The notes under the pieces: model-generated
Seen by the model: only the letters and a program-made list of their open reading frames with translations
Databases searched by the model: none
What the model was told of the DNA's origin: nothing
Shown: one piece after another, positions 1 to 64,000 of the stretch
Layout: every line of letters begins with the position of its first letter
Numbering within the stretch: position 1 is the first letter of the stretch
Position numbers and translations under genes: made by a program
Source of the DNA: Actinophytocola gossypii
GTDB lineage: Bacteria > Actinomycetota > Actinomycetes > Mycobacteriales > Pseudonocardiaceae
Assembly: GCF_025165815.1 (NCBI RefSeq)
Contig: NZ_JAFFZE010000004.1
Span: 434,001 to 498,000, forward strand
DNA: 64,000 nt
Reading direction: 5' to 3'

Positions 1-754
1 GGAGCAGTCCGTAGGCGCCGATGTTCGCCACCGCCCCGCTGAGGATCGCGGCGACCGCGGGCCGGGCCCCCGCGTAGACCGTCGGCAGCCAGAAGTGGAA
101 CGGGAACAGCCCGAGCTTGACGCAGAACGCGATGAAGAACCCGGTCGCGATGAGGAGCGCCGCGTTCGGGTTGACGTCGAGCATGCGCCCGGCCACCTGG
201 TCCATCGAGAGGGTCCCGGTCACCCGGTACACCCCGGCCACCGACAGCAGGAAGATGAACGAGCCCAGCAGGTTGACCGCGGCGAACACCAGTGCCGCCC
301 GCAGCTGGCGCCGCTTGCCGCCGTAGGCGCTGAGCGCGTACGAGGCGGTCATGGCCAGTTCGAAGAAGACGTAGAAGGAGAACACGTCGCCGGTGACGAA
401 CAGGCCGGTCAACCCGGCGGCGAGCAGGACGACCAGCCCGGGGAAGGTCCTGGACCGCGCCCCGCCGCTCGCCTCGTGGACGGCCGCGGCGAGCAGCACC
501 AGCACCGAGAGCAGGGCGAAGGCGACGGCCAGGGCGTCGGCGCGCAGCGTGATGCCGACACCCTCCGGCCAGTCGCCGGTGCGGACCCGCCTGGCACCGC
601 CGGTGAACACCTGGGCGGCGAGCACGGCCAGCAGCACGAGGGTCGCCGCGAGCGATCCGACGCCGAGCCACGCGATCACCCGCCGCCTGCCGTCCAGGGC
701 GACGAGCAGTACCCCGGTCACCCAGGGCACGAGCAGCGCGGTCGACAGCAGCAT
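1..754 (-). CDS. mnhD: Mrp/Mnh antiporter subunit D (3' end outside window)
   Basis: This is a partial gene that runs off the left edge. The ATG at 754 overlaps the mnhC stop by one base (TGATG). The visible ~250 residues are strongly hydrophobic, with several membrane spans and complex-I ND2/ND4-like stretches such as FFELAMTASYALSAYGGK and FHFWLPTVYAGA. In this family subunit D is one of two large proton-channel-like subunits of the multisubunit Na+/H+ antiporter in the cytoplasmic membrane, used for pH and Na+ homeostasis. Gene order A-B-C-D matches Mrp operons; subunits E, F and G would be expected beyond the left edge. The identification is firm as an Mrp-type subunit; the cation specificity cannot be read from sequence. 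Confidence 0.88.
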   Translation of the reverse strand, partial: MLLSTALLVPWVTGVLLVALDGRRRVIAWLGVGSLAATLVLLAVLAAQVFTGGARRVRTGDWPEGVGITLRADALAVAFALLSVLVLLAAAVHEASGGARSRTFPGLVVLLAAGLTGLFVTGDVFSFYVFFELAMTASYALSAYGGKRRQLRAALVFAAVNLLGSFIFLLSVAGVYRVTGTLSMDQVAGRMLDVNPNAALLIATGFFIAFCVKLGLFPFHFWLPTVYAGARPAVAAILSGAVANIGAYGLL

Positions 755-1167
755 CAGGGGGCCCGCTCGCCGTCCGGGTCGCTCTCGATCTCCTCGCGGT
801 CGGCCTGCCGCCGCCGTTCCAGCCCGGCCTCGTGCTCGGCCTCGGTCGCGGCCAGCTCGTCCTGCTCGGCGGTCCGGAAGACCACGATGGCCCGGTGCAC
901 CAGGGCGAGCAGCAGCGCCACCGTGGCCAGCCCGATGACCAGCGCGGTCAGCGCCAGCGCCTGCGGCAGCGGGTCGCTCACCCGCTCGCCCGGCGCCACG
1001 TCGATCGCCGCCCGCCCCCGGCTCAGGCTCGCGGCGATGATCGTGACGACACCGCTCTGCGAGATCAAGATGATGCCCGCGACCATCCTGATCAGGTCCT
1101 GCTTGAGCAGCAGGTAGGCCCCGGAGCCGAACAGGACCGCCGCGGCGACGGCGAAGGCGAGGATCAC
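754..1167 (-). CDS. mnhC: Mrp/Mnh antiporter subunit C
   Basis: This is a 137-residue membrane protein with three hydrophobic segments (about residues 2-20, 28-48 and 72-98), the NuoK-like small subunit of Mrp antiporters. The core stretch LLKQDLIRMVAGIILISQSG is typical of the family. A charged C-terminal tail of about 40 residues (rich in E, R and D) is longer than in many homologues and is probably cytoplasmic. The start overlaps the end of mnhB by 4 bp (ATGA) and the stop overlaps mnhD, so the four genes are almost certainly translationally coupled. It functions only as part of the hetero-oligomeric complex. Confidence 0.9.
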   Translation of the reverse strand: MILAFAVAAAVLFGSGAYLLLKQDLIRMVAGIILISQSGVVTIIAASLSRGRAAIDVAPGERVSDPLPQALALTALVIGLATVALLLALVHRAIVVFRTAEQDELAATEAEHEAGLERRRQADREEIESDPDGERAP

Positions 1168-1640
1168 CGGGCCGCCTCCTCACGCGACCGCGCGAGGTGG
1201 TGCAACAGCACCGTCAGCACGCCGATGACGAGCAGGAACACCCCGAGGTCGAACAGCAGCGGGGTGAACAGCTCCAGGGTGCCGATCGTGGTGACGTGCT
1301 CGCCGGGGCCGGGGCGGTGGGTCACCGGCGGGTCGCCGAGCAGGAGCGGGAAGAACCCGCTGGCGAGCGCGAGGAGCAGCCCGCCGACCGCGGCCTTCGG
1401 GGCGTGCCGCAGTGCCGGCAGCGCCGCCTCGGCCCCCGCCGCCCCGAGCGCCACGTAGGCCAGCGCGACCGCCAGCGCGACGATCACCCCGGCGGCGAAC
1501 CCGTCGCCCACCTCGGCGTAGCCCTTGGCGATCAGGCCGGCCGCGAACATCAGGCTCGGGCCGGGCAGCAGGCGGGCGATGACCCGGACCACCGAGCCCG
1601 GATCCCCGCTCCGGTCGGCACGGCGGTCGTCGGGCCTCAC
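1164..1640 (-). CDS. mnhB: Mrp/Mnh antiporter subunit B
   Basis: A GTG start at 1640 overlaps the mnhA stop (GTGA) and gives a 158-residue protein. Its core runs from ARLLPGPSLMFAAGLIAKGY through a GDGFAAGVIVALAVALAYVA span and ends with two further helices around PLLFDLGVFLLVIGVLTVLL, which is the typical MnhB domain. A much longer open frame extends upstream on this strand, but it lies inside mnhA and has the Arg/Gly-rich composition of an out-of-frame reading, so the short start was chosen. The protein is one of the conserved small membrane subunits of the Mrp Na+/H+ antiporter. Confidence 0.88.
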   Translation of the reverse strand: MRPDDRRADRSGDPGSVVRVIARLLPGPSLMFAAGLIAKGYAEVGDGFAAGVIVALAVALAYVALGAAGAEAALPALRHAPKAAVGGLLLALASGFFPLLLGDPPVTHRPGPGEHVTTIGTLELFTPLLFDLGVFLLVIGVLTVLLHHLARSREEAAR

Positions 1641-3883
1641 CACAACCGCCCCCGCCGGACCAGGGTCGCCACCCCGACGACCGCGACCAGCAGCACGGTG
1701 ATCTCGACCAGGGTGTCCAGCCCGCGGAAGTCGGCGACGATCACCGTGACGACGTCGCCGCCGTGCGCGGACGGGGTGAGCCGGAGGTGCTCGTCGGACA
1801 CGCTGTCCGCCGCGGGCTGGGACAGGAACCCCCACAGGGCGACGAAGGCGGCGAGCCCGGCGAGGAGAGCGGCGAACACGTCCCGCCTGCGCCGGACCGG
1901 GTCGCCGGGAACGAACCGGTCCGGGTCCTCCCTCGGCAGCCGGGACAACGCCGCGACGAACACCAGGGTCAGCATGGTCTCGACCACGACCGCCACCAAC
2001 GCGACGTCCGGGGCGCCGACGAGCGCGTACAGCGCGGCCAGCGCGAAGCCGACCACCGCCAGGGCGAGCGCCACGACCAGCCGGACCCTGGCGCGGGCGG
2101 TCACCACGGTCGCGACGACGACCAGCGCCAGCAGCGGCAGGATCACCCAGTCGGCCCCCTCGACGATGCCGACCATGTACGCGCCGGCGGTCGGCGTGGC
2201 GACGAACGCGACGCCGATCAACAGCCCGGCCGGCACCAGCACCGCCGCGATGCTGCCGCGCAGGTCGCGGACCTCCCGGTCGTGCACCGCGGCCGATACG
2301 CGGTCCAGCGCGCGCAACGTGCCGTCGTAGGCCCGCCGGGGCCCGAACCGCTCCCCCGCCGCGGCGAAGGCCCGCGACAACCCGTCCGTCAGCCTCGGCA
2401 GCACGAGCAGCAGCCCGCCCAGCGCCCAGGCGGCGACCGCCATCAGGTTCTCCGGGCGGGCGTCGAGGTGGTAGCCGGGGGACATCGTGACCGGTTCGCC
2501 CGCCGACACCGTGGCCGCGTCCTCGGCCAGCCGCGCGAACGGCTCCACGACGACGCCGCCGAGCACCGCGACCGCGGCCAGGACCACGACCGGGGCGACG
2601 AGCAGTGTGGAGGCCGCACCCACCGACCCGCGCGCGGGTCCGAGGAACAGCCCGATCCAGAAGCGTCCGATGTAGGCGAACGTCAGGGTCGCCGCGACGA
2701 CCGCCAGCACCACGGTCACCGGGCCGCGCTCGACCGCCGCGGCGAACAACAGCTCGTCCTTGAAGAACCCCACGGTGAGCGGCAGCGCGGCCAGCGTCGC
2801 CGATGCGGCCCCGGCGGCCACCGCGAGCACCGGCACGCGGCGGCCGAGGCCGCCCAGGCGGGACAGCCGGTCCTCGCCGGTGGCCATCGTCACCGCCCCC
2901 GCGGTCATGAACAGTGCGCTCTTGGCGATCCCGTGCGCCAGCACGTAGAACGCGGCCGCGCCGTTGGCCGCCGCTCCCCCGATCCCGTAGAGCATCACCA
3001 TGTACCCGTACTGCGAGATCGTGGAGTAGGCGAGCACCTGCTTGAGCACGTCCCGGCGCAGCGCGAGCACCCCGCCGACCACCACCGAGGCCGCCCCGAC
3101 GACCACCAGCCCGGTCAGCACCGCCTCGCTGCGGGCCAGCAGCGGGTGCACCCGCCCGAGCACCAGCACGCCGGCCGCGACCATGGCCGCCGAGTGCAGG
3201 TACGCCGAGACCGGGGTCGGCGCCGCCATCGCTTTCGGGAGCCAGAAGTGCAGCGGCACCTGCGCGCTCTTGGCCAGCGCGGCCACGGCCAGCAACGCGG
3301 CGGCGAGCGTGGTCGTGGTCGATGGCTCGGCCCGGTCCAGCAGTTCGGGAATGGCGAACGTCCCGTGCTCCGCGTGCAGGAGCACGGCGGCGACCAGCAT
3401 CGCCACCGCGGCGACGACCGTGACCAGCAACGCCATCAACGCCGACCTGCGTGCCTCCCGCTCGGCCCGGTCGAAGCCGATGAGGAAGTACGAGCACACC
3501 GCGGTCAGGTCGAAGAACACGAACACCAGCACGAGGTCCTGCGCGGTGGCCAGCCCCACCATGGACACCGCGAACAACGTCATCCACGGCCAGAACCGCC
3601 ACCGCTCCACCGCCGGGCGGCGCTGGTGCTCCAGGTGCAGGGTCAGGTAGCGGGTGCCGTAGGCGAAGACGAGCGCGCCGACACCGGTGGCCAGCAGCCC
3701 GTAGAGCACGGCGAGCCCGTCGAGCGCGAAGGCCAGCCGCAGGTCCAGGCTCGGCGCCCACGGCAGCGAGAACCCCGCGCCGCCGGCGAACAGGCACAGC
3801 GCGAAGCCCGCGACCGCGATCACGCAGGCCGACCATCCCGGCCGGTCCGCGGTGGGCCGCGTCCCGCCGCGATCGACAGCCAC
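1637..3883 (-). CDS. mnhA: Mrp/Mnh antiporter subunit A
   Basis: This 748-residue polytopic membrane protein is the largest Mrp subunit. It carries the ND5-like proton-translocating core, with the conserved LHFWLPKAMAAPTPVSAYLH and LAYSTISQYGYMVMLY stretches. After about residue 560 comes the additional C-terminal DUF4040/MbhE-like membrane domain that marks MrpA. The GTG start at 3883 is preceded by AGGAG with 5-base spacing. It is the first gene of the operon; 122 bp separate it from the divergently transcribed khtT-like gene, so its promoter should lie there. The length is slightly short compared with Bacillus MrpA (~800 residues) but normal for actinobacteria. Confidence 0.92.
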   Translation of the reverse strand: MAVDRGGTRPTADRPGWSACVIAVAGFALCLFAGGAGFSLPWAPSLDLRLAFALDGLAVLYGLLATGVGALVFAYGTRYLTLHLEHQRRPAVERWRFWPWMTLFAVSMVGLATAQDLVLVFVFFDLTAVCSYFLIGFDRAEREARRSALMALLVTVVAAVAMLVAAVLLHAEHGTFAIPELLDRAEPSTTTTLAAALLAVAALAKSAQVPLHFWLPKAMAAPTPVSAYLHSAAMVAAGVLVLGRVHPLLARSEAVLTGLVVVGAASVVVGGVLALRRDVLKQVLAYSTISQYGYMVMLYGIGGAAANGAAAFYVLAHGIAKSALFMTAGAVTMATGEDRLSRLGGLGRRVPVLAVAAGAASATLAALPLTVGFFKDELLFAAAVERGPVTVVLAVVAATLTFAYIGRFWIGLFLGPARGSVGAASTLLVAPVVVLAAVAVLGGVVVEPFARLAEDAATVSAGEPVTMSPGYHLDARPENLMAVAAWALGGLLLVLPRLTDGLSRAFAAAGERFGPRRAYDGTLRALDRVSAAVHDREVRDLRGSIAAVLVPAGLLIGVAFVATPTAGAYMVGIVEGADWVILPLLALVVVATVVTARARVRLVVALALAVVGFALAALYALVGAPDVALVAVVVETMLTLVFVAALSRLPREDPDRFVPGDPVRRRRDVFAALLAGLAAFVALWGFLSQPAADSVSDEHLRLTPSAHGGDVVTVIVADFRGLDTLVEITVLLVAVVGVATLVRRGRLW

Positions 3884-4005
3884 GGCAACTCCTCGGACAG
3901 GCAGCGGGCCAAACCGAACGGTAATTGATCCGGACCTGGCTCGCAGGGCGTCGAACCGCCGGTACCGATGTTGCTCCCGCCGGGTGCCTGTGCCACTGTC
4001 GGGCC

Positions 4006-4494
4006 ATGGACGTCGAGGTGCGCAGGCGTGATCTGCCGGGTCTTGGCAAGCAGTTCGAGATCGGCTGCGACAAGGGCGGCCGGGTCGCCGTCGTCGTGCA
4101 GAACAACGGCGCGCGCCACCTCTACACCTTCGAGCCGGCCGAGGACGCGGCCAGCACCGCGCTCACGCTCGACGAGGACCAGGCACGGACGCTCGGCGCC
4201 ATTCTGGCGGGTGTCTTCTTCCAGCCCGTCGGCGCGGACCACGACGCCCCGGCCGTGTTCGGTGCGGTGGCGATCGACTGGTTGACCGTGGACGTGCCGG
4301 CGACGGTGGTCGGTGACGTCGTGCCCGTCGACCATCCCTCGGCCACGCTGGTCGCCATCGTGCGCGACGAGCACACCGTCATGAAGCCGGGTCCTCGGGA
4401 GCCACTGCACGCGGGTGACCAGCTCCTGGTCACCGGTCACCGCTCGGACATCGCCACCGTCCGCGCGCAGCTCACCGGCACCGCGGCGGGCTGA
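4006..4494 (+). CDS. KhtT-like cation:proton antiporter regulatory protein (TrkA-C/RCK-C domain)
   Basis: The ATG at 4006 gives 162 residues. The N-terminal ~75 residues (from VRRRDLPGLGKQFEI) resemble the N-domain of KhtT, and the C-terminal ~70 residues form a TrkA-C (RCK-C) domain ending HAGDQLLVTGHRSDIATVR. Proteins of this type bind small ligands and gate a partner CPA2-type K+(Na+)/H+ antiporter. No KhtU-like partner lies next to it; its only ion-transport neighbour is the divergent Mrp operon. An upstream in-frame start exists at 3925, but the extra residues have no family character, so the internal ATG was chosen. Confidence 0.72.
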   Translation: MDVEVRRRDLPGLGKQFEIGCDKGGRVAVVVQNNGARHLYTFEPAEDAASTALTLDEDQARTLGAILAGVFFQPVGADHDAPAVFGAVAIDWLTVDVPATVVGDVVPVDHPSATLVAIVRDEHTVMKPGPREPLHAGDQLLVTGHRSDIATVRAQLTGTAAG

Positions 4495-4509
4495 CGCCGG
4501 GTCGGACGC

Positions 4510-5352
4510 TCAGCCGGTCGCGAAGTCCTCGTGGCCCAGCACGGCGAGCAGGCGGATCTTGTCCTCCGCCTCGCTGCCCGGTGCGGGCGTGAGCACCAGC
4601 AGAGCCTGGGACTGGTCCTCGGTGAACAGCGCCTGGCAGTCGATGTCGATCCGGCCGACCTGGGGGTGCACCAGGGTCTTGTGGTCCGCGAACCGCTGCG
4701 CGACCTCGTGCCGCTCCCAGAGCGCGCGGAACTCCTCGGACCCGGCCAGCAGCGTGCGAACCAGTTCGCCGGCCCTGGACCGCTCCCCCGCCGCCCCGTA
4801 GACCGCCCGCAGGGAGGCGACCAGGCTGCGCGCCTGCCGGTCGTGGTCCTCTGGCGGGTAGACGTTCCGCGACGCCGGATCGGTGAACCACCGGTACACG
4901 TCGCAGCGCGCCCAGCCGGTCAGCCGGGACCGGTCGCCGAAGATCATCGTCGCGAGCCGGTTCGCCACCAGCGTCTCGCCGAGGGAGGACAGGATCAGCG
5001 CCGGGCTGTCCTCCAGCCGGTCCAGCACCCGCAGCAGCGCGGGCGCCACGTGGGCGTCCGCCGGGGTGCGTCGCGGCACGTTGTGCCCGGCCAGCCGGTA
5101 GAGGTGGTCGCGTTCGTCGGCGGTGAGGCGCAGTGCCCTGGCCAGGGACGCCAGCATCTGCTCGGACGGCTGCGGACCGCGCTGCTGTTCGAGGCGCACG
5201 TAGTAGTCGACCGACATCCCGGTCAGGCCGGCGACCTCCTCGCGCCGCAGTCCCGGTGTCCGGCGGCGTGGCCCTGGCACCAGCCCGACGTCGGACGGGC
5301 GCAACGCCTCCCGGCGGCGGCGCAGGAAGTCGGCGAGAGCGACACGGTTCAT
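4510..5352 (-). CDS. XRE-family transcriptional regulator, MmyB-like ligand domain
   Basis: This 280-residue protein starts with a helix-turn-helix (about residues 25-80, with RRTPGLRREEVAGLTGMSVDYYVRLEQ). It continues with the MmyB-like domain seen in many actinobacterial XRE regulators, which has a PAS-like fold (ALILSSLGETLVANRLATMIFG). The family is usually a repressor or activator of an adjacent oxidoreductase gene and may sense a fatty-acid-like ligand. Here it is transcribed away from an SDR gene whose start is 100 bp upstream, so that SDR/tautomerase pair is the likely target. The gene end faces the khtT-like gene with a 15-bp gap. Confidence 0.85.
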   Translation of the reverse strand: MNRVALADFLRRRREALRPSDVGLVPGPRRRTPGLRREEVAGLTGMSVDYYVRLEQQRGPQPSEQMLASLARALRLTADERDHLYRLAGHNVPRRTPADAHVAPALLRVLDRLEDSPALILSSLGETLVANRLATMIFGDRSRLTGWARCDVYRWFTDPASRNVYPPEDHDRQARSLVASLRAVYGAAGERSRAGELVRTLLAGSEEFRALWERHEVAQRFADHKTLVHPQVGRIDIDCQALFTEDQSQALLVLTPAPGSEAEDKIRLLAVLGHEDFATG

Positions 5353-5452
5353 GCCTCCATGGTGCGCCGGTCCGGCGAGCCCAGCCAGGGATCCCCGGTC
5401 CCCCGACAACGGGCCCCTCCCGCGCCGGGCGCGGCCGACGCACAGTGGGGCC

Positions 5453-6211
5453 ATGGACATCACCGGCAACACGATCTTCGTTCCCGGCGCCACCTCCGGC
5501 ATCGGTCTCGCCCTCGCCCTGCGCCTGCGGGACAGGGGCAACACCGTGATCATCGGCGGCAGGCGCACCGACGTACTGGAGACGCTGGCCGCCGAGCACG
5601 GCTTCGGCACCGTCCGCATCGACACCACCGACCCGGCGTCGATCAGCGAGGCGACCGCCGACGTGGTGCGGCGTTACCCCGACCTGAACGTGCTGGTCGC
5701 CATGGCCGGCATCATGCGGATCGAGGACTGGACGACGCCCGGTTTCCTGGCCGACGCCGAGGAGATCGTCATCACCAACGTCCTCGGCCCGATCCGGCTG
5801 ATCGCCGCGCTCACCGAGCACCTGCGGACCCGCCCCGGCGCCGCCGTCGTCACCGTCTCCTCCGGACTCGCACACACCCCGCTGCGCCCCACCCCCACCT
5901 ACAACGCCACCAAGGCCGCGATCCACATGCTCAGCGAGACGCTGCGCCTGCAGTTCGCGGACATCGGCGTCCAGGTGATCGAGCTCGTGCCGCCCGCGGT
6001 GCGCACGACGCTCCTGCCGGGCCAGGAGACGTCGGAGGTCGCCATGCCCCTGGACGACTTCGCCGACGAGGTCGTGGATCTCCTCGAGAAGGACCCCGAC
6101 GCCCACGAGATCCTCGTCGAGCGGGTGAAGTTCCTCCGCTTCGGCGAGGTCCGCGGCGACTACGACCAGGTCGTCGCCACCCTCAACTCCGCCGACCCGC
6201 ACGCCGGCTGA
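5453..6211 (+). CDS. SDR-family oxidoreductase (DltE-like)
   Basis: This 252-residue short-chain dehydrogenase/reductase has the NAD(P)-binding motif GATSGIG (residues 12-18), a catalytic serine at about 136-137, and the YxxxK pair Y150/K154 in YNATK. The ATG at 5453 was preferred over an upstream in-frame ATG because it places the nucleotide-binding motif ten residues from the N-terminus, as usual. It lies divergently from the XRE regulator and 18 bp before a tautomerase gene, so the two enzymes are probably co-expressed. The substrate is not deducible. Confidence 0.87.
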   Translation: MDITGNTIFVPGATSGIGLALALRLRDRGNTVIIGGRRTDVLETLAAEHGFGTVRIDTTDPASISEATADVVRRYPDLNVLVAMAGIMRIEDWTTPGFLADAEEIVITNVLGPIRLIAALTEHLRTRPGAAVVTVSSGLAHTPLRPTPTYNATKAAIHMLSETLRLQFADIGVQVIELVPPAVRTTLLPGQETSEVAMPLDDFADEVVDLLEKDPDAHEILVERVKFLRFGEVRGDYDQVVATLNSADPHAG

Positions 6212-6229
6212 CCACGGAAGCAGGAGACC

Positions 6230-6436
6230 ATGCCCTACGCCAACCTGAAGATCCCCGCCGGCACCCTCACCGACGAGTCCAAGAAGAAGCTCCGGGACGC
6301 CGTCACCGACGCCTTCGCCACGGTCTACGGCGAACGCGCCCGACCGAACACCCTCGTGATCCTCGAGGAAGTGCCCGACGGCGGCTGGAGCCTCGGCGGC
6401 ACCGTCCTCAACGAGGGAAACCTCGGCCGCGTGTGA
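6230..6436 (+). CDS. 4-oxalocrotonate tautomerase-family protein
   Basis: This 68-residue protein starts Met-Pro, and the N-terminal proline exposed after Met removal is the catalytic base in this family. Conserved features are the PYANLKIPAG strand, the central helix (KKKLRDAVTDAFATVYG) and the C-terminal VILEEVPDGGWSLGG segment. Such proteins form small homo-oligomers and tautomerise or hydrate enol/keto acids. The start is preceded by CAGGAGACC, a good ribosome-binding site. It follows the SDR gene by 18 bp. Confidence 0.85.
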   Translation: MPYANLKIPAGTLTDESKKKLRDAVTDAFATVYGERARPNTLVILEEVPDGGWSLGGTVLNEGNLGRV

Positions 6437-6474
6437 CGGCGACACGTCCTTGTCCGCCGCTGTCCGGGTGACTT

Positions 6475-9400
6475 ATGTTTGTCCCCCGGTCGGGGGGTGA
6501 GGGGCCCACGGTGGCTGTTCGGATCCAGGTGTTGGGTTCGTTGCGAGTATGGCGTGACGGTGGGGAACTCGACCTCGGCCCGCCCGCCCGGCGCGCGGTG
6601 CTGGGGTTGCTGGTGCTCGGCGGCGGCGAGACGGTGACCACCCGCGCGCTGGTCGACGCGCTGTGGGGCGACCAACCGCCGCGCAGCGCGGTGAACGTGG
6701 TGCAGACCCACGTCAAACACCTGCGCCGGCTGCTGGAACCCGACCGGCCGTCGCGCACCGGCAGCGTGCTGCTGCCACACGTCAACGGCGGCTACGCGCT
6801 CAACCAGGACGCCGTCGACGTCGACCTGGCCCGGGTCCGCCGCCTGCTCGCCGAGGCCGACCACGACGGGGACCGGGCCGCGGCGTCGCTCGGCGAGGCG
6901 TTGCGGCTGTGGCACGGGCCGCCGCTGGCCGACATCCCGATGCTCGCCACCCAGCCGAAGGTCGTCGCACTGGTCGCCGAGCGGCGGAAGGTACTCGCCA
7001 GGTACGGCGACGTGATGATCGCGAACGGCGCCGCCACGGAGGTCCTGCCCGACATCGCCGCGGCGGCCGCCGAGCAACCGTTCGACGAACCGGCGCAGGC
7101 TCGGCTCATCCGCGCCTACCACGCGGTCGGGCTGCGGGCCACGGCTTTCCAGGTCTACCACGACGTTCGTGACCGGCTCGTCGAGGAGCTCGGGATCGAC
7201 CCCGGCCCTGAGCTGCGCGCGGCGCACACGGCGCTGCTGCACCCCGACGCCGGTCCGGCCACCGATCCCCTGCCGGCCCCGAGGGTGCCGAGGCAACTGC
7301 CGGCCGAGCCGCCGGGGTTCACCGGCCGGGTCGACCAACTGTCCGTTCTGGACCGGCTGCTGCCGAGGTCCGGCACCGGCGGGGCGGTGACGATCGCCGC
7401 GATCTCCGGCACCGCTGGCGTGGGCAAGACCGCGCTCGCCGTGCACTGGGCACACCGCGTCCGGGACCGTTTCCCCGACGGGGAGCTCTACGCGAACCTG
7501 CGTGGGCACGCGCACGGCCCACCGGCGCGGCCGATCGAGATCCTCACCCAGTTCCTGCTCGCCCTCGGCATCCCCGCCGAACGCGCTCCCGCCGACCTGG
7601 AGACCGCCTCCGCCCTCTACCGCACCATGATGACCGGCCGGAAGACGTTGGTACTGCTGGACAACGTCGCCGGGCCGGACCAGGTCCGGCCGCTGCTGCC
7701 GGCCGGCGCGGGCAGCATGGTCGTGGTGACCGGCCGGGACCAGCTGTCCGGGCTGGTCGCCACCCACGGCGCGCACCAGCTCACGCTCACCGTGCTGAGC
7801 CCGGACGACGCGCTGGAGCTGCTGGCCCGCGTACTGGGCGCCGAGCGGGTGCTGGCCGAACCCGAGCCGGCCGCCGAGTTCGCCAAGCTGTGCGTCTACC
7901 TGCCGCTCGCGCTGCGGATCGCCGCGGCCAACCTGGCCGACCACCCGTGGCTCGGGATCGAGGACCACGTCCTGGAGCTGCGCGACGGCAACCTGCTGGC
8001 CGCGCTCGCGGTGCAGGGCGACGAGCAGACGGCGGTGCGTACGGCGTTCGACCTCTCCTACGCCGCGTTGCCGGACGCCGCGCGGCGGGTGTTCCGCCTG
8101 CTGAGCCTGGTCCCGGGCACCGACGTCAGCACCGAGGCGGTCGCCGCGCTCGCCAGCACGGACCCCCGGGAGGCCGGTGCGCTGCTGCACCAGCTCGCCG
8201 GTGCCCACCTCGTCGAGCACTACGCACCGGGCCGGTACCGCTTCCACGACCTACTCCGCCGGTACGCGGCCGAGCAGCCGGAACCCGAGCGGGACACGGC
8301 ACTGGACCGGCTGTACGACTGGTACCTGCACGCGGTGGACGCCGCCGCCCGGCTGCTGTACCCGCACATGCTGCGGCTGCCGGTGCCGGTCACCGAGACA
8401 CGGGCACCCTCGGCCGTCACGGATCCGGCCACGGCGTCGGGCTGGCTGGACACCGAACGCGGGAACCTCGTCGCCGCGATCCAGCACGCCGGGTCGCGCC
8501 CGGTGGCGTGGCTGCTCGCCGACGCCCTGCGCGGCTACTTCTGGATGTGCGCGCGCAAGGTCGACTGGCAGACCGCGGCCGAGGCGGGCCTGGCCGCGGC
8601 CGAAGCGGCCGGGGACCCGATGGCACTGGCCGCCGCCCGGCTCAGCCTGGCCGACCTGAACTTCCGGCAGGGCAGGGCGCGGCTGGCCGTCCGGCACCAC
8701 ACCCACGCGCTGCTGTACGCCCGGCGAGCCGGTTGGCCGGAGGCCCAGGCGGCGGTGCAGGGCAACCTCGGCCTCGTCCACCGCCGGTCCGGTCGGCTCA
8801 CCAGCGCCGCGGCCCGGTTCGGGCGGGGACTGACGCTGAGCCGCGCGATCGGCCAGACCGCGGGTGAGGCGGTGGCACTGGGCAACCTCGGCCTGGTGCA
8901 CTGGGAGATGGGCCGGCTGGCGCTCGCGGCCGACCACCACGCCCAGGCGCTGCGCGGGCACCGGCGCGTCGGCTCGCGCTACGGCGAGGCGCTCAGCCTG
9001 AGCCACCTCGGTCAGGCGCAGCGCTCACGCGGCCTGCTGACCGAGGCGGCCGACGTGCTCACCAGGGCGGTCGAGCTGTACCGCGAGGCCGGCGCCCGCG
9101 CCGGCGAGGCGGAGGCCCGCGGCCGACTGGCCGCGACCCACGCCGACCTCGGCCGCCGGGCGGCGGCCCTCGACCACGCGCGGGCCGCGTTCGAGCTGGC
9201 CAGGGAGACCGGCGACCCGAGGGCCACCGCGGAGACACTGGCCACGCTCGCCGCCGTGCACCACGGTCTCGGGAACCGGCCGGAGGCCGTCGGCCGGTAC
9301 CGGCAGGCACTCGACCTGATCCGCGAGACCGGTGACCGGTACCCGGAGGTCGACGCGCTCATCGGCCTTGCGGTGGCGGCCGGGGAGGTCGGGACCGCCC

Positions 9401-9612
9401 GGCACGCCCTCGTCCTCGCCGAGCACGCCGGCTTCCGCGCGTTGCGGGGCCTCGCGCTGACCGCCCTCGCCGAGCTCCACCTGACCCGCCACGAGCCGGC
9501 CGACGCGGCCGAGTACGCCCGCCAGGCGCTCACCGAGCACCGGGAGACCGGCCACCGCCTCGGCGCGGAACGCACCGAGGCGGTGCTGGCACGCGCTCCG
9601 CGAGCCGGCTAG
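6475..9612 (+). CDS. SARP-family (AfsR/DnrI-type) transcriptional regulator with NB-ARC and TPR domains
   Basis: This protein of about 1,045 residues has an OmpR-type winged helix (IQVLGSLRVWRDGGELDLG, residues ~14-105) and a bacterial transcriptional activator domain (~110-260). It then has an NB-ARC ATPase with Walker A GTAGVGKTALA near residue 312, and C-terminal TPR repeats from about 700. This is the AfsR-like large SARP layout that activates secondary-metabolism or stress genes. A GTG at 6511 has a stronger ribosome-binding site (GGTGAGGGG) and would give the family-typical short N-terminus; the ATG at 6475 is the longer option. No antibiotic cluster is adjacent; the PKS-NRPS lies 9 kb away, so its targets are unknown. 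Confidence 0.88.
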   Translation: MFVPRSGGEGPTVAVRIQVLGSLRVWRDGGELDLGPPARRAVLGLLVLGGGETVTTRALVDALWGDQPPRSAVNVVQTHVKHLRRLLEPDRPSRTGSVLLPHVNGGYALNQDAVDVDLARVRRLLAEADHDGDRAAASLGEALRLWHGPPLADIPMLATQPKVVALVAERRKVLARYGDVMIANGAATEVLPDIAAAAAEQPFDEPAQARLIRAYHAVGLRATAFQVYHDVRDRLVEELGIDPGPELRAAHTALLHPDAGPATDPLPAPRVPRQLPAEPPGFTGRVDQLSVLDRLLPRSGTGGAVTIAAISGTAGVGKTALAVHWAHRVRDRFPDGELYANLRGHAHGPPARPIEILTQFLLALGIPAERAPADLETASALYRTMMTGRKTLVLLDNVAGPDQVRPLLPAGAGSMVVVTGRDQLSGLVATHGAHQLTLTVLSPDDALELLARVLGAERVLAEPEPAAEFAKLCVYLPLALRIAAANLADHPWLGIEDHVLELRDGNLLAALAVQGDEQTAVRTAFDLSYAALPDAARRVFRLLSLVPGTDVSTEAVAALASTDPREAGALLHQLAGAHLVEHYAPGRYRFHDLLRRYAAEQPEPERDTALDRLYDWYLHAVDAAARLLYPHMLRLPVPVTETRAPSAVTDPATASGWLDTERGNLVAAIQHAGSRPVAWLLADALRGYFWMCARKVDWQTAAEAGLAAAEAAGDPMALAAARLSLADLNFRQGRARLAVRHHTHALLYARRAGWPEAQAAVQGNLGLVHRRSGRLTSAAARFGRGLTLSRAIGQTAGEAVALGNLGLVHWEMGRLALAADHHAQALRGHRRVGSRYGEALSLSHLGQAQRSRGLLTEAADVLTRAVELYREAGARAGEAEARGRLAATHADLGRRAAALDHARAAFELARETGDPRATAETLATLAAVHHGLGNRPEAVGRYRQALDLIRETGDRYPEVDALIGLAVAAGEVGTARHALVLAEHAGFRALRGLALTALAELHLTRHEPADAAEYARQALTEHRETGHRLGAERTEAVLARAPRAG

Positions 9613-9626
9613 CGCGTCACCGCGGC

Positions 9627-9917
9627 TCATGCCGCCACCGCGCCGCCGTCGACGGGCAGGATCGCCCCGTGGATGTAGGAACTCTCCCCCGATGCGAGGA
9701 AGGCGACGGCCGCGGCGACCTCGTCCGGCAGGCCCAGCCGCCGAGCGGGGAGCAGTGCCGCGACCTGGTCGAGGCCCGCGCCGTCGTTGGTGCCTTCGGT
9801 ACGGATGGGACCGGGGCTCACGGCGTTGACCCGCACCCCCACCGGGCCGAACTCGGCCGCCCACGCCTTGGTGAGCAGCATCATGGCGGCCTTCGTCGAG
9901 CCGTACAGGCCGGCCGC
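9627..9917 (-). pseudogene. 3' fragment of an SDR oxidoreductase gene
   Basis: Only the C-terminal ~95 residues of a short-chain dehydrogenase remain. The preserved part begins at the catalytic YxxxK (LYGSTKAA) and continues through AAEFGPVGVRVNAVSPG to the typical C-terminus ILPVDGGAVAA. The Rossmann N-terminal half, including the GxxxGxG motif, is absent: reading upstream, similarity stops at about 9912-9917, where the sequence becomes an oppositely oriented cupin gene fragment. A start codon inside the remnant (9884) could give an 85-residue product but not an active enzyme. Confidence 0.75.
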
Positions 9918-10167
9918 CGGTGTGCACGGCCACGAGGGCTACGAGTGGCTCTACGTGCTCAACGGACGCCTCCGGCTCGTGCTGGGAGGCGAGAGCATCG
10001 ACCTGGTCACCGGAGAGGCGGCCGAGTTCGACACCCGCATCCCCCACTGGTTCGGTGCGTCAGGCTCCGAGCCGGTCGAGATCCTCGCTCTCCTCGGCAC
10101 GCAGGGCGAGCGCGCACACCTGCGGACGACAACCCCGACGAGTGGCGGGGCCCGCGCGGAAGCGTGA
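9913..10167 (+). pseudogene. 3' fragment of an XRE-cupin regulator gene
   Basis: About 82 residues of a cupin_2 domain are readable from about 9919, with GHEGYEWLYVLNGRLRLVLG and the ending EAAEFDTRIPHWFG. This is the C-terminal sensor half of helix-turn-helix/cupin regulators. The N-terminal helix-turn-helix and the start of the cupin are missing. The fragment abuts an SDR fragment on the other strand, so both genes lost their 5' ends and their shared intergenic region in one event. No functional product is expected. Confidence 0.7.
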
Positions 10168-10189
10168 AGGCCCCACCCGTCACTGTGCC

Positions 10190-10660
10190 TCAGATGTTCG
10201 GCGAGGATCCGAGCCCGACGTTGTTCGCGACGCCAACCGCACGGGTGGCACCGGGATAGGCGATGGTCTTTCCGAAGCACACGGACCACGAATTCGCCGC
10301 GACCCCGGAGTCCTCGCAGAACCACTTGTCCACCTGCGCGCCGGACGGCCTGTGCAGGGACACCGATGCGTCCGTCATGAAGAGGCCGACTCGGTTGTTG
10401 TTGCGCACGATCACCGCCCCCTGCATGTCGTCCCCCCTAGCCGACCTCACCATGCAGACCTGCGCGAGCACGGAGTACGCGACGGTCTTGGTACTCCCGC
10501 ACTTCCAGGTGCTGGAACTGGACGTGATCGGGTTCGTGTTCCCGTAGGCGCGCCAGGAGCCGTCCGCGGCCGCGGCGGTGCCGACGGTCGTCAGACCGAG
10601 CCCGAGGGTGACGGCGGTGATCGCCGCCAGTCCCGCGAGCGCTCTTCGGATGGAGTGCAT
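10190..10660 (-). CDS. Small secreted four-cysteine protein, unknown function
   Basis: This 156-residue protein has a Sec signal peptide (MHSIRRALAGLAAITAV..., cleavage probably after TVGTAAA). The mature part holds four cysteines (in KCGS, QVCMV, WFCED and SVCFG), which would allow two disulfides. The mature domain is rich in Ser, Asn, Gly and Val and looks like a small beta protein. The ATG at 10660 was chosen because GAAGGG lies nine bases upstream; an in-frame ATG at 10669 directly abuts that site. I do not recognise the family. The neighbouring gene encodes another small secreted four-cysteine protein on the same strand. Confidence 0.7.
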   Translation of the reverse strand: MHSIRRALAGLAAITAVTLGLGLTTVGTAAAADGSWRAYGNTNPITSSSSTWKCGSTKTVAYSVLAQVCMVRSARGDDMQGAVIVRNNNRVGLFMTDASVSLHRPSGAQVDKWFCEDSGVAANSWSVCFGKTIAYPGATRAVGVANNVGLGSSPNI

Positions 10661-10767
10661 CGATGTCATCCCTTCGTCGACCATGAGTCCGGACCGATCA
10701 TGCGGGGCCGGGCTTTCACGCCACTTTCCCGGCGGAGAAAGTCGGTCGGACTTCTGGCGACTCGGGG

Positions 10768-11202
10768 CTAGGCCGTGCCCTGGGCCTGGATGGCGCTGGT
10801 GCCGTCCGGCCGCACGTGGATGATCCCCCACGGGTAGTCGTCCGGTGCCTCCGCACCGTTCGGGCAGGAGAACCGGCCCATGGCGAAACCCAACCACGAT
10901 CCGCCGCCCGGAATCGCCTCCAGGGATTCCTCGTGCGTTCCCGTCCAGGAGCAGTCGCTGCTGTCCGGCAGGACCGGAACGACGTCCGGAACCGCCCAGG
11001 TGATCTGGTTTTCCTCGACGCACCAGATGAGCCGGTAGAGGAACGCCCACTCCCCCTCGCTGAACTCGAGCACCACGTCGGACCGCTGCGGGTTCCCCTG
11101 GCACGGCGGCAGTTCCGGCTCCGCGGCCGCGGTGCCCGCGGTCGCCGACGTCACGACGGCGACAACGACCGCGATGATCGTGACGATTCGTTTCATAATC
11201 AT
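10768..11202 (-). CDS. Small secreted protein with four cysteines, unknown function
   Basis: The ATG at 11202 follows GGGGAGATACC, a good ribosome-binding site. The 144-residue product has a signal peptide (KRIVTIIAVVVAVVTSATAG, cleavage near AAAEP). Four cysteines remain in the mature chain (PPCQG, IWCVE, DCSW, FSCPN). The mature domain is acidic and Trp-rich (EWAFLYRLIWCVEENQITW). I see no catalytic motif and no clear sequence similarity to the downstream secreted protein, although both are of similar size and share the four-cysteine pattern. It is divergent from the DUF4394 gene. Confidence 0.68.
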   Translation of the reverse strand: MIMKRIVTIIAVVVAVVTSATAGTAAAEPELPPCQGNPQRSDVVLEFSEGEWAFLYRLIWCVEENQITWAVPDVVPVLPDSSDCSWTGTHEESLEAIPGGGSWLGFAMGRFSCPNGAEAPDDYPWGIIHVRPDGTSAIQAQGTA

Positions 11203-11367
11203 GGTATCTCCCCGTCGACGTGTTTTCAGCCCCACAACTCTGTGGCAGGACTCAAGTCGCCGCAATACGCCGAAACGCGTACTCCAATCCTCGTCCAATC
11301 GATGTCCAGTGCGGCGAAATAGCGTGGCGGCGACACCACAGCCGGCTCACCGGAAGGGGAAAACAGG

Positions 11368-12237
11368 ATGAAGGCACGAACCAGGAGATGGCTCGCCGCG
11401 GCGGCCGCGACCGTGGCGGCGTCGACGGCGGTCCTCCTCGGGAACACGGGCGGGGCCACGGCGGCGGCGCCGAGCCTGCCGGTGTTCGGGCTCATCGGCG
11501 ACGGCACGACCATGTGCGCGTTCAGCAGCACCGCGCCCGGCACCCTCAACTGGGTCAAGGACGTACAGGGGTTCGCCGGCAACGACACCCGACTGGTCGG
11601 GATCGACTTCCGGCCGAAGAACGGCCTGCTGTACGCGGTCGCCAACCACGGGGGCATCTACACCATCCCGGTGGTCGACCCGGACGACCCGTACGTCGCC
11701 CTCCACAAGGTCGGGCAGCTGTCCGTCGCGCTGAACGGCACGAGCTTCGGCGTCGACTTCAACCCGGCCGTCGACCGCCTGCGGATCATCAGTGACCACG
11801 GCCAGAACCTGCGGCACGACGTCGACGGCAACCACACGATCAAGGACATGCCGCTGACCGTCAACGGCGCGCCCGCCACCGGGGTCACCGCCGCCGCGTA
11901 CACGAACAACGACGCCAGCGCCGCCACCGGGACGACGTTGTTCGACATCGACACCCGCAACGACCAGGTCGCCATCCAGGCACCGGCCAACAACGGCACG
12001 CTGAACCCGACCGGCGCCGTCGGCCTGGACGCCGGCCTCGCCGCCGGCGCCGACATCTTCAGCGACGTGGCCAACGGCAGAACGGTCGCGAACACCGCCT
12101 TCGCCACCCTCCTGCCCGCCGGCGGACGGCAGTCCTTCTACACCGTGGACGTGCTCACCGGCGCCGCGACCCTGGTCGGGACGTTCCCGTCGATCGCCCC
12201 CGTGACCGACGTGGCCGTGACACTCGACACGAACTGA
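11368..12237 (+). CDS. DUF4394 domain-containing exported protein
   Basis: This 289-residue protein has a signal peptide (MKARTRRWLAAAAATVAAST..., cleavage near GATAAAP). A DUF4394 domain follows over nearly all the mature chain, with repeated beta-propeller-like strands (LVGIDFRPKNGLLYAVANHG, FGVDFNPAVDRLRIISDHGQN). DUF4394 proteins are widespread secreted or cell-surface proteins of unknown activity. AGGGG lies about nine bases before the ATG. A strong hairpin just after the stop marks the end of a single-gene transcript. Confidence 0.85.
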   Translation: MKARTRRWLAAAAATVAASTAVLLGNTGGATAAAPSLPVFGLIGDGTTMCAFSSTAPGTLNWVKDVQGFAGNDTRLVGIDFRPKNGLLYAVANHGGIYTIPVVDPDDPYVALHKVGQLSVALNGTSFGVDFNPAVDRLRIISDHGQNLRHDVDGNHTIKDMPLTVNGAPATGVTAAAYTNNDASAATGTTLFDIDTRNDQVAIQAPANNGTLNPTGAVGLDAGLAAGADIFSDVANGRTVANTAFATLLPAGGRQSFYTVDVLTGAATLVGTFPSIAPVTDVAVTLDTN

Positions 12238-12248
12238 CAGCAGGACCC

Positions 12249-12283
12249 GAGCCCGCTCCAGCCGACCTGGCCGGAGCGGGCTC
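12249..12283 (+). terminator. Intrinsic-type hairpin after the DUF4394 gene
   Basis: A perfect 11-bp inverted repeat (GAGCCCGCTCC / GGAGCGGGCTC) with a 13-base loop begins 11 bp after the stop codon. It lacks a U-run, as is common for actinomycete terminators. Confidence 0.75.
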
Positions 12284-12360
12284 GTCCGTCCACATGGGCC
12301 GGCCAGCACCGCACACCGCCGATCCTTGACCTGGTTCCCCCCTCCCGGCAGGCTCTGGCC

Positions 12361-15243
12361 GTGGGCGGGATCGGACCAGGTGAGCCGGGCGGGCGGGTGA
12401 TCGCACCGGGCATGGTGGGACGGGCGACAGAGCTGGCCGCGCTGTCCGCCGCGCTCTCGGCACCGCCGTCGGTCGTGTCGGTGGAGGGCGAGGCAGGGGT
12501 CGGCAAGAGCAGGCTGGTCACCGAGGCCCTGCGTGGTCCGGCCGGCCGGGGCCGCCGGGTCCTGATCGGACGCTGTCATCCGATCCGCGAGTCGTTCCCA
12601 CTCGGGCCGCTGGTCGAGGCGCTGGGGACGGTCGGCGACGGGCTGGCCGGCGCCAGGTTGTCCTCTGTGGCCGGCGCGCTGCGGCCGTTGCTGCCGGAGC
12701 TGACGCCATGGCTGCCGCCGGTACCGGCGCCGCTGGACGACGCCGTGGCCCAGCGCCACCGGGTGTTCCGGGGCCTCGCCGAGGCGCTGACGGCGGTGTC
12801 GCCCTCGGTCCTGGTGCTGGAGGACCTGCACTGGATGGACGAGCAGACCGGCGACTTCCTGACCTACCTGCTCCACGGCGCGCCGGCCGGCCTCGCCGTG
12901 GTGCTCACCTACCGGGGTGAGGAGGCCGGGACGGCGCTGCGGGCGTTGACCGCGCGGCCACCGGCCGGCGCCGCACTCGCCCACGTGCCTCTCGCCCCAC
13001 TGGACGAGGCGCGCACGGGTGGTCTCGCCGCCGCGATCCTGGGGCTGGAGCGGGTGTCCGACGAGTTCGCCCGGTACCTGTGGGAACGCACGTCGGGGCT
13101 GCCGTTCGCGATCGAGGAGGTGCTCGCGCTGGTCCGCGAACGCGGCCTCGTGGTGCGGCGCGGTGACCGGTGGGCCAGGCGCGCGCTGGACCGGCTCGAG
13201 GTGCCCCGGGGCATCCGCGACTCCACCCTGGCGCGGGTGGCGCGGTTGTCCGCCGACGCGCGGCGGCTGGTGGCGGCGGTCTCGGTCGTCCGGACGCCCG
13301 CCACGCAACCGGCGCTGGTGGCGATGACCGGCATCGACGACCCGCTGGAGGCGCTGGTCGAGGCGGTCGACCGGGGCGTGCTCGCCGAAGCGGACGGCGG
13401 GTTCGGGTTCCGGCACGCGCTCGCCGCGCAGGCGGTCTACGAGGACCTCAACCCGGCCCGCCGGATGGCGCTGCACGGGCGGGCGGCCGAGGTGCTCGGC
13501 GCGATGGCGCCGACCCCCCTCGGCCAGGTCGCCCACCACCTGCGGCACGCGGGCCGACCGGCCGAGTGGGCGGTGGCAGCCGAACGCGCGGCCGCCCAGG
13601 CGGCGTCGCTCGGCGACGAGGACGAGGCGGTCCGCCTGCTCGCCGAGGTGCTGCGGACCGCGGCACCGCCGCCGGAGCGGCGGGCGGCGATCGCGATCGC
13701 GCTCGGCTGGGCGGCGCTGGACACCCTGCACGCGCGCGAGGTCACCGAGCCGCTGCGCGCCGCCATCGACCTGGATGTGCCGGCCGCGCTCCGCGGTGAG
13801 CTCCGGTTCCTGCTCGGGGTGATCCTCGGCCAGGCAGGCGAGGACTCGCCGATGCAACGGCGCCTGTTCCTCGACGCGCTGCCGGACCTGCGGCACCGGC
13901 CCGACCTGTGTGCCTGGGCGATGGTGGGGCTGGGCGTCACGATCCCGTCCGACACTCCGGTGGCGGAGGGGTTGCGCTGGATGATCGAGGCGGTGGCGCT
14001 GGCCGACGGCATCGACGACCGGTTGCTCGCGGTGTTCGTCCTCGGCAAGGCGGGGGGCGCGCTGATGGAGAACGGCGACCGCACCTGGCGCACCGTCGTC
14101 GGGCGGGTGGAAGAGCTGACCGGCGGCACGCCACGACAGCGGCGGGAGGCGAACGCCTACTACTCCATCGGGATCGCCGCCTGCTACACGGGCCATCTGC
14201 CGACCGCGACGACGATGCTCGACGCCGCGTCGCGCGCCGACGCGGTCCAGCAGAACCGCAGACTGGCGGTGATGATCCGCGCGGGGCTCGCGCTCGCCCA
14301 CCACGGCACCGGCCGCTGGGACGGGCTGGCCGCGACCGTCGAGGAACTCCTGGCCGACGCCGCCGAGTACGCACCCGCCCGGATGGACCTCGAACTGGTC
14401 GCGAGTGGACTCGCCCTCGCGACGGGCGACCTCGACCGCGCGGCGGCGACCGCGCGCCGGGTCACCGAGTTCGCCGTCGAGATCGGCGCGTACGAGGTGG
14501 TGCCCACCGCGGCCGCGACCTGGGCGCGCGCCGCCCTCGCCCTCGGCGACCCCGCCGGCGCCGTCACCGCGGTGCGGACCCTGCTCGCCCAGCTGGACGC
14601 GAAGGGGGTGTGGGCGCCCGCGTGTTGGGCGGTGCCCGCCGTCGTCGACGTCCTGGTCGCCGCGGACGAGCGGGCGGCGGCGCGACGGTTCGCCGGCCAG
14701 GCGGCCACCGCGCTGCGTGACCTGGACGCCCCACTGGCCGGCGCGGCACTGGCCTACCTGCGCGGTGTCCTGGACGACCGGCCGGAGGAGCTGGTGACCG
14801 CGGCGGTGGAGTTCGAACGGCTGTCCGCGGCCATCGAGGCCGGCCGGGCGCACGAGGCCGCGGCGGGGAGGTGGCTGGCGTCGGGCGACGAGCGCGGCGC
14901 CGGATCGCTGCGCGCCGCCGTCGCGGTGTACGAACGCCTCGGCGCCTCGTGGGACGCCGGCCGGGCGGCGGCACTGGCCAGAAGGCACGGGGTGGCGCTG
15001 CCCGCCCGCCATCGCAACGGCCGCCGCGGCTACGGCACCGAACTGTCCCCGAGGGAGCGGCAGGTGGCCGAGCTGGCCGTCGGCGGGCGGACCAACCGGG
15101 AGATCGCCGAGGCGCTGTTCGTGTCGCCGAACACCGTCGGCAAGCACATGGCGGCGGTGATGCGGAAGCTCAGCGCGCGGTCCCGGACCGAGCTGGTGCG
15201 GCTGCTGGTGAACGCGGACGAGGATGGTGCGTTCTCGCCGTAG
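12361..15243 (+). CDS. LuxR-family large ATP-binding regulator (LAL type)
   Basis: This is a 960-residue regulator. It has an N-terminal AAA ATPase with Walker A GEAGVGKSRL (residues ~43-52) and a Walker B-like VLVLEDLHWMDE (~150). A long helical TPR-like middle follows, then a C-terminal LuxR helix-turn-helix (LSPRERQVAELAVGG, residues ~896-950). LAL proteins typically control secondary metabolism or carbon use. The GTG start at 12361 is the longest; an ATG at 12412 (MVGRATELAAL) would also retain every domain. It converges on a sugar dehydrogenase gene 13 bp away. Confidence 0.88.
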   Translation: MGGIGPGEPGGRVIAPGMVGRATELAALSAALSAPPSVVSVEGEAGVGKSRLVTEALRGPAGRGRRVLIGRCHPIRESFPLGPLVEALGTVGDGLAGARLSSVAGALRPLLPELTPWLPPVPAPLDDAVAQRHRVFRGLAEALTAVSPSVLVLEDLHWMDEQTGDFLTYLLHGAPAGLAVVLTYRGEEAGTALRALTARPPAGAALAHVPLAPLDEARTGGLAAAILGLERVSDEFARYLWERTSGLPFAIEEVLALVRERGLVVRRGDRWARRALDRLEVPRGIRDSTLARVARLSADARRLVAAVSVVRTPATQPALVAMTGIDDPLEALVEAVDRGVLAEADGGFGFRHALAAQAVYEDLNPARRMALHGRAAEVLGAMAPTPLGQVAHHLRHAGRPAEWAVAAERAAAQAASLGDEDEAVRLLAEVLRTAAPPPERRAAIAIALGWAALDTLHAREVTEPLRAAIDLDVPAALRGELRFLLGVILGQAGEDSPMQRRLFLDALPDLRHRPDLCAWAMVGLGVTIPSDTPVAEGLRWMIEAVALADGIDDRLLAVFVLGKAGGALMENGDRTWRTVVGRVEELTGGTPRQRREANAYYSIGIAACYTGHLPTATTMLDAASRADAVQQNRRLAVMIRAGLALAHHGTGRWDGLAATVEELLADAAEYAPARMDLELVASGLALATGDLDRAAATARRVTEFAVEIGAYEVVPTAAATWARAALALGDPAGAVTAVRTLLAQLDAKGVWAPACWAVPAVVDVLVAADERAAARRFAGQAATALRDLDAPLAGAALAYLRGVLDDRPEELVTAAVEFERLSAAIEAGRAHEAAAGRWLASGDERGAGSLRAAVAVYERLGASWDAGRAAALARRHGVALPARHRNGRRGYGTELSPRERQVAELAVGGRTNREIAEALFVSPNTVGKHMAAVMRKLSARSRTELVRLLVNADEDGAFSP

Positions 15244-15256
15244 CTCCCGTCTCGGG

Positions 15257-16324
15257 TCACGCGGCGCGGACGAAGTCGGGCGGCAGGACGAGCAGCCGGT
15301 CGTCGCCGGCGCGCGGGGTGCCGACCCCGTCGGTGTTGCTGGTGAGCAGCCACAGCGCGCCGCCGGGCGCGGCCGCGACGGCACGGATCCGCCCGTACGT
15401 CCCGACGAAGTGCGGGACCGGCGTGCCGGGACGGCCGCCCGCGCCGAGCGGGACCTCCCAGAGTCGTTCGCCGCCCAGCGCGGCGACCCACAGCGAACCA
15501 CCGGCGAACGCGACGCCGGACGGGGACGCCTCCCCCGTACGCCAGGTCAGCTCGGGGTCGGTGAAGCGCGGGTCGGCCGACGGGCCCTCGGCGTGCGGCC
15601 ACCCGTAGTTGTGGCCCCGCCTGATCCTGTTCAGCTCGTCGAGCCTGGCGGCGCCGAACTCGGTCGCGTAGGCCCTGCCGAGGGCGTCCCAGGCGATGCC
15701 CTCGATGTTGCGGTGGCCCAGCGTCCACACCACCGAACCCGGGAACGGGTTGCCCGGCGCCGGCCGGCCGTCCGGTGTCATCCGCAGGATCTTCCCGCCC
15801 AACGAGGCCGGGTCCTGCGGGAACTCGAGCCGGAAGTTGTAGCCGGTGGTCGCGTACAGCATCCCGTCCGGGCCGAACTTCAGCCGGCCGCCGTTGGCGT
15901 CGTCGGCCACGGGAATGCCGGCGAGCACCGTCTCGACCTTCCCGATGCCCTTGTCGTAACGGAACCGGACGATCCGGTTGTCCCGGGCGGCGGAGACGTA
16001 CGCGTAGACGGTCCGGTCGACGGTGAACCGAGGCGACACCGCCACCCCGAGCAACCCGCCCTGCGAGCGGGGCACCACGCCCGGCACCACCCCGACCACG
16101 GACACCGCGCCGGCCGGCGTCACCCGCAGCAGGCGGGCGGTGTCCCGTTCGGTCACCAGCGCGTCCCCGCCGGGAAGGAACGCGATCGCCCACGGACCGC
16201 GCAGCCCGTCGACGATCGTCCGCACCGGCGTGTCCGCCAGCGCCACCGACCCGCCACCGGGCGGCGACGAGAGGAGCACGCACACCAGCGCCGCGACAAT
16301 CCGACGAAACCTCATGGCGCGCAT
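15257..16324 (-). CDS. Secreted PQQ-dependent sugar dehydrogenase-like protein
   Basis: This ~355-residue protein has a signal peptide (RFRRIVAALVCVLLSSPPG). A six-bladed GSDH/NHL-type beta-propeller follows, with family motifs GLRGPWAIAFLPGG, QGGLLGVAVSPRF, GHRNIEGIAWD and RRGHNYGWPHAEG. The family oxidises aldose sugars outside the cytoplasm when it binds PQQ, but many actinobacterial members are uncharacterised and may use no PQQ. A second ATG at 16315 would shorten it by three residues; neither has a strong ribosome-binding site. Confidence 0.85.
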   Translation of the reverse strand: MRAMRFRRIVAALVCVLLSSPPGGGSVALADTPVRTIVDGLRGPWAIAFLPGGDALVTERDTARLLRVTPAGAVSVVGVVPGVVPRSQGGLLGVAVSPRFTVDRTVYAYVSAARDNRIVRFRYDKGIGKVETVLAGIPVADDANGGRLKFGPDGMLYATTGYNFRLEFPQDPASLGGKILRMTPDGRPAPGNPFPGSVVWTLGHRNIEGIAWDALGRAYATEFGAARLDELNRIRRGHNYGWPHAEGPSADPRFTDPELTWRTGEASPSGVAFAGGSLWVAALGGERLWEVPLGAGGRPGTPVPHFVGTYGRIRAVAAAPGGALWLLTSNTDGVGTPRAGDDRLLVLPPDFVRAA

Positions 16325-16389
16325 CGTTTCAGCCGCGTTCGGCGACCCCGGCCGGAAAACGCGGAGGTACACCCGATCCGGTGACGGCC

Positions 16390-16725
16390 TCAGCCGCTCC
16401 GGGGTGCGTACATGATGATCGCCATGCCGGCCACGCAGACCAGCGCCCCGATGATGTCGAACCGGTCCGGGCGGTAGCCGTCGGCGACCATGCCCCAGGC
16501 GATCGACCCGGCGACGAAGATCCCGCCGTAGGCGGCGAGGATGCGCCCGAAGTGGGCGTCGGGCTGAAAGGTGGCCACGACCCCGTACAGGCCGAGCGCG
16601 ATCGTTCCGGCGCCGATCCAGATCCAGCCCCGGTGCTCCCGGATGCCCTGCCAGACCAGCCACGCGCCGCCGATCTCGAACAGGGCCGCGACCACGAACA
16701 ACGCGACCGAATGGACGATCCGCAC
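16390..16725 (-). CDS. YnfA/UPF0060-family small membrane protein
   Basis: This 111-residue protein has four predicted membrane helices and family signatures: [17 protein letters not shown] near the N-terminus, [19 protein letters not shown] in the middle and a short C-terminal MAIIMYAPR. YnfA proteins are distant relatives of small-multidrug-resistance exporters; drug export has been reported for some. The GTG start at 16725 is supported by AAGGGG eight bases upstream. It lies 37 bp after merR on the same strand and is probably expressed from the MerR-controlled promoter. Confidence 0.88.
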
Positions 16726-16762
16726 AGACCAGGCCCCTTCTCGTGACGTGGGCGAACGGTGC

Positions 16763-17509
16763 TCAGTCTGGTGCGTCGAACAGCTCGGCGAGCAGACCGG
16801 CCCCCTCGGCGGGCACCCGCACCTCCAGGTGCACCACCCGGCCGTCGAACCGAAGGCGGAAGTCGAAGAACGCACAGCACCGCTGCTCGGCCGCCGCCAG
16901 CGTCGCCACGGCCCCGGCCCGGTCGGCCGGCATCGTCAGCCGGAGACCATCGGCGATCTCCGTCCGAACCGCGCCGTCGACCGCCTCGCGCCACGCGCGG
17001 ACACGATCGTCCAGGTCGTCGCCGCCCAGCGAGCACGCCACCGGGGCCGAACGCCACCGCTCCTCGCCCGGCTCGACGTCCCCGCCGGCGTCGTGCCGTG
17101 CGGCCGGAGTGAGAAAGCCGCACTCCGGATCGCAGGGGCCGTCGCGGTCCGGCAGCGCGTCCAGGTGCGCCACGGCGTCGTGCAGCGACGCCGTGAACGC
17201 GGTCAACTCCGCCACCCGACGTTCGGCCTCCGCCAGGCGCGCGGCGATGCGTGGCCGCAGGTCGGCCTTCACCTCCGCGCACACCCCCGCCTCCCACACC
17301 GCGAGCAGCTCGCCGACCTCCTCGAGCGGCAGGCCGAGATGCTTCGCCGCCCCGATGAACGCCAGCCGGTCGACCGCGTCCTCGCCGTAGACCCGGTAAC
17401 CCGACGGGGTCCGGTCCGCGGGCAGCAGGCCCGTCGACTCGTAGAACCGCAACGTGGTCGCCGGAACCCGCGACCGCTCGGCCAGCTGTGAGATCCGCAT
17501 CCTGCTCAT
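16763..17509 (-). CDS. MerR-family regulator with cysteine-containing effector domain
   Basis: This 248-residue protein has an N-terminal MerR winged helix ([26 protein letters not shown]) and a dimerisation helix (~80-120). The effector region carries [11 protein letters not shown] and, near the C-terminus, an [12 protein letters not shown] segment. The paired cysteines suggest metal or thiol sensing, but this is an inference. The ATG at 17509 sits directly at the expected transcription start of a classic long-spacer MerR promoter, so the transcript is probably leaderless. The downstream ynfA gene is the likely regulated partner. Confidence 0.85.
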
Positions 17510-17515
17510 GCCAGG

Positions 17516-17547
17516 ACGGTAGACCTTCGACCCGACTCGAAGGTCAA
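17516..17547 (-). promoter_or_regulatory. MerR-type promoter with palindromic operator
   Basis: On the minus strand TTGACC (17547-17542) and TACCGT (17521-17516) are separated by 20 bp, the overlong spacer typical of MerR-activated promoters. The perfect inverted repeat CCTTCGA-N6-TCGAAGG (17524-17543) fills the spacer. Transcription would begin at or next to the merR ATG six bases after the -10. Confidence 0.75.
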
Positions 17548-17622
17548 GGCCGCGCGGCCGCCGTACCGGTTCCCACGACGATCGTGGTCGGCCGCCCGGG
17601 GCCCGCGGCTTGGGCTGTGGGG

Positions 17623-18071
17623 ATGACCGGCCGACGGCCGAGCGCGAGCGTGGTCCGGACCAGCTCACCGGTGCTGGTCGGTCGGGACAAGGAGTTGCGG
17701 GCCCTGCTCGCCACCGTCACCACCCGGTCCACCGTGGTGCTGATCGAGGGCGAGGCGGGTGTCGGCAAGACCCGGCTGGTCCGCGAACTGCTCGCGCACC
17801 CCAGGGTCGCGCACCTGCACGCCATGGTCGGACACTGCCACCAGCCGCCGTGCTCGGCGTGCCGTCGCGGATCGAGCAGCTGGCAGCGGTCGCCGGGATC
17901 GGCGCCCGCGCCGCGCGGCGGTTCGTGGAGTACCTGGGCGGCAACACCGGCCGGTACGCGGCGGTGCGCCCGGACGAGGCGTTCGAGGAGTTGCTGGCCG
18001 AGCGCCAGCGCGAGTTCGAAGCCGCGCGCGCTGCCGTGGCCGGGCTGCTCGCCGGCTACACACCGGCCTGA
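17623..18071 (+). pseudogene. Chimeric remnant: LuxR-ATPase N-terminus joined to an unrelated C-terminus
   Basis: From the ATG at 17623 about 75 residues match the start of a LuxR-type AAA regulator (SSPVLVGRDKELRALL, Walker A GEAGVGKTRLVRELL, then VGHCHQPP). At about 17850 this similarity stops. A different frame then reads a coherent ~70-residue C-terminus (SRIEQLAAVAGIGARAARRF ... ERQREFEAARAAVAGLLAGY) ending at 18071. I do not recognise the second part; its regular codon bias and helical pattern suggest a real protein end. The pair looks like a deletion junction of two genes. Confidence 0.6.
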
Positions 18072-18079
18072 GCGGAAGG

Positions 18080-18382
18080 CTAGAGGTCGACGACCTCGAC
18101 CGACACCCTCGCGACGTCACCCGGCTCGAGGTCCTCGGCGGTACGGACGGCGCGTTTCACCGGCAGCACGTAACACCCGCTGGCGCCTTCGGGGAAGATC
18201 GACGTCGTCCAGACGCTGCCGCCGAGCACGACCCGCACCCGCACGGAGCCGAACCCCCTGGCTCGCCCGCCGACCAGTTCCCGGATGTCCTCGGACTCCG
18301 CGACGGGCAGCCGCACGAAGGTCCACGTCTCGTTCCGCCTGGCGTCCCACACCCACAACTCGGCGTCGAAGTCGATGACCAC
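18080..18382 (-). CDS. DUF1905 domain-containing protein
   Basis: This 100-residue protein reads as a complete DUF1905 domain, a small beta barrel, with ELWVWDARRNETWTFVRLP at the start, RGFGSVRVRVVLGGSVWTTS in the middle and GCYVLPVKRAVR near the end. The function of the family is unknown; the domain is often fused to or near YdeI-type proteins. It lies 18 bp downstream of the PKS-NRPS stop on the same strand, but nothing links it to biosynthesis. Confidence 0.8.
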   Translation of the reverse strand: MVIDFDAELWVWDARRNETWTFVRLPVAESEDIRELVGGRARGFGSVRVRVVLGGSVWTTSIFPEGASGCYVLPVKRAVRTAEDLEPGDVARVSVEVVDL

Positions 18383-18400
18383 GTCCGCAGCATCGCACGC

Positions 18401-21400
18401 TCACGGGCGGGAGAGCCGGTCGGCCAGCACGGCGCGGAAGTCGGCGTCCCAGGCCGCGACGGTCGCCTCGGTAAAGAGGTCCGTTGAGTACTCCCAGTGG
18501 ATCCGGTCTCCCTCGATCCGCACGTACAGCTCGGCGCGGGCCCCGCCGGGCACCGCCAGCCCGTGGATCTCGGACTCCACACCGGGAAGTGCCAGCCGGG
18601 GCGGTGGCGTGGTGACCACGGTCAACCGCACCGTCGGGAAGTGGCCGTCGGCGTGTTCGGGTGCCACCTCGGCGACCACGTCGTCGAGCGGCAGGTCCTG
18701 GTGATCCAGCCCGCCGAAGAGGCCGGCCGAGAACTCCCGCACCGGCTCCTCGGCACCCGGCCGGACCCGGACGAGCACGGCGTCCCCGACGATCCCCACC
18801 ACCCGCTCGTGCTCGGGCCGGCTCCGGTTCGCGCTGGACACCGCCAGCACCACCGCGTCGGTGCCGCACGCACGGGCGAGCCAGGTCGCGAACGCCGTGG
18901 CGAGCACCGCGTACGGGGTGCCACCCAGCTCGGCGGCCGCCGCCTCGATGCCGTCGACGATCTCGCGGGGCAGAACCGAGTCGTACGACGAGCCTCGCCC
19001 GGAGAGCGCCGCCGGCCGGGGCCGGTCCGCCGGCAACGCCGGCATGACGTCGACACCGGACAGCGCGCCGCGCCAGTACCGCACCAGTTCCGCCCGGCGG
19101 GACGGCGACGGGCCGGTGTGCTCCCACCGCGCGTAGTCGGTGTGCGGCACGGCGGGCGTCAGGTCGGCGTCCCGGTTCTCCCTGGCCGCCGCGTACAACT
19201 CGGCCAGCTCCTGCCACAGGATCGCCAGCGACGCACCGTCGCACACCATGTGGTGCAGCACCACGGCCAGCACCCACCGACGGTGGCCCAGCCGGCCGAG
19301 CCGGAACCGGCGCGGTGGCGGGCCGTCCAGCACGAACGGCGCTCCGGCCAGGTCCGCGCACCACCGGGTGACGGCCGCGTCGTCCAGGTCGCCGAGGTCG
19401 TCGACCGGAAGCGGTACCGGCTCCGGCGCGAGCACCTCCTGCACCAGCACGCCGTCCCGCTCGGCGACCCGCGTCCGCAGCGCGGCGTGCCGGTGCACCA
19501 GCCCCTCGACCGCGCGGCGCAACGCGTCCTCGTCGAGGTCGCCGGCGAGGTCGACCCGGTGCGCCACGTTGTACACGGCCGGCCGCGAGGTCGCGTGGTG
19601 CCGCCGCCACAGCCTGCGCTGCAGCGTGGTGAGCGGCGCGGTATCGACGACGTCACCGGTGAGGAGCCGGGCGAGTGCGCGGATCGTGGGTGCGCGGAAG
19701 AACTCCGTCATCGACGGGGTCCGGCCGAAGGCCTCGCCGACGCGGTTGAGCAGGCGCACCGCGGACAGCGAGTGCCCGCCGAGCGCGAAGAACGACCGGT
19801 CCACCGGCGCCGAGGTGCGGCCGGTCTCGGCGCACCACAGCTCGTGCAGGGTCACCTCGGCCGGGGTTTCCGGCGCGGCGTCCGCCGTACCGGGTTCGAG
19901 CGGGTCCGGCAGCCGCTCGCGGTCGAGCTTTCCGTTGGGGTTGACGGGAAGCCGCTCCATGGCGACCCAGTGGTGCGGCACCAGGTAGTGCGGCAGCAGC
20001 GTGCCGAGCCGGTCCGCGAGCGAGTCCGGCTGGACACCGTCGTCGAGCACGACGTGGGCGACCAGCTCCTGCTCGCCGCCGGACGTCCTCCGTGCCACGA
20101 CCGCCGCGTCCCGCACACCGGGCAGGTCGGCGAGCACCCGCTGGGTCTCCCCCGGCTCCGCCCGGAAGCCGCGGATCTTGACCTGGTCGTCACGCCGGCC
20201 GAGGAACTCGATCGTGCCGTCCGCGCGCCACCGGCCGAGGTCGCCGGTGCGGTACCGCCTGCCGTCCGGGCCCTCGACGAACACCGCCGCGGTCTCGTCG
20301 TCGCGGCCGAGGTACCCGTCGGCGACGGCGAGCCCGCCGATGACGATCTCGCCGACGGCGCCGAGCGGTGCCGGCTCGCCGTGCGGGTCGAGCACGTCGA
20401 CGGTGACGCCGTCGATCGGCGCGCCGATCGACGGCGTGGTGTCCCGTACCGGGTCCACCTCGGTGGACGTGACGATGATCGAGCCCTCGGTCGGGCCGTA
20501 CTGGTTGTACAGCAGGCAGTCCGGGTGCTCGGCGAAGAACCGGCGCACCGCGTCCGTCAGCACCAGCGGCTCACCCGCGGAGACCACCGCGCGCAGGTCC
20601 GGCAGGTTCGGCCGGCTCTCCAGCAGGTACCTCAGCGGCGTGTACGGCATGTGGATCCGCTCGACCCGGTCGGCGCGGGCGATGGCGGCCACGGCGGCCG
20701 GGTCGTGGCGCACGTCGTCGCCGACGAGCACGAGGCAGGCGCCCGCGGCGAGGGTGCCGAAGATCTCCTGCACACTCACGTCGAACGTGGGTGAGGTCCA
20801 CTGCAGCGTCCGCAGCGCCGGGTGGTGCGCCAGTTGCCAGCGGACGACGTTGGCCGGACCGCGGTGTGGCACGAGCACGCCCTTGGGCCGGCCCGACGAG
20901 CCGGACGTGTAGAGGCAGTAGGCGAGGTCGGCCGGGTCGACGTGGTTCGACGGCCGGGACGCCGAGCCGAGGTCGGCGGCCGGGGGCAGGGTCCGCGCGG
21001 TCAGCGACAACGCGGCGCCGCTGTCGGCCAGGACGAGGTCGACGCGTGCCCGGGGCAGCTGGGGGTCGAGCGGGAGGTAGGCCGCCCCGGACTTCAGCAC
21101 GGCGAGCAGGGCGACGACGAGGTCGGCTCCCCGGTCGAGCCGCACGGCGACGAGGTCGCCGCGGCCGATGCCCCGCGCGCCGAGCCAGTTCGCGAGCTGG
21201 TTGGCGCGCTCGTCCAGCTCGCGGAAGGTCAGCTCGGTCTCCCCGTCGATCACGGCGGTGCCGTCGGGGGTCCGGTCGACCTGCCGCTCGACGAGGTGGT
21301 GCAGGCACGGCGGCGCGGGCAGGGTCTCGCCCTGCCGGGCCGCCCGGCGGGTGCGTTCCTCGTCGGTGGCCGAGGTGAGCGCCGACAGCGGCGCGGACGG

Positions 21401-24400
21401 GTCGGCGACCGCTCGCCGCAGGGTGGTCTCGAAGTGGGTGAGCAGCCCGCGCACGGTGCCCTCGGTGAACAGGTCGGTGTCGTACTCGACGGAGATCCGC
21501 AGCCCGTGCGCGTGCCGCGTGAGGTAGAGCGAGAGGTCGAAGGGCGCCCGGTCGGCCGGCACGTCGAGGATCCTGGCGGCGATCTCTGGCGTGAACCCCA
21601 CCGCCGACTCGTGCTCGAACTCGACCATCACGGTGAACAGCGGGTTGCGGCCGGCGTCGCGGACCGGGTTGAGCGCACCGACGAGCTCGTCGAACGGCAC
21701 GCGGTGGTCGTAGGCGTCGACGGTGGTCTCGCGGACGCGGGCGATGAGCTCGGTGAAGGTGGGGTCGCCGGACAGGTCGACGCGCAGCGGGACGGTGTCG
21801 AGGAACAGGCCGATGTGATCGGCGGCGTCGCGTGGCCGGTTGTCGACGGCGGTGCCGAGCACCACGTCGTCCTGGCCGGCGAACCGGCCGAGCACGGCGG
21901 CGACGGTGCCGAGCGCGGCCATGAAGAGCGTGGCCCCACCCGCCTGGGTGATCGTGGTGAGCCGGTCGAGGAGGGCGCCGTCGAGCTCGTGGTTGAGCGC
22001 GGCGCCGTCGCCGGAGCGGGTCGACCGGCGTGGGTGGTCGGTGGGCAGGAGGAGCTCCGGCGCGCCGGCGAGCCGGGCACGCCAGAACTCGACGTCCGCC
22101 GCGGCGGCGTGGTCGTCCGCGCCGGCTTCGAGCGGGGGCAGCGCCGGAAGACCGGCCCGGGTTCGGTAGCACTCGGCGAGGTCGCGGACGAGCACGGCGG
22201 TCGAGGCGGAGTCGAACACGATGTGGTGCGCGGACAGGAACAGCAGGTGGTGCCGGTCGGACAGCCGCACGAGCCGGGCGGTGACCAGGGGGCCGTCCGC
22301 GAGGTCGAACACGGTTCGCCCGGAGGTGTGCAGGGCGTCGTGCAGTGCCTCGTCCTCGGTGGCGCCGGGCAGGTCGACGAGCGGGCAGTCGACCGTGGCG
22401 TCCGGGAGCACGAGGCGGTACGGCTCCCCGTCGCCGTCCCTGTCGCCGTCGCGGAAGACCGTGCGCAGTGCTGGCTGACGTTCCACCACGTGCCGCAGTG
22501 CCCGTTGGAGCGCGGCCGCGTCGAGCGGTCCGGTGAGGCGGATCGCCTTCGGCTCGTGGTAGATGCGCTGGTCGGGGTAGAGCCGGTCGAGGAACCAGAT
22601 GCGCCGCTCGGCGTCGGTCAGTGGCCGCCGTCCCGGCGCGAACGCCGCGCGCAGAGTGTCCAATGTGGGCAGTGCGGCGAGCACGCTGTCCTTCTGGACG
22701 CCGAAGTCGACGAAGCACGCGATCTCGTCAGCTCCCGCGTCGAGCAGTTGGCGGACGACCGCCGAGGAGCTGTCGACCGTGCCGATGAGCGCGCGGGACT
22801 CGCAGTACCGCCGGTAGGCCTGGCCGAGAAGGAACTCGACGTCGTCCTCCGGGGTGGTGGCGAGGTCGATGTCGACGCCGAGGCTGGTGGTGACCTGGTC
22901 GAAGAGGGACAGGGAGGAGCGCAGGTAGGCGCAGAAGGGTTCGAAGGCCTCCTGGCGCACGCGGTCCAGGTCGTCGCCGAGGTAGGTGTGCACGAGGACG
23001 ACGACGCGGCCCGCGTCGGGGTCGAGCCCGTGCTCGGCGCGGGTGCGGCGGTAGAGCGCCACGTTGGCGGCGAGGGCGTCGACGGTCTGGGCCATCAGGT
23101 TGGTGACCACGCCGAGGTCCTCGGCGGCGGCCCGCCGGTAGCTGTCCGGGTTCCCGACGACCGCGACGTACATGGGCGGCATGTCCTGGACCGGGCGTGG
23201 GTGGCTGCGGACCCGGACGACGTCGCCGGAGCCGGAGGTGGCCTCGACGTCCTCGCCGGCCCACAGCCGCCGGACGGTGTCGAGGTGGGTGTACATCAGT
23301 TCGCGGTGCTCGCCGAAGTTGTCGGGCGCGAGCACGAAGTCGGTGGCGTGCCAGCCGCTGGCCGCACAGATCCCCACCCGTCCGCCGGAGAGGTTGTCCA
23401 CGACGGACCACTCCTCCGCGACCCGGACCGGGTGGTGCAGCGGTAGGACGACCGATCCGGCGTGCAACCGGACGCGCTCGGTCTGGGCGGCGAGTGCCGC
23501 GGCGAGCACGGACGGGTTGGGGAACAAGGCGCCGAAGGAGTGGAAGTGCCGCTCGGGCAGCCACAACGCGTGGAAGCCGTGCTCGTCGGCGAACCGGGCG
23601 GCGGAGGTGATGAGGGCGTACTTGTCGGTCTGCTGCTCGTCCGGGTAGTCCCCGAAGAAGTAGAGACTGAAGTCGGCGCTGCTCCGCCGCTCACCCGGCG
23701 CCGAGGGCGGCGGAGCGGGTAAGGGCGGCTTGGATAACGGCGGCTTGGATAAGGGCGGGGTCGATAAGGGCGGGGTCGATAAGGGCGGCGTGCCGCTCGG
23801 TGCCGTCATGCTGGCCCGCAGGGCGGTCAGCTGCTCGGACATCAGGTCGGTGACACGCTCGATCATCCGTTCGGTGACGGCCAGCTGCCGCTCCACGAGC
23901 GCCGACAGGTCCCCGCCGTCGGCGCCGTCGACACCGCGCTCGACGTCGCCGCCACCAACGCCGTCACCAACGCCGTCACTCTCCGGTTCCGACCGTGCGG
24001 GTGGCGGCTCGCTCGCCTCGGGTGCGCCGGGCGAGGTGGTCGTCTCGGGCGTCGCGGCCGGGGGTCGCGGTCCGATCAGCTCGGCCAGCTTCCTCGGCGT
24101 GTCCGCGTCGCCGAACAATGCTCTGATCGGCACCCGTACGCCGAACCGCTCCTCGAGGTCCCGGGTCAGGTTCATCAGCGACAGCGAGTCGCCGCCGAGG
24201 TGCACGAACGTGTCGTCCGGATCGACCTGCCGCTCGGTCGTGCCGAGCAGCCGCGCGGTCAGCTCCCGCACCTCGCGCAACGGACCCGCCTGGCTCGGAC
24301 CGTTCGATCCGAACGGGTGGCCGGGCAACGGGATCCGTCGGCCCGGCGTGGTCGACCCGGTCATCGCACTCCATTCGATCCGCCTGCCTCGCCGGTACAG

Positions 24401-27400
24401 CTCGCCGACGGCGCGCAGCAGCGCCACCGGCACGTCCCCGGTTCCCGCGAGCGTGGGCCGCCACCGCGCACCAGCGCGCCTCGCCAGCCTGGTCAGTGCC
24501 TCGCCCGGGCCCACCTCGAGCACGTCCTCGCCGGCCACCGCGGCGAGCACCTGGTCGAACCGGACGGTGCCGCGGGCGTGCCGGCGCACGTAGTCACCGT
24601 CCGGCACGTGTCCGGCCGGCAGCACCCGCCCGTCCAGGCCGCTCACCATCGGCACCCGCAGCGGTCGCCAGCCGACGCGGGCGGCGTGCCGCGCCAGCTC
24701 GTCCAGCACGGGCTCCACCAGGCTCGTGTGGAACGCCCGGTCGGTGCCCAACCGCACGCACGCGATCCGCCGCCGCTCCGCCAGATCGGCCGCCCTCGCC
24801 ACCGAGTCCACCGAGCCGCTCAGCACGTGCGTTGTCGCGCCGTTCACCGCGGCCAGCTCGGTGCCGCTGGCCGCCGCCAGCTCCGCCGTGACCGTCGCGT
24901 CCGCGTTCACCACCAGCATCCCGCCAGGTGCGGTCGCGCCCAGCAGCTCACCGCGCGCCGTCGTCAACACCAGTCCGTCCTCGATGGACAGCGCGCCCGC
25001 CGCGTACATCGCCGCGTACTCGCCGTGGCTGTGGCCCGCCACCAGGTCCGGCCCCACCCCCACCGACCGCCAGAACGCCACCAGCGCCACCTGGAACGCG
25101 AACAGCACCGACTGCGGCTCGCGCACCGCGGCGCCGCGCAGCTGAGCCAGCAGCCCCGGCCGCACGCGCTCACACTCGTCCAGCACCGCGCGCACCGCCG
25201 GGAACGCGTCGTACAGTTCGGTCGCCATGCCGGGGCGAACACCGTCCTGGCCGGAGAACGCGAACACGAGCCGGCCGATGGGGGCCGGCTCGTGCTCCAG
25301 GGCGTGCTCCAGGGCGTTGTCCAGGGCGCCGGCGAGTTCGGCGACCGTGCGACCGGCGACCGCGAGCCGGCACCGGAGATGCTCGCGCCCCAGGGCCAAC
25401 GTCGTCGCGACGTCCGCTGCGGACAGGTCCGGGTGAGACCGCAGGTGGTCCACCAGCCTGCCCGCGAGTACGGTCAGCGACTCGTCGTCCTTGGCCGACA
25501 CCGGCACCAGGACGGCCTCCCGGGACGGTCCGCGCTCCGGCCGCGCGGGCGGCTCCTCCAGCACCACGTGCGCGTTCGTGCCGCCCACGCCCAACGCGGT
25601 CACCCCGGCCCGGAGCGGCCGTCCCCCGGCCGTCCACGGGCGACGTTCGGTCGCGAGCGTGAACGGGCTGCCCGCCAGCGGCAGCGCGGGGTTCGGCGTG
25701 CGCAGGTGCACGGTCGGGACCAGCTCCCGGTGCCGCAGCATCAGCACCACCTTCAGCAGTCCCGCCATGCCCGCGCAGCTGTCCAGGTGCCCCACGTTCG
25801 GTTTGACCGAACCCACCGCGCACGAACCGGCTGGCACGCCGTCGAACGCCTCGCACAGCGCGTCGAACTCCACCGGGTCGCCCAGCTCGGTGCCGGTGCC
25901 GTGTGCCTCCACATAGGACACCGTCCCGGCGTCGGCCCCGGCGCGTCGCAACGCCTCGCGGATCACGCCGACCTGGCCGGTCACGCTCGGCGCGCTGAAC
26001 CCGACCTTGTCCGTCCCGTCGTTGTTGATCGCCGAACCGAGGATCACCGCGTGCACGGTGTCGCCGTCCGCGAGGGCCGCCTCCAGCGGTTTCAGCAGTA
26101 CGGCCGCCACGCCGTTCCCGCCGACCGTGCCGTCGGCGTCCGCGTCGAAGGCACGACACCGACCGGTCGGCGACAGGATCGACCCGGGATGGTGGCGGTA
26201 GCCCGCCTCCTGCGGCAGCCGCACCGCGGCCGCGCCCGCGAGGGCCAGGTCGGCCTCCCCGGACAGCACCGCCCGCGCCGCCAGGTGCACCGCCACCAGC
26301 GACGTCGAGCACGCCGTCCTGACCCCGACGGCCGGCCCGGTCAGCCCGAGCCGGTACGCGACTCTCGACGCGAGGAAGTCCGGCTCGGCGCCGATGGTCG
26401 TCCGCATCGCGGTGGCGCCGTCCTCGTCGCCTTCCTCGTCGCCGTTCGGCCGCGGGTCCTGGTGCCCGTACAGGTTCATGCCGTCGCCGGCGAACACCGC
26501 GACCCGCTGGCCGCGGACCGCGTACCCGGCGTGCTCCATGGCCTGGTGGCAGCACTCGAGGAACAGGCGGTGCGCCGGCGCGGTCAGCTCGGCCTCCCGG
26601 GGGCTGATGCCGAAGAAGCCGTGGTCGAACTCCGACACGTCGTCGAGCGCCCCGGCGACCGGTTGGAACGCGGGGTCGGCCGCGACCCGCGCGGGCACCC
26701 CGGCGGCCGCGACCTCCTCGGCCGAGAAGCGCCGCACGCTGTCGACGCCGTCCCGGAGGTTCGCCCAGAACTCGTCGGGGGTCCGCGCGCCGGGGAACCG
26801 CAGGGCCATCCCGACGATCGCGACCTTGCCGCTGGTGGACGCGGCGCCGCTGGTGTCCCGGCTCGTGGCCAGTCCGCCCGCCAGGTGAGCGGCGAGCGCG
26901 GCCGCCGTCGGGTACCGGTACATCGCGGTCCGGGCGATCTCCCGGTCGAGCTCGCGGGACAGCGCGGTCCGGGCCCGGATCAGGTCCACGGAGGTCAGAC
27001 CGAGGTCGTGGAACGGAGTGTCGGCGTCCACGTCCCGGCCGAGGACGGACGCGAGCACCGCGCGCACCCGGTCGGCGACCTCGACGTCCGGCCGTGCCGC
27101 TCCGGCCCGAACCAGGTCGGGCAACGCGTTCCGGCGTACCTTGCCGCTCGGTGTCCTGGGGAAGTCCCGCCTCGGCACGGCGACGACCTCGCCGGTGAGG
27201 CCCAACCGCTCGAACAGCGCCGCGCGGACCTCGGCGACGAGCCGATCCGTGCCGGTCTCGTCGGTGCCGACGACGACGTGCAGTCGCTCGGTGCCGGACC
27301 GCTCGTCCGGGATGCCGCACGCGCCGACCCAGCCGCTCACCACACCGGCCACGCCACCGGCGACGTCCTCGATCTCGTGGCAGAAGTGGTTGTGCCCGTT

Positions 27401-28810
27401 GAGGATGATGACGTCCTTGACGCGCCCGGTGATCACCACCTCACCGCCGGCGACGAACGCGAGGTCACCCGAGTCCAGCCACGTGCGGCCGGTGCGCTCG
27501 TGGTCGGGGAACAGCGCGCGCGTGCCGTCCTCGTCGCCGAGGTAGCCGGGCGTGACCCGCGGCGACCGCACCTGCAGCCTGCCGACCCGCCCTTCCGGCA
27601 CCACGTCGTCGTGCTCGTCCACGACGCGCAGCGCCGCACCGGGGGCGGGCGGGCCGACGGAGACCAGGGTGACCAGGTCACGGTCCGGGACCGAGTCGTC
27701 CGCCCGCACGAGGTCACCGCTCATGCTCGACTTCAGCAGCCGGTGCACGGCGGCCGGGGTGTACCGGCCGAGGGTGATCGCCGTGGTGGTCTCCGCCATC
27801 CCCCACACGGGCCGCACACAGTCGCCGGGGAGGCCGAACGCCCGGGTGGCGTCGAGAAAACGGGACACGACCGCAACGGTGACCTGCTCGCCGCCGGTGA
27901 CCATGGTCCGGATCCCGGACAGGTCCCAGCAGCGGTCACAGTCGGGGTCGCTGCCGGCGAGCGCGTCGGCGACCAGCTGGTAGGCGAAGTTGGGTGCCCA
28001 GCCGTGCTGCGCGCGGTGCTCGACGAGCAGGTCGAGCCACAGCAGCGGGTCGCCGAGGACGAGGTCGGTCGGGGCGTGCACGTTCGTGGCGCCGACGAAC
28101 ACCTCCAGCACGTGGTACAGGAGCAGGGCTCCGCTGTGGTCGAGCGGCATCCAGTTGACGCTGGTGTGTTCCGGCCGCAGGTCGAGCCCGCGGCGGGAAC
28201 TCGCGGCGAACTCGGCGAGCGCGTGGTGGGTCAGCCGCACCGCCTTCGGCGGGCCGGTGCTGCCGGAGGAGAGCATGAGCAGCGAGGTGTCGTCCCCCTG
28301 CGGCCGGTGCGGGTCGGCGGGTTCGGCCGCCGCGCACTCGTCGACACCGGTCACGGAGCCGCACTCGCCGGTAGCGCGGAGCCGGTCCACGGCTTCCGCG
28401 CCGGTCAGCACGAGTGGGCGGCGGAGTAATCGACAGACGTGCGCGAACCGTTCGGCCGCCGCCGGTGACGGGTCGTCGGACATCGGCTCGGCGATCACGG
28501 CCGGGGTGATGCCGCCGAGCAGGCACGCCCACAGCGCGGGGAAGAAGTCCGGCAGCGGCAGCCCGTGCAGCACCACCGCGTCGCCGGGACGGCGGCCGCG
28601 GGTGCGCAGCCCGGCGAGCAGGTGCCGTGCCCGCCGGAGCAGCTCCGGGTAGGTGAGCCGGACGGCCCGACCGGGCGAGGTCACCGCGACGACGGCGCTG
28701 TCCGGGTGGTGTTCCGCCGCACGCAGCAGAGCGGCGCGGGCGTCAGGTGGGTCGTCCTCGTCGTGGACGAGCGGCGCGCCCACGGTCATGGCCATCGGTC
28801 TAGTCGACAT
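18401..28810 (-). CDS. Hybrid PKS-NRPS with acyl-ligase loading and luciferase-like monooxygenase domains
   Basis: This protein of about 3,469 residues is a multidomain synthetase. Domains in order: acyl-AMP ligase (~15-590, [10 protein letters not shown] near 178), ACP (Ser607), KS (~659-1085, Cys834 in TACSTSL, plus EAHGTGT and GHLD), AT (~1175-1470, Ser1261 in GHSHGE, RAFH near 1357 suggesting malonyl-CoA), ACP (Ser1542), a Pro-rich linker (~1585-1700), MupA/Atu3671-type FMN monooxygenase (~1705-2060), C (~2062-2490, HHIVFDS), A (~2500-2990), PCP (Ser3014) and a terminal C (HHMVCDG near 3187). No ketoreductase, aminotransferase, epimerase or thioesterase is present. The likely product is an acyl chain extended by one malonate, oxidised, and coupled to one amino acid. 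The start is uncertain: ATG at 28810 overlaps the MFS stop; ATGs at 28795 and 28789 are alternatives. Confidence 0.93.
23720..23794 (-). repeat. 15-bp tandem repeat inside the PKS-NRPS gene
   Basis: Five head-to-tail 15-bp units of the type TAAGGGCGG(C/G)(T/G)T(G/C)GA (plus-strand reading) encode a repeated Pro-Pro-Leu-Ser-Thr/Lys linker between ACP2 and the monooxygenase domain. Two units are identical and the others differ at one to four bases, so the array is recent and may vary in length between strains. Confidence 0.85.
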
Positions 28811-30113
28811 CCTTTTCCACACTCCCAGCGGGTGCCGTGGCGCGGCGGAGGGCGAACGCGACGGCGAGCAGAGCGGTAGCGGCGAGGAAAGCGACACCGT
28901 GGAAGATCGCGACGACGGTCACCTCCGGGGCGGCCTCCAGCACCGCGGAGCTGCTCAACATCCCGACCGCGAACCCCGCGGTCTCGGCGGTCGCGGACAT
29001 GCCGAAGAGGCGGCCGCGTTGCTTGTCGGGGGCGGCCTGCAACCGCGAGGTGTAGACGATCTCGGTCCAGCCGTCGGCGAGCCCGGCCAGCAGCGCCACC
29101 GCGATCAGGGCCGGCCCGGCCGGGACGGCGAAGGCGAGCACGAAGCCCACCGACATCAGGCAGGTGCCGAGCCCGAACGCCCGCTCCCCCAACGCTTCCC
29201 CGTGTCGCCACCGGCGGAGGACCTGGTGCGCGAGGAGCGTCCCGACCGCCCAGGACGCCCAGAACTGGCTCATCACGACAGCGGGCTCGGCGCCGTCGAG
29301 CCGGCTCGCGTAGAGCGGGAGGGCCATGTTGTGCGACGCGGACCCGAAAGCGTCCGCGCCGCGTACCGCGATCATGAGGACGACGACGGGACCGGCGAGC
29401 GCGAGCAGCGTCCGTTCCGGCCGTCCCGGCGCGGTGCCGGTCGCGGTGCCGGTCGAGTCGTCGTCCGCGCGGGTGGGGAGCCGAAGGACGACCAGCGCCA
29501 TGGCGGATACGACGAACGAGGCGGCGTTGAGGTAGAACGCGGCCGCGAACCCGCCCGACGCCACGATGACGCCCGCGGAGGCGAAACCCAGCACGGTGCC
29601 GATCGACCGCCCGGTGACGAGCTGGCCGTTGGCCCCGACCCGTTGGTCCTGTCCGACCATCGCGGGCACACTGCTGCGCAGCGCGACGTTGAACAGGGCG
29701 TTGCCGGCCCCGAGCACGACGGCGGCGGCCACCAGGAGCCCGACGTTCGCCGGCCCGGCCGCGAGCGCGACCATGGCGGTCGCCTGAGCGAGGTCCGTGC
29801 CGATCATGAGGCGCCGCCGGTCGAACCGGTTCACCAGCCACCCGGCGACGAGCCCCGTGCCGAACCCGGCCCCGAGCCGCAGCGCCATCACGATGCCGAC
29901 ACCGAGCGGACCACCGGTGACCGCGAGCGTGAACAGGCTCAACGCGACCAGGTTGAGGTAGTTGCCGTACGCGGAACACGAGTACCCGACCACCAGCACC
30001 CGGAAGTTACGCGGCGGGCCAGCCAACAACGCTCCCGTTCTCCGACGGCCAGGTGGACGGCGCCCAAGGTGGCACAGGTCGATGGCCAACGGGGCCACTG
30101 AGGCGAAGATCAC
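28800..30113 (-). CDS. MFS transporter, probable exporter of the PKS-NRPS product
   Basis: This 437-residue membrane protein has about 12 predicted helices and the MFS loop pattern (GWLVNRFDRRRLMIGTDL after helix 2). It resembles the MFS_3/enterobactin-exporter-like group common beside actinomycete biosynthetic genes. Its stop codon lies inside the start region of the PKS-NRPS gene, so the two are almost certainly co-transcribed and coupled. The assigned ATG gives an Arg-rich N-terminal extension of about 35 residues before the first helix (NFRVLVVGYSCSAYGNYLNL), so a later start is possible. Confidence 0.85.
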   Translation of the reverse strand: MIFASVAPLAIDLCHLGRRPPGRRRTGALLAGPPRNFRVLVVGYSCSAYGNYLNLVALSLFTLAVTGGPLGVGIVMALRLGAGFGTGLVAGWLVNRFDRRRLMIGTDLAQATAMVALAAGPANVGLLVAAAVVLGAGNALFNVALRSSVPAMVGQDQRVGANGQLVTGRSIGTVLGFASAGVIVASGGFAAAFYLNAASFVVSAMALVVLRLPTRADDDSTGTATGTAPGRPERTLLALAGPVVVLMIAVRGADAFGSASHNMALPLYASRLDGAEPAVVMSQFWASWAVGTLLAHQVLRRWRHGEALGERAFGLGTCLMSVGFVLAFAVPAGPALIAVALLAGLADGWTEIVYTSRLQAAPDKQRGRLFGMSATAETAGFAVGMLSSSAVLEAAPEVTVVAIFHGVAFLAATALLAVAFALRRATAPAGSVEKDVD

Positions 30114-30142
30114 GTAGGTGCCGCGTCAGTGGCCACAAAGGA

Positions 30143-30195
30143 CGGTCCCGGTACGGGTGTGACGACGAGCCGGCGCCGGTCCCCGTCCCGGACCG
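30143..30195 (-). terminator. Long imperfect hairpin after the sulfotransferase gene
   Basis: Arms CGGTCCCGGTACGGG (30143-30157) and CCCGTCCCGGACCG (30182-30195) pair with a single bulge across a 24-base loop. The hairpin follows the sulfotransferase stop by seven bases, so it probably ends or attenuates that transcript before the MFS/PKS-NRPS genes. Confidence 0.6.
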
Positions 30196-30201
30196 CTCAG
30201 G

Positions 30202-30912
30202 TCATCCGTCGGACGAGCCGGCGAAGTTGATCTCACCGAACGGAGTGCTGGCGATGCCGCCCTCGCGCATCTTCGCGGAGAATTCCTGGAGGGCCTTGGT
30301 GTCGTTCAGGTGCGGATACGGCGTGTCCGGCACGTCGACGCCGAGGAACGCGCACAGCGGCTCCCAACCGTCGCTGGCCTCGTGCACCAACAGCCGACCG
30401 GCCGGTGCCGTGGCGCGAACGTGATCGACGTGGCGCTGGTAGACCTCGACGGCGTCGTCCTCGCTCGGCGCCCGGTCGGCGTGCCCGAACGTCGCGCCGA
30501 ACACCAGATCCAGCATGGCGCCCGTCGCACCGAGACGGTCGCTGGGGCGGCCGTCGGCGTCGATGCCGGCGAAGATGGTCTCCCGCATGCTGCGGTACCA
30601 CCGGTGCGGGTCCCGGGTCGTCAGGATGATCTTCGCCTCGGGGTAGGCCGCCGCGATCTCCTGCCAGAAGTGGCCGGACGGCCAGTCGACGGCCGACCGG
30701 TACCCCTCGAGCACCCAGTCCCAGTCCACGGTCCGGCGCTGGTCCGACGTGTCGTGCTTGGCCAGCGCCGCCGCGTGCCAGCGTTCGCCCTGCTCGGGGT
30801 TCGCGAACACCTCGAACATGTGGTGGCACGGGCCGAAACCCAGTTGGTCCAGCGCCGCCTTCATCGACGACGTCCCGGTCCGCGGGAACCCCGCGCCGAT
30901 CACCTTCACCAT
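30202..30912 (-). CDS. PAPS-dependent sulfotransferase family protein
   Basis: This 236-residue protein has the 5'-phosphosulfate-binding loop GAGFPRTGTSSMKAAL (residues ~6-21) and the 3'-phosphate-binding segment KIILTTRDPHRWYRSM (~95-110). It belongs to the small sulfotransferase-like group (Sulfotransfer_4), members of which act on unknown substrates. AGGAGG lies eight bases before the ATG. It sits 88 bp upstream of the MFS and PKS-NRPS genes on the same strand, so it is a candidate tailoring enzyme, but a hairpin lies between them and the link is only positional. Confidence 0.82.
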   Translation of the reverse strand: MVKVIGAGFPRTGTSSMKAALDQLGFGPCHHMFEVFANPEQGERWHAAALAKHDTSDQRRTVDWDWVLEGYRSAVDWPSGHFWQEIAAAYPEAKIILTTRDPHRWYRSMRETIFAGIDADGRPSDRLGATGAMLDLVFGATFGHADRAPSEDDAVEVYQRHVDHVRATAPAGRLLVHEASDGWEPLCAFLGVDVPDTPYPHLNDTKALQEFSAKMREGGIASTPFGEINFAGSSDG

Positions 30913-31040
30913 GTGGTCGCCCTCCTACTCCACGTTACCGACAACCACATTGCCACGGCTTCCCGAATCAGGCACGGTCCGAGCCCGACAAGCGTCGGTG
31001 ACGCTGCGGACAGGTCGTCAGATTGCCCAGGCCACGGCGG

Positions 31041-32510
31041 CTACGCCTGGGTCGGCGCCGAGTCGGTGTGTACGCGGAGCGCGTGGTACAGGTCGTACCG
31101 GGCCGACGGGCCGACCAGCAGGGCCCGACCGAGGAGTTCTTCGACCCGGGCGAGGCGTTTGCGCAGGCCGTGTGCGGAGATCCCCAGCGCGGCGGCGACG
31201 GGGGCCGTCCGCAGGTCGTGTTGGAACCAGGCTCGCACGGTGGTCAGCAGCGTCCGCCGGTTGGCGGGCAGCAGCGGGGACAACTGGAGGGCGGCCCAAC
31301 GCCGGATCTCCGGGCGATCGAACAGCGTGGTGAACTCGACCGCCTCGGCCGGCGCGCCGGGGTGCGGCCGTTCGTCGATCAGCTGCAGCGCCAGGTAGAG
31401 CTCGGCCTGGGTCGCGACCCGGGTGAGATCGCGGTCCAGCTCGGCGCCGATGTGCTGCAGACGTGCGGACAGCGTGTTGCGGTGGATCTTCAGCTGCGAC
31501 GCCGCCCGGGAACCGAATTCGAGCCACGACAGCAGCGTGGCCAGCAGCTCGAAGGCGTCGGGGTCCTGGGGACGAGCGGGCCGGTAGGCCAGCAGCGGTG
31601 CGAGCGTGCTCGCGGCCCACGCCCGCCCGGCGTGCCCCAGCAGCTCACCGAGCTCACCGCGGGGCGAGAACCCGGCGTACCGCTCGGGCCGGTGGCGGGC
31701 CACCGACAGCGCGTGGAACGCCTGCTTGTACCCGACCACGATGTCCCGCAGCGCCACTCGCGTCCCGACGCCCATGCGGGCCTCCGGGACCCGCTCGGTC
31801 AGTTCCCGGATCAGGTGGGCCGGCGGCGGCACGGCGTCGGCCTCGGCCGGGGCGATCACGATGACGTGCCTGCTGTGGACCGGGCACGGCACCACCCAGG
31901 CGGCCGTGCCGAACACCTCCCGGCACCGCGGGGTGAGCAGCCCTCGGGAGTCCGGCCCGCCCTCGACGATGTGCACCCGGGCCAGGTCGGGCAGTGCCGG
32001 GCGGAGGGCTTCCGCGGTCCGGCGGGCACCGGACAGCTGCCCCACCATGAGCAGGTGCAACACCGATTCGCGCACCGCCGCGTCGGCGGCGTCGAGGCGC
32101 TCGGCCCGCTGCTCGGCGATCATCGTGCGCCAGCTCAGCCAGAGCGGGTTCGCCGCGTCGGCGAGGAGGCTCCGCTGCTCCGCGGTCAGCGGCCCCCGGC
32201 GCGCGACGACGAGCACCGGCCGCGCCGGCGGTGGCCCCACCGGCAGTACCGCGACGTCGTACCCGCTCGCGTGTACCGCGGCGGCGTCGACGTGCCCGGC
32301 GCGCACCCGGGCGACGTCCTCGGCGAGTTCGCCGCCGAGCATGCGGACCAGCCGATCGGCGCCCGACGAGGTCACGACCGCCCGCTCCTCGGCGGGTCCC
32401 GCGAGCACGATCTCCCCGGCGAGTCGGCGGGCGAGCAGCTCCAGCACGCGCCGCACACCGTCCGGGCCGGTCGCCTCCTGACACACCCGTCGCAGTTGCT
32501 GGCTCGGCAC
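31041..32510 (-). CDS. PucR/CdaR-type transcriptional regulator with two C-terminal HTH segments
   Basis: A GTG start at 32510 gives 489 residues. The C-terminal part holds two PucR-type helix-turn-helix segments: one at about 335-375 (FGSRAASQLKIHRNTLSARLQHI) and a second near 430-475 (TAPVAAALGISAHGLRKRLARVEELLG). GGGAG lies nine bases before the GTG. The upstream frame stays open without an ATG or GTG (reading ATYRELPG just before the GTG), so a non-canonical earlier start is conceivable. It lies 128 bp upstream of the sulfotransferase on the same strand and is the nearest regulator to the biosynthetic locus. Confidence 0.8.
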   Translation of the reverse strand: MPSQQLRRVCQEATGPDGVRRVLELLARRLAGEIVLAGPAEERAVVTSSGADRLVRMLGGELAEDVARVRAGHVDAAAVHASGYDVAVLPVGPPPARPVLVVARRGPLTAEQRSLLADAANPLWLSWRTMIAEQRAERLDAADAAVRESVLHLLMVGQLSGARRTAEALRPALPDLARVHIVEGGPDSRGLLTPRCREVFGTAAWVVPCPVHSRHVIVIAPAEADAVPPPAHLIRELTERVPEARMGVGTRVALRDIVVGYKQAFHALSVARHRPERYAGFSPRGELGELLGHAGRAWAASTLAPLLAYRPARPQDPDAFELLATLLSWLEFGSRAASQLKIHRNTLSARLQHIGAELDRDLTRVATQAELYLALQLIDERPHPGAPAEAVEFTTLFDRPEIRRWAALQLSPLLPANRRTLLTTVRAWFQHDLRTAPVAAALGISAHGLRKRLARVEELLGRALLVGPSARYDLYHALRVHTDSAPTQA

Positions 32511-32714
32511 TCCGGGCAGCTCCCTGTAGGTAGCGCTCTCCGCCCTGACCGAAGCGGCGCTGGCACAGCGGAGGGTGACTGGATGCCAGGGGCACTGTGC
32601 GCATCAACACTGGGGCGGCTCGTGCCAGCAGTCTAGCGTTCCTGGTGACCGTGGCCGGCCCGCCAAGGCCGGCCCGGCCCGCCCGGGACCGAGACGGGGA
32701 AGGATCGGTCCGTC

Positions 32715-33096
32715 ATGGGCACGACAGGGGGAGCTCCGGGCGCCGGTGGGGAGTGCCCGGAGTCCTCTTACGACCGTCCGGTGACGTCCGACGAGGCCGA
32801 AGCCCTCTGGTCGGAGGTGCACGCCGCCGCCGACACGTACCGGCAGGCACGGTGGCGGTTTCTGCGGGACGTTCCCTTCGAGGAACGCATCCGCGTCCTG
32901 CACGAAGCGCTACGCGGACCGGCCGTACCCGTCCCCGGCGCTCGAGTTCCTCCTCGATCACCCCGATCATGTCCACGGGTTGCTCGTCCGCCGCGCGCTC
33001 GCCGGCCACGACGAGGACGTCCGGGAGATCGGCCAGGACATGGCCGACGAGTACGGGCCACTCGTCACCGACCCGCGATTCCCACGCCGTCGATGA
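32715..33096 (+). pseudogene. Frameshifted hypothetical gene
   Basis: From the ATG at 32715 about 65 codons read a coherent acidic protein (SDEAEALWSEVHAAADTYRQ ... FEERIRVLHEA). At about 32908-32911 the coding signal moves by one base into the frame reading YADRPYPSPALEFLLDHPDH ... ADEYGPLVTDPRFPRRR and ends at 33096. Joined, the two halves make a ~126-residue soluble protein that I do not recognise. A one-base change restores the frame, so this is either a recent pseudogene or a sequencing error. Confidence 0.6.
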
Positions 33097-33109
33097 GCAG
33101 CCGCCGGCC

Positions 33110-34072
33110 TCAGCCGATGAAGCCCTGTTTCCGCAGCCATTCGGCCGCGACCTTGGCCGGCGCGGCGCCCTCGACGCTCACCTGTTCGTTCAGCGCGAGC
33201 AGCGTCTCGTCGTCGAGTGCCTCGGCGATCGGGGTGAAGACGTCCTCGAGGCCGGGGTACTTCGTCGCGAGTTCGGCGCGGATCGTGATCGCCGGGTTGT
33301 AGACCGGGAAGAACGACCTGTCGTCCTCCAGCACGACCAGGTCCTGGGCGGGGATCCGGCCGTCGGTGGACGCCACCGAGCCGAAGTCGCAGGTCTTGCC
33401 CGAGCCGACCTCGGTGTAGACGACGGCGTCGTTGACCTCGTGCCGCTGCGCGTCCGGCAGCGTGAAGTCGTACATCGCGGCCAGGCCGGGAAGCCCGTCG
33501 TCCCGGCTGTTGAACTCCGGACCCATGCAGGTCGACGCCGCCGCCGGGTTGGTGTTCGCCAGCTCCGCGTAGTCCGAGATCGTCGTGATGCCGTGTTCCT
33601 CGGCGGCCTCGCGGTTGGCGGCGATGGCGTAGGTGTCGTTGCCCGGTGCGCGCGCCCACCAGGTGACGCCGTTCTCCGCGTCGAGCGTCCTGACCCGGTC
33701 GAACAGCTGCTCCGGGTCGGTCACCCGTTCGGTCTGCTTCAGGAAGGAGACCCAGGCGGTGCCGGTGTACTCCCAGTACAGGTCGATCTGGCCGGTGGTG
33801 AGCGACCGGCGGACCGCGTCCGTACCGGTGATGTTCGTCTCGTCGACCGGATCGGCGCCGGCGGCCTGCAGCGCGAGGATCGCGATCTGGCCGAGCACCA
33901 GCTGCTCGTCGAACTCCTTCGACCCGACGGTGATCGACACGCCGCTGAGCTCGTCGATCCGCTCGATGGAGCCGGATCCGGTCTCGGCCCGGGGGGACTC
34001 CTCCTCCAGCGTGCAGCCGGCGGCCAGCACCACGAGGCCGACGACGACGGCGACGACCGACAAGCCGCGCAT
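33110..34072 (-). CDS. Glycine betaine/choline/proline ABC transporter substrate-binding lipoprotein
   Basis: This 320-residue lipoprotein has the lipobox LAAGC (Cys20) followed by an OpuAC-type type II periplasmic-binding fold. Typical stretches are ITVGSKEFDEQLVLGQI, TGQIDLYWEYTGTAW and ISDYAELANTNP. It binds quaternary amines or similar osmolytes outside the membrane and delivers them to the two permeases encoded upstream. It is the last gene of a four-gene operon (permease, ATPase, permease, binding protein), 26 bp after the second permease. The exact ligand is not determined by sequence alone. Confidence 0.9.
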   Translation of the reverse strand: MRGLSVVAVVVGLVVLAAGCTLEEESPRAETGSGSIERIDELSGVSITVGSKEFDEQLVLGQIAILALQAAGADPVDETNITGTDAVRRSLTTGQIDLYWEYTGTAWVSFLKQTERVTDPEQLFDRVRTLDAENGVTWWARAPGNDTYAIAANREAAEEHGITTISDYAELANTNPAAASTCMGPEFNSRDDGLPGLAAMYDFTLPDAQRHEVNDAVVYTEVGSGKTCDFGSVASTDGRIPAQDLVVLEDDRSFFPVYNPAITIRAELATKYPGLEDVFTPIAEALDDETLLALNEQVSVEGAAPAKVAAEWLRKQGFIG

Positions 34073-34097
34073 GAGAGTTCCTCCTCGAATCGACGGG

Positions 34098-34874
34098 TCA
34101 CATTCCCTTGGGGCGCAAGAACATCTCGGCCAGCAGGCCGAGCCAGTCGGCGAACAGGGCGAGGGCGGCCACCAGCACCCCGAAGGTGACGCTGATGACC
34201 GGCCGGTTCAGGGAGAGGCCGGTGAACAGCCCCTCCCCCAGCCCGCCGCCGTCGATCAGGGCGGCCAGGGGCGCACTGGCGACGGTCAGCACCAGCGCGG
34301 TGCGGACGCCGGCGAGGATGACCGGCACGGCGAGCGGCAGTTCCACCGTGAACAGCACCGCGAGCCGGGACAGCCCCATGCCGCGGGCGGCCTCGGTCAG
34401 CACCGGGTCGACGCCCTCGATGCCGACCATGGTGTTGCGCAGTACCGGCAGCACGGCGTAGGCGACCAGGGCGATCACCGCCGTGCCGACGCCGATGCTG
34501 ATCACCAGGGCGAGCAGGACGATCAGGCCGACGGACGGGATGGCCTGGCCGAGGTTCCCCAGGCCGAGCACCACCACCCGCCCGACCCGGCTGCGCGACA
34601 GCGAGACGGCGACCCCGAGCGGAACCGCGATGGCGATCGTCAGCGCGGTGCAGATCAACGTCAACTCGACGTGCTCGAGCACCTGGGACCCGATCACCTC
34701 GCCGTTGACGTTGCGCGCCTCGATCGAGTCCAGGCGCTGTCCCCGCGTCCACAACCACAGCACCAGCAGGCCGGCCACGATCAACGCGGGCCGCACGAGC
34801 AGGCCCGCCCACCGCGGCCGTCCGGTTCCGCGTGCCGCCCTGGCCGGGCGGCGGGCTTGGATCGGTGCCGTCAT
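34098..34874 (-). CDS. Osmolyte ABC transporter permease (ProW/OpuCD type)
   Basis: This 258-residue membrane protein has five to six helices and the EAA loop (LTEAARGMGLSRLAVLFTVELP) that contacts the ATPase. The N-terminal 20 residues are Arg/Ala-rich and cytoplasmic. It starts with an ATGA overlap with the ATPase stop, so it is translationally coupled. It pairs with the permease at 35862-36512 to form the heterodimeric channel of a quaternary-amine importer. Confidence 0.9.
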   Translation of the reverse strand: MTAPIQARRPARAARGTGRPRWAGLLVRPALIVAGLLVLWLWTRGQRLDSIEARNVNGEVIGSQVLEHVELTLICTALTIAIAVPLGVAVSLSRSRVGRVVVLGLGNLGQAIPSVGLIVLLALVISIGVGTAVIALVAYAVLPVLRNTMVGIEGVDPVLTEAARGMGLSRLAVLFTVELPLAVPVILAGVRTALVLTVASAPLAALIDGGGLGEGLFTGLSLNRPVISVTFGVLVAALALFADWLGLLAEMFLRPKGM

Positions 34875-35869
34875 GGGTTCCCGGCTTCGCCGGCGGCCGC
34901 GCCCATCACCATTCGCAGGTCCAGCGACCCGATCACGGTGGCGTCGTCGCCGAAGTCGTCGGTGACCAGCACCACGTCGCTGCCCTCGCCGAGCATCAGG
35001 TCGAGCGCGTCGCGCGCCGTCGCCTCGACCGCGATCCGCGGCAGTCCCTCGGCTCGCGGTGCCGGGGCCAGCTCGACGTCCCGCAGTCGCAGCAGGGCCA
35101 GCTTCTTCAGCTGTCCCCCGGCGCCGATGAAGCTGGCGACGTAGTCGTCGGCGGGGGCGGCCAGGATCGCCTCCGGGGTGTCGTACTGGGCGATCACCGA
35201 CCTCGGCCGGAGCACGGCGATCCGGTCACCCATCTTGAGCGCCTCGTCGAAGTCGTGGGTGACGAACACGATGGTCTTGCGGACCTCCCGCTGGAGCCGC
35301 AGGAACTCGTTCTGCAGGTGGTCCCTGGTGATCGGGTCGGTCGCGCCGAACGGCTCGTCCATCAGCATCACCGACGGGTCGGCCGCGAGCGCCCTGGCGA
35401 CCCCGACCCGCTGCTGCTGGCCGCCGGACAGCTCGCGGGGGTAGCGCCGGGCGTAGTCCGCCGGAAGGCCGACCAGTTCCAGCAGCTCGGCGACCCTGGC
35501 CCTGATCCGGGACCTGCTCCAGCCGAGGACCTTGGGCATCAACCCGATGTTGTCCTCGATCCGCTTGTGCGGGAACAGGCCGATCTGCTGGATGACGTAG
35601 CCGATGTCGCGCCGGTGCTGGTCGGGGTCGAGCGTGAGCACGTCGGTGCCGCCGATCGTGATGGTGCCCGAGGTCGGCTCGATCAGCCGGTTGATCATCT
35701 TCATCGTCGTGGTCTTGCCGCAGCCCGACGGTCCGACCAGGACGACGACCTCGCCGGCGGGAATGACCATCGACACCGCTTCGACGGCGGGCTCCGCCTG
35801 ACCGGGGTAGCGCTTCGTGACGTCGGTGAGCTCGATGGTCTCCCCGGGGCGGCCGGTGGGTTCAGGCAC
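34871..35869 (-). CDS. Osmolyte ABC transporter ATP-binding protein (ProV/OpuBA type)
   Basis: This 332-residue ATPase has Walker A GPSGCGKTTTMK (~52-63), signature LSGGQQQRVGVARAL and Walker B VMLMDEPFGATD. After the nucleotide-binding domain a shortened C-terminal region (~240-332) resembles a single or degenerate CBS unit, which in OpuA-type importers senses ionic strength. The GTG start overlaps the end of the upstream permease by 8 bp. It powers osmolyte uptake for the two permeases and lipoprotein of this operon. Confidence 0.92.
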   Translation of the reverse strand: MPEPTGRPGETIELTDVTKRYPGQAEPAVEAVSMVIPAGEVVVLVGPSGCGKTTTMKMINRLIEPTSGTITIGGTDVLTLDPDQHRRDIGYVIQQIGLFPHKRIEDNIGLMPKVLGWSRSRIRARVAELLELVGLPADYARRYPRELSGGQQQRVGVARALAADPSVMLMDEPFGATDPITRDHLQNEFLRLQREVRKTIVFVTHDFDEALKMGDRIAVLRPRSVIAQYDTPEAILAAPADDYVASFIGAGGQLKKLALLRLRDVELAPAPRAEGLPRIAVEATARDALDLMLGEGSDVVLVTDDFGDDATVIGSLDLRMVMGAAAGEAGNP

Positions 35870-36512
35870 GGATCCCCCGTGAGGTGGTGAGCCTGGCGAC
35901 GCCGGCCAGCGCCAGGTCGAACAGGAGTGCGAGCAGGATGATGCCGAGGGTGCCGGTGAGTACCTGGTTGAGTGAGTTGGCGCCGCCGAACCGGCCGAGC
36001 CCGTCGAAGATCTGGTTGCCCAGGCCGGGCCCCTGTACCCAGGCGCCGATGGCCGCGATCCCGATGATGATCTGGGTGGAGACCCGGACCCCGGCGAAGA
36101 TCACCGGCCAGGCCAGCGGGAGCCGAAGGTCCCAGAGCACCCTGGTCCGGCTCAGGCCCATGCCGCGGCCCGCCTCCACCACGGCCGGGTCCACCTCCTG
36201 CAGGCCGACGATCGTGTTCCGGGTGATCGGCAGCAACGCGTAGACGACCAGCGCCACGAGCACCGGCAGCACGCCGAGGCCGAACGGCGCGATGAGCACC
36301 CCGAGCAGCGCGACCGACGGGACGGTCAGGAACGCGCCGGTGGTCGTCGTGGCCAGCGCCGCGAGCGTCGAGTGCCGGTAGGTGAGCATCCCGAGCCCCA
36401 CGCCGATGACCACCGCGATCGCGATCGCGCCCAGGGTCACGTCGAAGTGCAGGATGGTGTCGTTGACGATCGTGATCCAGTTCTCCCGCAGGTACTCCGC
36501 AAAGGTCACCAC
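35862..36512 (-). CDS. Osmolyte ABC transporter permease, first gene of operon
   Basis: This ~216-residue membrane protein has the typical OpuBB/ProW topology and EAA loop (VVEAGRGMGLSRTRVLWDLRLP). Two consecutive GTG codons (36512 and 36509) follow AGGAGG; the second has the better five-base spacing. It is the promoter-proximal gene of the osmolyte importer, so regulation should act in the ~100 bp upstream, where I see no clear operator. Confidence 0.88.
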   Translation of the reverse strand: MVTFAEYLRENWITIVNDTILHFDVTLGAIAIAVVIGVGLGMLTYRHSTLAALATTTTGAFLTVPSVALLGVLIAPFGLGVLPVLVALVVYALLPITRNTIVGLQEVDPAVVEAGRGMGLSRTRVLWDLRLPLAWPVIFAGVRVSTQIIIGIAAIGAWVQGPGLGNQIFDGLGRFGGANSLNQVLTGTLGIILLALLFDLALAGVARLTTSRGIRA

Positions 36513-36605
36513 CGCCTCCTCACCGTCATCCGGGTGATCGAACCCTAGCAGCGAGCCGGGCCGACCGGGTCCGTCGCGAGGCCGCGCTGCCTGCGGCGAC
36601 GTTCT

Positions 36606-36830
36606 TCAGCGCGGGGTGTCGTCGTGGTCGGCGTCCTGTTCGTCGCGGTCGGGCGGCCACCGGAAGGCGATGTCGTTGCGGGTGCCGTAGCTGGCGGTTC
36701 CGGTCCGGGTGACCCGGTCACCGAGGCGGCACAGGTCGTCGGCGCGGTACGTGTCGGGGTCGGGCTGGACGCGGTGGTCCGGGTGGGCGTCTCGGTCGCC
36801 TGGCAGGAGACGAGCACGAGCGTCGCATCC
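36606..36830 (-). pseudogene. Possible degraded small lipoprotein gene
   Basis: Reading leftward, one frame gives a lipobox-like LVLVSCQATETPTRTTASSP, a Thr/Pro-rich tether as in small actinobacterial lipoproteins. The adjacent frame then reads a coherent end (DTYRADDLCRLGDRV ... GTRNDIAFRWPP) that stops at 36606. No signal peptide or start codon precedes the lipobox in frame. I read this as a frameshifted, 5'-truncated gene; it could also be chance. The rest of the 428-bp gap (36513-36940) holds promoter sequence only. Confidence 0.3.
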
Positions 36831-36853
36831 GTACCGTGACCGCGCGCGGACTA

Positions 36854-36899
36854 TTGACACAGGAGTCACAGCGGCGACAGGCTGAACATGCCTGTGTGA
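36854..36899 (+). promoter_or_regulatory. Possible promoter/operator upstream of the Nramp-like gene
   Basis: TTGACA at 36854-36859 is a good -35. TGACACAGG (36855-36863) and CCTGTGTGA (36891-36899) form an inverted repeat matching at 8 of 9 positions and bracket the expected -10 region. No convincing -10 hexamer was found, so the assignment is tentative. Confidence 0.35.
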
Positions 36900-36940
36900 C
36901 GGTGCGAGACCTACCTCAATGGCGAGAGTGAGGCTGCCGC

Positions 36941-38383
36941 ATGACAGAGGACGACGGACCGCAGCGCGTCAAGCAGTGGACCCTTCCCGACAAGTACCTT
37001 CCCTCGGTCCCGGTCCGCGATCTTCCGGAACCGTTGGGCCTGCGGAAGATCACCGGCGCGAGCGTGATCATCCTGGCGACCGCGATCGGCTCCGGGGAGA
37101 CCGTCCTCTGGCCGTACATCACCTCGCAGGTCGGGTTCGTGTTCCTGTGGGCCGCGGTCGTCGGGTTCGGGATGCAGTTCTTCCTGAACATGGAGATCGA
37201 GCGCTACACGCTCGCCACCGGCGAATCGGCCATCACCGGGTTCGCGCGGCACTGGAAGCCGTGGTGGTGGCTGTTCATCATCTTCGCGCTGTTCCAGAAC
37301 TTCTGGCCCGGCTGGGCGACCGGTGCCGCCACCACGCTCGGCTTCACGCTCGGGGCCGAGGACTTCCCGGTGGTTCCGGTGACGCTCGCCGCGCTGGTGG
37401 CCATCGGCATCACCCTCACCCTGTCGCCGGTGGTGTACCAGTACGTCGAGAAGATCCAGTTCGTCCTGGTCGCGCTGATCATGCTGTTCGTCGTGGTCGC
37501 GATCCCGGTCGGCACGACCGCGGACGCGTGGGGTGCGGTGTTCACCGAGGGCATCGGGGACATCGGCTTCCCCATCGGGGAGGCGAACCTGAGCATCGCG
37601 CTGCTGCTCGGCGCGCTGGCGTTCGCCGGCGCGGGCGGTGCCAACAACCTGGTGCAGAGCAACTACATCCGGGACAAGGGCCTCGGGATGGGCCAGCACA
37701 TCCCGAAGATCGTCTCGCCGATCACCGGGCACGAGGAGGCCAAGCCGTCCCTGGGGTACACGTTCCCGCTGGACGAGGAGAACATGCGCCGGTGGCGTGG
37801 CTGGTGGAAGGTCGCGAACCGGGAGCAGTTCATCACGTTCTTCGTGATCGGTGTCGTGTCGCTGGTCGTGCTGTCGGTGCTCGCCTACTCGACGGTCGGC
37901 GTCGGGCGGGCCGACCAGGAGGACCTCGAGTTCCTCTTCCTCGAGGGCCAGATTCTGCAGGACTCCGTCGCACCGTGGTTCGGCACGGCGTTCTGGGCGG
38001 CCGCGACCCTCGCGCTGTTCTCCACCAACCTCGGCATCATCGACTACACCAGCAGGCTGATCGCGGACCAGCTCAAGATCCACGCGGCGAAGGACAGTTC
38101 GTTCTGGACCGAGAGCAAGATCTACGTCGGCGCCGTCTGGCTCATGATCGTGGTCGGCTCGATCATCCTGCTGTCCGGGGTGGACCAGCCGTTCGTGCTC
38201 GTGGTGATCTCGTCGTCGATCGCCGGCGTGCAGATGTTCATCTACTCCGGTCTGCTCATCATGCTGAACCGCAGGGCACTGCCGAGGCAACTACGGATCA
38301 GCGGTGTTCGCCTCGCGGTGATCGCGGCGGCGTTCCTGTTCTTCGGCTTCCTCTCGGTGATGCTCGTGATCGACAACTTCTGA
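36941..38383 (+). CDS. Nramp-related membrane transporter with atypical helix 1
   Basis: This 480-residue membrane protein has about 11 helices and the overall Nramp/LeuT-like layout. Helix 1 reads IILATAIGSGETVLWPYI, without the metal-binding DPGN motif, and helix 6 reads FAGAGGANNLVQSNYI, without the usual MPH. Canonical Nramp proteins carry Mn2+ or Fe2+ with H+; these substitutions make another substrate likely. GAGAGTGAGG precedes the ATG by seven bases. A 29-codon membrane microprotein follows after nine bases. Confidence 0.85.
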   Translation: MTEDDGPQRVKQWTLPDKYLPSVPVRDLPEPLGLRKITGASVIILATAIGSGETVLWPYITSQVGFVFLWAAVVGFGMQFFLNMEIERYTLATGESAITGFARHWKPWWWLFIIFALFQNFWPGWATGAATTLGFTLGAEDFPVVPVTLAALVAIGITLTLSPVVYQYVEKIQFVLVALIMLFVVVAIPVGTTADAWGAVFTEGIGDIGFPIGEANLSIALLLGALAFAGAGGANNLVQSNYIRDKGLGMGQHIPKIVSPITGHEEAKPSLGYTFPLDEENMRRWRGWWKVANREQFITFFVIGVVSLVVLSVLAYSTVGVGRADQEDLEFLFLEGQILQDSVAPWFGTAFWAAATLALFSTNLGIIDYTSRLIADQLKIHAAKDSSFWTESKIYVGAVWLMIVVGSIILLSGVDQPFVLVVISSSIAGVQMFIYSGLLIMLNRRALPRQLRISGVRLAVIAAAFLFFGFLSVMLVIDNF

Positions 38384-38392
38384 GCGGGTTCC

Positions 38393-38482
38393 GTGCTCAA
38401 GCAACTGTGGCTGAAGCTCCTGGTGGCGCTGACGATCTGGGCCGGGTTGATCGTCCTCATGTGGGCCGTCGGGATCATCTAG
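38393..38482 (+). CDS. 29-residue single-span membrane microprotein
   Basis: A GTG at 38393, nine bases after the Nramp-like stop, opens a 29-codon frame. It has a basic N-terminus with two lysines (LKQLWLKL), then one hydrophobic helix (LLVALTIWAGLIVLMW) and a short tail. AGCGGGTTCC is a weak ribosome-binding site. Its TAG stop overlaps the TAG stop of the convergent arsA-like gene in the palindrome CTAG (38479-38482). It resembles small accessory subunits such as KdpF or CydX in size and placement; association with the transporter is an inference. Confidence 0.55.
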   Translation: MLKQLWLKLLVALTIWAGLIVLMWAVGII

Positions 38483-39459
38483 CCGTCCACCAGGTCGGCC
38501 AGCTGCCCGAGTCCGTCCACTCCCACCGGTTCGCCGGGAAGCAACGGGATCTCCAGCAGCGGCACCCCGGGGATCCGGTCGCGTACGACCTCGAGTTGCC
38601 GATCCTCCTGGGTGCGGCGGGCGGCGAGCAGCCCGCCGGCATCGGCCGGGGAGCGTCGGTTGACGACCAGGGCCGCGACGTCCACGCCGAGGTCGGTGAG
38701 CTGTGCGTGGACGTCGAGGGTCTCGGCGACGGGGAGTCGCTCGGCGGCGAGGACGAGGACGAAACCGCTCCGGGTCGGGTCGGTGACGGTGTCGCGCAAC
38801 AGCGCGAACCGGTCCTGCCGGCGCAGCAGTACCCGGCGCAGCTCGGCGTCGGACTTGCGGCCGGGATCGTCCCGCGTGCTCGTGATGCCCCGCATCGCCG
38901 CCCTGAACCGTTCCGACCGGTCCCGGTTGGCCAGCAGGGTCTCCGTCCACGCGGTGAGCTGCTCGGGCAGTGCCATCAGCCGCAGCGTGTGACCGCTGGG
39001 CGCGGTGTCGAACACGACGAGGTCGTAGGCGGCGTCACCCAGCGCGACCGCTTCGGCGACCCGTTCCAACACGGCCGATTCGTGCGTCCCCGGTGCCGCC
39101 CTGGCCAGCGCCAGGTGCCGGTCGGCCTGGCCGTGCAGCCGCTCGGGCAGCAGCCGTCGCATCGTCCGCCGGACCGCGGCCAGGTGCCGGTCGACGGTAC
39201 GTCCCGGGTCGACCTCCAGCCCGTCGACATACGCCTCCGCACCGGCCCCAGGAAGCGAAGCCAGCCGGGTCGGCTCGTCACCGACGGTGATGTTCCACAG
39301 GTGCCCGAGGTTGTGCGCGGGATCGGTGGAGACGACCAGCACCCGCCCGCCGGCGCGCGCACGGGCGAGCGCGAGGGCGGAGGCCAGCGAGGTCTTGCCG
39401 ACTCCGCCCTTGCCGCCGACGAAGAGCACCCGGCGACCGCGCGCGAGCTCTAGCAGCAT
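38479..39459 (-). CDS. ArsA/Get3-family ATPase
   Basis: This 326-residue soluble ATPase has the deviant P-loop FVGGKGGVGKTSLASALAL (~13-31), the switch motif VVSTDPAHNLGHLW, and DTAPSGHTLRLMALP. A single ATPase domain is present, as in Get3-like and actinobacterial ArsA proteins. There is no arsenite-pump gene nearby. The ATG lies inside the last codons of the Cys-Cys-stop gene (10-bp overlap), and that gene overlaps cstA, so the three are one tightly coupled operon. The role may be delivery or maturation of a membrane partner rather than arsenic export. Confidence 0.85.
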   Translation of the reverse strand: MLLELARGRRVLFVGGKGGVGKTSLASALALARARAGGRVLVVSTDPAHNLGHLWNITVGDEPTRLASLPGAGAEAYVDGLEVDPGRTVDRHLAAVRRTMRRLLPERLHGQADRHLALARAAPGTHESAVLERVAEAVALGDAAYDLVVFDTAPSGHTLRLMALPEQLTAWTETLLANRDRSERFRAAMRGITSTRDDPGRKSDAELRRVLLRRQDRFALLRDTVTDPTRSGFVLVLAAERLPVAETLDVHAQLTDLGVDVAALVVNRRSPADAGGLLAARRTQEDRQLEVVRDRIPGVPLLEIPLLPGEPVGVDGLGQLADLVDG

Positions 39460-39707
39460 CCGACGTGTTCCAGCGGGGAGCGTTCCATGCCCATCCGACG
39501 GTGCCAGTCGTGGAACTCCGGATACAGCGCCGGCATCAGCTCGACCGTGTAGTAGGCCGCCGGGTCGGGTACGCCGAGCGCCTCACCCAGCACCACCACG
39601 GTGAACAGGTCGTCCTCCTCGCGGCGGGCGCGGGCGAACGTACGTCGGTAGGGACCGGCGTAGAACTCCCGCAGCCCCGCCGTGAAGGCGGCCCAGCGCG
39701 ACGTCAC
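39450..39707 (-). CDS. Small Cys-Cys-stop protein downstream of cstA (cory-CC-star type)
   Basis: The GTG at 39707 overlaps the cstA stop (GTGA) and gives 85 residues. The chain is soluble and aromatic (RWAAFTAGLREFYAGPYRRT, LYPEFHDWHRRMGMERS) and ends in Gly-Cys-Cys directly before the stop. It occupies the slot held by YbdD/YjiX beside cstA in enterobacteria. The terminal cysteine pair suggests metal or thiol chemistry, possibly with the ArsA-like ATPase encoded next. The function is unknown. Confidence 0.72.
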   Translation of the reverse strand: MTSRWAAFTAGLREFYAGPYRRTFARARREEDDLFTVVVLGEALGVPDPAAYYTVELMPALYPEFHDWHRRMGMERSPLEHVGCC

Positions 39708-41404
39708 CGCTTGCCGAAACCGACGTCGACCAGGTCGGCGTCCGGTGCCTCCGGCGGCTCCTTGCTCGCGCGCATCATCGCCAGCACCGCCTCCGCCGCC
39801 ACCCACACCGCGGCGACGATGATGACGATGTCGAGCCCGAGCAGCAGCCAGTCGCCCGAGTCGCTGAACGTGCCGAGTTGTTCGATCGCGGCGTAGAAGG
39901 ACATGACGAAGACCAGTACGAGGGGGATCAGCGCCGGCAGCGGGTTGCGCCGCTTGCGGATCAGCATCACCGCGATGATCGCCAGGGTCAGCGACGCGAG
40001 CAGCTGGTTGGTCGTGCCGAACAGTGGCCAGATCAGCAGGCCGCCGCTGCCGTCCACACCCTGGCTGAAGGTGAGTCCGACCGAGACGACGATCACGATC
40101 GCCGTGCCGGCGAGCGTGCCGATCCGGACGCCGACGACCTCGCCGCCCTCCTGGACGACGAACCGCAGCAGACGCACGCCGGTGTCCATCGTGGTCGCGG
40201 CGAACAGCACCGCCATCGTGGCCAGCACGGTGGCGCTCAGCGAGGAGGGCAGCCCGAGGCCTGCGTTGACGAGGTTCCCGCCACCTTCCACGAAGGCACC
40301 GACGCCACCCGCACCGAACGCGCTGTAGATCTCCTCCCACTGGGTGACGGTCTGGAACCCGGCGGTGGCGGCGAGGATCGCACCGAGCGCGAGCAGACCT
40401 TCACCCACGGCACCGAAGTAGCCGACGAACCGGGCGTCGGGCTCCTTGTCGAGTTGCTTCGAGCTGGTGCCGGAGGACACCATCCCGTGGAAGCCGGAGA
40501 TCGCGCCGCAGGCGATCGTCACGAACAGCAACGGGACGATGCTCGGCGTGTCCGCGGGGAGGTTGTCGTTGAAGGCCGGAGCGACGAGGGTCGGCGCGCT
40601 GAACAGCACCGCGACGAACAGGATGCCGAGGCCGACGAAGAGCTGGACGCCGTTGATGTAGTCCCTCGGCTGGAGCAGCACCCACACCGGGAGCAGCGAG
40701 GCGATGCCGGCGTAGAGGAAGAGCGCGATGATCCAGAAGGTGCCGGGGGACATGCCGAGGAACGGGTCGGGCAGTTCGACCGGGACCGCGTCCCCGAGGA
40801 GGATCAACGAGTACAGCGCGACGACGCCGACCACGGTGACGGCGGCGAGGTTCATCTTCCAGCGGTAGACCGCCTGGCCGACCACCAGCGCGACCAGGAC
40901 CGCGCCCCACGCCGGGATGACCGCGGACGGCGTGCCGATCAGCAGATCCTTGATCACCACGGCGAACGCCGCGATCACCATCAGCAGCAGCAGGAAGATG
41001 ACGACCAGGAAGAGCTTCGCGCCACGACCGCCGATGTACCGTCCGGACAGCGCGCCCATCGACCGGCCCTTGTTGCGCTGCGAGGCCCACAACGACCCCA
41101 TGTCGTGCATCCCGGCGAAGAAGACCGTGCCGAGCGTGACCCACAGGAAGGCCGGCAGCCATCCCCAGATCACCGCGATCGCCGGTCCGACGATCGGCGC
41201 CGCACCGGCCACCGAGGTGAAGTGGTGCCCCCAGAGCACGAGCTTGTTGGTGGGGACGTAGTCGACACCGTCACGCAGCTCGTGCGCCGGCGTCACGAAT
41301 CCGTCGTCGAGCCGGAAGATTCGACGAGCCAGGTACTTGGAGTAGAGGAGGTAGCCGGCCACGATCATGGCGAGGCCGATGAGCATCAAGATCAAGGCAC
41401 TCAC
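39704..41404 (-). CDS. cstA: Carbon starvation protein CstA (pyruvate/peptide transporter family)
   Basis: This 566-residue membrane protein has more than 14 hydrophobic segments and CstA signatures (TNKLVLWGHHFTSVAGAAPI, GPAIAVIWGW, FHGMVSSGTSSKQL). Family members import pyruvate or small peptides, often under nutrient limitation. A GTG start at 41404 follows GGAAGGG with nine-base spacing. It heads the cstA-CC-stop-arsA operon and is 71 bp from the sigma-J stop. The length is near that of the shorter actinobacterial type. Confidence 0.92.
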   Translation of the reverse strand: MSALILMLIGLAMIVAGYLLYSKYLARRIFRLDDGFVTPAHELRDGVDYVPTNKLVLWGHHFTSVAGAAPIVGPAIAVIWGWLPAFLWVTLGTVFFAGMHDMGSLWASQRNKGRSMGALSGRYIGGRGAKLFLVVIFLLLLMVIAAFAVVIKDLLIGTPSAVIPAWGAVLVALVVGQAVYRWKMNLAAVTVVGVVALYSLILLGDAVPVELPDPFLGMSPGTFWIIALFLYAGIASLLPVWVLLQPRDYINGVQLFVGLGILFVAVLFSAPTLVAPAFNDNLPADTPSIVPLLFVTIACGAISGFHGMVSSGTSSKQLDKEPDARFVGYFGAVGEGLLALGAILAATAGFQTVTQWEEIYSAFGAGGVGAFVEGGGNLVNAGLGLPSSLSATVLATMAVLFAATTMDTGVRLLRFVVQEGGEVVGVRIGTLAGTAIVIVVSVGLTFSQGVDGSGGLLIWPLFGTTNQLLASLTLAIIAVMLIRKRRNPLPALIPLVLVFVMSFYAAIEQLGTFSDSGDWLLLGLDIVIIVAAVWVAAEAVLAMMRASKEPPEAPDADLVDVGFGKR

Positions 41405-41437
41405 GGCGGGACACCCTTCCGTCGGTCAGAACCCAGG

Positions 41438-41443
41438 ATCTTA
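41438..41443 (-). promoter_or_regulatory. Possible -10 element for cstA
   Basis: TAAGAT on the minus strand lies 33 bases before the cstA GTG and fits a vegetative -10; no strong -35 is visible 16-18 bp upstream, so an activator may be needed. Confidence 0.35.
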
Positions 41444-41475
41444 GACCCAACCGGCCAGGTCGGGCACGTTGCCGA

Positions 41476-42423
41476 TCACGCAACGCCGCCGGCCCCCCAC
41501 GGGCGGAGCTTCTCGGGGTTTCGCACCGCCCAGATGTGGGTGATCCGGTCGCCCGCGACGTCGAACGCGATCACCGTGACGCTTCCGTCGTCGACGTGTG
41601 CCACCAGGCCGGGCTGGCCGTTGATGGTGCGTTCCGACAGGGTCAGCCCAGGCGCCAGGTCCGCGAGGTCGACGAGGTAGCGCGCGACCCGCTCGGCGCC
41701 TTCGATGGGGACGAGCGCGGCGACGGCGCGACCACCACCGTCGCCCACCGCGGTGACCTCGGGATCGAGGAGGTCGACCAGGGCGTCGATGTCCTTGGCC
41801 TCCCACGCCCGTTTGAGGCTCCGGACGAGGTCCGCCCGCCGGTCAGCCGACGTCGTGGATGTCGTCGATGTCGCCGATGTCGCCCGCCCGGAGCGGATGC
41901 GGCGTCGGGCGGAGGTGGCCAGCTGGCGGCAGGCCGCCGGTGTCCGGCCGACGATCTCGGCCACCTCGGGGAAGGAGTACCGGAAGACGTCGTGCAGGAC
42001 GAACGCGACGCGCTCGGCCGGCGTCATCGACTCGAGCACGACCAGGAACGCCATGTGCACCGACTCGTCGAGGGTGATCCGGTCGGCCGGGTCGGGGGTG
42101 GCGGCACTCCCCCACTCGTCGCGGTCGGGCAGCGGCTCCGGGATCCACTCGCCCACGTAGCGCTCCCGCCTGGCCCGGGCCGAGTCGAGCAGGTCGAGAC
42201 AGATGCGGCTGGCGACCGTCGTCAGCCATGCGCCGGGTGACCGGATGTCGTTCCGCCGCTGCTCGGACATCGCGTACCAGCGGGTGTAGGTCTCCTGGAC
42301 GACGTCCTCGGCCTCGGTCAGCGAGCCGAGCAGCCGATAGGCGAGGTTGATCAACTGTCGTCGCTCACCCGTGGCCGAAGCCAGGTCCGAATCGGACCGG
42401 CCGTCGTCGGATCGCTCGTTCAT
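41476..42423 (-). CDS. sigJ: SigJ-type ECF sigma factor (ECF41-like) with SnoaL C-terminal domain
   Basis: The ATG at 42423 gives 315 residues. Sigma region 2 (INLAYRLLGSLTEAEDVVQETY) and region 4 (PEVAEIVGRTPAACRQLATSARRRI) are followed by a SnoaL/NTF2-like domain with the DGGG motif (VGDGGGRAVAAL). In this group the C-terminal domain controls sigma activity in place of a separate anti-sigma factor. A short Thr/Ser-rich linker (ATSATSTTSTTS) separates the parts. Divergent from a DoxX gene, with matching promoter elements on both strands, so autoregulation is likely. GGGGAGTCAGGGA precedes the start. Confidence 0.9.
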   Translation of the reverse strand: MNERSDDGRSDSDLASATGERRQLINLAYRLLGSLTEAEDVVQETYTRWYAMSEQRRNDIRSPGAWLTTVASRICLDLLDSARARRERYVGEWIPEPLPDRDEWGSAATPDPADRITLDESVHMAFLVVLESMTPAERVAFVLHDVFRYSFPEVAEIVGRTPAACRQLATSARRRIRSGRATSATSTTSTTSADRRADLVRSLKRAWEAKDIDALVDLLDPEVTAVGDGGGRAVAALVPIEGAERVARYLVDLADLAPGLTLSERTINGQPGLVAHVDDGSVTVIAFDVAGDRITHIWAVRNPEKLRPWGAGGVA

Positions 42424-42461
42424 GGTGTCCCTGACTCCCCTGGTCGCGGCTCTCATGGGAT

Positions 42462-42490
42462 CCGACGAGACACGCCGAGAAAGTGTGAGG
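42462..42490 (-). promoter_or_regulatory. ECF-type promoter for sigJ
   Basis: On the minus strand ACCTCACAC carries the -35 CTCACA (42490-42485); CGTCGG (42467-42462) follows after 17 bp. This resembles the sigma-J promoter pattern known from Mycobacterium (GTCACA-N16-CGTCCT, from memory). Confidence 0.55.
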
Positions 42491-42514
42491 TCCGCTCACC
42501 GCCGACAGCGCACC

Positions 42515-42542
42515 TCACACCCCGAGACGCTACATCGTCGGT
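42515..42542 (+). promoter_or_regulatory. ECF-type promoter for the doxX-like gene
   Basis: CTCACA (42515-42520, within ACCTCACAC) and CGTCGT (42537-42542) are 16 bp apart. The ATG starts five bases after the -10, so the transcript should be leaderless. The -35 nonamer is identical to that of the divergent sigJ promoter. Confidence 0.6.
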
Positions 42543-42547
42543 TGGAC

Positions 42548-42931
42548 ATGAACATCGCACTGTGGATCGTCGCGGGCCTGCTGGCCGTGGTGTTCCTGGG
42601 CAGCGGCGTCACCAAGCTGGCCCAGCCCAAGGAGAAGCTCGTCGCGTCCAGCACCGGAGCCGCACTCGATGGCTACGGAGCCGGCGCCATCAAAGCCATC
42701 GGAACCCTGGAAGTCCTGGCCGCGGCAGGACTCATCCTGCCAGCCGCCCTGACCACCGCGACGGTGCTCGTGCCACTGGCCGCCCTCGGCACCGCACTAC
42801 TCATGGTCGGCGCCGCCCTCACCCACCTCCACCGCCACGAACCACAGGCGATCACGGTGAACATCGTCCTGCTCGCCATGGCGGTGTTCGTGGCCTGGGG
42901 CCGCTTCGCCGCCCAACCCTTCACCACCTGA
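42548..42931 (+). CDS. DoxX-family membrane protein
   Basis: This 127-residue protein has four predicted helices and the DoxX start (LWIVAGLLAVVFLGSGVTKL), with ALTHLHRHEPQAITVNIVLL in the second half. DoxX-like proteins are small membrane proteins tied to thiol or redox balance in actinobacteria. They are frequent neighbours and targets of sigma-J/ECF41 factors. The ATG at 42548 sits at the predicted transcription start and has no ribosome-binding site, consistent with leaderless translation. Confidence 0.85.
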   Translation: MNIALWIVAGLLAVVFLGSGVTKLAQPKEKLVASSTGAALDGYGAGAIKAIGTLEVLAAAGLILPAALTTATVLVPLAALGTALLMVGAALTHLHRHEPQAITVNIVLLAMAVFVAWGRFAAQPFTT

Positions 42932-42960
42932 ACCGGCCGTCGCCGCCACGGGCCGGTTCG

Positions 42961-44196
42961 TCAGCGGACCGCCACCGCACCGGACCGGCGCTTGGTCCAC
43001 ACGTCGTAGGCGACGGCTGCCAGCAGGACAAGGCCCTTCACCAGCATGACCCGCTCGCTCGGTGCTCCGATCAGCGACATGCCGTTGTTGATCACGCCCA
43101 TGATCAGGCCGCCGGTGATCGCGCCCACCACCTTGCCGACGCCGCCCTGCACGGCCGCTCCGCCGATGAACGCCGCCGCGATCGCGTCCAGTTCGAACGC
43201 CGTGCCCGCGGTCGGGCCGGCCTGGTTGAGCCGGCCGGCGAAGATCACCCCGGCCAGTGCGGCCAGCACACCCATGTTCACGAACACCCAGAAGGTCACC
43301 GGCCGGACCCGCACGCCGGACAGGGTCGCCGCCTGCAGGTTGCCGCCGACGGCGTACACGTGCCGGCCGAAGACCGAGCGGCTCGCCATCAGCGAGTAGC
43401 CGAGCGCCAGTACGGCGAGCAGCACCAGCACCCACGGCAGGTTCCGGAACCGCGCCAACTGCACGACAACGAACAGCACCACCACCGCCGCGAACACGAT
43501 CTTGCCGACGAACAGCGGCATCGGGTCCACGCTCTGCCCGTACCCCTGCCGCGCGCGCCGGCTCCGCCACTGCGCGACGCCGAACCCGACCACGACGAGG
43601 ACGCCGGCCAGCAGGCTCACGAGGTCCGCGCCGCCGAGCGGGCCGAGCCCGACGTTGCCGAGGTAACCACCGGTGAACCCGTTGGCCAGGGTGCGGATCT
43701 CGTCCGGGAACGGGCCGATGCCCTGGTTGCCCAGCACGGTCAGGGTCAGCGCGCGGAAGACCAACATGCCGGCGAGCGTCACGATGAACGCGGGGATGCC
43801 GAAGTAGGCGATCCAGTACCCCTGCGCGGCGCCGATCAACGCCCCCGCGACGAGGGTCGCCAGCACCGCGAGCCACCACGGCAGTCCCAGCTGGACGGTC
43901 AACACCGCGCAGATCGCACCGGTGACCGCGACGACCGAGCCGACCGACAGGTCGATGTGCCCGCTGATGATCACCAGCATCATGCCGACCGCGAGGATCA
44001 GCACGTAGGAGTTCTGCACGATGATGTTGGAGATGTTGCCCGGCCGCAGCAGCGCGCCGTCGGTGAGGACCGCGAACAGCACCACGATCAGCGCGAACGC
44101 CACGTAGATCCCGCTCTGCCGCGGGTTGATCCGCAGCCGCCGCGGTGCCTCGGCCGGCGCTCGCACGTCCGAGCCGGGCACGACGTCGAGACTCAT
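42961..44196 (-). CDS. mmsB: Sugar ABC transporter permease (MmsB/GguB type)
   Basis: This 411-residue permease has about 10-12 helices, with the conserved [17 protein letters not shown] and [20 protein letters not shown] segments and the C-terminal [13 protein letters not shown]. It forms the membrane channel of a monosaccharide importer together with MmsA and the ChvE-like lipoprotein. It is the last gene of the six-gene arabinose operon, overlaps mmsA by 4 bp and converges on the doxX-like gene. Confidence 0.9.
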
Positions 44197-45731
44197 CGGC
44201 GATCCTCCTGGGTCATGTACCGCATCAGCCGTTCCTGGGTGGCCTCCCCCGCGGTCAGCTCACCGGTCACCCGGCCGGCGGACAGCGCGTAGATCCGGTC
44301 GCACAGACCGAGCAGCTCGGGCAGCTCCGAGGAGATCACCAGCACCGCCTTGCCCTGTGCGGCGAGGGAGTTGACGATGGCGTAGATTTCGTACTTGGCG
44401 CCGACGTCGACGCCGCGGGTCGGCTCGTCCAGGATCAGCACGTCCGGCTCGGTGAACATCCACTTGGCCAGCACGACCTTCTGCTGGTTGCCGCCGGAGA
44501 GCGTGTGCGTCGGGGCCAGCACGTCGGGGGTCTTGATCCGCAACCGGTCCCGGAACCGCTCGGCCACCCGCAGCTCCTCGTGCTCGTTCACCCAGCCGCG
44601 GTTCGCCAGCAGACCGAGGCCGGCCGCGGAGACGTTGCGCTTGACGTCGGCGACCAGGTTGAGCCCGTGGCGCTTGCGGTCCTCGCTGACGTAGGCGATC
44701 CCGTGCCGGATCGCGGCGCGCACCGAGCGCACGTCGATCTCCTTGCCGTCCTTGAAGATCCGGCCGGAGATGCGCACTCCGTAGGACCGGCCGAACACGC
44801 TCATCGCGAGTTCCGTGCGGCCGGCTCCCATCAGGCCGGCGAGGCCGACGATCTCCCCCCGGCACAACGACAGCGTGGCGCCGTCGACCACCCTGCGGTC
44901 GGGTTGCGTCGGGCTGTGCACGGTCCAGTCCTCGATCCGCAGCACCTCCTCCCCCGGCGCCGTGGGCTCGCGGGGCGGGAAGCGGTGTTCGAGGTCGCGG
45001 CCGACCATGCCGGCGATCAGCCGCTCCTCGGTGAGCTGGTCCGCGCGCACGTCCAGCGTCTCGATCGTGCGGCCGTCACGCAGGATCGTGACGGTGTCGG
45101 CGACGTCGATGATCTCGCCCAGCTTGTGTGAGATCACCACGCAGGTGATGCCCTCGTCGCGCAGGCCGCGCAGCAGGTCGAGCAGGTGCGCGGAGTCGTC
45201 GTCGTTCAGCGCGGCGGTCGGCTCGTCCAGGATGAGCAGCCGGACCTCCTTGGACAACGCCTTCGCGATCTCCACCAGTTGCTGCTTGCCGACGCCGAGA
45301 GCACCCGCCGGCGTGGTCGGGTTCTCCCGCAGCCCCACCCGGCGCAGGTGCCGTTCCGCCGCGTGGTTGGTGCGGTTCCAGTCGATCAGCCCTCGGGTGG
45401 CCCTCTCGTTGCCCAGGAACAGGTTCTCCGCGATGGACAGCTGCGGCACCAGGGCCAGCTCCTGGTGGATGATCACGATCCCGCGGGCCTCGGAGTCCCG
45501 GATCCCGCCGAACGCGCAGTCCTCGCCGTCGAAGACGACCTGCCCGGTGTACGAACCGTGCTGGTACACCCCGGAGAGTATCTTCATCAGCGTCGACTTG
45601 CCGGCGCCGTTCTCCCCGCACACCCCGTGGATCTCGCCGCGGCGCACCGACAGCTCGACGTCGCGGAGCGCGGTGACGCCAGGGAAGGACTTGGTGATGC
45701 CGCGCATCCGCAGGATGTGGTCGGTCATCAC
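44193..45731 (-). CDS. mmsA: Sugar ABC transporter ATP-binding protein (MmsA/GguA type)
   Basis: This 512-residue protein contains two ABC ATPase domains in tandem. The first has Walker [15 protein letters not shown] (~38-51) and signature [15 protein letters not shown]. The second lacks a perfect Walker A ([16 protein letters not shown]), which is normal for the family, and has signature [14 protein letters not shown] and Walker [11 protein letters not shown]. It drives uptake of a pentose/hexose, here probably L-arabinose. It starts and ends with 4-bp overlaps. Confidence 0.92.
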
Positions 45732-46843
45732 CGGAGCTGGTCGGCGGAGTAGTACCCGGACTCGACGAGCACCTCCTCGTAGTTGGTCCGGTCCACGATC
45801 ACCGGTTCGAGCAGGAACGCGGGCACGACCTTCTCGCCGTTGTCGTAGTCCTCGGTGTTGTTGACCTCCGGCTCCTCGCCCTTGAGCACCGCGTCGGCCA
45901 TCCGCACCGCGACCTCGGCGAGTTCCCGGGTGTCCTTGTGGATCGTGGAGTACTGCTCACCGGCGATGATCGACTTCACCGAGGCGACCTCGGCGTCCTG
46001 GCCGGTCACGACCGGGTACGGCTGCTCGGCGGTGCCGTAGCCACTCGACTTGAGCGCGGACAGGATGCCGATCGACAGCCCGTCGTACGGCGAGAGCACC
46101 CCGTCCACGGCCGCTCCCCCGCGGTAGGTCGAGGTGAGCAGGTCCTCCATCCTGCGCTGCGCGGTGGCCGGGTCCCAGCGCAGGATCGCGATCGTGCGGA
46201 AGTCCGTCTGTCCACTCCGGACCACCAGGGTGCGGGCGTCGATGTGCTCCTGGAGCACGGACATCGCCCCGTCGAAGAAGAACGTGGCGTTGTTGTCGTC
46301 CGGCGAGCCGGCGAACAGCTCGATGTCGAACGGGCCCTCCGCCGAGCCGGGTGAGCCGTCCGGCTCGAGCACCCCGAGCCCGGTCAGCAGCGAGGTGGCC
46401 TGCTGCACACCGACCTCGAAGTTGTCGAACGACGCGTAGTAGTCGACGTTGGGGCTGTTGCGGATCAGCCGGTCGTAGGAGATCACCGGGATGTTCTCGT
46501 CCGCGGCCCGCTGCAACTGCGAGGTGAGCGCGGTGCCGTCGATCGACGCGACGATCAGCACCCGTGCGCCCTTGGTGATCTGGTTCTCGATCTGGTTGGC
46601 CTGTGTGGGGATGTCGTTCTCCGCGTACTGCAGGTCGACCGTGTAGCCCAGGTCCTCCAGCGCCGCGGAGATGTTGTCCCCGTCGTGGATCCACCGTTCC
46701 GAGGACCGGGTCGGCATGGTCACGCCGACCAGGGCGCCGTCGGTCGACTGCGGTTCCTGGTCGACCGTCTTCTGCGACGAGCCGCACCCGGCTAGCACCA
46801 GCGCGATGGCGGTGACACCCGCCGCGAGCCGTGGAAACGTCAT
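45728..46843 (-). CDS. chvE: ChvE-like sugar-binding lipoprotein
   Basis: This 371-residue lipoprotein has signal peptide and lipobox LVLAGC (Cys20), then a type I periplasmic-binding fold ([40 protein letters not shown]). It matches the ChvE/multiple-monosaccharide binding group. GGGGAGAGACA gives a good ribosome-binding site. It lies 17 bp after araA and just before mmsA, so arabinose or a related pentose is the likely ligand. Confidence 0.9.
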
Positions 46844-46860
46844 TGTCTCTCCCCAATCTC

Positions 46861-48369
46861 CTAGTGCAGCCCTTGTGCGAGGCGGTGGTAGGCCTGGTTC
46901 CAGCGCAGTCGGTCGGCGAAGGCGTCGGTCGTGGTGTGCTCGTCGATCAGCACCAGCTCGGTCCGGGCCATCTGCGCGAAGTCACGCAGGACGCCCGAGC
47001 CGACGGCCTGGGTGAGCACGGTGTGGTGCGGGCCGCCGGCCATCAGCCAGCACTCCGCCGAGGTCGACAGGTTCGGCGCCGGCTGCCACACCGCGCGGGC
47101 GACCGGCAGCCTCGGCAGCGGCTCGTCCGGTGGAACGACCTGGATCTCGTTGGCCACCAGCCGGAACCGGTCGCCGAGGTCGACGAGGCCGGCGACAACG
47201 CCGGGACCCGGGGCCGCGTCGAACACCAGGCGGACCGGGTCCTCGCGGTCGCCGATGGCCAGCGGGTGGATCTCGCACGACGGCCGCGCGGCGGCGATCG
47301 TCGGGCAGACCTCGAGCATGTGCGCACCGAGGATCTTCGGCGTGCCAGGGCCGAAGTGGTAGGTGTAGTCCTCCATGAACGACGTGCCGCGCCCGGTGCC
47401 AGTAGTCATGGCTTTGATCGCGGCCAGCAGCGCGGAGGTCTTCCAGTCACCCTCGCCGCCGAAGCCGTACCCCTCGGCCATCAGCCGCTGCACGGCCAGG
47501 CCCGGCAGCTGGCGCAGCCCGCCGAGGTCCTGGAAGTTCGTGGTGAACGCGCCGAACCCGCCGTCGGTGAGGAACCGGCGCAGGCCGGCCTCGATCCGCG
47601 CCGCGTACCGCAGCGAGCCGTGCCGGTCGCCGCCACGCGCCAGCTCGGGGGCCAGCGTGTAGGTGTCGGCGTAGTCGGCGACCAGCAGGTCCACGTCGGC
47701 CTCGGGGACCGCGTCGACCAGCGCGACGAGGTCGTCGACGCCGTAGGTGTTCACCGAGACGCCGAAGCGCAGCTCCGCCTCCACCTTGTCGCCCTCGGTC
47801 ACCGCGACGTCGCGCATGTTGTCGCCGAAGCGGGCGAGCCGCAGGCCGCGCAGGTGGTGGTGGCCGGCCGCGGCCCGCACCCACTCGTCGATCCGCCGCG
47901 TCACCTCGGGGTCGGCGGCGTGCCCGGCGACGGTCTTGCGGGCGAGGCCGAGCCGGGTCTGCACGAACCCGAACTCGCGGTCGCCGTGCGCCGCCTGGTT
48001 GAGGTTCATGAAGTCCATGTCGATGGTCGACCACGGCAGCGCCTCGTTGAGCTGGGTGTGCAGGTGCAGCAACGGTTTCCGCAGCACGTCCAGCCCGGTG
48101 ATCCACATCTTCGCCGGCGAGAACGTGTGCATCCACGCGACCACCCCGACGCAGGACGAGTCGGCGTTGGCGTCGGTCATCACCTGCCGGATCGCCGCCG
48201 AGTCGGTGAGCACCGGCCGCCACACGATCTCCGCCGAGATCCGCGCGGTGTCGGTGAGCATCCGCTGGAGCTGCTGCGACTGGTCCGCGACCCGCGCCAG
48301 CGTCTCGGCTCCGTAGAGGTGCTGGGACCCGGTCAGGAACCAGATCTGCGGCTTCGCTGCGGACGGCAC
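46861..48369 (-). CDS. araA: L-arabinose isomerase
   Basis: A GTG at 48369, preceded by AGGAGG with seven-base spacing, gives 502 residues, the usual AraA length. Family signatures include [16 protein letters not shown] at the N-terminus, [18 protein letters not shown] and the metal-binding region around [17 protein letters not shown] and MEDYTYHF. It converts L-arabinose to L-ribulose in the cytoplasm with Mn2+. It follows araD by 20 bp in the arabinose operon. Confidence 0.95.
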
Positions 48370-48389
48370 GTGGCCTCCTCCTGCTGGGT

Positions 48390-49037
48390 TCACTGCCCGT
48401 AGACGTTCTGGTAGCGGGTGTAGAGGTGGTCCACGTGCCGGGCCTCGATGGTCTCCGGCGTGCCGAGCTGGTGTGCGAAGTGGACGGTCCGGGCCACGTC
48501 CTCCAGCAGCACCGCGGCCTTCACCGCGGCCCTGGCGTCCTGGCCGACGGTGAACGGGCCGTGGTTGCGCATCAGCACGGCCGGGGACCTGCTGCCGCGC
48601 AACGTGTCCACGATGCCGCGGCCGATCGAGTCGTCGCCGATGAGCGCGAACGGGCCGACCGGGATGTCGCCACCGAACTCGTCGGCGATCATGGTGAGCA
48701 CGCACGGGATCGGTTCGCCGCGCGCCGCCCACGCGGTCGCGTACGGCGAGTGCGTGTGCGCCACCCCACCCACGTCCGGCAGGTGCCGGTAGACGTAGGC
48801 GTGTGCCGCGGTGTCCGACGACGGGCTGAGCGCGCCGTCGACCAGCGTGCCGTGCAGGTCGGTCACCACCATGGCGTCCGGTCCGAGCTCGTCGTAGGAG
48901 ACGCCGGAGGGTTTGATCACCATCAGGTCCTCGCCCGGTACGCGGGCCGAGACGTTGCCCGCCGTCCAGCTGACCAGCCCGTACCGGGTGAGCTCCCGGT
49001 GCAGAACGGCGACGGTCTCCCTCAGCTCGGCGATCAC
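48390..49037 (-). CDS. araD: L-ribulose-5-phosphate 4-epimerase
   Basis: The GTG at 49037 overlaps the araB stop (GTGA), giving 215 residues. It is a class II aldolase/AraD fold with [18 protein letters not shown], the zinc-binding [11 protein letters not shown] and the third histidine in [11 protein letters not shown]. It converts L-ribulose-5-phosphate to D-xylulose-5-phosphate, feeding the pentose phosphate pathway. Longer open frames upstream overlap araB in another frame and are rejected. Confidence 0.93.
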
Positions 49038-50695
49038 GCGGTCCTCGCCTCCCGCCGCAGCGCCTTCAGCCGGCGCATCACGTCGTTGCCGCCCCGGCCG
49101 AAGTGGTCGTGCAGCTCGGTGTACTCGGTGAACAGCCGCTGGTAGGCGGCCACGTTGGCCGGGATCGGCTCGTAGGTCGCCCCGTCCGGCGCGCCCATCG
49201 CGTCGGCCGCCGCGCGGATGTCCGGGTAGGCGCCGGCGGCGACCGCGGCGTGGATGGCCGAGCCGAGGGCCGGTCCCTGTGCCGAGCCGATCGTGCGCAG
49301 CGGCAGGTTGGTCACGTCGGCCTGGATCCGCATCAGCAGCGGGTTGCGCACCAGCCCGCCGGCGACGACCAGCTCGTCCACCGGCACGCCCGCCGAGGTG
49401 AAGGCGTCGATGATCGTCCGGGTGCCGAACGCGGTCGCCTCCAGCAGCGCCCGGTAGACGTCCTCCGCGCGGGTGGCGAGGGTCTGGCCGAGTACCAGCC
49501 CGGACAGCTCGTGGTCGACGAGCACCGAACGGTTGCCGCTGTGCCAGTCCAGCGCGACCAGCCCGTGCGCCCCGACCGGCTGTTCGGCGGCGAGTTCGGT
49601 GAGCAGCTCGTGCACCGAGATCCCGCGCTCGCGGGCCAGGTCGTGGTACGACGGCGGCACCATGTGCTCGACGAACCAGCCGAAGATGTCCCCGACACCG
49701 CTCTGTCCGGCCTCGTAGCCCCACATGCCCGGCACGATCCCGCCGTCGACGACCCCGCACATGCCCGGCACCTCGCGCAGGTCCGCACCGTTCATCACCA
49801 GGCAGGTCGAGGTGCCCATGATCGCGACCATCCGGCCGGGATCGACCGCGCGGGCGGCCGGCGCGGTGACGTGCGCGTCGACGTTGCCGACGGACACCGC
49901 GATGCCCTCGGGCAGCCCGGTCCAGTACGCGGCGAGCGCGGAGAGGCCGCCCGCGCGGTCACCGAGCGCACCGACCGGCTGGTTCAGCTTGTCCACGACG
50001 AACGTGCCGAACCGGGGGTTCAGCTCGCGCAGGAAGTCCGCCGACGGGTAGGTGCCGTCCTGCCGGATCCCCTTGTACCCGGCCGTGCCGGCGTTGCGCA
50101 CGTAGCGGCCGGTGAGCTGCCAGACGATCCAGTCCGCTGCCTCGACCCAGTGCGCCATCGCGCGGTAGACCTCTGGCGCCTCCTCGAGCACCTGCAGGCC
50201 CTTGGCGAACTCCCACTCCGAGGAGATCAGGCCGCCGTAGCGGGGCAGCCACTTCTCCGCGCGTTCGGCCGCGAGCCGGTTGATCCGGTCGGCCTGCGGC
50301 TGGGCGGCGTGGTGCTTCCAGAGCTTGACGTACGCGTGCGGGTCCCCGGCGAACTCGGGCAGCTCGCACAGTGGGGTGCCGTCGGCGGTGGTCGGCACCA
50401 TCGTGCACGCGGTGAAGTCGGTGCCGATGCCGATCACCCGGGCCGGGTCGACGTCCGCGTTCCGGACCGCCGCCCGCACCGCCGTGCGCAGGACGTCGAG
50501 GTAGTCGCGCGGCACCTGCAGCGCCCAGTCCGGCGGCAGCGCCGCGCCGGTGGCCGGCAGGACTTCGTCCAGCACCCCGTGGGCGTAGTCGTGCACGGCG
50601 GTGCCGAGTTCCGCCCCGTCGCGCACCCGCACCACGACCGCGCGGCCGGACAACGTGCCGAAGTCGACGCCGACCACCACGGGCTCGTCCATCAT
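49034..50695 (-). CDS. araB: L-ribulokinase
   Basis: The ATG at 50695 gives 553 residues of an FGGY kinase. Visible motifs are [17 protein letters not shown] at the N-terminus, [14 protein letters not shown], the substrate segment WEFAKGLQV, and the FGGY-like [19 protein letters not shown]. It phosphorylates L-ribulose. It is the first gene of the operon. The -10 of the promoter is eight bases upstream, so the message is nearly leaderless; a second ATG (50692) follows directly. Confidence 0.93.
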
Positions 50696-50703
50696 GCCCG
50701 GTA

Positions 50704-50731
50704 GTGTTATCGCTAACAATCAGGCCGTCAA
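50704..50731 (-). promoter_or_regulatory. Arabinose operon promoter with LacI-type operator
   Basis: On the minus strand TTGACG (50731-50726) and TAACAC (50709-50704) are 16 bp apart. The palindrome TGTTAGCGATAACA (50718-50705) covers the -10, so binding of the adjacent LacI-family regulator would block RNA polymerase. Confidence 0.78.
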
Positions 50732-50789
50732 GACGTATTGATCACTTGTCGAGTAATCGAAGTGAACGCGCACATGAGCGCGCGAAGGA

Positions 50790-51821
50790 TCAGGCCGGGG
50801 GCGGGGCGACGCTGTCGCGGGACACCAGGGTCGGCGGAACCGTCCGCTTCGGGTCGGCGACCTCGCCCTCGTCGACCTGCGCGAGCAGCAGGCCGAGCGT
50901 CTCGCGCGCCACCGCGTCGAAGTCCGGGCGGACCGTGGTCAGCGGCGGGATGAAGTAGGCCGCCTCCGGCACGTCGTCGAACCCGACCACGCTCACCTCG
51001 TCCGGCACCTTCCTGCCGCGTTCGCTCATCGCGCGCAGGAGCCCGAGCGCGAGGTGGTCGTTCGCCGTGAACACCGCGGTGACCTCCGGCATCCTGGCGA
51101 GCATCTGGCCCGACCGGTAGCCGGAGGCCGCGCTCCAGTCGGCCGCTACCAGGGGCGGGACCTCCGCGCCGGCGGCGGCGAGCGCGTCCTGCCAGCCGCG
51201 GACCCGGCCCATGGCGTCGAACCAGTCCGGCGGTCCGGACACGTGCCACACCGTCCGGTGCCCGGCGTCGAGCAGGTGCCGGGTGGCCTCGAAGGCACCG
51301 GCGTGCTGGTCCACGGTCACCATCGCGGTCGCCCGCTCCGGGTCGCCGTCCACGGTGACCAGCGGGACCCCGGCCGGCACGTCGGCCAGCGCCTCGTTGG
51401 CCGACGCGGTCGGCGCGATCACGACGATGCCCGCCACCCGCTGGTCCCGGTGGTGCTCCACGGCCTCGGCGATCGAGGTCCGGTCGAGCACCCGCACCCG
51501 CTTGAGGCTCACCGCGAACCCGGCCTCCCCCGCGGCGAGCTCGAACGCGGCGAGCAGCGACGCCGGCCCGTACAGCGTCGAGTTGGCCGCCACCACCCCG
51601 ATGAGCTGGGTGCGCCCGGTGACCAGTGCCCTGGCCGCCTTGTTCGGCCGGTACCCGAGCTCCGCGATCGCCGCCCGCACCCGCAGCCGGGTCTGCTCGC
51701 GCACGTTGGGGTGACCGTTGAGCACCCGCGAGACGGTCTGGTGGGAGACGCCCGCCAGCCGCGCGACGTCGGTCATCGCCGGCTCGCGCGCGACCTTGCT
51801 CCCCACCACCGGGTCGTCCAC
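50790..51821 (-). CDS. araR: LacI-family regulator of the arabinose operon
   Basis: The GTG at 51821, preceded by GGAGCGAGG, gives 343 residues. The N-terminal LacI helix-turn-helix (DVARLAGVSHQTVSRVLNGH) and hinge helix (NKAARALVTGRT) are followed by a sugar-binding domain that ends PPLTTVRPDFDAVARETLGLL. It lies just upstream of araB on the same strand, and a TGTTA-N4-TAACA operator overlaps the araB -10. It is therefore most likely a repressor released by arabinose or a pathway intermediate. The gene name is by role; it is not homologous to E. coli AraC. Confidence 0.85.
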   Translation of the reverse strand: MDDPVVGSKVAREPAMTDVARLAGVSHQTVSRVLNGHPNVREQTRLRVRAAIAELGYRPNKAARALVTGRTQLIGVVAANSTLYGPASLLAAFELAAGEAGFAVSLKRVRVLDRTSIAEAVEHHRDQRVAGIVVIAPTASANEALADVPAGVPLVTVDGDPERATAMVTVDQHAGAFEATRHLLDAGHRTVWHVSGPPDWFDAMGRVRGWQDALAAAGAEVPPLVAADWSAASGYRSGQMLARMPEVTAVFTANDHLALGLLRAMSERGRKVPDEVSVVGFDDVPEAAYFIPPLTTVRPDFDAVARETLGLLLAQVDEGEVADPKRTVPPTLVSRDSVAPPPA

Positions 51822-51923
51822 CGCCGAACCTCGCTCCGGGTCATGATCGTCCTGTCCAGGTCCAGTGTCGCACCCGGCAGCGGGTTCGGAGCGTGGCACG
51901 CACTCGTTCGGCGCGTCCCGGGG

Positions 51924-52616
51924 TCACACCCCGGCCGTCGACCTGATCCAGTCGCGGTGGGCGGCGACGCTCGAGTAGACGGCGGTCCCGTTCGGGTCGT
52001 TGCCGTCGTGGTCGAGCATCGACGCGACGCCGACCTGCTCGCCGTCGTGGAACTGGGGGCCGCCCGAGTCGCCCGGCATGGCGGCGCCGGTCCGGCCCTC
52101 GTTGACGAGTGCCCGGCCGCCGAACATGTCCGTGCGGCCGCCGGCCGGCAGCACCGTCACCTCGGCGACCTTCAGCCTCGGCGCGGGCGGTCCACCCGGG
52201 GTTTCCCTTCCCCAGCCGTAGATGCTGTCGACCTCGCCCGGGCTCGGGTCGGTGTCGGCGAGTTTCGCGTACCTGGTGCACACGGGTCGGGACAGGTGGA
52301 GCAGGGCTATGTCGGAGTCGATCAACGGGTTCTTCCCGTCGACACGCACCTCGGTACCCGCTCCGAACGTGTTGGCTCCGATCCTGACCCGCATCCCGTC
52401 GTCCGCGTCGACGCAGTGCCGGGCGGTGAGGACCCATCGCGGGGCGATGATCGTGCCGCCGCAGACGAAACCGTCCGCCGGGCGGCCGGGCTCGTCGGTG
52501 TACACCTGGGCACCCCAGGGGGCAGGCGGGGCGACGGTGCCGCCCACGATGGCGTCAGCTTCGGTCGGTGCCAGGACGACCGCTGTCATGGCGCAGGCCA
52601 CGGCCAGAACGCGCAT
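51924..52616 (-). CDS. Secreted trypsin-like serine protease
   Basis: This 230-residue chymotrypsin-fold protease has the triad His67 (LTARHC), Asp102 (SDIALLHL) and Ser184 (PGDSGGP). The signal peptide ends at ADA and is followed at once by IVGG, so signal peptidase cleavage alone would create the mature N-terminus. The usual alanine before His is arginine. Only the Cys52/Cys68 pair is likely; the cysteine normally seen just before GDSGGP is missing, and Cys113 appears unpaired. It is followed by a secreted hydrolase gene on the same strand. Confidence 0.85.
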   Translation of the reverse strand: MRVLAVACAMTAVVLAPTEADAIVGGTVAPPAPWGAQVYTDEPGRPADGFVCGGTIIAPRWVLTARHCVDADDGMRVRIGANTFGAGTEVRVDGKNPLIDSDIALLHLSRPVCTRYAKLADTDPSPGEVDSIYGWGRETPGGPPAPRLKVAEVTVLPAGGRTDMFGGRALVNEGRTGAAMPGDSGGPQFHDGEQVGVASMLDHDGNDPNGTAVYSSVAAHRDWIRSTAGV

Positions 52617-52638
52617 GGGAATCCGAATCCTTTCCGTG

Positions 52639-54153
52639 CTACCGGGTGACGGGGATGGCCGGGCGGGGCTGGCCAGGGCAGGTCAGGTCCGCGGCGGGCA
52701 GCGTGCCGTCCAGCAGGTACCTGGTGACGGCGTCGTCCAGGCAGGCGTTGCCGCGGCGGGCGTACTGGCCGTGGTTGCCGTCGTCGACCACCGTGATGAG
52801 CCGGTTGTGCAGCCGGCGGGCCATCTCCACCCCGCCGGAGTACGCGGTCTGGATGTCGCCTTCGGCCTGCACCACGAGGCCGGTCGGGTAGCCGGCCCGC
52901 CGGAGCGTGGTCGCCCTCTCCTTCGGTGGCTCGGCGCGGAAGGTACAGGGGTCGGGCATGGCGGTGACGGCACCGGCGCCGTACGGGTACTTCTCGCTGA
53001 ACAGCGCCGTGTCGCGTCGGTAGGTGTCCAGGTCGGTCGGCCACTCGGTTTCACAGTGGACCGTCTGGTTCACCGGGATGTAGCCGGTCAGCAGCCCCGT
53101 GCCGGAAGGAGCGGCCGGCGGGACGGGGGCGGGGAACGTGCCCGTGGCCCTGGTCTCGCGCACCAGCTCGGCCAGCCGGTCCCAGTCCGGGCGCAGGGCC
53201 GCCGCGAAACCCACTTCCTTGTCGAACCGCGTTCGTTGGCTGCCGAACTGCTCCGTCGTCTCCGGCAGCTTCGCCGAGACGGCTGCCACCGTGGCGAGGA
53301 CCTCCGCCCGCGAGGCGCCGAGGTGGTAGCGGCCGTCGCGGTGCGCGGTCCACTCCGCCCACTGCTCCACGTTGCGCTTCGCGGCGACCGCGCTGTTCAT
53401 CTGGGTGCGGCGCCAGTCCATGTTCCCGGGGACCGCGGAGTCGAGCACGCTGCGGTCGAGGTGTTCCGGGAACAGCGTGCCGTACACGGCGCCGAGGTAG
53501 GTGCCGTACGAGTAGCCGACGTAGTTGATCTTCTTCGCGCCCAGGACGCCGCGCAGCACGTCCATGTCCCGGGCCGTGTCCCGGGTGTTGATGTGCGGCA
53601 GCAGGTCGCCGCTCACCTGCTCACACCCAGCCTGGGCCTGGTTCGCCCATTCGATCGCCGTGTCGAAGTCGGCTTCGGTCGGCCGGGAGGTCAACGGCTT
53701 GGCCGTCGTCGGCTGCTCACAGGACAAGGAGGTCGACCGGCCGACACCACGTGGATCGAAGCCGATGAGGTCGTAGTGCCGGCTCAGCGGTGTGTCCGCG
53801 AACCGGTCCTTGGGCCAGGAAACGGTGTCACCACTGGCGTCCACCGTGACGAGCCCGGAACCGCCCGGCCCACCGGGATTCGAGAACAGCACCCCGCGCC
53901 GGGTCGCCGGCTGGGCGGCCGCCTGCCTGCTGACCGCGATCGAGATCCGTTCTCCGCCCGGGTCTCGGTAGTCCAGCGGCACCTCGATCGAGGCGCACGA
54001 CACCTCGGCGTCGAAGTCGCACGGACTCCACTCGGGCCGCTGCTCGTAGAACTCGCGCAACCCGACGGACTGGGACGCGGCCACGGGTACGGCGGTCACG
54101 GCGGCGGTGGTCAGCAGCAGTGCCGCCAGAGCCACTCGTCGGATACCAAGCAA
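52639..54153 (-). CDS. Secreted alpha/beta hydrolase with TAP-like C-terminal domain
   Basis: A TTG at 54153 is the best start because AGGAGG lies six bases upstream; an in-frame GTG at 54177 has no such site. The 504-residue product has a signal peptide (GIRRVALAALLLTTAAVTA), an alpha/beta hydrolase core with FDPRGVGRS and nucleophile motif GYSYGTYLG, and a TAP-like C-terminal domain. This is the tripeptidyl-aminopeptidase/SlpD-E group of exported actinomycete peptidases. It lies 22 bp upstream of the serine protease gene, which may be co-expressed. Confidence 0.87.
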   Translation of the reverse strand: MLGIRRVALAALLLTTAAVTAVPVAASQSVGLREFYEQRPEWSPCDFDAEVSCASIEVPLDYRDPGGERISIAVSRQAAAQPATRRGVLFSNPGGPGGSGLVTVDASGDTVSWPKDRFADTPLSRHYDLIGFDPRGVGRSTSLSCEQPTTAKPLTSRPTEADFDTAIEWANQAQAGCEQVSGDLLPHINTRDTARDMDVLRGVLGAKKINYVGYSYGTYLGAVYGTLFPEHLDRSVLDSAVPGNMDWRRTQMNSAVAAKRNVEQWAEWTAHRDGRYHLGASRAEVLATVAAVSAKLPETTEQFGSQRTRFDKEVGFAAALRPDWDRLAELVRETRATGTFPAPVPPAAPSGTGLLTGYIPVNQTVHCETEWPTDLDTYRRDTALFSEKYPYGAGAVTAMPDPCTFRAEPPKERATTLRRAGYPTGLVVQAEGDIQTAYSGGVEMARRLHNRLITVVDDGNHGQYARRGNACLDDAVTRYLLDGTLPAADLTCPGQPRPAIPVTR

Positions 54154-54476
54154 TTCCGTCCTCCTCGCAGATCTCACGATGACCTGCGACCACCCTCTCC
54201 GGTGGACGTCCTGGCTTCGTCCGCGTCATGTCCCAGTTCCGTCGCGGGGGACGGACCCGCACCGTCAGGACGGGAGGGACTCCAGGAGCTGGCTCAGGCG
54301 CGCAAAACTCCGGCGGGCAGTCCCGCGAGGCGGCCTCCGCGCCGCGCCGCTCGCAGCGACATCGGCCGCTGACCCCTCGACCGGCTCCTGGTTGGGCCGG
54401 CGCCGGCGCCGTCGGCGCGACCCGCTCCGCCGATGTGCGGCGAACTCTGGACCTCCAGCGCGGTGGAGGTTCCACA
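54154..54476 (+). other. Gene-free divergent intergenic region
   Basis: These 323 bases separate the hydrolase start from the MFS gene. I see no convincing coding frame, RNA gene or palindromic operator; it should contain the two divergent promoters. Confidence 0.5.
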
Positions 54477-55710
54477 ATGGCGGGCGTGATCATGTTCAGC
54501 GGGTGGTCGTACCGGCGGGTGTTGCGCGACGGTCGGATCAGGGCACTGTTCGCGGGGGATGTCGTGGCCAAGGTCGGCGACGGCATGATCATCACGGCGT
54601 TGCCGCTGCTGACCCTGCGCGTCCACGGTGACGTGCCCGCCGCCCTGGCCATCGGGGCGGTCCAGGCTTCGCCGTACGTGTTGGCGACCGTGCTCGCCTT
54701 CACGATCGGGCTCGGCACGCTGCGGATACCGCCGCGCGCCCTGATCCTCGCCGACTGCCTCCTGCGCGGCGGTGCGCTGGTCCTGGTTCGGCGTGCTCGC
54801 CGTGGCCGACTCGGTCACGCTGGTCACGCTGGCCGGTGGCCTGCTGGCCGGTTCCGTGTTCCGGATCGTCGCGATGAGCGCCCGCCGGCTGGTGTTCACC
54901 GCCATGGTGGAACCCGAGGCCCGGTTCACGGCGAACGCCTTGCTCGGCACCAGCACCAGTCTGGCGCTCTACGCCGTGGGGCCGGTGCTGGGCGGGGTGC
55001 TGTCCACCGCAGCGAGTCCTGGAACCGCTGTGCTGGTCAACGGGCTCAGCCTGGTCGTGTTGGCGGTCGCGGTGGCCTTCGCCGCCCCGGCGAAGGCCGG
55101 TGCGGTCAGCGGGGCGAGCGTGTCCGTCTCCGGTTTCCAGGTCCTGCGGCGCATCCCGGTGGCCGCCCGGCTGCTCGTCGTGGTGTTCGGTTTCAACCTG
55201 TTCTACATGCCGGTGGAGGTCGCCCTGCCGCTGCTGGTGCGCGGTCTCGACGGCAGCGGGGTCGCCCTGGGGTTGGTCTGGTCCGGTTTCGGCGTGGGCG
55301 CGTTGCTCGGTGCGGTGCTGGCGAACCGCCTGCAGCGGTTCTCCGGGCAGAAGATTCTGGTCGCCATCATCGGCGGCTGGGCCGCGACGGTCCTGCTGCT
55401 GCTCGCCGCGCCGTCCACCCCCTTCGCGGTCGCCGTGTTCTTCGTCGGCGGACTCGTCTACGCACCGTTCACCCCGGTGGTCCACACCCTGGTGCAGTCG
55501 GCGCTGGAACCAGCCGAACAGCAGCCGTTGATCACCTTGTGGACCGCCGGCTCGGTGCTGGCGGCACCGATCGGACTCGCGTTGGCGGGACCGCTGGTCC
55601 ACGGGATGGGCCCGGAGGGCGCACTGCTCGTCTCCGCCCTGCTGACCGTCGCACTGGTGCCCTTCGCCGGCGCGGGGCTGCGGACGACCCGGTTCAGGGC
55701 GAAGGCATGA
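54477..55710 (+). pseudogene. MFS transporter gene with a frameshift
   Basis: From the ATG at 54477 (GGTGGAGG seven to eight bases upstream) about 103 codons read a normal MFS start (RALFAGDVVAKVGDGMIITA ... RALILADCLLRGGALVL). At about 54785-54790 the coding signal steps by one base into the frame FGVLAVADSVTLVTLAGGLL, which continues with ten hydrophobic segments to 55710. Removing one G in CTGGTTCGGC joins the halves to a ~410-residue transporter. Everything else looks intact, so it is a very recent mutation or a sequencing error. Confidence 0.7.
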
Positions 55711-56278
55711 GCCCGACAGCGGCCAGCAGCGCCGGCACGGCCACGAGCACCAGGCCCAGCAGCACCGGCCCGCCCAGCACGCCGAGAACCGCGAGCCGCC
55801 GGCGCGTGCCGTGCCGCCGCGAGTAGGAGACGGCCAGGACGCCGAAGCCGGCCGCCACCAGCAGGAAGAACAGCACGTACACGATGCCGGCGAGATCGAT
55901 TCCGTCGACGGTGCCGGTGAGCCCGACGGCCATGCCGACCGCTTCCGCCACGCTGCCCAGGGCGTACCCGGCGAGGGTCGCGAAGGCACCCCAGAGCGAC
56001 ACGGTCACCACCGCCGCCGGGACCGGCCAGGGACGCCTGGCGACCGACAGCAGGGCAACCGCCGCTCCGGCCACCTTCAGCACCACCACCAGCCAGTTCA
56101 GCACGCTGAACGCCGAGGAGTACTCGGCGTAGCGGCCTCGGTCGAAGTGCCCTGTGACCTCGAAGACGACGTTGACCAGAGCGAAACCGAGACAGCACAG
56201 GCCCACCAGCACCCCGACGACGGGGACGACGTTCGGGCGAACATCCACAGCGGACTCCTTTGCCGTTGTCGTTGGCAC
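55694..56278 (-). CDS. Integral membrane protein, unknown function
   Basis: This 194-residue protein has five predicted helices (near residues 17-40, 60-80, 88-112, 126-148 and 160-190). No motif or family is recognised. Its 3' end overlaps the end of the MFS gene by 17 bp on the opposite strand. It is divergent from the PucR-type regulator at 56399, with 120 bp between. Confidence 0.68.
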   Translation of the reverse strand: MPTTTAKESAVDVRPNVVPVVGVLVGLCCLGFALVNVVFEVTGHFDRGRYAEYSSAFSVLNWLVVVLKVAGAAVALLSVARRPWPVPAAVVTVSLWGAFATLAGYALGSVAEAVGMAVGLTGTVDGIDLAGIVYVLFFLLVAAGFGVLAVSYSRRHGTRRRLAVLGVLGGPVLLGLVLVAVPALLAAVGLMPSP

Positions 56279-56398
56279 GCCTACTGGGACGCACCGGCTC
56301 GACGCCCTGTGACAGGGACGGGTGTCACAGGTGCTCGGTCGCGTCCACGGTTGGAGGAAGGTCTAGTTCCGGCTTCGTCGGCTGGATATGTTCACACC

Positions 56399-57958
56399 GT
56401 GTTCACCCTCCGCGCGTTGTTGGCCGACCGGCGTCTCGAGCTGCGCCTGCTCGTCGAGGGCCGCCCCGGCGCCCTCGACGAGGAGGTGCTGTGGCCGCAC
56501 AACACCGAGCTGCCCGACCCGTCGCCGTACGTGCGGGCGCGCGAGCTGGTGCTGACCAACGGGCTGTGGCTCGACCGGACCGAGCCCGCCTCGTTCGTCG
56601 CCGGCGTGGTGCGCGCCGGTGGCGCGGGGATCGTCTTCGGACTGCGCACCCAGACCCCGCACACTCCCCCGGAGCTGGTCGCCGCCTGCACGGAGGCGGA
56701 CCTGCCGCTGGCGGAGATCTCGGTCCGGGTGCCGTTCACCGCGCTCACCCGGGCCGCCGCCGCGATCTACACCGAGCAGCGGCAGGACGCGCTGCTCGGC
56801 ATGGTCCGCCGCGGGGACGCGCTCGCCGCCGCGATCTCCCACGGCGCGGGCGCGTCCGGGGTGCTCAAGGTGCTCCGCCACGACCACGACCTGCCGCTCG
56901 CGGTGGTCGACCGGATGGGCCGGCCGCTCGCCAGCACCGGTGTCGACCTCACCGCGGAGCAGCGCGCCGCGGTCGCCGACGCGCTGGCCCGGCGGCCGCC
57001 GCCGCTCGAGGTGGAGCTCGACGGCTCGGTCTCGGCGGCGATGTTCCCGGTCGGGGCGGTCGGCGACTTCGACGCCACCCTGCTGTGCCTGCGACCGGCC
57101 GCCGACCTCGGTCCTGGCGAGCGGGACGCACTCGACCAGGCGGCCCGCTTCCTGTCCCTGGAGGTCGCGAAACGGCAGGCCGTGCAGGCGATCGAGCAGC
57201 GGTTCGCCAGCGAGCTGCTCGACATGATCCTGTCCGGGGCGCAGCGCGCGGCCGAGGTGCCGGAGCGGCTGCGGGCCTTCGGCGTCGATCCGGGCGGATC
57301 GCTCGCGGTGTGCGCGGTGGCGTTCGCCGATCCGGACACGCCGACGCTGCCGGGGCTGGCCGAGGCGGTCGGCGAGTTCCTCCTCGCCGAGAACACCGCG
57401 GTGGTGGTGGCCGGCGGCAGCCAGGACGTGGTCGCGGTGCTGGCCTGGCAACGGCCGGAACGGGAGCTGCGGGAACTCGCCACCCGGTTGGTCGACGCGG
57501 TCGAGGCGCGTTTCCCCGGGCACCACCCGGTGCTGGGGCTCGGCGAGCCGGCCGCCGACGCGACCGCGCTGCGCCGCCCGCTCGTCTCGGCCCGCGAGGC
57601 CTGCCGCGTGTTGGTCCGCCGCGGCGGCCCGGGGGTCGCGGTGTTCGGCGAGTTGGGCACCCACCGGCTGCTGCTCGGCCTGCACGAGCCGGAGACGCTG
57701 CGGGGTTTCGCCGACAGCGTGCTCGGACCGCTGCGCGAGCACGACCTGCGCCGCGGCGGCCAGCTGGTGGTGACGCTGCGGACCTTCCTCGACCACGACG
57801 GCCAGTGGGCGGCGACGGCGGCCGCACTGTTCGTGCACGTCAACACGCTGCGCAACCGGCTGAGCAAGGTGACCGAGCTGACCGGCCGCGACGTCACCCG
57901 CACCGAGGACCGGGTGGACCTGTACCTGGCGCTGGCGGCCGACGCCTTCCAGCGGTAG
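56399..57958 (+). CDS. PucR-family transcriptional regulator
   Basis: A GTG at 56399 gives 519 residues: an N-terminal PucR domain (VFTLRALLADRRLELRLLVE ... AISVRVPFT region to ~120), a GGDEF-like middle domain and the C-terminal PucR HTH (AALFVHVNTLRNRLSKVTEL). Relatives control purine, allantoin or amino-acid catabolism. No ribosome-binding site precedes the GTG; a GGATAT box ten bases upstream could be the -10 of a leaderless transcript. TGTTCAC occurs twice 11 bp apart (56389 and 56400). It converges on the deacetylase gene with a seven-base gap. Confidence 0.85.
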   Translation: MFTLRALLADRRLELRLLVEGRPGALDEEVLWPHNTELPDPSPYVRARELVLTNGLWLDRTEPASFVAGVVRAGGAGIVFGLRTQTPHTPPELVAACTEADLPLAEISVRVPFTALTRAAAAIYTEQRQDALLGMVRRGDALAAAISHGAGASGVLKVLRHDHDLPLAVVDRMGRPLASTGVDLTAEQRAAVADALARRPPPLEVELDGSVSAAMFPVGAVGDFDATLLCLRPAADLGPGERDALDQAARFLSLEVAKRQAVQAIEQRFASELLDMILSGAQRAAEVPERLRAFGVDPGGSLAVCAVAFADPDTPTLPGLAEAVGEFLLAENTAVVVAGGSQDVVAVLAWQRPERELRELATRLVDAVEARFPGHHPVLGLGEPAADATALRRPLVSAREACRVLVRRGGPGVAVFGELGTHRLLLGLHEPETLRGFADSVLGPLREHDLRRGGQLVVTLRTFLDHDGQWAATAAALFVHVNTLRNRLSKVTELTGRDVTRTEDRVDLYLALAADAFQR

Positions 57959-57965
57959 CCGCCCC

Positions 57966-58814
57966 TCAGCGGTAGTCCGGCGACGCGGGAACCGGGCGGG
58001 CGGGCAGCTCCTGGTCGGCCATGGCCGCGTCCGCGACCTCGCGGCAGCGGGCGAACCGCACGTCGCCGCGGTCCAGCGCGTACTCGATCAGCCGCCGCAA
58101 CGCCATGATCCGCCCCGGCCGCCCGGTCAGGAACGGGTGTGAGCACAGGTTGAACAGGCAGCCGTACCGGCGCATACCGTCCAGCTCGGCACGCCACAGC
58201 TCCAGCGCCTTCTCCGGCGACTCGATCACCGAGCCGATCCTCGGCCGCGGCAGGAACGCGTACTGCTCCCAGTCGTCGAGCGACCAGTGCACGGGCAGTT
58301 CGGCGATCTCCCCGTGCCGGGTGGCGATCCGGTACGGCCGGTCGTCGGCCATCAGCGACGAGTCGTACCGCAGCCCGTACCCCGCCACCAGGTCCGGGGT
58401 CCGCCGGCTGGCCGCCCACAGCGCCGCGCGGTGGCCCGCGACCTCGATGCCCTGCGCGGCGAAGACCTCCAGCGCGCGCTCGAAGTCCGCCCGCTCCTCC
58501 TCGGGGGTCATCGACGTCGGCGGGCGGTGGGCGTAGGAGTGGTGGGCCACCTCGTGCCCGCGCTCGACGACCGACGCGGCGAGGCCGGGGCGGTGCTCGG
58601 CGACCCAGCCGGGCACGAAGAACGTCGCCGGCACGCCGAGGTCGTCGAGCGTGTCGAGGATCCTCGGCACGCCGACGTCCGGGCCGTAGGACTGGTGGGT
58701 CATCGTCGCCAGGTGCTCGGCGTATCCGGGGTCCTCGGCCAGGACCGGTGTCTCGGCGTCCACGTCGAACGTCAACGTCGCCACCGCCGCCGCACCGCCG
58801 CGCCAGCCGGTCAT
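57966..58814 (-). CDS. Polysaccharide deacetylase-family (NodB fold) hydrolase, possibly allantoinase-like
   Basis: The ATG at 58814 overlaps the stop of the upstream flavin oxidoreductase (ATGA), giving 282 residues. The NodB fold shows TLTFDVDAETP (catalytic Asp region), PATFFVPGWVAEH and the metal motif GHEVAHHSYAHRPP. There is no signal peptide, so it acts in the cytoplasm, unlike cell-wall deacetylases. Cytoplasmic members include PuuE-type allantoinases and imidase-like enzymes. The neighbouring PucR and DUF1989 genes favour a small-molecule amide substrate. Confidence 0.82.
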   Translation of the reverse strand: MTGWRGGAAAVATLTFDVDAETPVLAEDPGYAEHLATMTHQSYGPDVGVPRILDTLDDLGVPATFFVPGWVAEHRPGLAASVVERGHEVAHHSYAHRPPTSMTPEEERADFERALEVFAAQGIEVAGHRAALWAASRRTPDLVAGYGLRYDSSLMADDRPYRIATRHGEIAELPVHWSLDDWEQYAFLPRPRIGSVIESPEKALELWRAELDGMRRYGCLFNLCSHPFLTGRPGRIMALRRLIEYALDRGDVRFARCREVADAAMADQELPARPVPASPDYR

Positions 58815-59929
58815 CCCCGCACGCCCTCCCGCCACCGGCGCGCCACGGACAGCGTCGCCATGGGCTTCAGCATGCCCGCGTCGAACGGCTCCAGCGCGAC
58901 GTCCTTCGCCACACGCCGGGGCAGGTCGGGGTTCGCGAGCGCCCCACGGCCGATCGCGAGCAGGTCGGCGTGCCCGCCCTCGAGCACGTCGGCGGCCCGG
59001 CGCAGGTCGTGCATGCCGCCGTTGGCGATCACCGGCAGGCCGGTGCGCCGCCGGGCGAGCGCGGTGATCGTGTCGCCGCCGGCGAGCCTCGCGGTCTCGA
59101 TCCAGTCCCGGCCCTCACTCGCGACGTGCACGAAGCCGGCACCGGCCGCGGCGACCGCGTCGAAGACGACCTCCGCGTCGCGCACGCCGCCCGGCCAGCG
59201 GTAGGTGAAGTCGTTGACCTTGGTCTGGGAGAACCGGATACCGACCAGGAAGTCGGGCAGCGCCCCGTGGACGTCGGCGACCACCTCGGCCGCGAGGCGC
59301 ACCCGGCCGGACACCGTTCCGCCGTAGCCGTCCGCGCGCCGGTTGGTGTAGTCGGTGAGGAACTGGTCGAGCAGGTAGCCGTTCGCCCCGTGCACCTCGA
59401 CGCCGTCGAACCCGGCGGAGTGCGCGTTGCGGGCGGCCGCGACGAACCCGGCTCGCACCTGCTCGATGTCGTCCGCCGACATCTCGCGCGGGACTGGCCA
59501 CGGGCCGCTGCCGCCGTACTCCGGCATCATCTCGCCCAGCGGCGCCACGGCCGACGGGGCGATGCGGACGGCACCGTGGGCCGAGCCCTGCGACAGCGCG
59601 CCGGCGTGCATCAGCTGCGCGATGATCCGCCCGCCCGCGGCGTGCACCCGCCGGGTCACCTCCCGCCAGCCCTCGACGTGCTCCGCGGTGACCAGGCCGG
59701 GTTGGTTGTGGTAGCCCTGGCTGTACGCGGCGTCGGTGTAGACGCCCTCGGTGATCACCAGCGGGAACCCGCCCTCGGCGAACTCCGTGTAGTAGTCGGC
59801 CATCTCGGTGGTCGGCAGCCCGTCGGGGGTCGCCGAGACCCTGGTCATCGGTGCGACCGCGAAGCGTCCGTCGAGGTCCAGCGCGCCCAGCCGGAAGGGG
59901 GTGGCCGCCGCGTGCGGTGAGTCGTTCAT
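58811..59929 (-). CDS. Old-yellow-enzyme-family NADH:flavin oxidoreductase
   Basis: This 372-residue FMN-dependent TIM-barrel enzyme has FAVAPMTRVSATPDG at the start, IAQLMHAGALSQG, the substrate-binding HGANGYLLDQFLTDYTNRR and the FMN phosphate-binding region around LPVIANGGM and LLAIGRGALANPD. Such enzymes reduce activated C=C bonds or act as dienoyl-CoA-type reductases. It lies between a DUF1989 gene (121 bp upstream) and the deacetylase gene, all on the minus strand. The substrate is unknown. Confidence 0.9.
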   Translation of the reverse strand: MNDSPHAAATPFRLGALDLDGRFAVAPMTRVSATPDGLPTTEMADYYTEFAEGGFPLVITEGVYTDAAYSQGYHNQPGLVTAEHVEGWREVTRRVHAAGGRIIAQLMHAGALSQGSAHGAVRIAPSAVAPLGEMMPEYGGSGPWPVPREMSADDIEQVRAGFVAAARNAHSAGFDGVEVHGANGYLLDQFLTDYTNRRADGYGGTVSGRVRLAAEVVADVHGALPDFLVGIRFSQTKVNDFTYRWPGGVRDAEVVFDAVAAAGAGFVHVASEGRDWIETARLAGGDTITALARRRTGLPVIANGGMHDLRRAADVLEGGHADLLAIGRGALANPDLPRRVAKDVALEPFDAGMLKPMATLSVARRWREGVRG

Positions 59930-60050
59930 GTGGTGCTCCTGGTCGGTGCGTGCTTTGTGGCTCCACCCAACCAGCGGCGACCGGGTGCGCGCAGTGGACG
60001 ATCATCCACCGAGACGTGGCCGGACTGGCGAAGTGAACAGCCCATCGGCG

Positions 60051-60653
60051 TCAGGTCCAGGACACGAGCCGCTCCAGCACGAGCGGCTTCGGGGTGCCGG
60101 CGTTGATCCCGGACAGGTCCTGCGGGCAGGCCGAGACGACCACCACGCAGTCCGACTCGGCGCGTACCGTCACCGCGGCCCCGGGACCCGCAGGTGAGGA
60201 GTTCCAGCGCAGCTCGCCGGCGGGGGTGACCGGGATGTCCATGAACAGGTTCACCGGCTGCGGCACCACGTCGAGGTCCAGCCCCAGCGCCGTGCGCAGG
60301 TTCTCCGCGCACGACGCGTGCCAGCCGGTCACCCCGAGCGCGGCGTACCGGACGGGGTCGCAGGCGGGCAGCAGCATGTCGTGGCGGCCGGGCGAGGTGT
60401 CCTCCACGAGCGTCAGGATCGGGCGTCGCCGGGTGGTGACGAACGGCTGCCCGATCTCGGGGAACAGGCGGCTGTGGTGCACGCGAGTGTGCGCGGCGCT
60501 GAGCCACTCCGCCGGTGTGCCGGTGCAGGCGAAGAGATCACCGACCTGACCACCCTCCTCGGTGACCACGCGCAGGTGCTCCCCCGTCCGCAGATCGATC
60601 CGGCGACCTTCCCGTGCGGGCACGACCACCCGATTCCGAAGCGTGAGCTGCAT
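60051..60653 (-). CDS. DUF1989 (urea carboxylase-associated) protein
   Basis: The ATG at 60653 gives 200 residues with DUF1989 features: VVPAREGRRIDLRTGEHLRV, GQVGDLFACTG, a conserved cysteine in HASCAENLR, and the C-terminal ACPQDLSGINAGTPKP. Members sit beside urea carboxylase or carboxyguanidine-degrading enzymes; related proteins have been reported to act on carboxyguanidine. No urea carboxylase is present here. It is the first gene of a minus-strand group with the flavin oxidoreductase and deacetylase. Confidence 0.83.
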   Translation of the reverse strand: MQLTLRNRVVVPAREGRRIDLRTGEHLRVVTEEGGQVGDLFACTGTPAEWLSAAHTRVHHSRLFPEIGQPFVTTRRRPILTLVEDTSPGRHDMLLPACDPVRYAALGVTGWHASCAENLRTALGLDLDVVPQPVNLFMDIPVTPAGELRWNSSPAGPGAAVTVRAESDCVVVVSACPQDLSGINAGTPKPLVLERLVSWT

Positions 60654-60817
60654 GCCGACAGCCCACCACCGCCGCCCGCCGGCCGCCATGGACGATGTCC
60701 CACCTCGACTCCCGTCGCGGTGGACCTTCACCCAGTGGCCCGTCCCCACATGTCACAGCCGACGGGCCTGCTTCGTCCCCGGTCCGGAAGCCACCAACCG
60801 AAACGAGGGAACTCATC

Positions 60818-61573
60818 GTGAGCGAGCAGAGGATCGCGCTGGTCACCGGGGCGAACAAGGGGATCGGTCGCGCGACCGCCGAGCAACTCGCCGCACTGGG
60901 CATGACGGTCGTCGTCGGGGCCAGGGAGCCGCGGCGCGGCGAGGAGACAGCCGCCGCCCTGCGCGCGGCGGGCGGCGACGCGCACCCGGTCACCCTGGAC
61001 GTCACCGACCAGGAGACCGCGCGAGCGGCCGCGGAGCGGGTCGAGGAGCGCTTCGGCCGCCTCGACGTGCTGGTCAACAACGCCGGCATCACCGGCTCCG
61101 GGCAGGTCGCGCCCCAGGACGCCGTCGACCAGGTCCCCAGCTCCGTCGACCTGGTCATGGTCCGGGCCGTGTTCGAGACCAACGTCCTGGGCGTGATCGC
61201 GGTGACCAACGCCCTCCTGCCACTGCTGCGACGGTCACCGGCGCCGCGCATCGTCAACCTCAGCAGCCACGCCGCGTCGCTGACCATCTCCGCCGACCCG
61301 GACGGTCCCCTGGCGGCGCTGCCCGCGTCGGCCGCGTACACGCCGTCCAAGGCCGCGCTGAACGCGGTGACCGTGCAGTACGCCAACGAGCTGCGCAAGG
61401 ACGGCGTCCTCGTCAACGCCGTCGCTCCCGGCTACGTCGCCACCGACATCAACGACCACCGCGGGTTCCTCACCCCGGCGCAGGGCGCCGCGGCCGTCGT
61501 GCGGCTGGCCACGCTCCCGTCGGACGGGCCGACCGGTGGGTTCTTCGACGCCGACGGCCCGGTGCCCTGGTGA
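60818..61573 (+). CDS. SDR-family NAD(P)-dependent oxidoreductase
   Basis: The GTG at 60818 follows GAGGGA with seven-base spacing and gives 251 residues. It has GANKGIG (11-17), the NNAG motif (87-90), Ser150 and the Y174/K178 pair in YTPSK, so it is a complete classical SDR resembling carbonyl reductases. Its stop overlaps the start of a sigma-J-type gene, so the two are translationally coupled. Confidence 0.9.
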   Translation: MSEQRIALVTGANKGIGRATAEQLAALGMTVVVGAREPRRGEETAAALRAAGGDAHPVTLDVTDQETARAAAERVEERFGRLDVLVNNAGITGSGQVAPQDAVDQVPSSVDLVMVRAVFETNVLGVIAVTNALLPLLRRSPAPRIVNLSSHAASLTISADPDGPLAALPASAAYTPSKAALNAVTVQYANELRKDGVLVNAVAPGYVATDINDHRGFLTPAQGAAAVVRLATLPSDGPTGGFFDADGPVPW

Positions 61574-62505
61574 GGGCGGGCGCGCTCCGGAACGAGGAGT
61601 TCGAGCGGCTGCGACCGCTGCTGTTCTCGATCGCCTACCGGATCCTCGGCAGCGTGGCCGAGGCCGAGGACGCCGTGCAAGAGACGTGGCTGCGCTACGA
61701 GGGTTCCCCGGTCGAGCCGGAGTCGGTCCGGGCCTACCTCTCGGTCGTGGTGACGAGGGTCGCCGTCGACGTGTTGCGCTCGGCACGGGTCCGGCGGGAG
61801 TCCTACGTCGGCCCGTGGCTCCCCGAGCCGCTGCTGACCGACCCCTACCAGGATCCGGAGCGTTCGGCGGAGCTGGCCGACTCGGTGTCGATGGCGGCAC
61901 TGCTCCTGTTGGAGCGGCTGAGCCCGTTGGAGCGGGCGGTGTTCGTGCTGCGGGAGGTGTTCGGGTTCGGCTTCCCGGAGATCGCCACGGCGGTGCGGCG
62001 GTCGGAGGCGGCGTGCCGGCAGCTCGCCGTACGCGCACGCCGCCACATGGAGGCGGGGCGGCCGAGGTTCGAGGCCGACCGGGCCGAACGCGAGGAGCTT
62101 GCCGGCCGTTTCCTGGACGCGTTCCGGAACGGGGACGTCGAGGGCCTGCGCGAGCTGCTGGCCGCCGACGTGCGACTGGTCGGCGACGGCGGTGGGAAGA
62201 CCCCGCAGGTAGCCGCCGCCTTCGTCGGCCCGGTGAAGGTGGGACGAGCGCTCGCCGCACTCGCCGCCTGGCTCGGGCGGGCGGAGGTGGAGTTGGAACC
62301 GCACGAGGTGAACCGCCAACCCGGCGCGATCTTCCGCGACCGCGACGGCAGGGTCGTCAACACCTGGGCACTCGACATCCTCGACGGCCGGATCCAGACG
62401 ATCCGTACCGTCCTCAACCCCGACAAGCTCGGGCACGTGGGTCCGGTGGCGGACGTGTGGGCGCTCGCCCGGCGGACACGCCGACCCCGTGACTCGACGG
62501 AGTGA
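61570..62505 (+). CDS. SigJ-type ECF sigma factor (second copy in window)
   Basis: The GTG at 61570 overlaps the SDR stop (GTGA). The 311-residue product has sigma region 2 (LLFSIAYRILGSVAEAEDAV), region 4 (PEIATAVRRSEAACRQLAVRARRHM) and a SnoaL-like C-terminus with the DGGG motif (VGDGGGKTPQVAAAF). It is diverged from the sigJ at 41.5 kb and is a separate paralogue. Coupling to an SDR suggests that the enzyme and the sigma factor are made together, possibly in response to a reactive carbonyl or redox signal. Confidence 0.9.
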   Translation: MRAGALRNEEFERLRPLLFSIAYRILGSVAEAEDAVQETWLRYEGSPVEPESVRAYLSVVVTRVAVDVLRSARVRRESYVGPWLPEPLLTDPYQDPERSAELADSVSMAALLLLERLSPLERAVFVLREVFGFGFPEIATAVRRSEAACRQLAVRARRHMEAGRPRFEADRAEREELAGRFLDAFRNGDVEGLRELLAADVRLVGDGGGKTPQVAAAFVGPVKVGRALAALAAWLGRAEVELEPHEVNRQPGAIFRDRDGRVVNTWALDILDGRIQTIRTVLNPDKLGHVGPVADVWALARRTRRPRDSTE

Positions 62506-62559
62506 CCGACCGCCGGCCCCGGGCCGGGTCACGGCTGGAGGGCCGCCTCCCGCGCGGGT

Positions 62560-62947
62560 GTGTATGGCCGGGGTGTACTCGTCGACGCGGAGCAGCATCG
62601 CTGCGCACCGAGGTCAGCGACTCGGTCACCTGGACGGTCGACACGTGTACGACCCGTTCGAGGAGATGTACCCGGACTACAGCCAGCTGGCCGAGAAGGC
62701 ACGCGAGCACGTCCGCGACACCGTCTGGGACCTCGTCGTCTGCGTCACCGACCAGCCGATGCAGGACGACTCGACGGTGGTGGTGGCCAACCCGCACCTC
62801 CGTGACCGGGTCGCGGTGGTCTCGCTGCCGGCGCTCGGCGGGCGGCGGCTACGCCGGCGACTGACCGCGGCGGTGGTGGCGGTCATCGCCCGGCCGCACC
62901 TGGACCCATTACCCGGCCAAGGCCGCATGGCGCCACTAGTGTCCTGA
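62560..62947 (+). pseudogene. Remnant of a hypothetical membrane-protein gene
   Basis: One frame reads SLRTEVSDSVTWTVDT up to about 62640; the next frame reads YDPFEEMYPDYSQLAEKARE, then WDLVVCVTDQPMQDDSTVVV and VSLPALGGRRLRRRL. The WDLVVCVTDxP ... VSLPALGG pattern is that of the N-terminal part of a family of actinobacterial hypothetical proteins with C-terminal membrane helices (recalled, not checked). The helices are missing here, and the frame ends near an insertion-like sequence at 62941. A frameshift plus a 3' truncation make it a pseudogene. Confidence 0.5.
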
Positions 62948-62965
62948 GTCGTCAATTCGTTGACA
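62936..62965. other. Possible mobile-element end remnant
   Basis: The AT-richer stretch from ACTAGTGTCC to about 62965 contains the hairpin GTCAA-TTCG-TTGAC (62951-62964) and sits exactly between two truncated genes. No transposase is nearby. The reading as an insertion-sequence end is tentative. Confidence 0.3.
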
Positions 62966-63128
62966 GTAGACAGTGAGGGTCTCTCACGCCGTACTCCAGC
63001 ACCGGCGCCACCTGGTCGAACCAGGACGTCGTCGACGGGGTGATGCCGCCGACCACGGCCAGCATCGCGTCGGTGGTGACCGGCACCAGCTCACCGCGGC
63101 TCATCGACTCGACCATCGCCTGCCGCAG
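62952..63128 (-). pseudogene. Regulator-like C-terminal fragment (possibly TetR)
   Basis: About 50 codons read MVESMSRGELVPVTTDAM and LAVVGGITPSTTSWFDQVAP, which resembles the C-terminal helices of a TetR-type regulator. The fragment has no DNA-binding part. It begins where the upstream AAA-protein fragment breaks off (~63128) and ends in the AT-richer stretch at ~62965. The family call is weak. Confidence 0.4.
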
Positions 63129-63456
63129 CCGGCCGCTCGGCGTCCCACAGCGACGCCGACGCGGCGGCGCTGTCCCGGGGGTCGTCGGCGGCCGGGACCG
63201 GAACCGGAGGACCGGGCTCGACGGGCGGCGGCGGGTTCGACGCGCGCAACCGCGCCGCCACCAGTTGAGCGCGCAGCAGCCGGACCCGCGCCGGATCGCC
63301 GCCGCGGGCCTCGAACGCCTCCAGTTCGGTGGCGGCGCGACCCGGATCCCGTTCCAGCAACAGCGTGACGAAGTCCTCACGCAGCGCCAGGTTGCCGGGG
63401 TCGGCCGCCACCTCGCGGGCGATCACCTCCACGAAACCGTCGTTGTCTCTGGTCAT
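63125..63456 (-). pseudogene. 5' fragment of an AAA+ ATPase gene
   Basis: From an ATG at 63456 about 110 residues read the TPR-like N-terminal region of an AAA+ protein (TRDNDGFVEVIAREVAADPG, RAATELEAFEARGGDPARVR), a Pro-rich linker and LWDAERPA. In the family this last segment lies just ahead of the AAA+ core with its Walker motifs, which is missing here. The frame then meets a stop at 63091. The gene was cut immediately before its catalytic domain. Confidence 0.6.
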
Positions 63457-63555
63457 CCGGTTCTTTCTCGTCTCAGCTCAGCCGGTCGCGTCCGCGATCC
63501 GTCTGGTTGGAGACAAGCAATGCCGCCGATCATGGTGAACAGGCGGCCCGACGGC

Positions 63556-64000
63556 CTACGAGCAAGCCGCCCGTGGAGTGAGCGTGCCGACCGGTGTCCT
63601 GGCGCGGAACGTGTTCGACAGGGGCCCGACGGTGATCGGGTACGTGCCGGCGGCGTCCGGAGTGACCGTCCAGCCCACCGTGGTCGACGCGCCGGCGGCC
63701 AACGTCACGGGGGTGACCGCGAACGTCGAACCGCGGACGGTCAACTCCGCGTCGTACGTGCCGGCCGAACTGCCGACGTTCTTCACCCGCGCCGCGACGC
63801 AGACCGGCTCGCCGACCTGGACGTCGTCCGGGCTGACGGTCAGGTCGTACGCGGCGAAGTGCGGCGCGTTCGCCTGCGGTTCGGGTGCGGCCCAGTCGAT
63901 CGCGTTGTAGAAGATCTCCTTCGCGTCGGGCGTCCAGGCGTCTGGGTCGGCCCCGTGCATGGACAGCAGCACATGCCGGTTGTTGGCTCGCTGGTCGATG
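63556..64000 (-). CDS. C-terminal part of a protein with a CARDB-like domain (5' end outside window)
   Basis: The frame enters from the right edge and ends at 63556, giving 148 visible residues. The upstream part (RANNRHVLLSMHGADPDAWT, EIFYNAIDWAA) looks like the end of a Rossmann-like or glutamine-amidotransferase/ThuA-like domain. The last ~90 residues form a CARDB-type Ig fold (DDVQVGEPVCVAARVKNVGS, AGASTTVGWTVTPDAAGTYP). Such C-terminal beta domains are typical of secreted enzymes. The full function cannot be judged from this end. Confidence 0.65.
   Translation of the reverse strand, partial: IDQRANNRHVLLSMHGADPDAWTPDAKEIFYNAIDWAAPEPQANAPHFAAYDLTVSPDDVQVGEPVCVAARVKNVGSSAGTYDAELTVRGSTFAVTPVTLAAGASTTVGWTVTPDAAGTYPITVGPLSNTFRARTPVGTLTPRAACS

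Follow-up and report, generated by a model that had tools for sequence, protein, structure and literature searches.

Which product would be made by an assembly line that oxidizes a polyketide chain with a luciferase-like monooxygenase (MOX) and encodes neither an aminotransferase (AMT) nor a ketoreductase (KR) to act on the beta-keto group? A PKS-NRPS gene of Actinophytocola gossypii raises this question within the window, the whole 64,000-nucleotide stretch of DNA that we analyzed. We favor, with slightly better than even confidence, an N-(2-hydroxy-3-oxoacyl) amino acid with a proline-like adenylation code, released by a terminal condensation domain and exported, as the product of a self-contained locus of one enzyme and an exporter. 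The open-licence literature yielded no paper on this architecture and no characterized product of it, although papers may exist elsewhere, and the structure given here is therefore a prediction.

Gene and domain organization

The synthetase gene is located on the minus strand at 18401..28810 and encodes a single intact PKS-NRPS protein with the domain order FAAL-ACP-KS-AT-ACP-MOX-C-A-PCP-C, as assigned with Pfam and NCBIfam. This order agrees with that in the preliminary description, which did not state the strand. The longest open reading frame starts at GTG 28897 and has 3498 residues, which we use for numbering. The likely start is ATG 28810 (Met30), giving a protein of 3469 residues and a presumed 11-base overlap with the MFS gene upstream. 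The G+C content of the region is 72% and long antisense reading frames are frequent there. A chance frame is excluded because the third-position G+C is 0.94 and the main domains have Pfam E-values of 2.8e-32 or lower; the NCBIfam matches and the preserved motifs likewise rule out a broken frame.

Every domain holds its customary active-site motif, with motif names that we take to be the usual ones. Conservation was counted here in the MOX-bearing reading frames of relatives; the 90 frames include AMT-bearing ones, as the pattern matched both types. The acyl ligase (residues about 40-595, 27113..28780, AMP-binding in Pfam) is called FAAL-like by resemblance, with the NCBIfam fatty-acyl-AMP ligase models scoring under their cut-offs. 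Three stretches match PP-binding in Pfam: ACP1 (residues 605-672, 26882..27085, serine motif at 633), ACP2 (1540-1610, 24068..24280) and the PCP (3012-3080, 19658..19864). The serine is kept in 82/82 frames for ACP2 and in 85/85 for the PCP. The KS (690-1120, 25538..26830, ketoacyl-synt 2.9e-68) has its catalytic cysteine in all 75 frames counted, and the AT (1208-1470, 24488..25276, Acyl_transf_1 2.8e-32) is presumably malonyl-type, judging from its motif. ACP2 and the MOX (1743-2083, 22649..23671) are connected by a helix-like linker (1666-1694, 23816..23902). It was located with a loose pattern, whose match in L026 is a glutamine-rich chance match; the long linkers of L068, L075, L076 and L078 were left out of the reading. 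A stretch resembling this linker precedes the AMT in AMT-bearing sister synthetases.

The first condensation domain, C1 (2090-2515, 21353..22630, Condensation in Pfam), has an HHxxxD motif that is kept in 90/90 frames. The A domain (2536-2998, 19904..21292, AMP-binding) has the code DVQHVAQIIK, which we take to be proline-like from code positions presumed to be the standard ones; its PDB neighbours leave the substrate unfixed. The protein ends with a terminal C domain (3087-3495, 18413..19639), which Pfam matches as Condensation in two stretches and which has no TE behind it. All of these features lie on the minus strand.

Eleven Pfam families were found in the synthetase, and KR, AMT, DH, ER, MT, E and TE are not among them, as the preliminary description had said of KR and AMT. 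Unusual here is the expected survival of the ketone, with nothing in the gene to remove it after the MOX.

The monooxygenase and its predicted reaction

The MOX scores 485.1 bits against TIGR04020 (the MupA/Atu3671 family; cut-off, 244.45), and its closest PDB counterpart is PuwE (6ket, 406.6 bits). The beta-keto thioester had been considered unusual chemistry for such an enzyme. This view is not supported: in the available part of the MupA study, MupA hydroxylates beta-keto rather than beta-hydroxy acyl-ACP, giving a product of +16 Da with the chain intact (PMC10952193). Because MupA acts on beta-keto acyl-ACP, such a substrate is normal for the family, and by analogy the MOX of the window would hydroxylate the alpha carbon of a carrier-bound beta-keto chain.

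The same family also includes FbnE (Atu3671) of fabrubactin, CalD and MndB. A Favorskii-like reaction has reportedly been proposed for FbnE and a Baeyer-Villiger-type reaction suggested for CalD and MndB. The MOX might thus perform an oxidative rearrangement or C-C cleavage, so that the chain reaching C1 would not be a 2-hydroxy-3-oxo acid. The instability of 2-hydroxy-3-oxo thioesters, described in the same portion of the MupA study, is in line with such a course (PMC10952193). We consider it rather unlikely, in view of the intact +16 Da product of MupA and of the position of PuwE as nearest PDB neighbour, for which the accessible part of the paper describes plain alpha-hydroxylation (PMC4219810). 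In a MOX tree built without MupA, CalD and FbnE, the monooxygenases embedded in A domains form a separate clade; the MOX of the window is instead located between ACP2 and C1. We retain alpha-hydroxylation as the preferred reaction.

Distribution of the architecture and probable loss of the aminotransferase

We found 506 MOX relatives, of which the best 80 were kept, and the gene is thus not unique to the A. gossypii genome. The single-gene order of the window is present in 62 of 104 MOX-bearing reading frames, the window included, in genes called by a simple G+C rule; ACP1 was undetected in 11 of the 62, which are not all independent (the MOX domains of L118 and L023 are identical). The one-gene AMT-less architecture is widespread. 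Sister synthetases that pair the MOX with an AMT also exist, some of them with a KR as well, in line with what the preliminary description says of related systems.

A single clade of AMT-less rows was rejected (p-AU 8.3e-5). An earlier one-clade test gave p-AU 3e-91 and says little because the AMT-bearing rows were held together with the distant PuwE, with L116 outside the held group. With a single AMT-less origin rejected, the AMT between ACP2 and MOX was gained or lost more than once in this lineage, and loss from a microginin/puwainaphycin-like ancestor is likelier than gain. A fuller scenario is offered tentatively, as possible but short of probable: in this widespread, exporter-linked family the AMT was dropped more than once, exchanging a 3-amino-2-hydroxy head like that of protease inhibitors for a persistent 2-hydroxy-3-oxo acyl amide of proline-like amino acids, which a dedicated terminal C domain releases.

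BLAST searches for domains in relatives used the domains of the window synthetase together with AMT and KR seeds from L090; TE lay outside the seed set. Because of these seeds, divergent domains and plain SDRs may escape. Within neighbourhoods of up to 10 kb, the seeds detected neither an AMT nor a PKS-type KR in the MOX frames or the other frames of AMT-less relatives, and the KR seed matched 0/75 AMT-less frames. This bears on the objection, raised in the preliminary description, that a KR or AMT encoded elsewhere could act in trans and lead to an ordinary 3-hydroxy or 3-amino product. Unlinked reductases are numerous in genomes as large as this one. An SDR gene lies in the window at 60695-61573, 32 kb from the synthetase, and six closely related Streptomyces loci have one several genes upstream (cluster 4), a kind of gene that the KR seed would not match. 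On the other hand, wherever an AMT was found among the loci it is built into the synthetase, the AMT and KR seeds matched other frames at one searched locus only (L116), and no reductase or aminotransferase family recurs at the loci as the exporter described below does. The objection is therefore weakened as far as 10 kb and these seeds reach, and we regard action in trans as quite improbable.

The exporter and other neighbouring genes

The MFS exporter gene immediately upstream (28800..30113, minus strand, MFS_1 2.5e-27) has a homologue at 73 of 101 loci and at 58 of the 61 other loci with the full architecture. It is absent at 8 of 74 other AMT-less loci, including L024, which has little upstream sequence. 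No other gene family is common to more than 8 loci save a cluster of 19, which looks like an antisense frame of the MFS gene. The MFS gene is the sole standing neighbour and the usual partner of the synthetase.

A sulfotransferase gene follows upstream (30202..30912, minus strand, Sulfotransfer_4), and its membership in the pathway is doubtful. The sulfotransferase, PucR and DUF1905 genes were rejected as conserved members, with homologues at 0/101 loci each in flanks reaching at most about 10 kb. No DmdR/IdeR-type iron box with three or fewer mismatches was found in the window, a weak test for a siderophore that used a single consensus taken to be the standard one. The Pfam scan of the window left out four short genes (117-326, 6230-6436, 9627-9884 and 9787-10167). 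Single downstream genes were seen for a P450 at L087 and a GNAT at L069. The wide distribution, the MFS partner and the conservation of the terminal C domain lay beyond the view of the preliminary description.

The terminal condensation domain and its proposed role in release

The second histidine and the aspartate of the terminal C domain are kept in 72/72 frames, and the terminal C domains of both synthetase types, with and without the AMT, form one clade of 78 rows. The nearest PDB structures, Txo2 and Txo1, do not fix the C type. From its position and motifs, the domain may catalyze ester or amide release. Separate terminal C genes were searched for at ten named loci. No terminal C was found in the MOX frames of five AMT-less loci (L074, L086, L088, L091 and L119), so release cannot depend on this domain everywhere.

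The domain could alternatively be the first of a following module, with an A-PCP protein from another locus taking over the chain to build a longer lipopeptide. At L080, A-PCP-C is encoded in the next reading frame after one 191-residue gene, and L089 has its terminal C in a gene of its own, equipped with a TubC_N docking domain. Against this, no NRPS gene follows the synthetase within the window, and no A or PCP domain is encoded by the first or second gene downstream in 20 relatives. We judge a following module unlikely and keep to release by the terminal C domain.

Proposed pathway and significance

In the pathway that we propose from the domain content, the acyl ligase would load a fatty acid onto ACP1, and the KS and AT would extend it by one malonyl unit. 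Using FMNH2 supplied by a general flavin reductase, the MOX would hydroxylate the alpha carbon of the ACP2-bound beta-ketoacyl chain. As neither AMT nor KR is present, this chain would reach C1 in its 2-hydroxy-3-oxoacyl form and be joined there to one amino acid, probably proline-like. The terminal C domain would then free the product by transfer to a primary-metabolism acceptor or within the chain itself, and export would fall to the MFS protein.

The locus of ~12 kb, one synthetase and one exporter, is intact and common to many cultured strains. Because it is small, intact and shared, the transfer of two genes would be enough to test this orphan product class. Sisters with and without the AMT offer a natural comparison set for the gain and loss of tailoring domains in assembly lines, and what such terminal C domains do in systems that lack a thioesterase could be studied on this simple example. 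If the fuller scenario of repeated AMT loss is correct, many soil actinobacteria would make small natural products of a class not yet described.

Comparison with known systems

Compared with the microginin/puwainaphycin type, the window protein has the ligase start (FAAL label below the NCBIfam cut-offs), one KS-AT-ACP extension and a MOX followed by an NRPS module, but no class III aminotransferase between ACP and MOX. MicA of microginin, compared by description alone, shares the fatty acyl start, one PKS module, MOX and NRPS; it differs in having an AMT and further NRPS proteins that follow. PuwE, a puwainaphycin synthetase, in the portion of the paper available likewise has KS-AT-ACP, a luciferase-like MOX and C-A-PCP after a fatty acyl start, provided by separate genes (PMC4219810). 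Its AMT precedes the MOX, the two making a 3-amino-2-hydroxy acyl unit, and a long peptide assembly line with a TE follows (PMC4219810).

The MupA bimodule of mupirocin has a monooxygenase of the same family and a beta-keto acyl-ACP substrate; as far as the available text describes it, MupA is a stand-alone protein of a trans-AT system that includes a KS0 and in which the ketone is later reduced by a KR (PMC10952193). The synthetase does not have such an alpha-hydroxylation bimodule, its MOX and AT being domains of one protein. MtaG and MelG have a luciferase-like MOX within the glycine A domain, where it oxidizes the amino acid, and corallorazine-type synthetases, also with an A-embedded MOX in the part of the source at hand, were set aside as unlike the window (PMC11342130). 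The kribbellichelin and sandramycin clusters were rejected as matches, on the available part of their description (PMC9962454).

The AMT-bearing actinobacterial sisters L081, L090, L092 and L114 share FAAL, KS-AT, MOX and C-A-PCP with the window; they differ by a KR between FAAL and ACP1 and an AMT between ACP2 and MOX. Their terminal C is fused in L090 and separate in L081 and L092, and an MFS gene is present at L090 and L092. In domain order alone, the C-A-PCP-C without TE is that of FkbP and RapP (FK520 and rapamycin), single NRPS modules that use a cyclic imino acid, pipecolate. These were likened by domain order and differ in closing a large polyketide ring that other proteins build. One further oxidation of a 2-hydroxy-3-oxo acyl amide of a proline-like amino acid would bring it close to the tricarbonyl-imino-acid group found in FK506 and rapamycin.

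Domain organization of the synthetase

The gene lies at 18401–28810 on the minus strand, in a reading frame that extends to 28897; the domains of its single protein product run FAAL-ACP-KS-AT-ACP-MOX-C-A-PCP-C (FAAL, fatty-acyl-AMP ligase-like; MOX, luciferase-like monooxygenase). The Pfam scan of the protein matched 11 families and revealed no ketoreductase (KR), aminotransferase (AMT) or thioesterase domain. MOX matched TIGR04020 with 485.1 bits, roughly double the 244.45 required by its cut-off. The anatomy proposed in the preliminary description is borne out, and it is moreover conserved in relatives. If the start is Met 28810, the upstream MFS exporter gene (28800–30113, same strand) shares 11 bases with the synthetase gene, an overlap suggestive of translational coupling.

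The A-domain code is DVQHVAQIIK, read at the GrsA code positions. Read likewise, the commonest codes among 77 A domains are DVQFFAQVIK (17) and DVQFFAQIIK (11), from which those of the Micromonospora and Kribbella relatives differ. The DVQ codes resemble proline and pipecolate codes. The products of the family should be related, not identical.

Distribution of related synthetases

Searching genome contigs for the MOX domain gave 506 relatives, the best 80 of which were kept. Among these best 80, 70 MOX ORFs have ACP-MOX-C without AMT, seven have AMT before MOX and three are truncated before MOX; 58 loci show the full single-gene order. Over all fetched loci plus the window, the full order occurs in 62 of 104 MOX ORFs: 51 are complete, in 10 ACP1 was not detected, and in L115 FAAL was found in two pieces and ACP1 was again not detected. 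Because the MOX domains of L118 and L023 are identical, the 62 are not all independent. Their hosts include Pseudonocardiaceae, Streptomyces, Kribbella and Micromonosporaceae, among others.

In a same-family draw, 33 of 200 genomes (own genome included) matched at 1e-70 or better, most at 39–60% identity and many in other architectures. Matches of at least 65% identity came from G574, G532, G477, G504, G512 and G523; the G512 match and one of the two G532 matches lie in AMT-bearing or longer frames. Within the genus, three of five genomes matched, all at 51% identity or less. In a phylum draw, 7 of 396 genomes matched (own genome included). The locus is widespread yet patchy.

Relationship to AMT-bearing synthetases

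Four loci (L081, L090, L092 and L114) carry AMT between ACP2 and MOX. They also have a KR in an unusual place, after FAAL and before ACP1. The MOX tree comprises 105 rows, and its detail is limited by the long branches of L093, L115, PuwE and L116; it places the window in a 68-row clade of 66 AMT-less and two cut-off rows (support 97/86). AMT-less L098 groups among AMT-bearing L082, L090 and L114 (100/100), and the rows with MOX embedded in an A domain form one clade. Constraining every row that lacks AMT (78, counting three cut-off ones) to a single clade lowers the log-likelihood by 109 units (p-AU 8.3e-5). The stretch after ACP2 shows a helix-like pattern in 58 of 75 AMT-less linkers and in 5 of 8 AMT-bearing ones, at least one match (L026) being due to chance. 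This is consistent with a loss of AMT from a shared frame, without proving the direction of change.

Terminal condensation domain

In the terminal C domain, the second histidine and the aspartate are conserved in 72 of 72 rows and the first histidine in 68 of 72 (AMT-bearing rows included). A FastTree analysis, with long-branch warnings, places the terminal C domains of both AMT-less and AMT-bearing synthetases, whether fused or separate, in a single clade of 78 rows (local support 99). In L089, the domain and a TubC_N docking domain are encoded by a gene of their own (5718–7223; 501 residues), which shares a few bases with the synthetase gene. L080 has a 191-residue gene followed by an ORF encoding A-PCP-C. 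By contrast, the MOX ORFs of five AMT-less loci (L074, L086, L088, L091 and L119) showed no terminal C. The first three of these have a split form, an ACP-MOX-C-A-PCP gene followed by an ACP-KS-AT gene, and neither FAAL nor terminal C was seen in their loci. The terminal C is thus a usually kept, separable unit; it likely serves release, acceptor capture or ring closure. In L099, on a Streptomyces aurantiacus plasmid, the region directly upstream of the MFS gene and the synthetase gene (3067–7613) holds the phosphonate genes aepX and aepY together with two genes for transketolase and one for a class IV aminotransferase; these genes, found at no other locus, might supply an amine there.

Gene neighbourhood

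Homologues of the window MFS occur in 73 of 101 loci (39–64% identity, some alignments partial). Among full-order loci other than the window they are present in 58 of 61, among AMT-less loci in 66 of 74 and among AMT-bearing loci, several of them shortened by contig ends, in 7 of 14; the 10 loci with MOX inside an A domain have none. Clustering of short neighbours in L019–L098 and the window gave an MFS cluster of 31 loci, one of 19 loci that seems to be the MFS gene read in antisense, and others of at most eight. Cluster 4, one of these smaller ones, is an SDR gene found in six Streptomyces loci that are close relatives of one another, where it stands several genes upstream amid other shared chromosomal genes. 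The first or second same-strand genes downstream in 20 relatives belong to unrelated Pfam families or none, agreeing only between L059 and L063; they include a P450 (L087), a GNAT (L069) and an MFS gene (L068, which lacks the upstream one).

A sulfotransferase gene (30202–30912, same strand) is flanked by the MFS gene and a gene for a PucR-type regulator and has no homologue in the 101 related loci. A Pfam scan of 38 other window genes, with four short predicted genes left out, found no PKS thioesterase, PPTase or class III aminotransferase. It did identify an SDR gene (60695–61573; adh_short 157 bits, KR 33 bits) 32 kb from the synthetase, an old-yellow-enzyme-type flavin oxidoreductase (58811–59929) and an alpha/beta hydrolase whose C-terminus is TAP-like (52639–54177); no link between these three and the synthetase was seen. 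The window also holds an ordinary glycine-betaine-type ABC transporter operon (33110–36512) and an arabinose-type operon (42961–51899) with sugar ABC transporter, L-arabinose isomerase, FGGY kinase and LacI regulator genes.

Comparison with known systems

According to PMC10952193, MupA hydroxylates a beta-ketoacyl-ACP, leaves the beta-hydroxy analogue unchanged and gives an unstable product. The beta-ketone is therefore the normal substrate of the family namesake, and the earlier suggestion that a MOX meeting a beta-keto substrate is unusual is not supported. The PDB entry nearest to the window MOX is PuwE (406.6 bits), whose AMT and MOX are described in PMC4219810 as giving a 3-amino-2-hydroxy acyl unit. 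Neither KR nor AMT follows in the window synthetase, so its anatomy predicts that the 2-hydroxy-3-oxoacyl chain reaches C1, the condensation domain after MOX, unaltered. What is unusual is the missing later step on the ketone, together with the likely release by a terminal C domain. Our literature search of open-licence papers found no known product of this architecture, and the synthetase appears to be a new variant within the known FAAL-PKS-MOX-NRPS kind.
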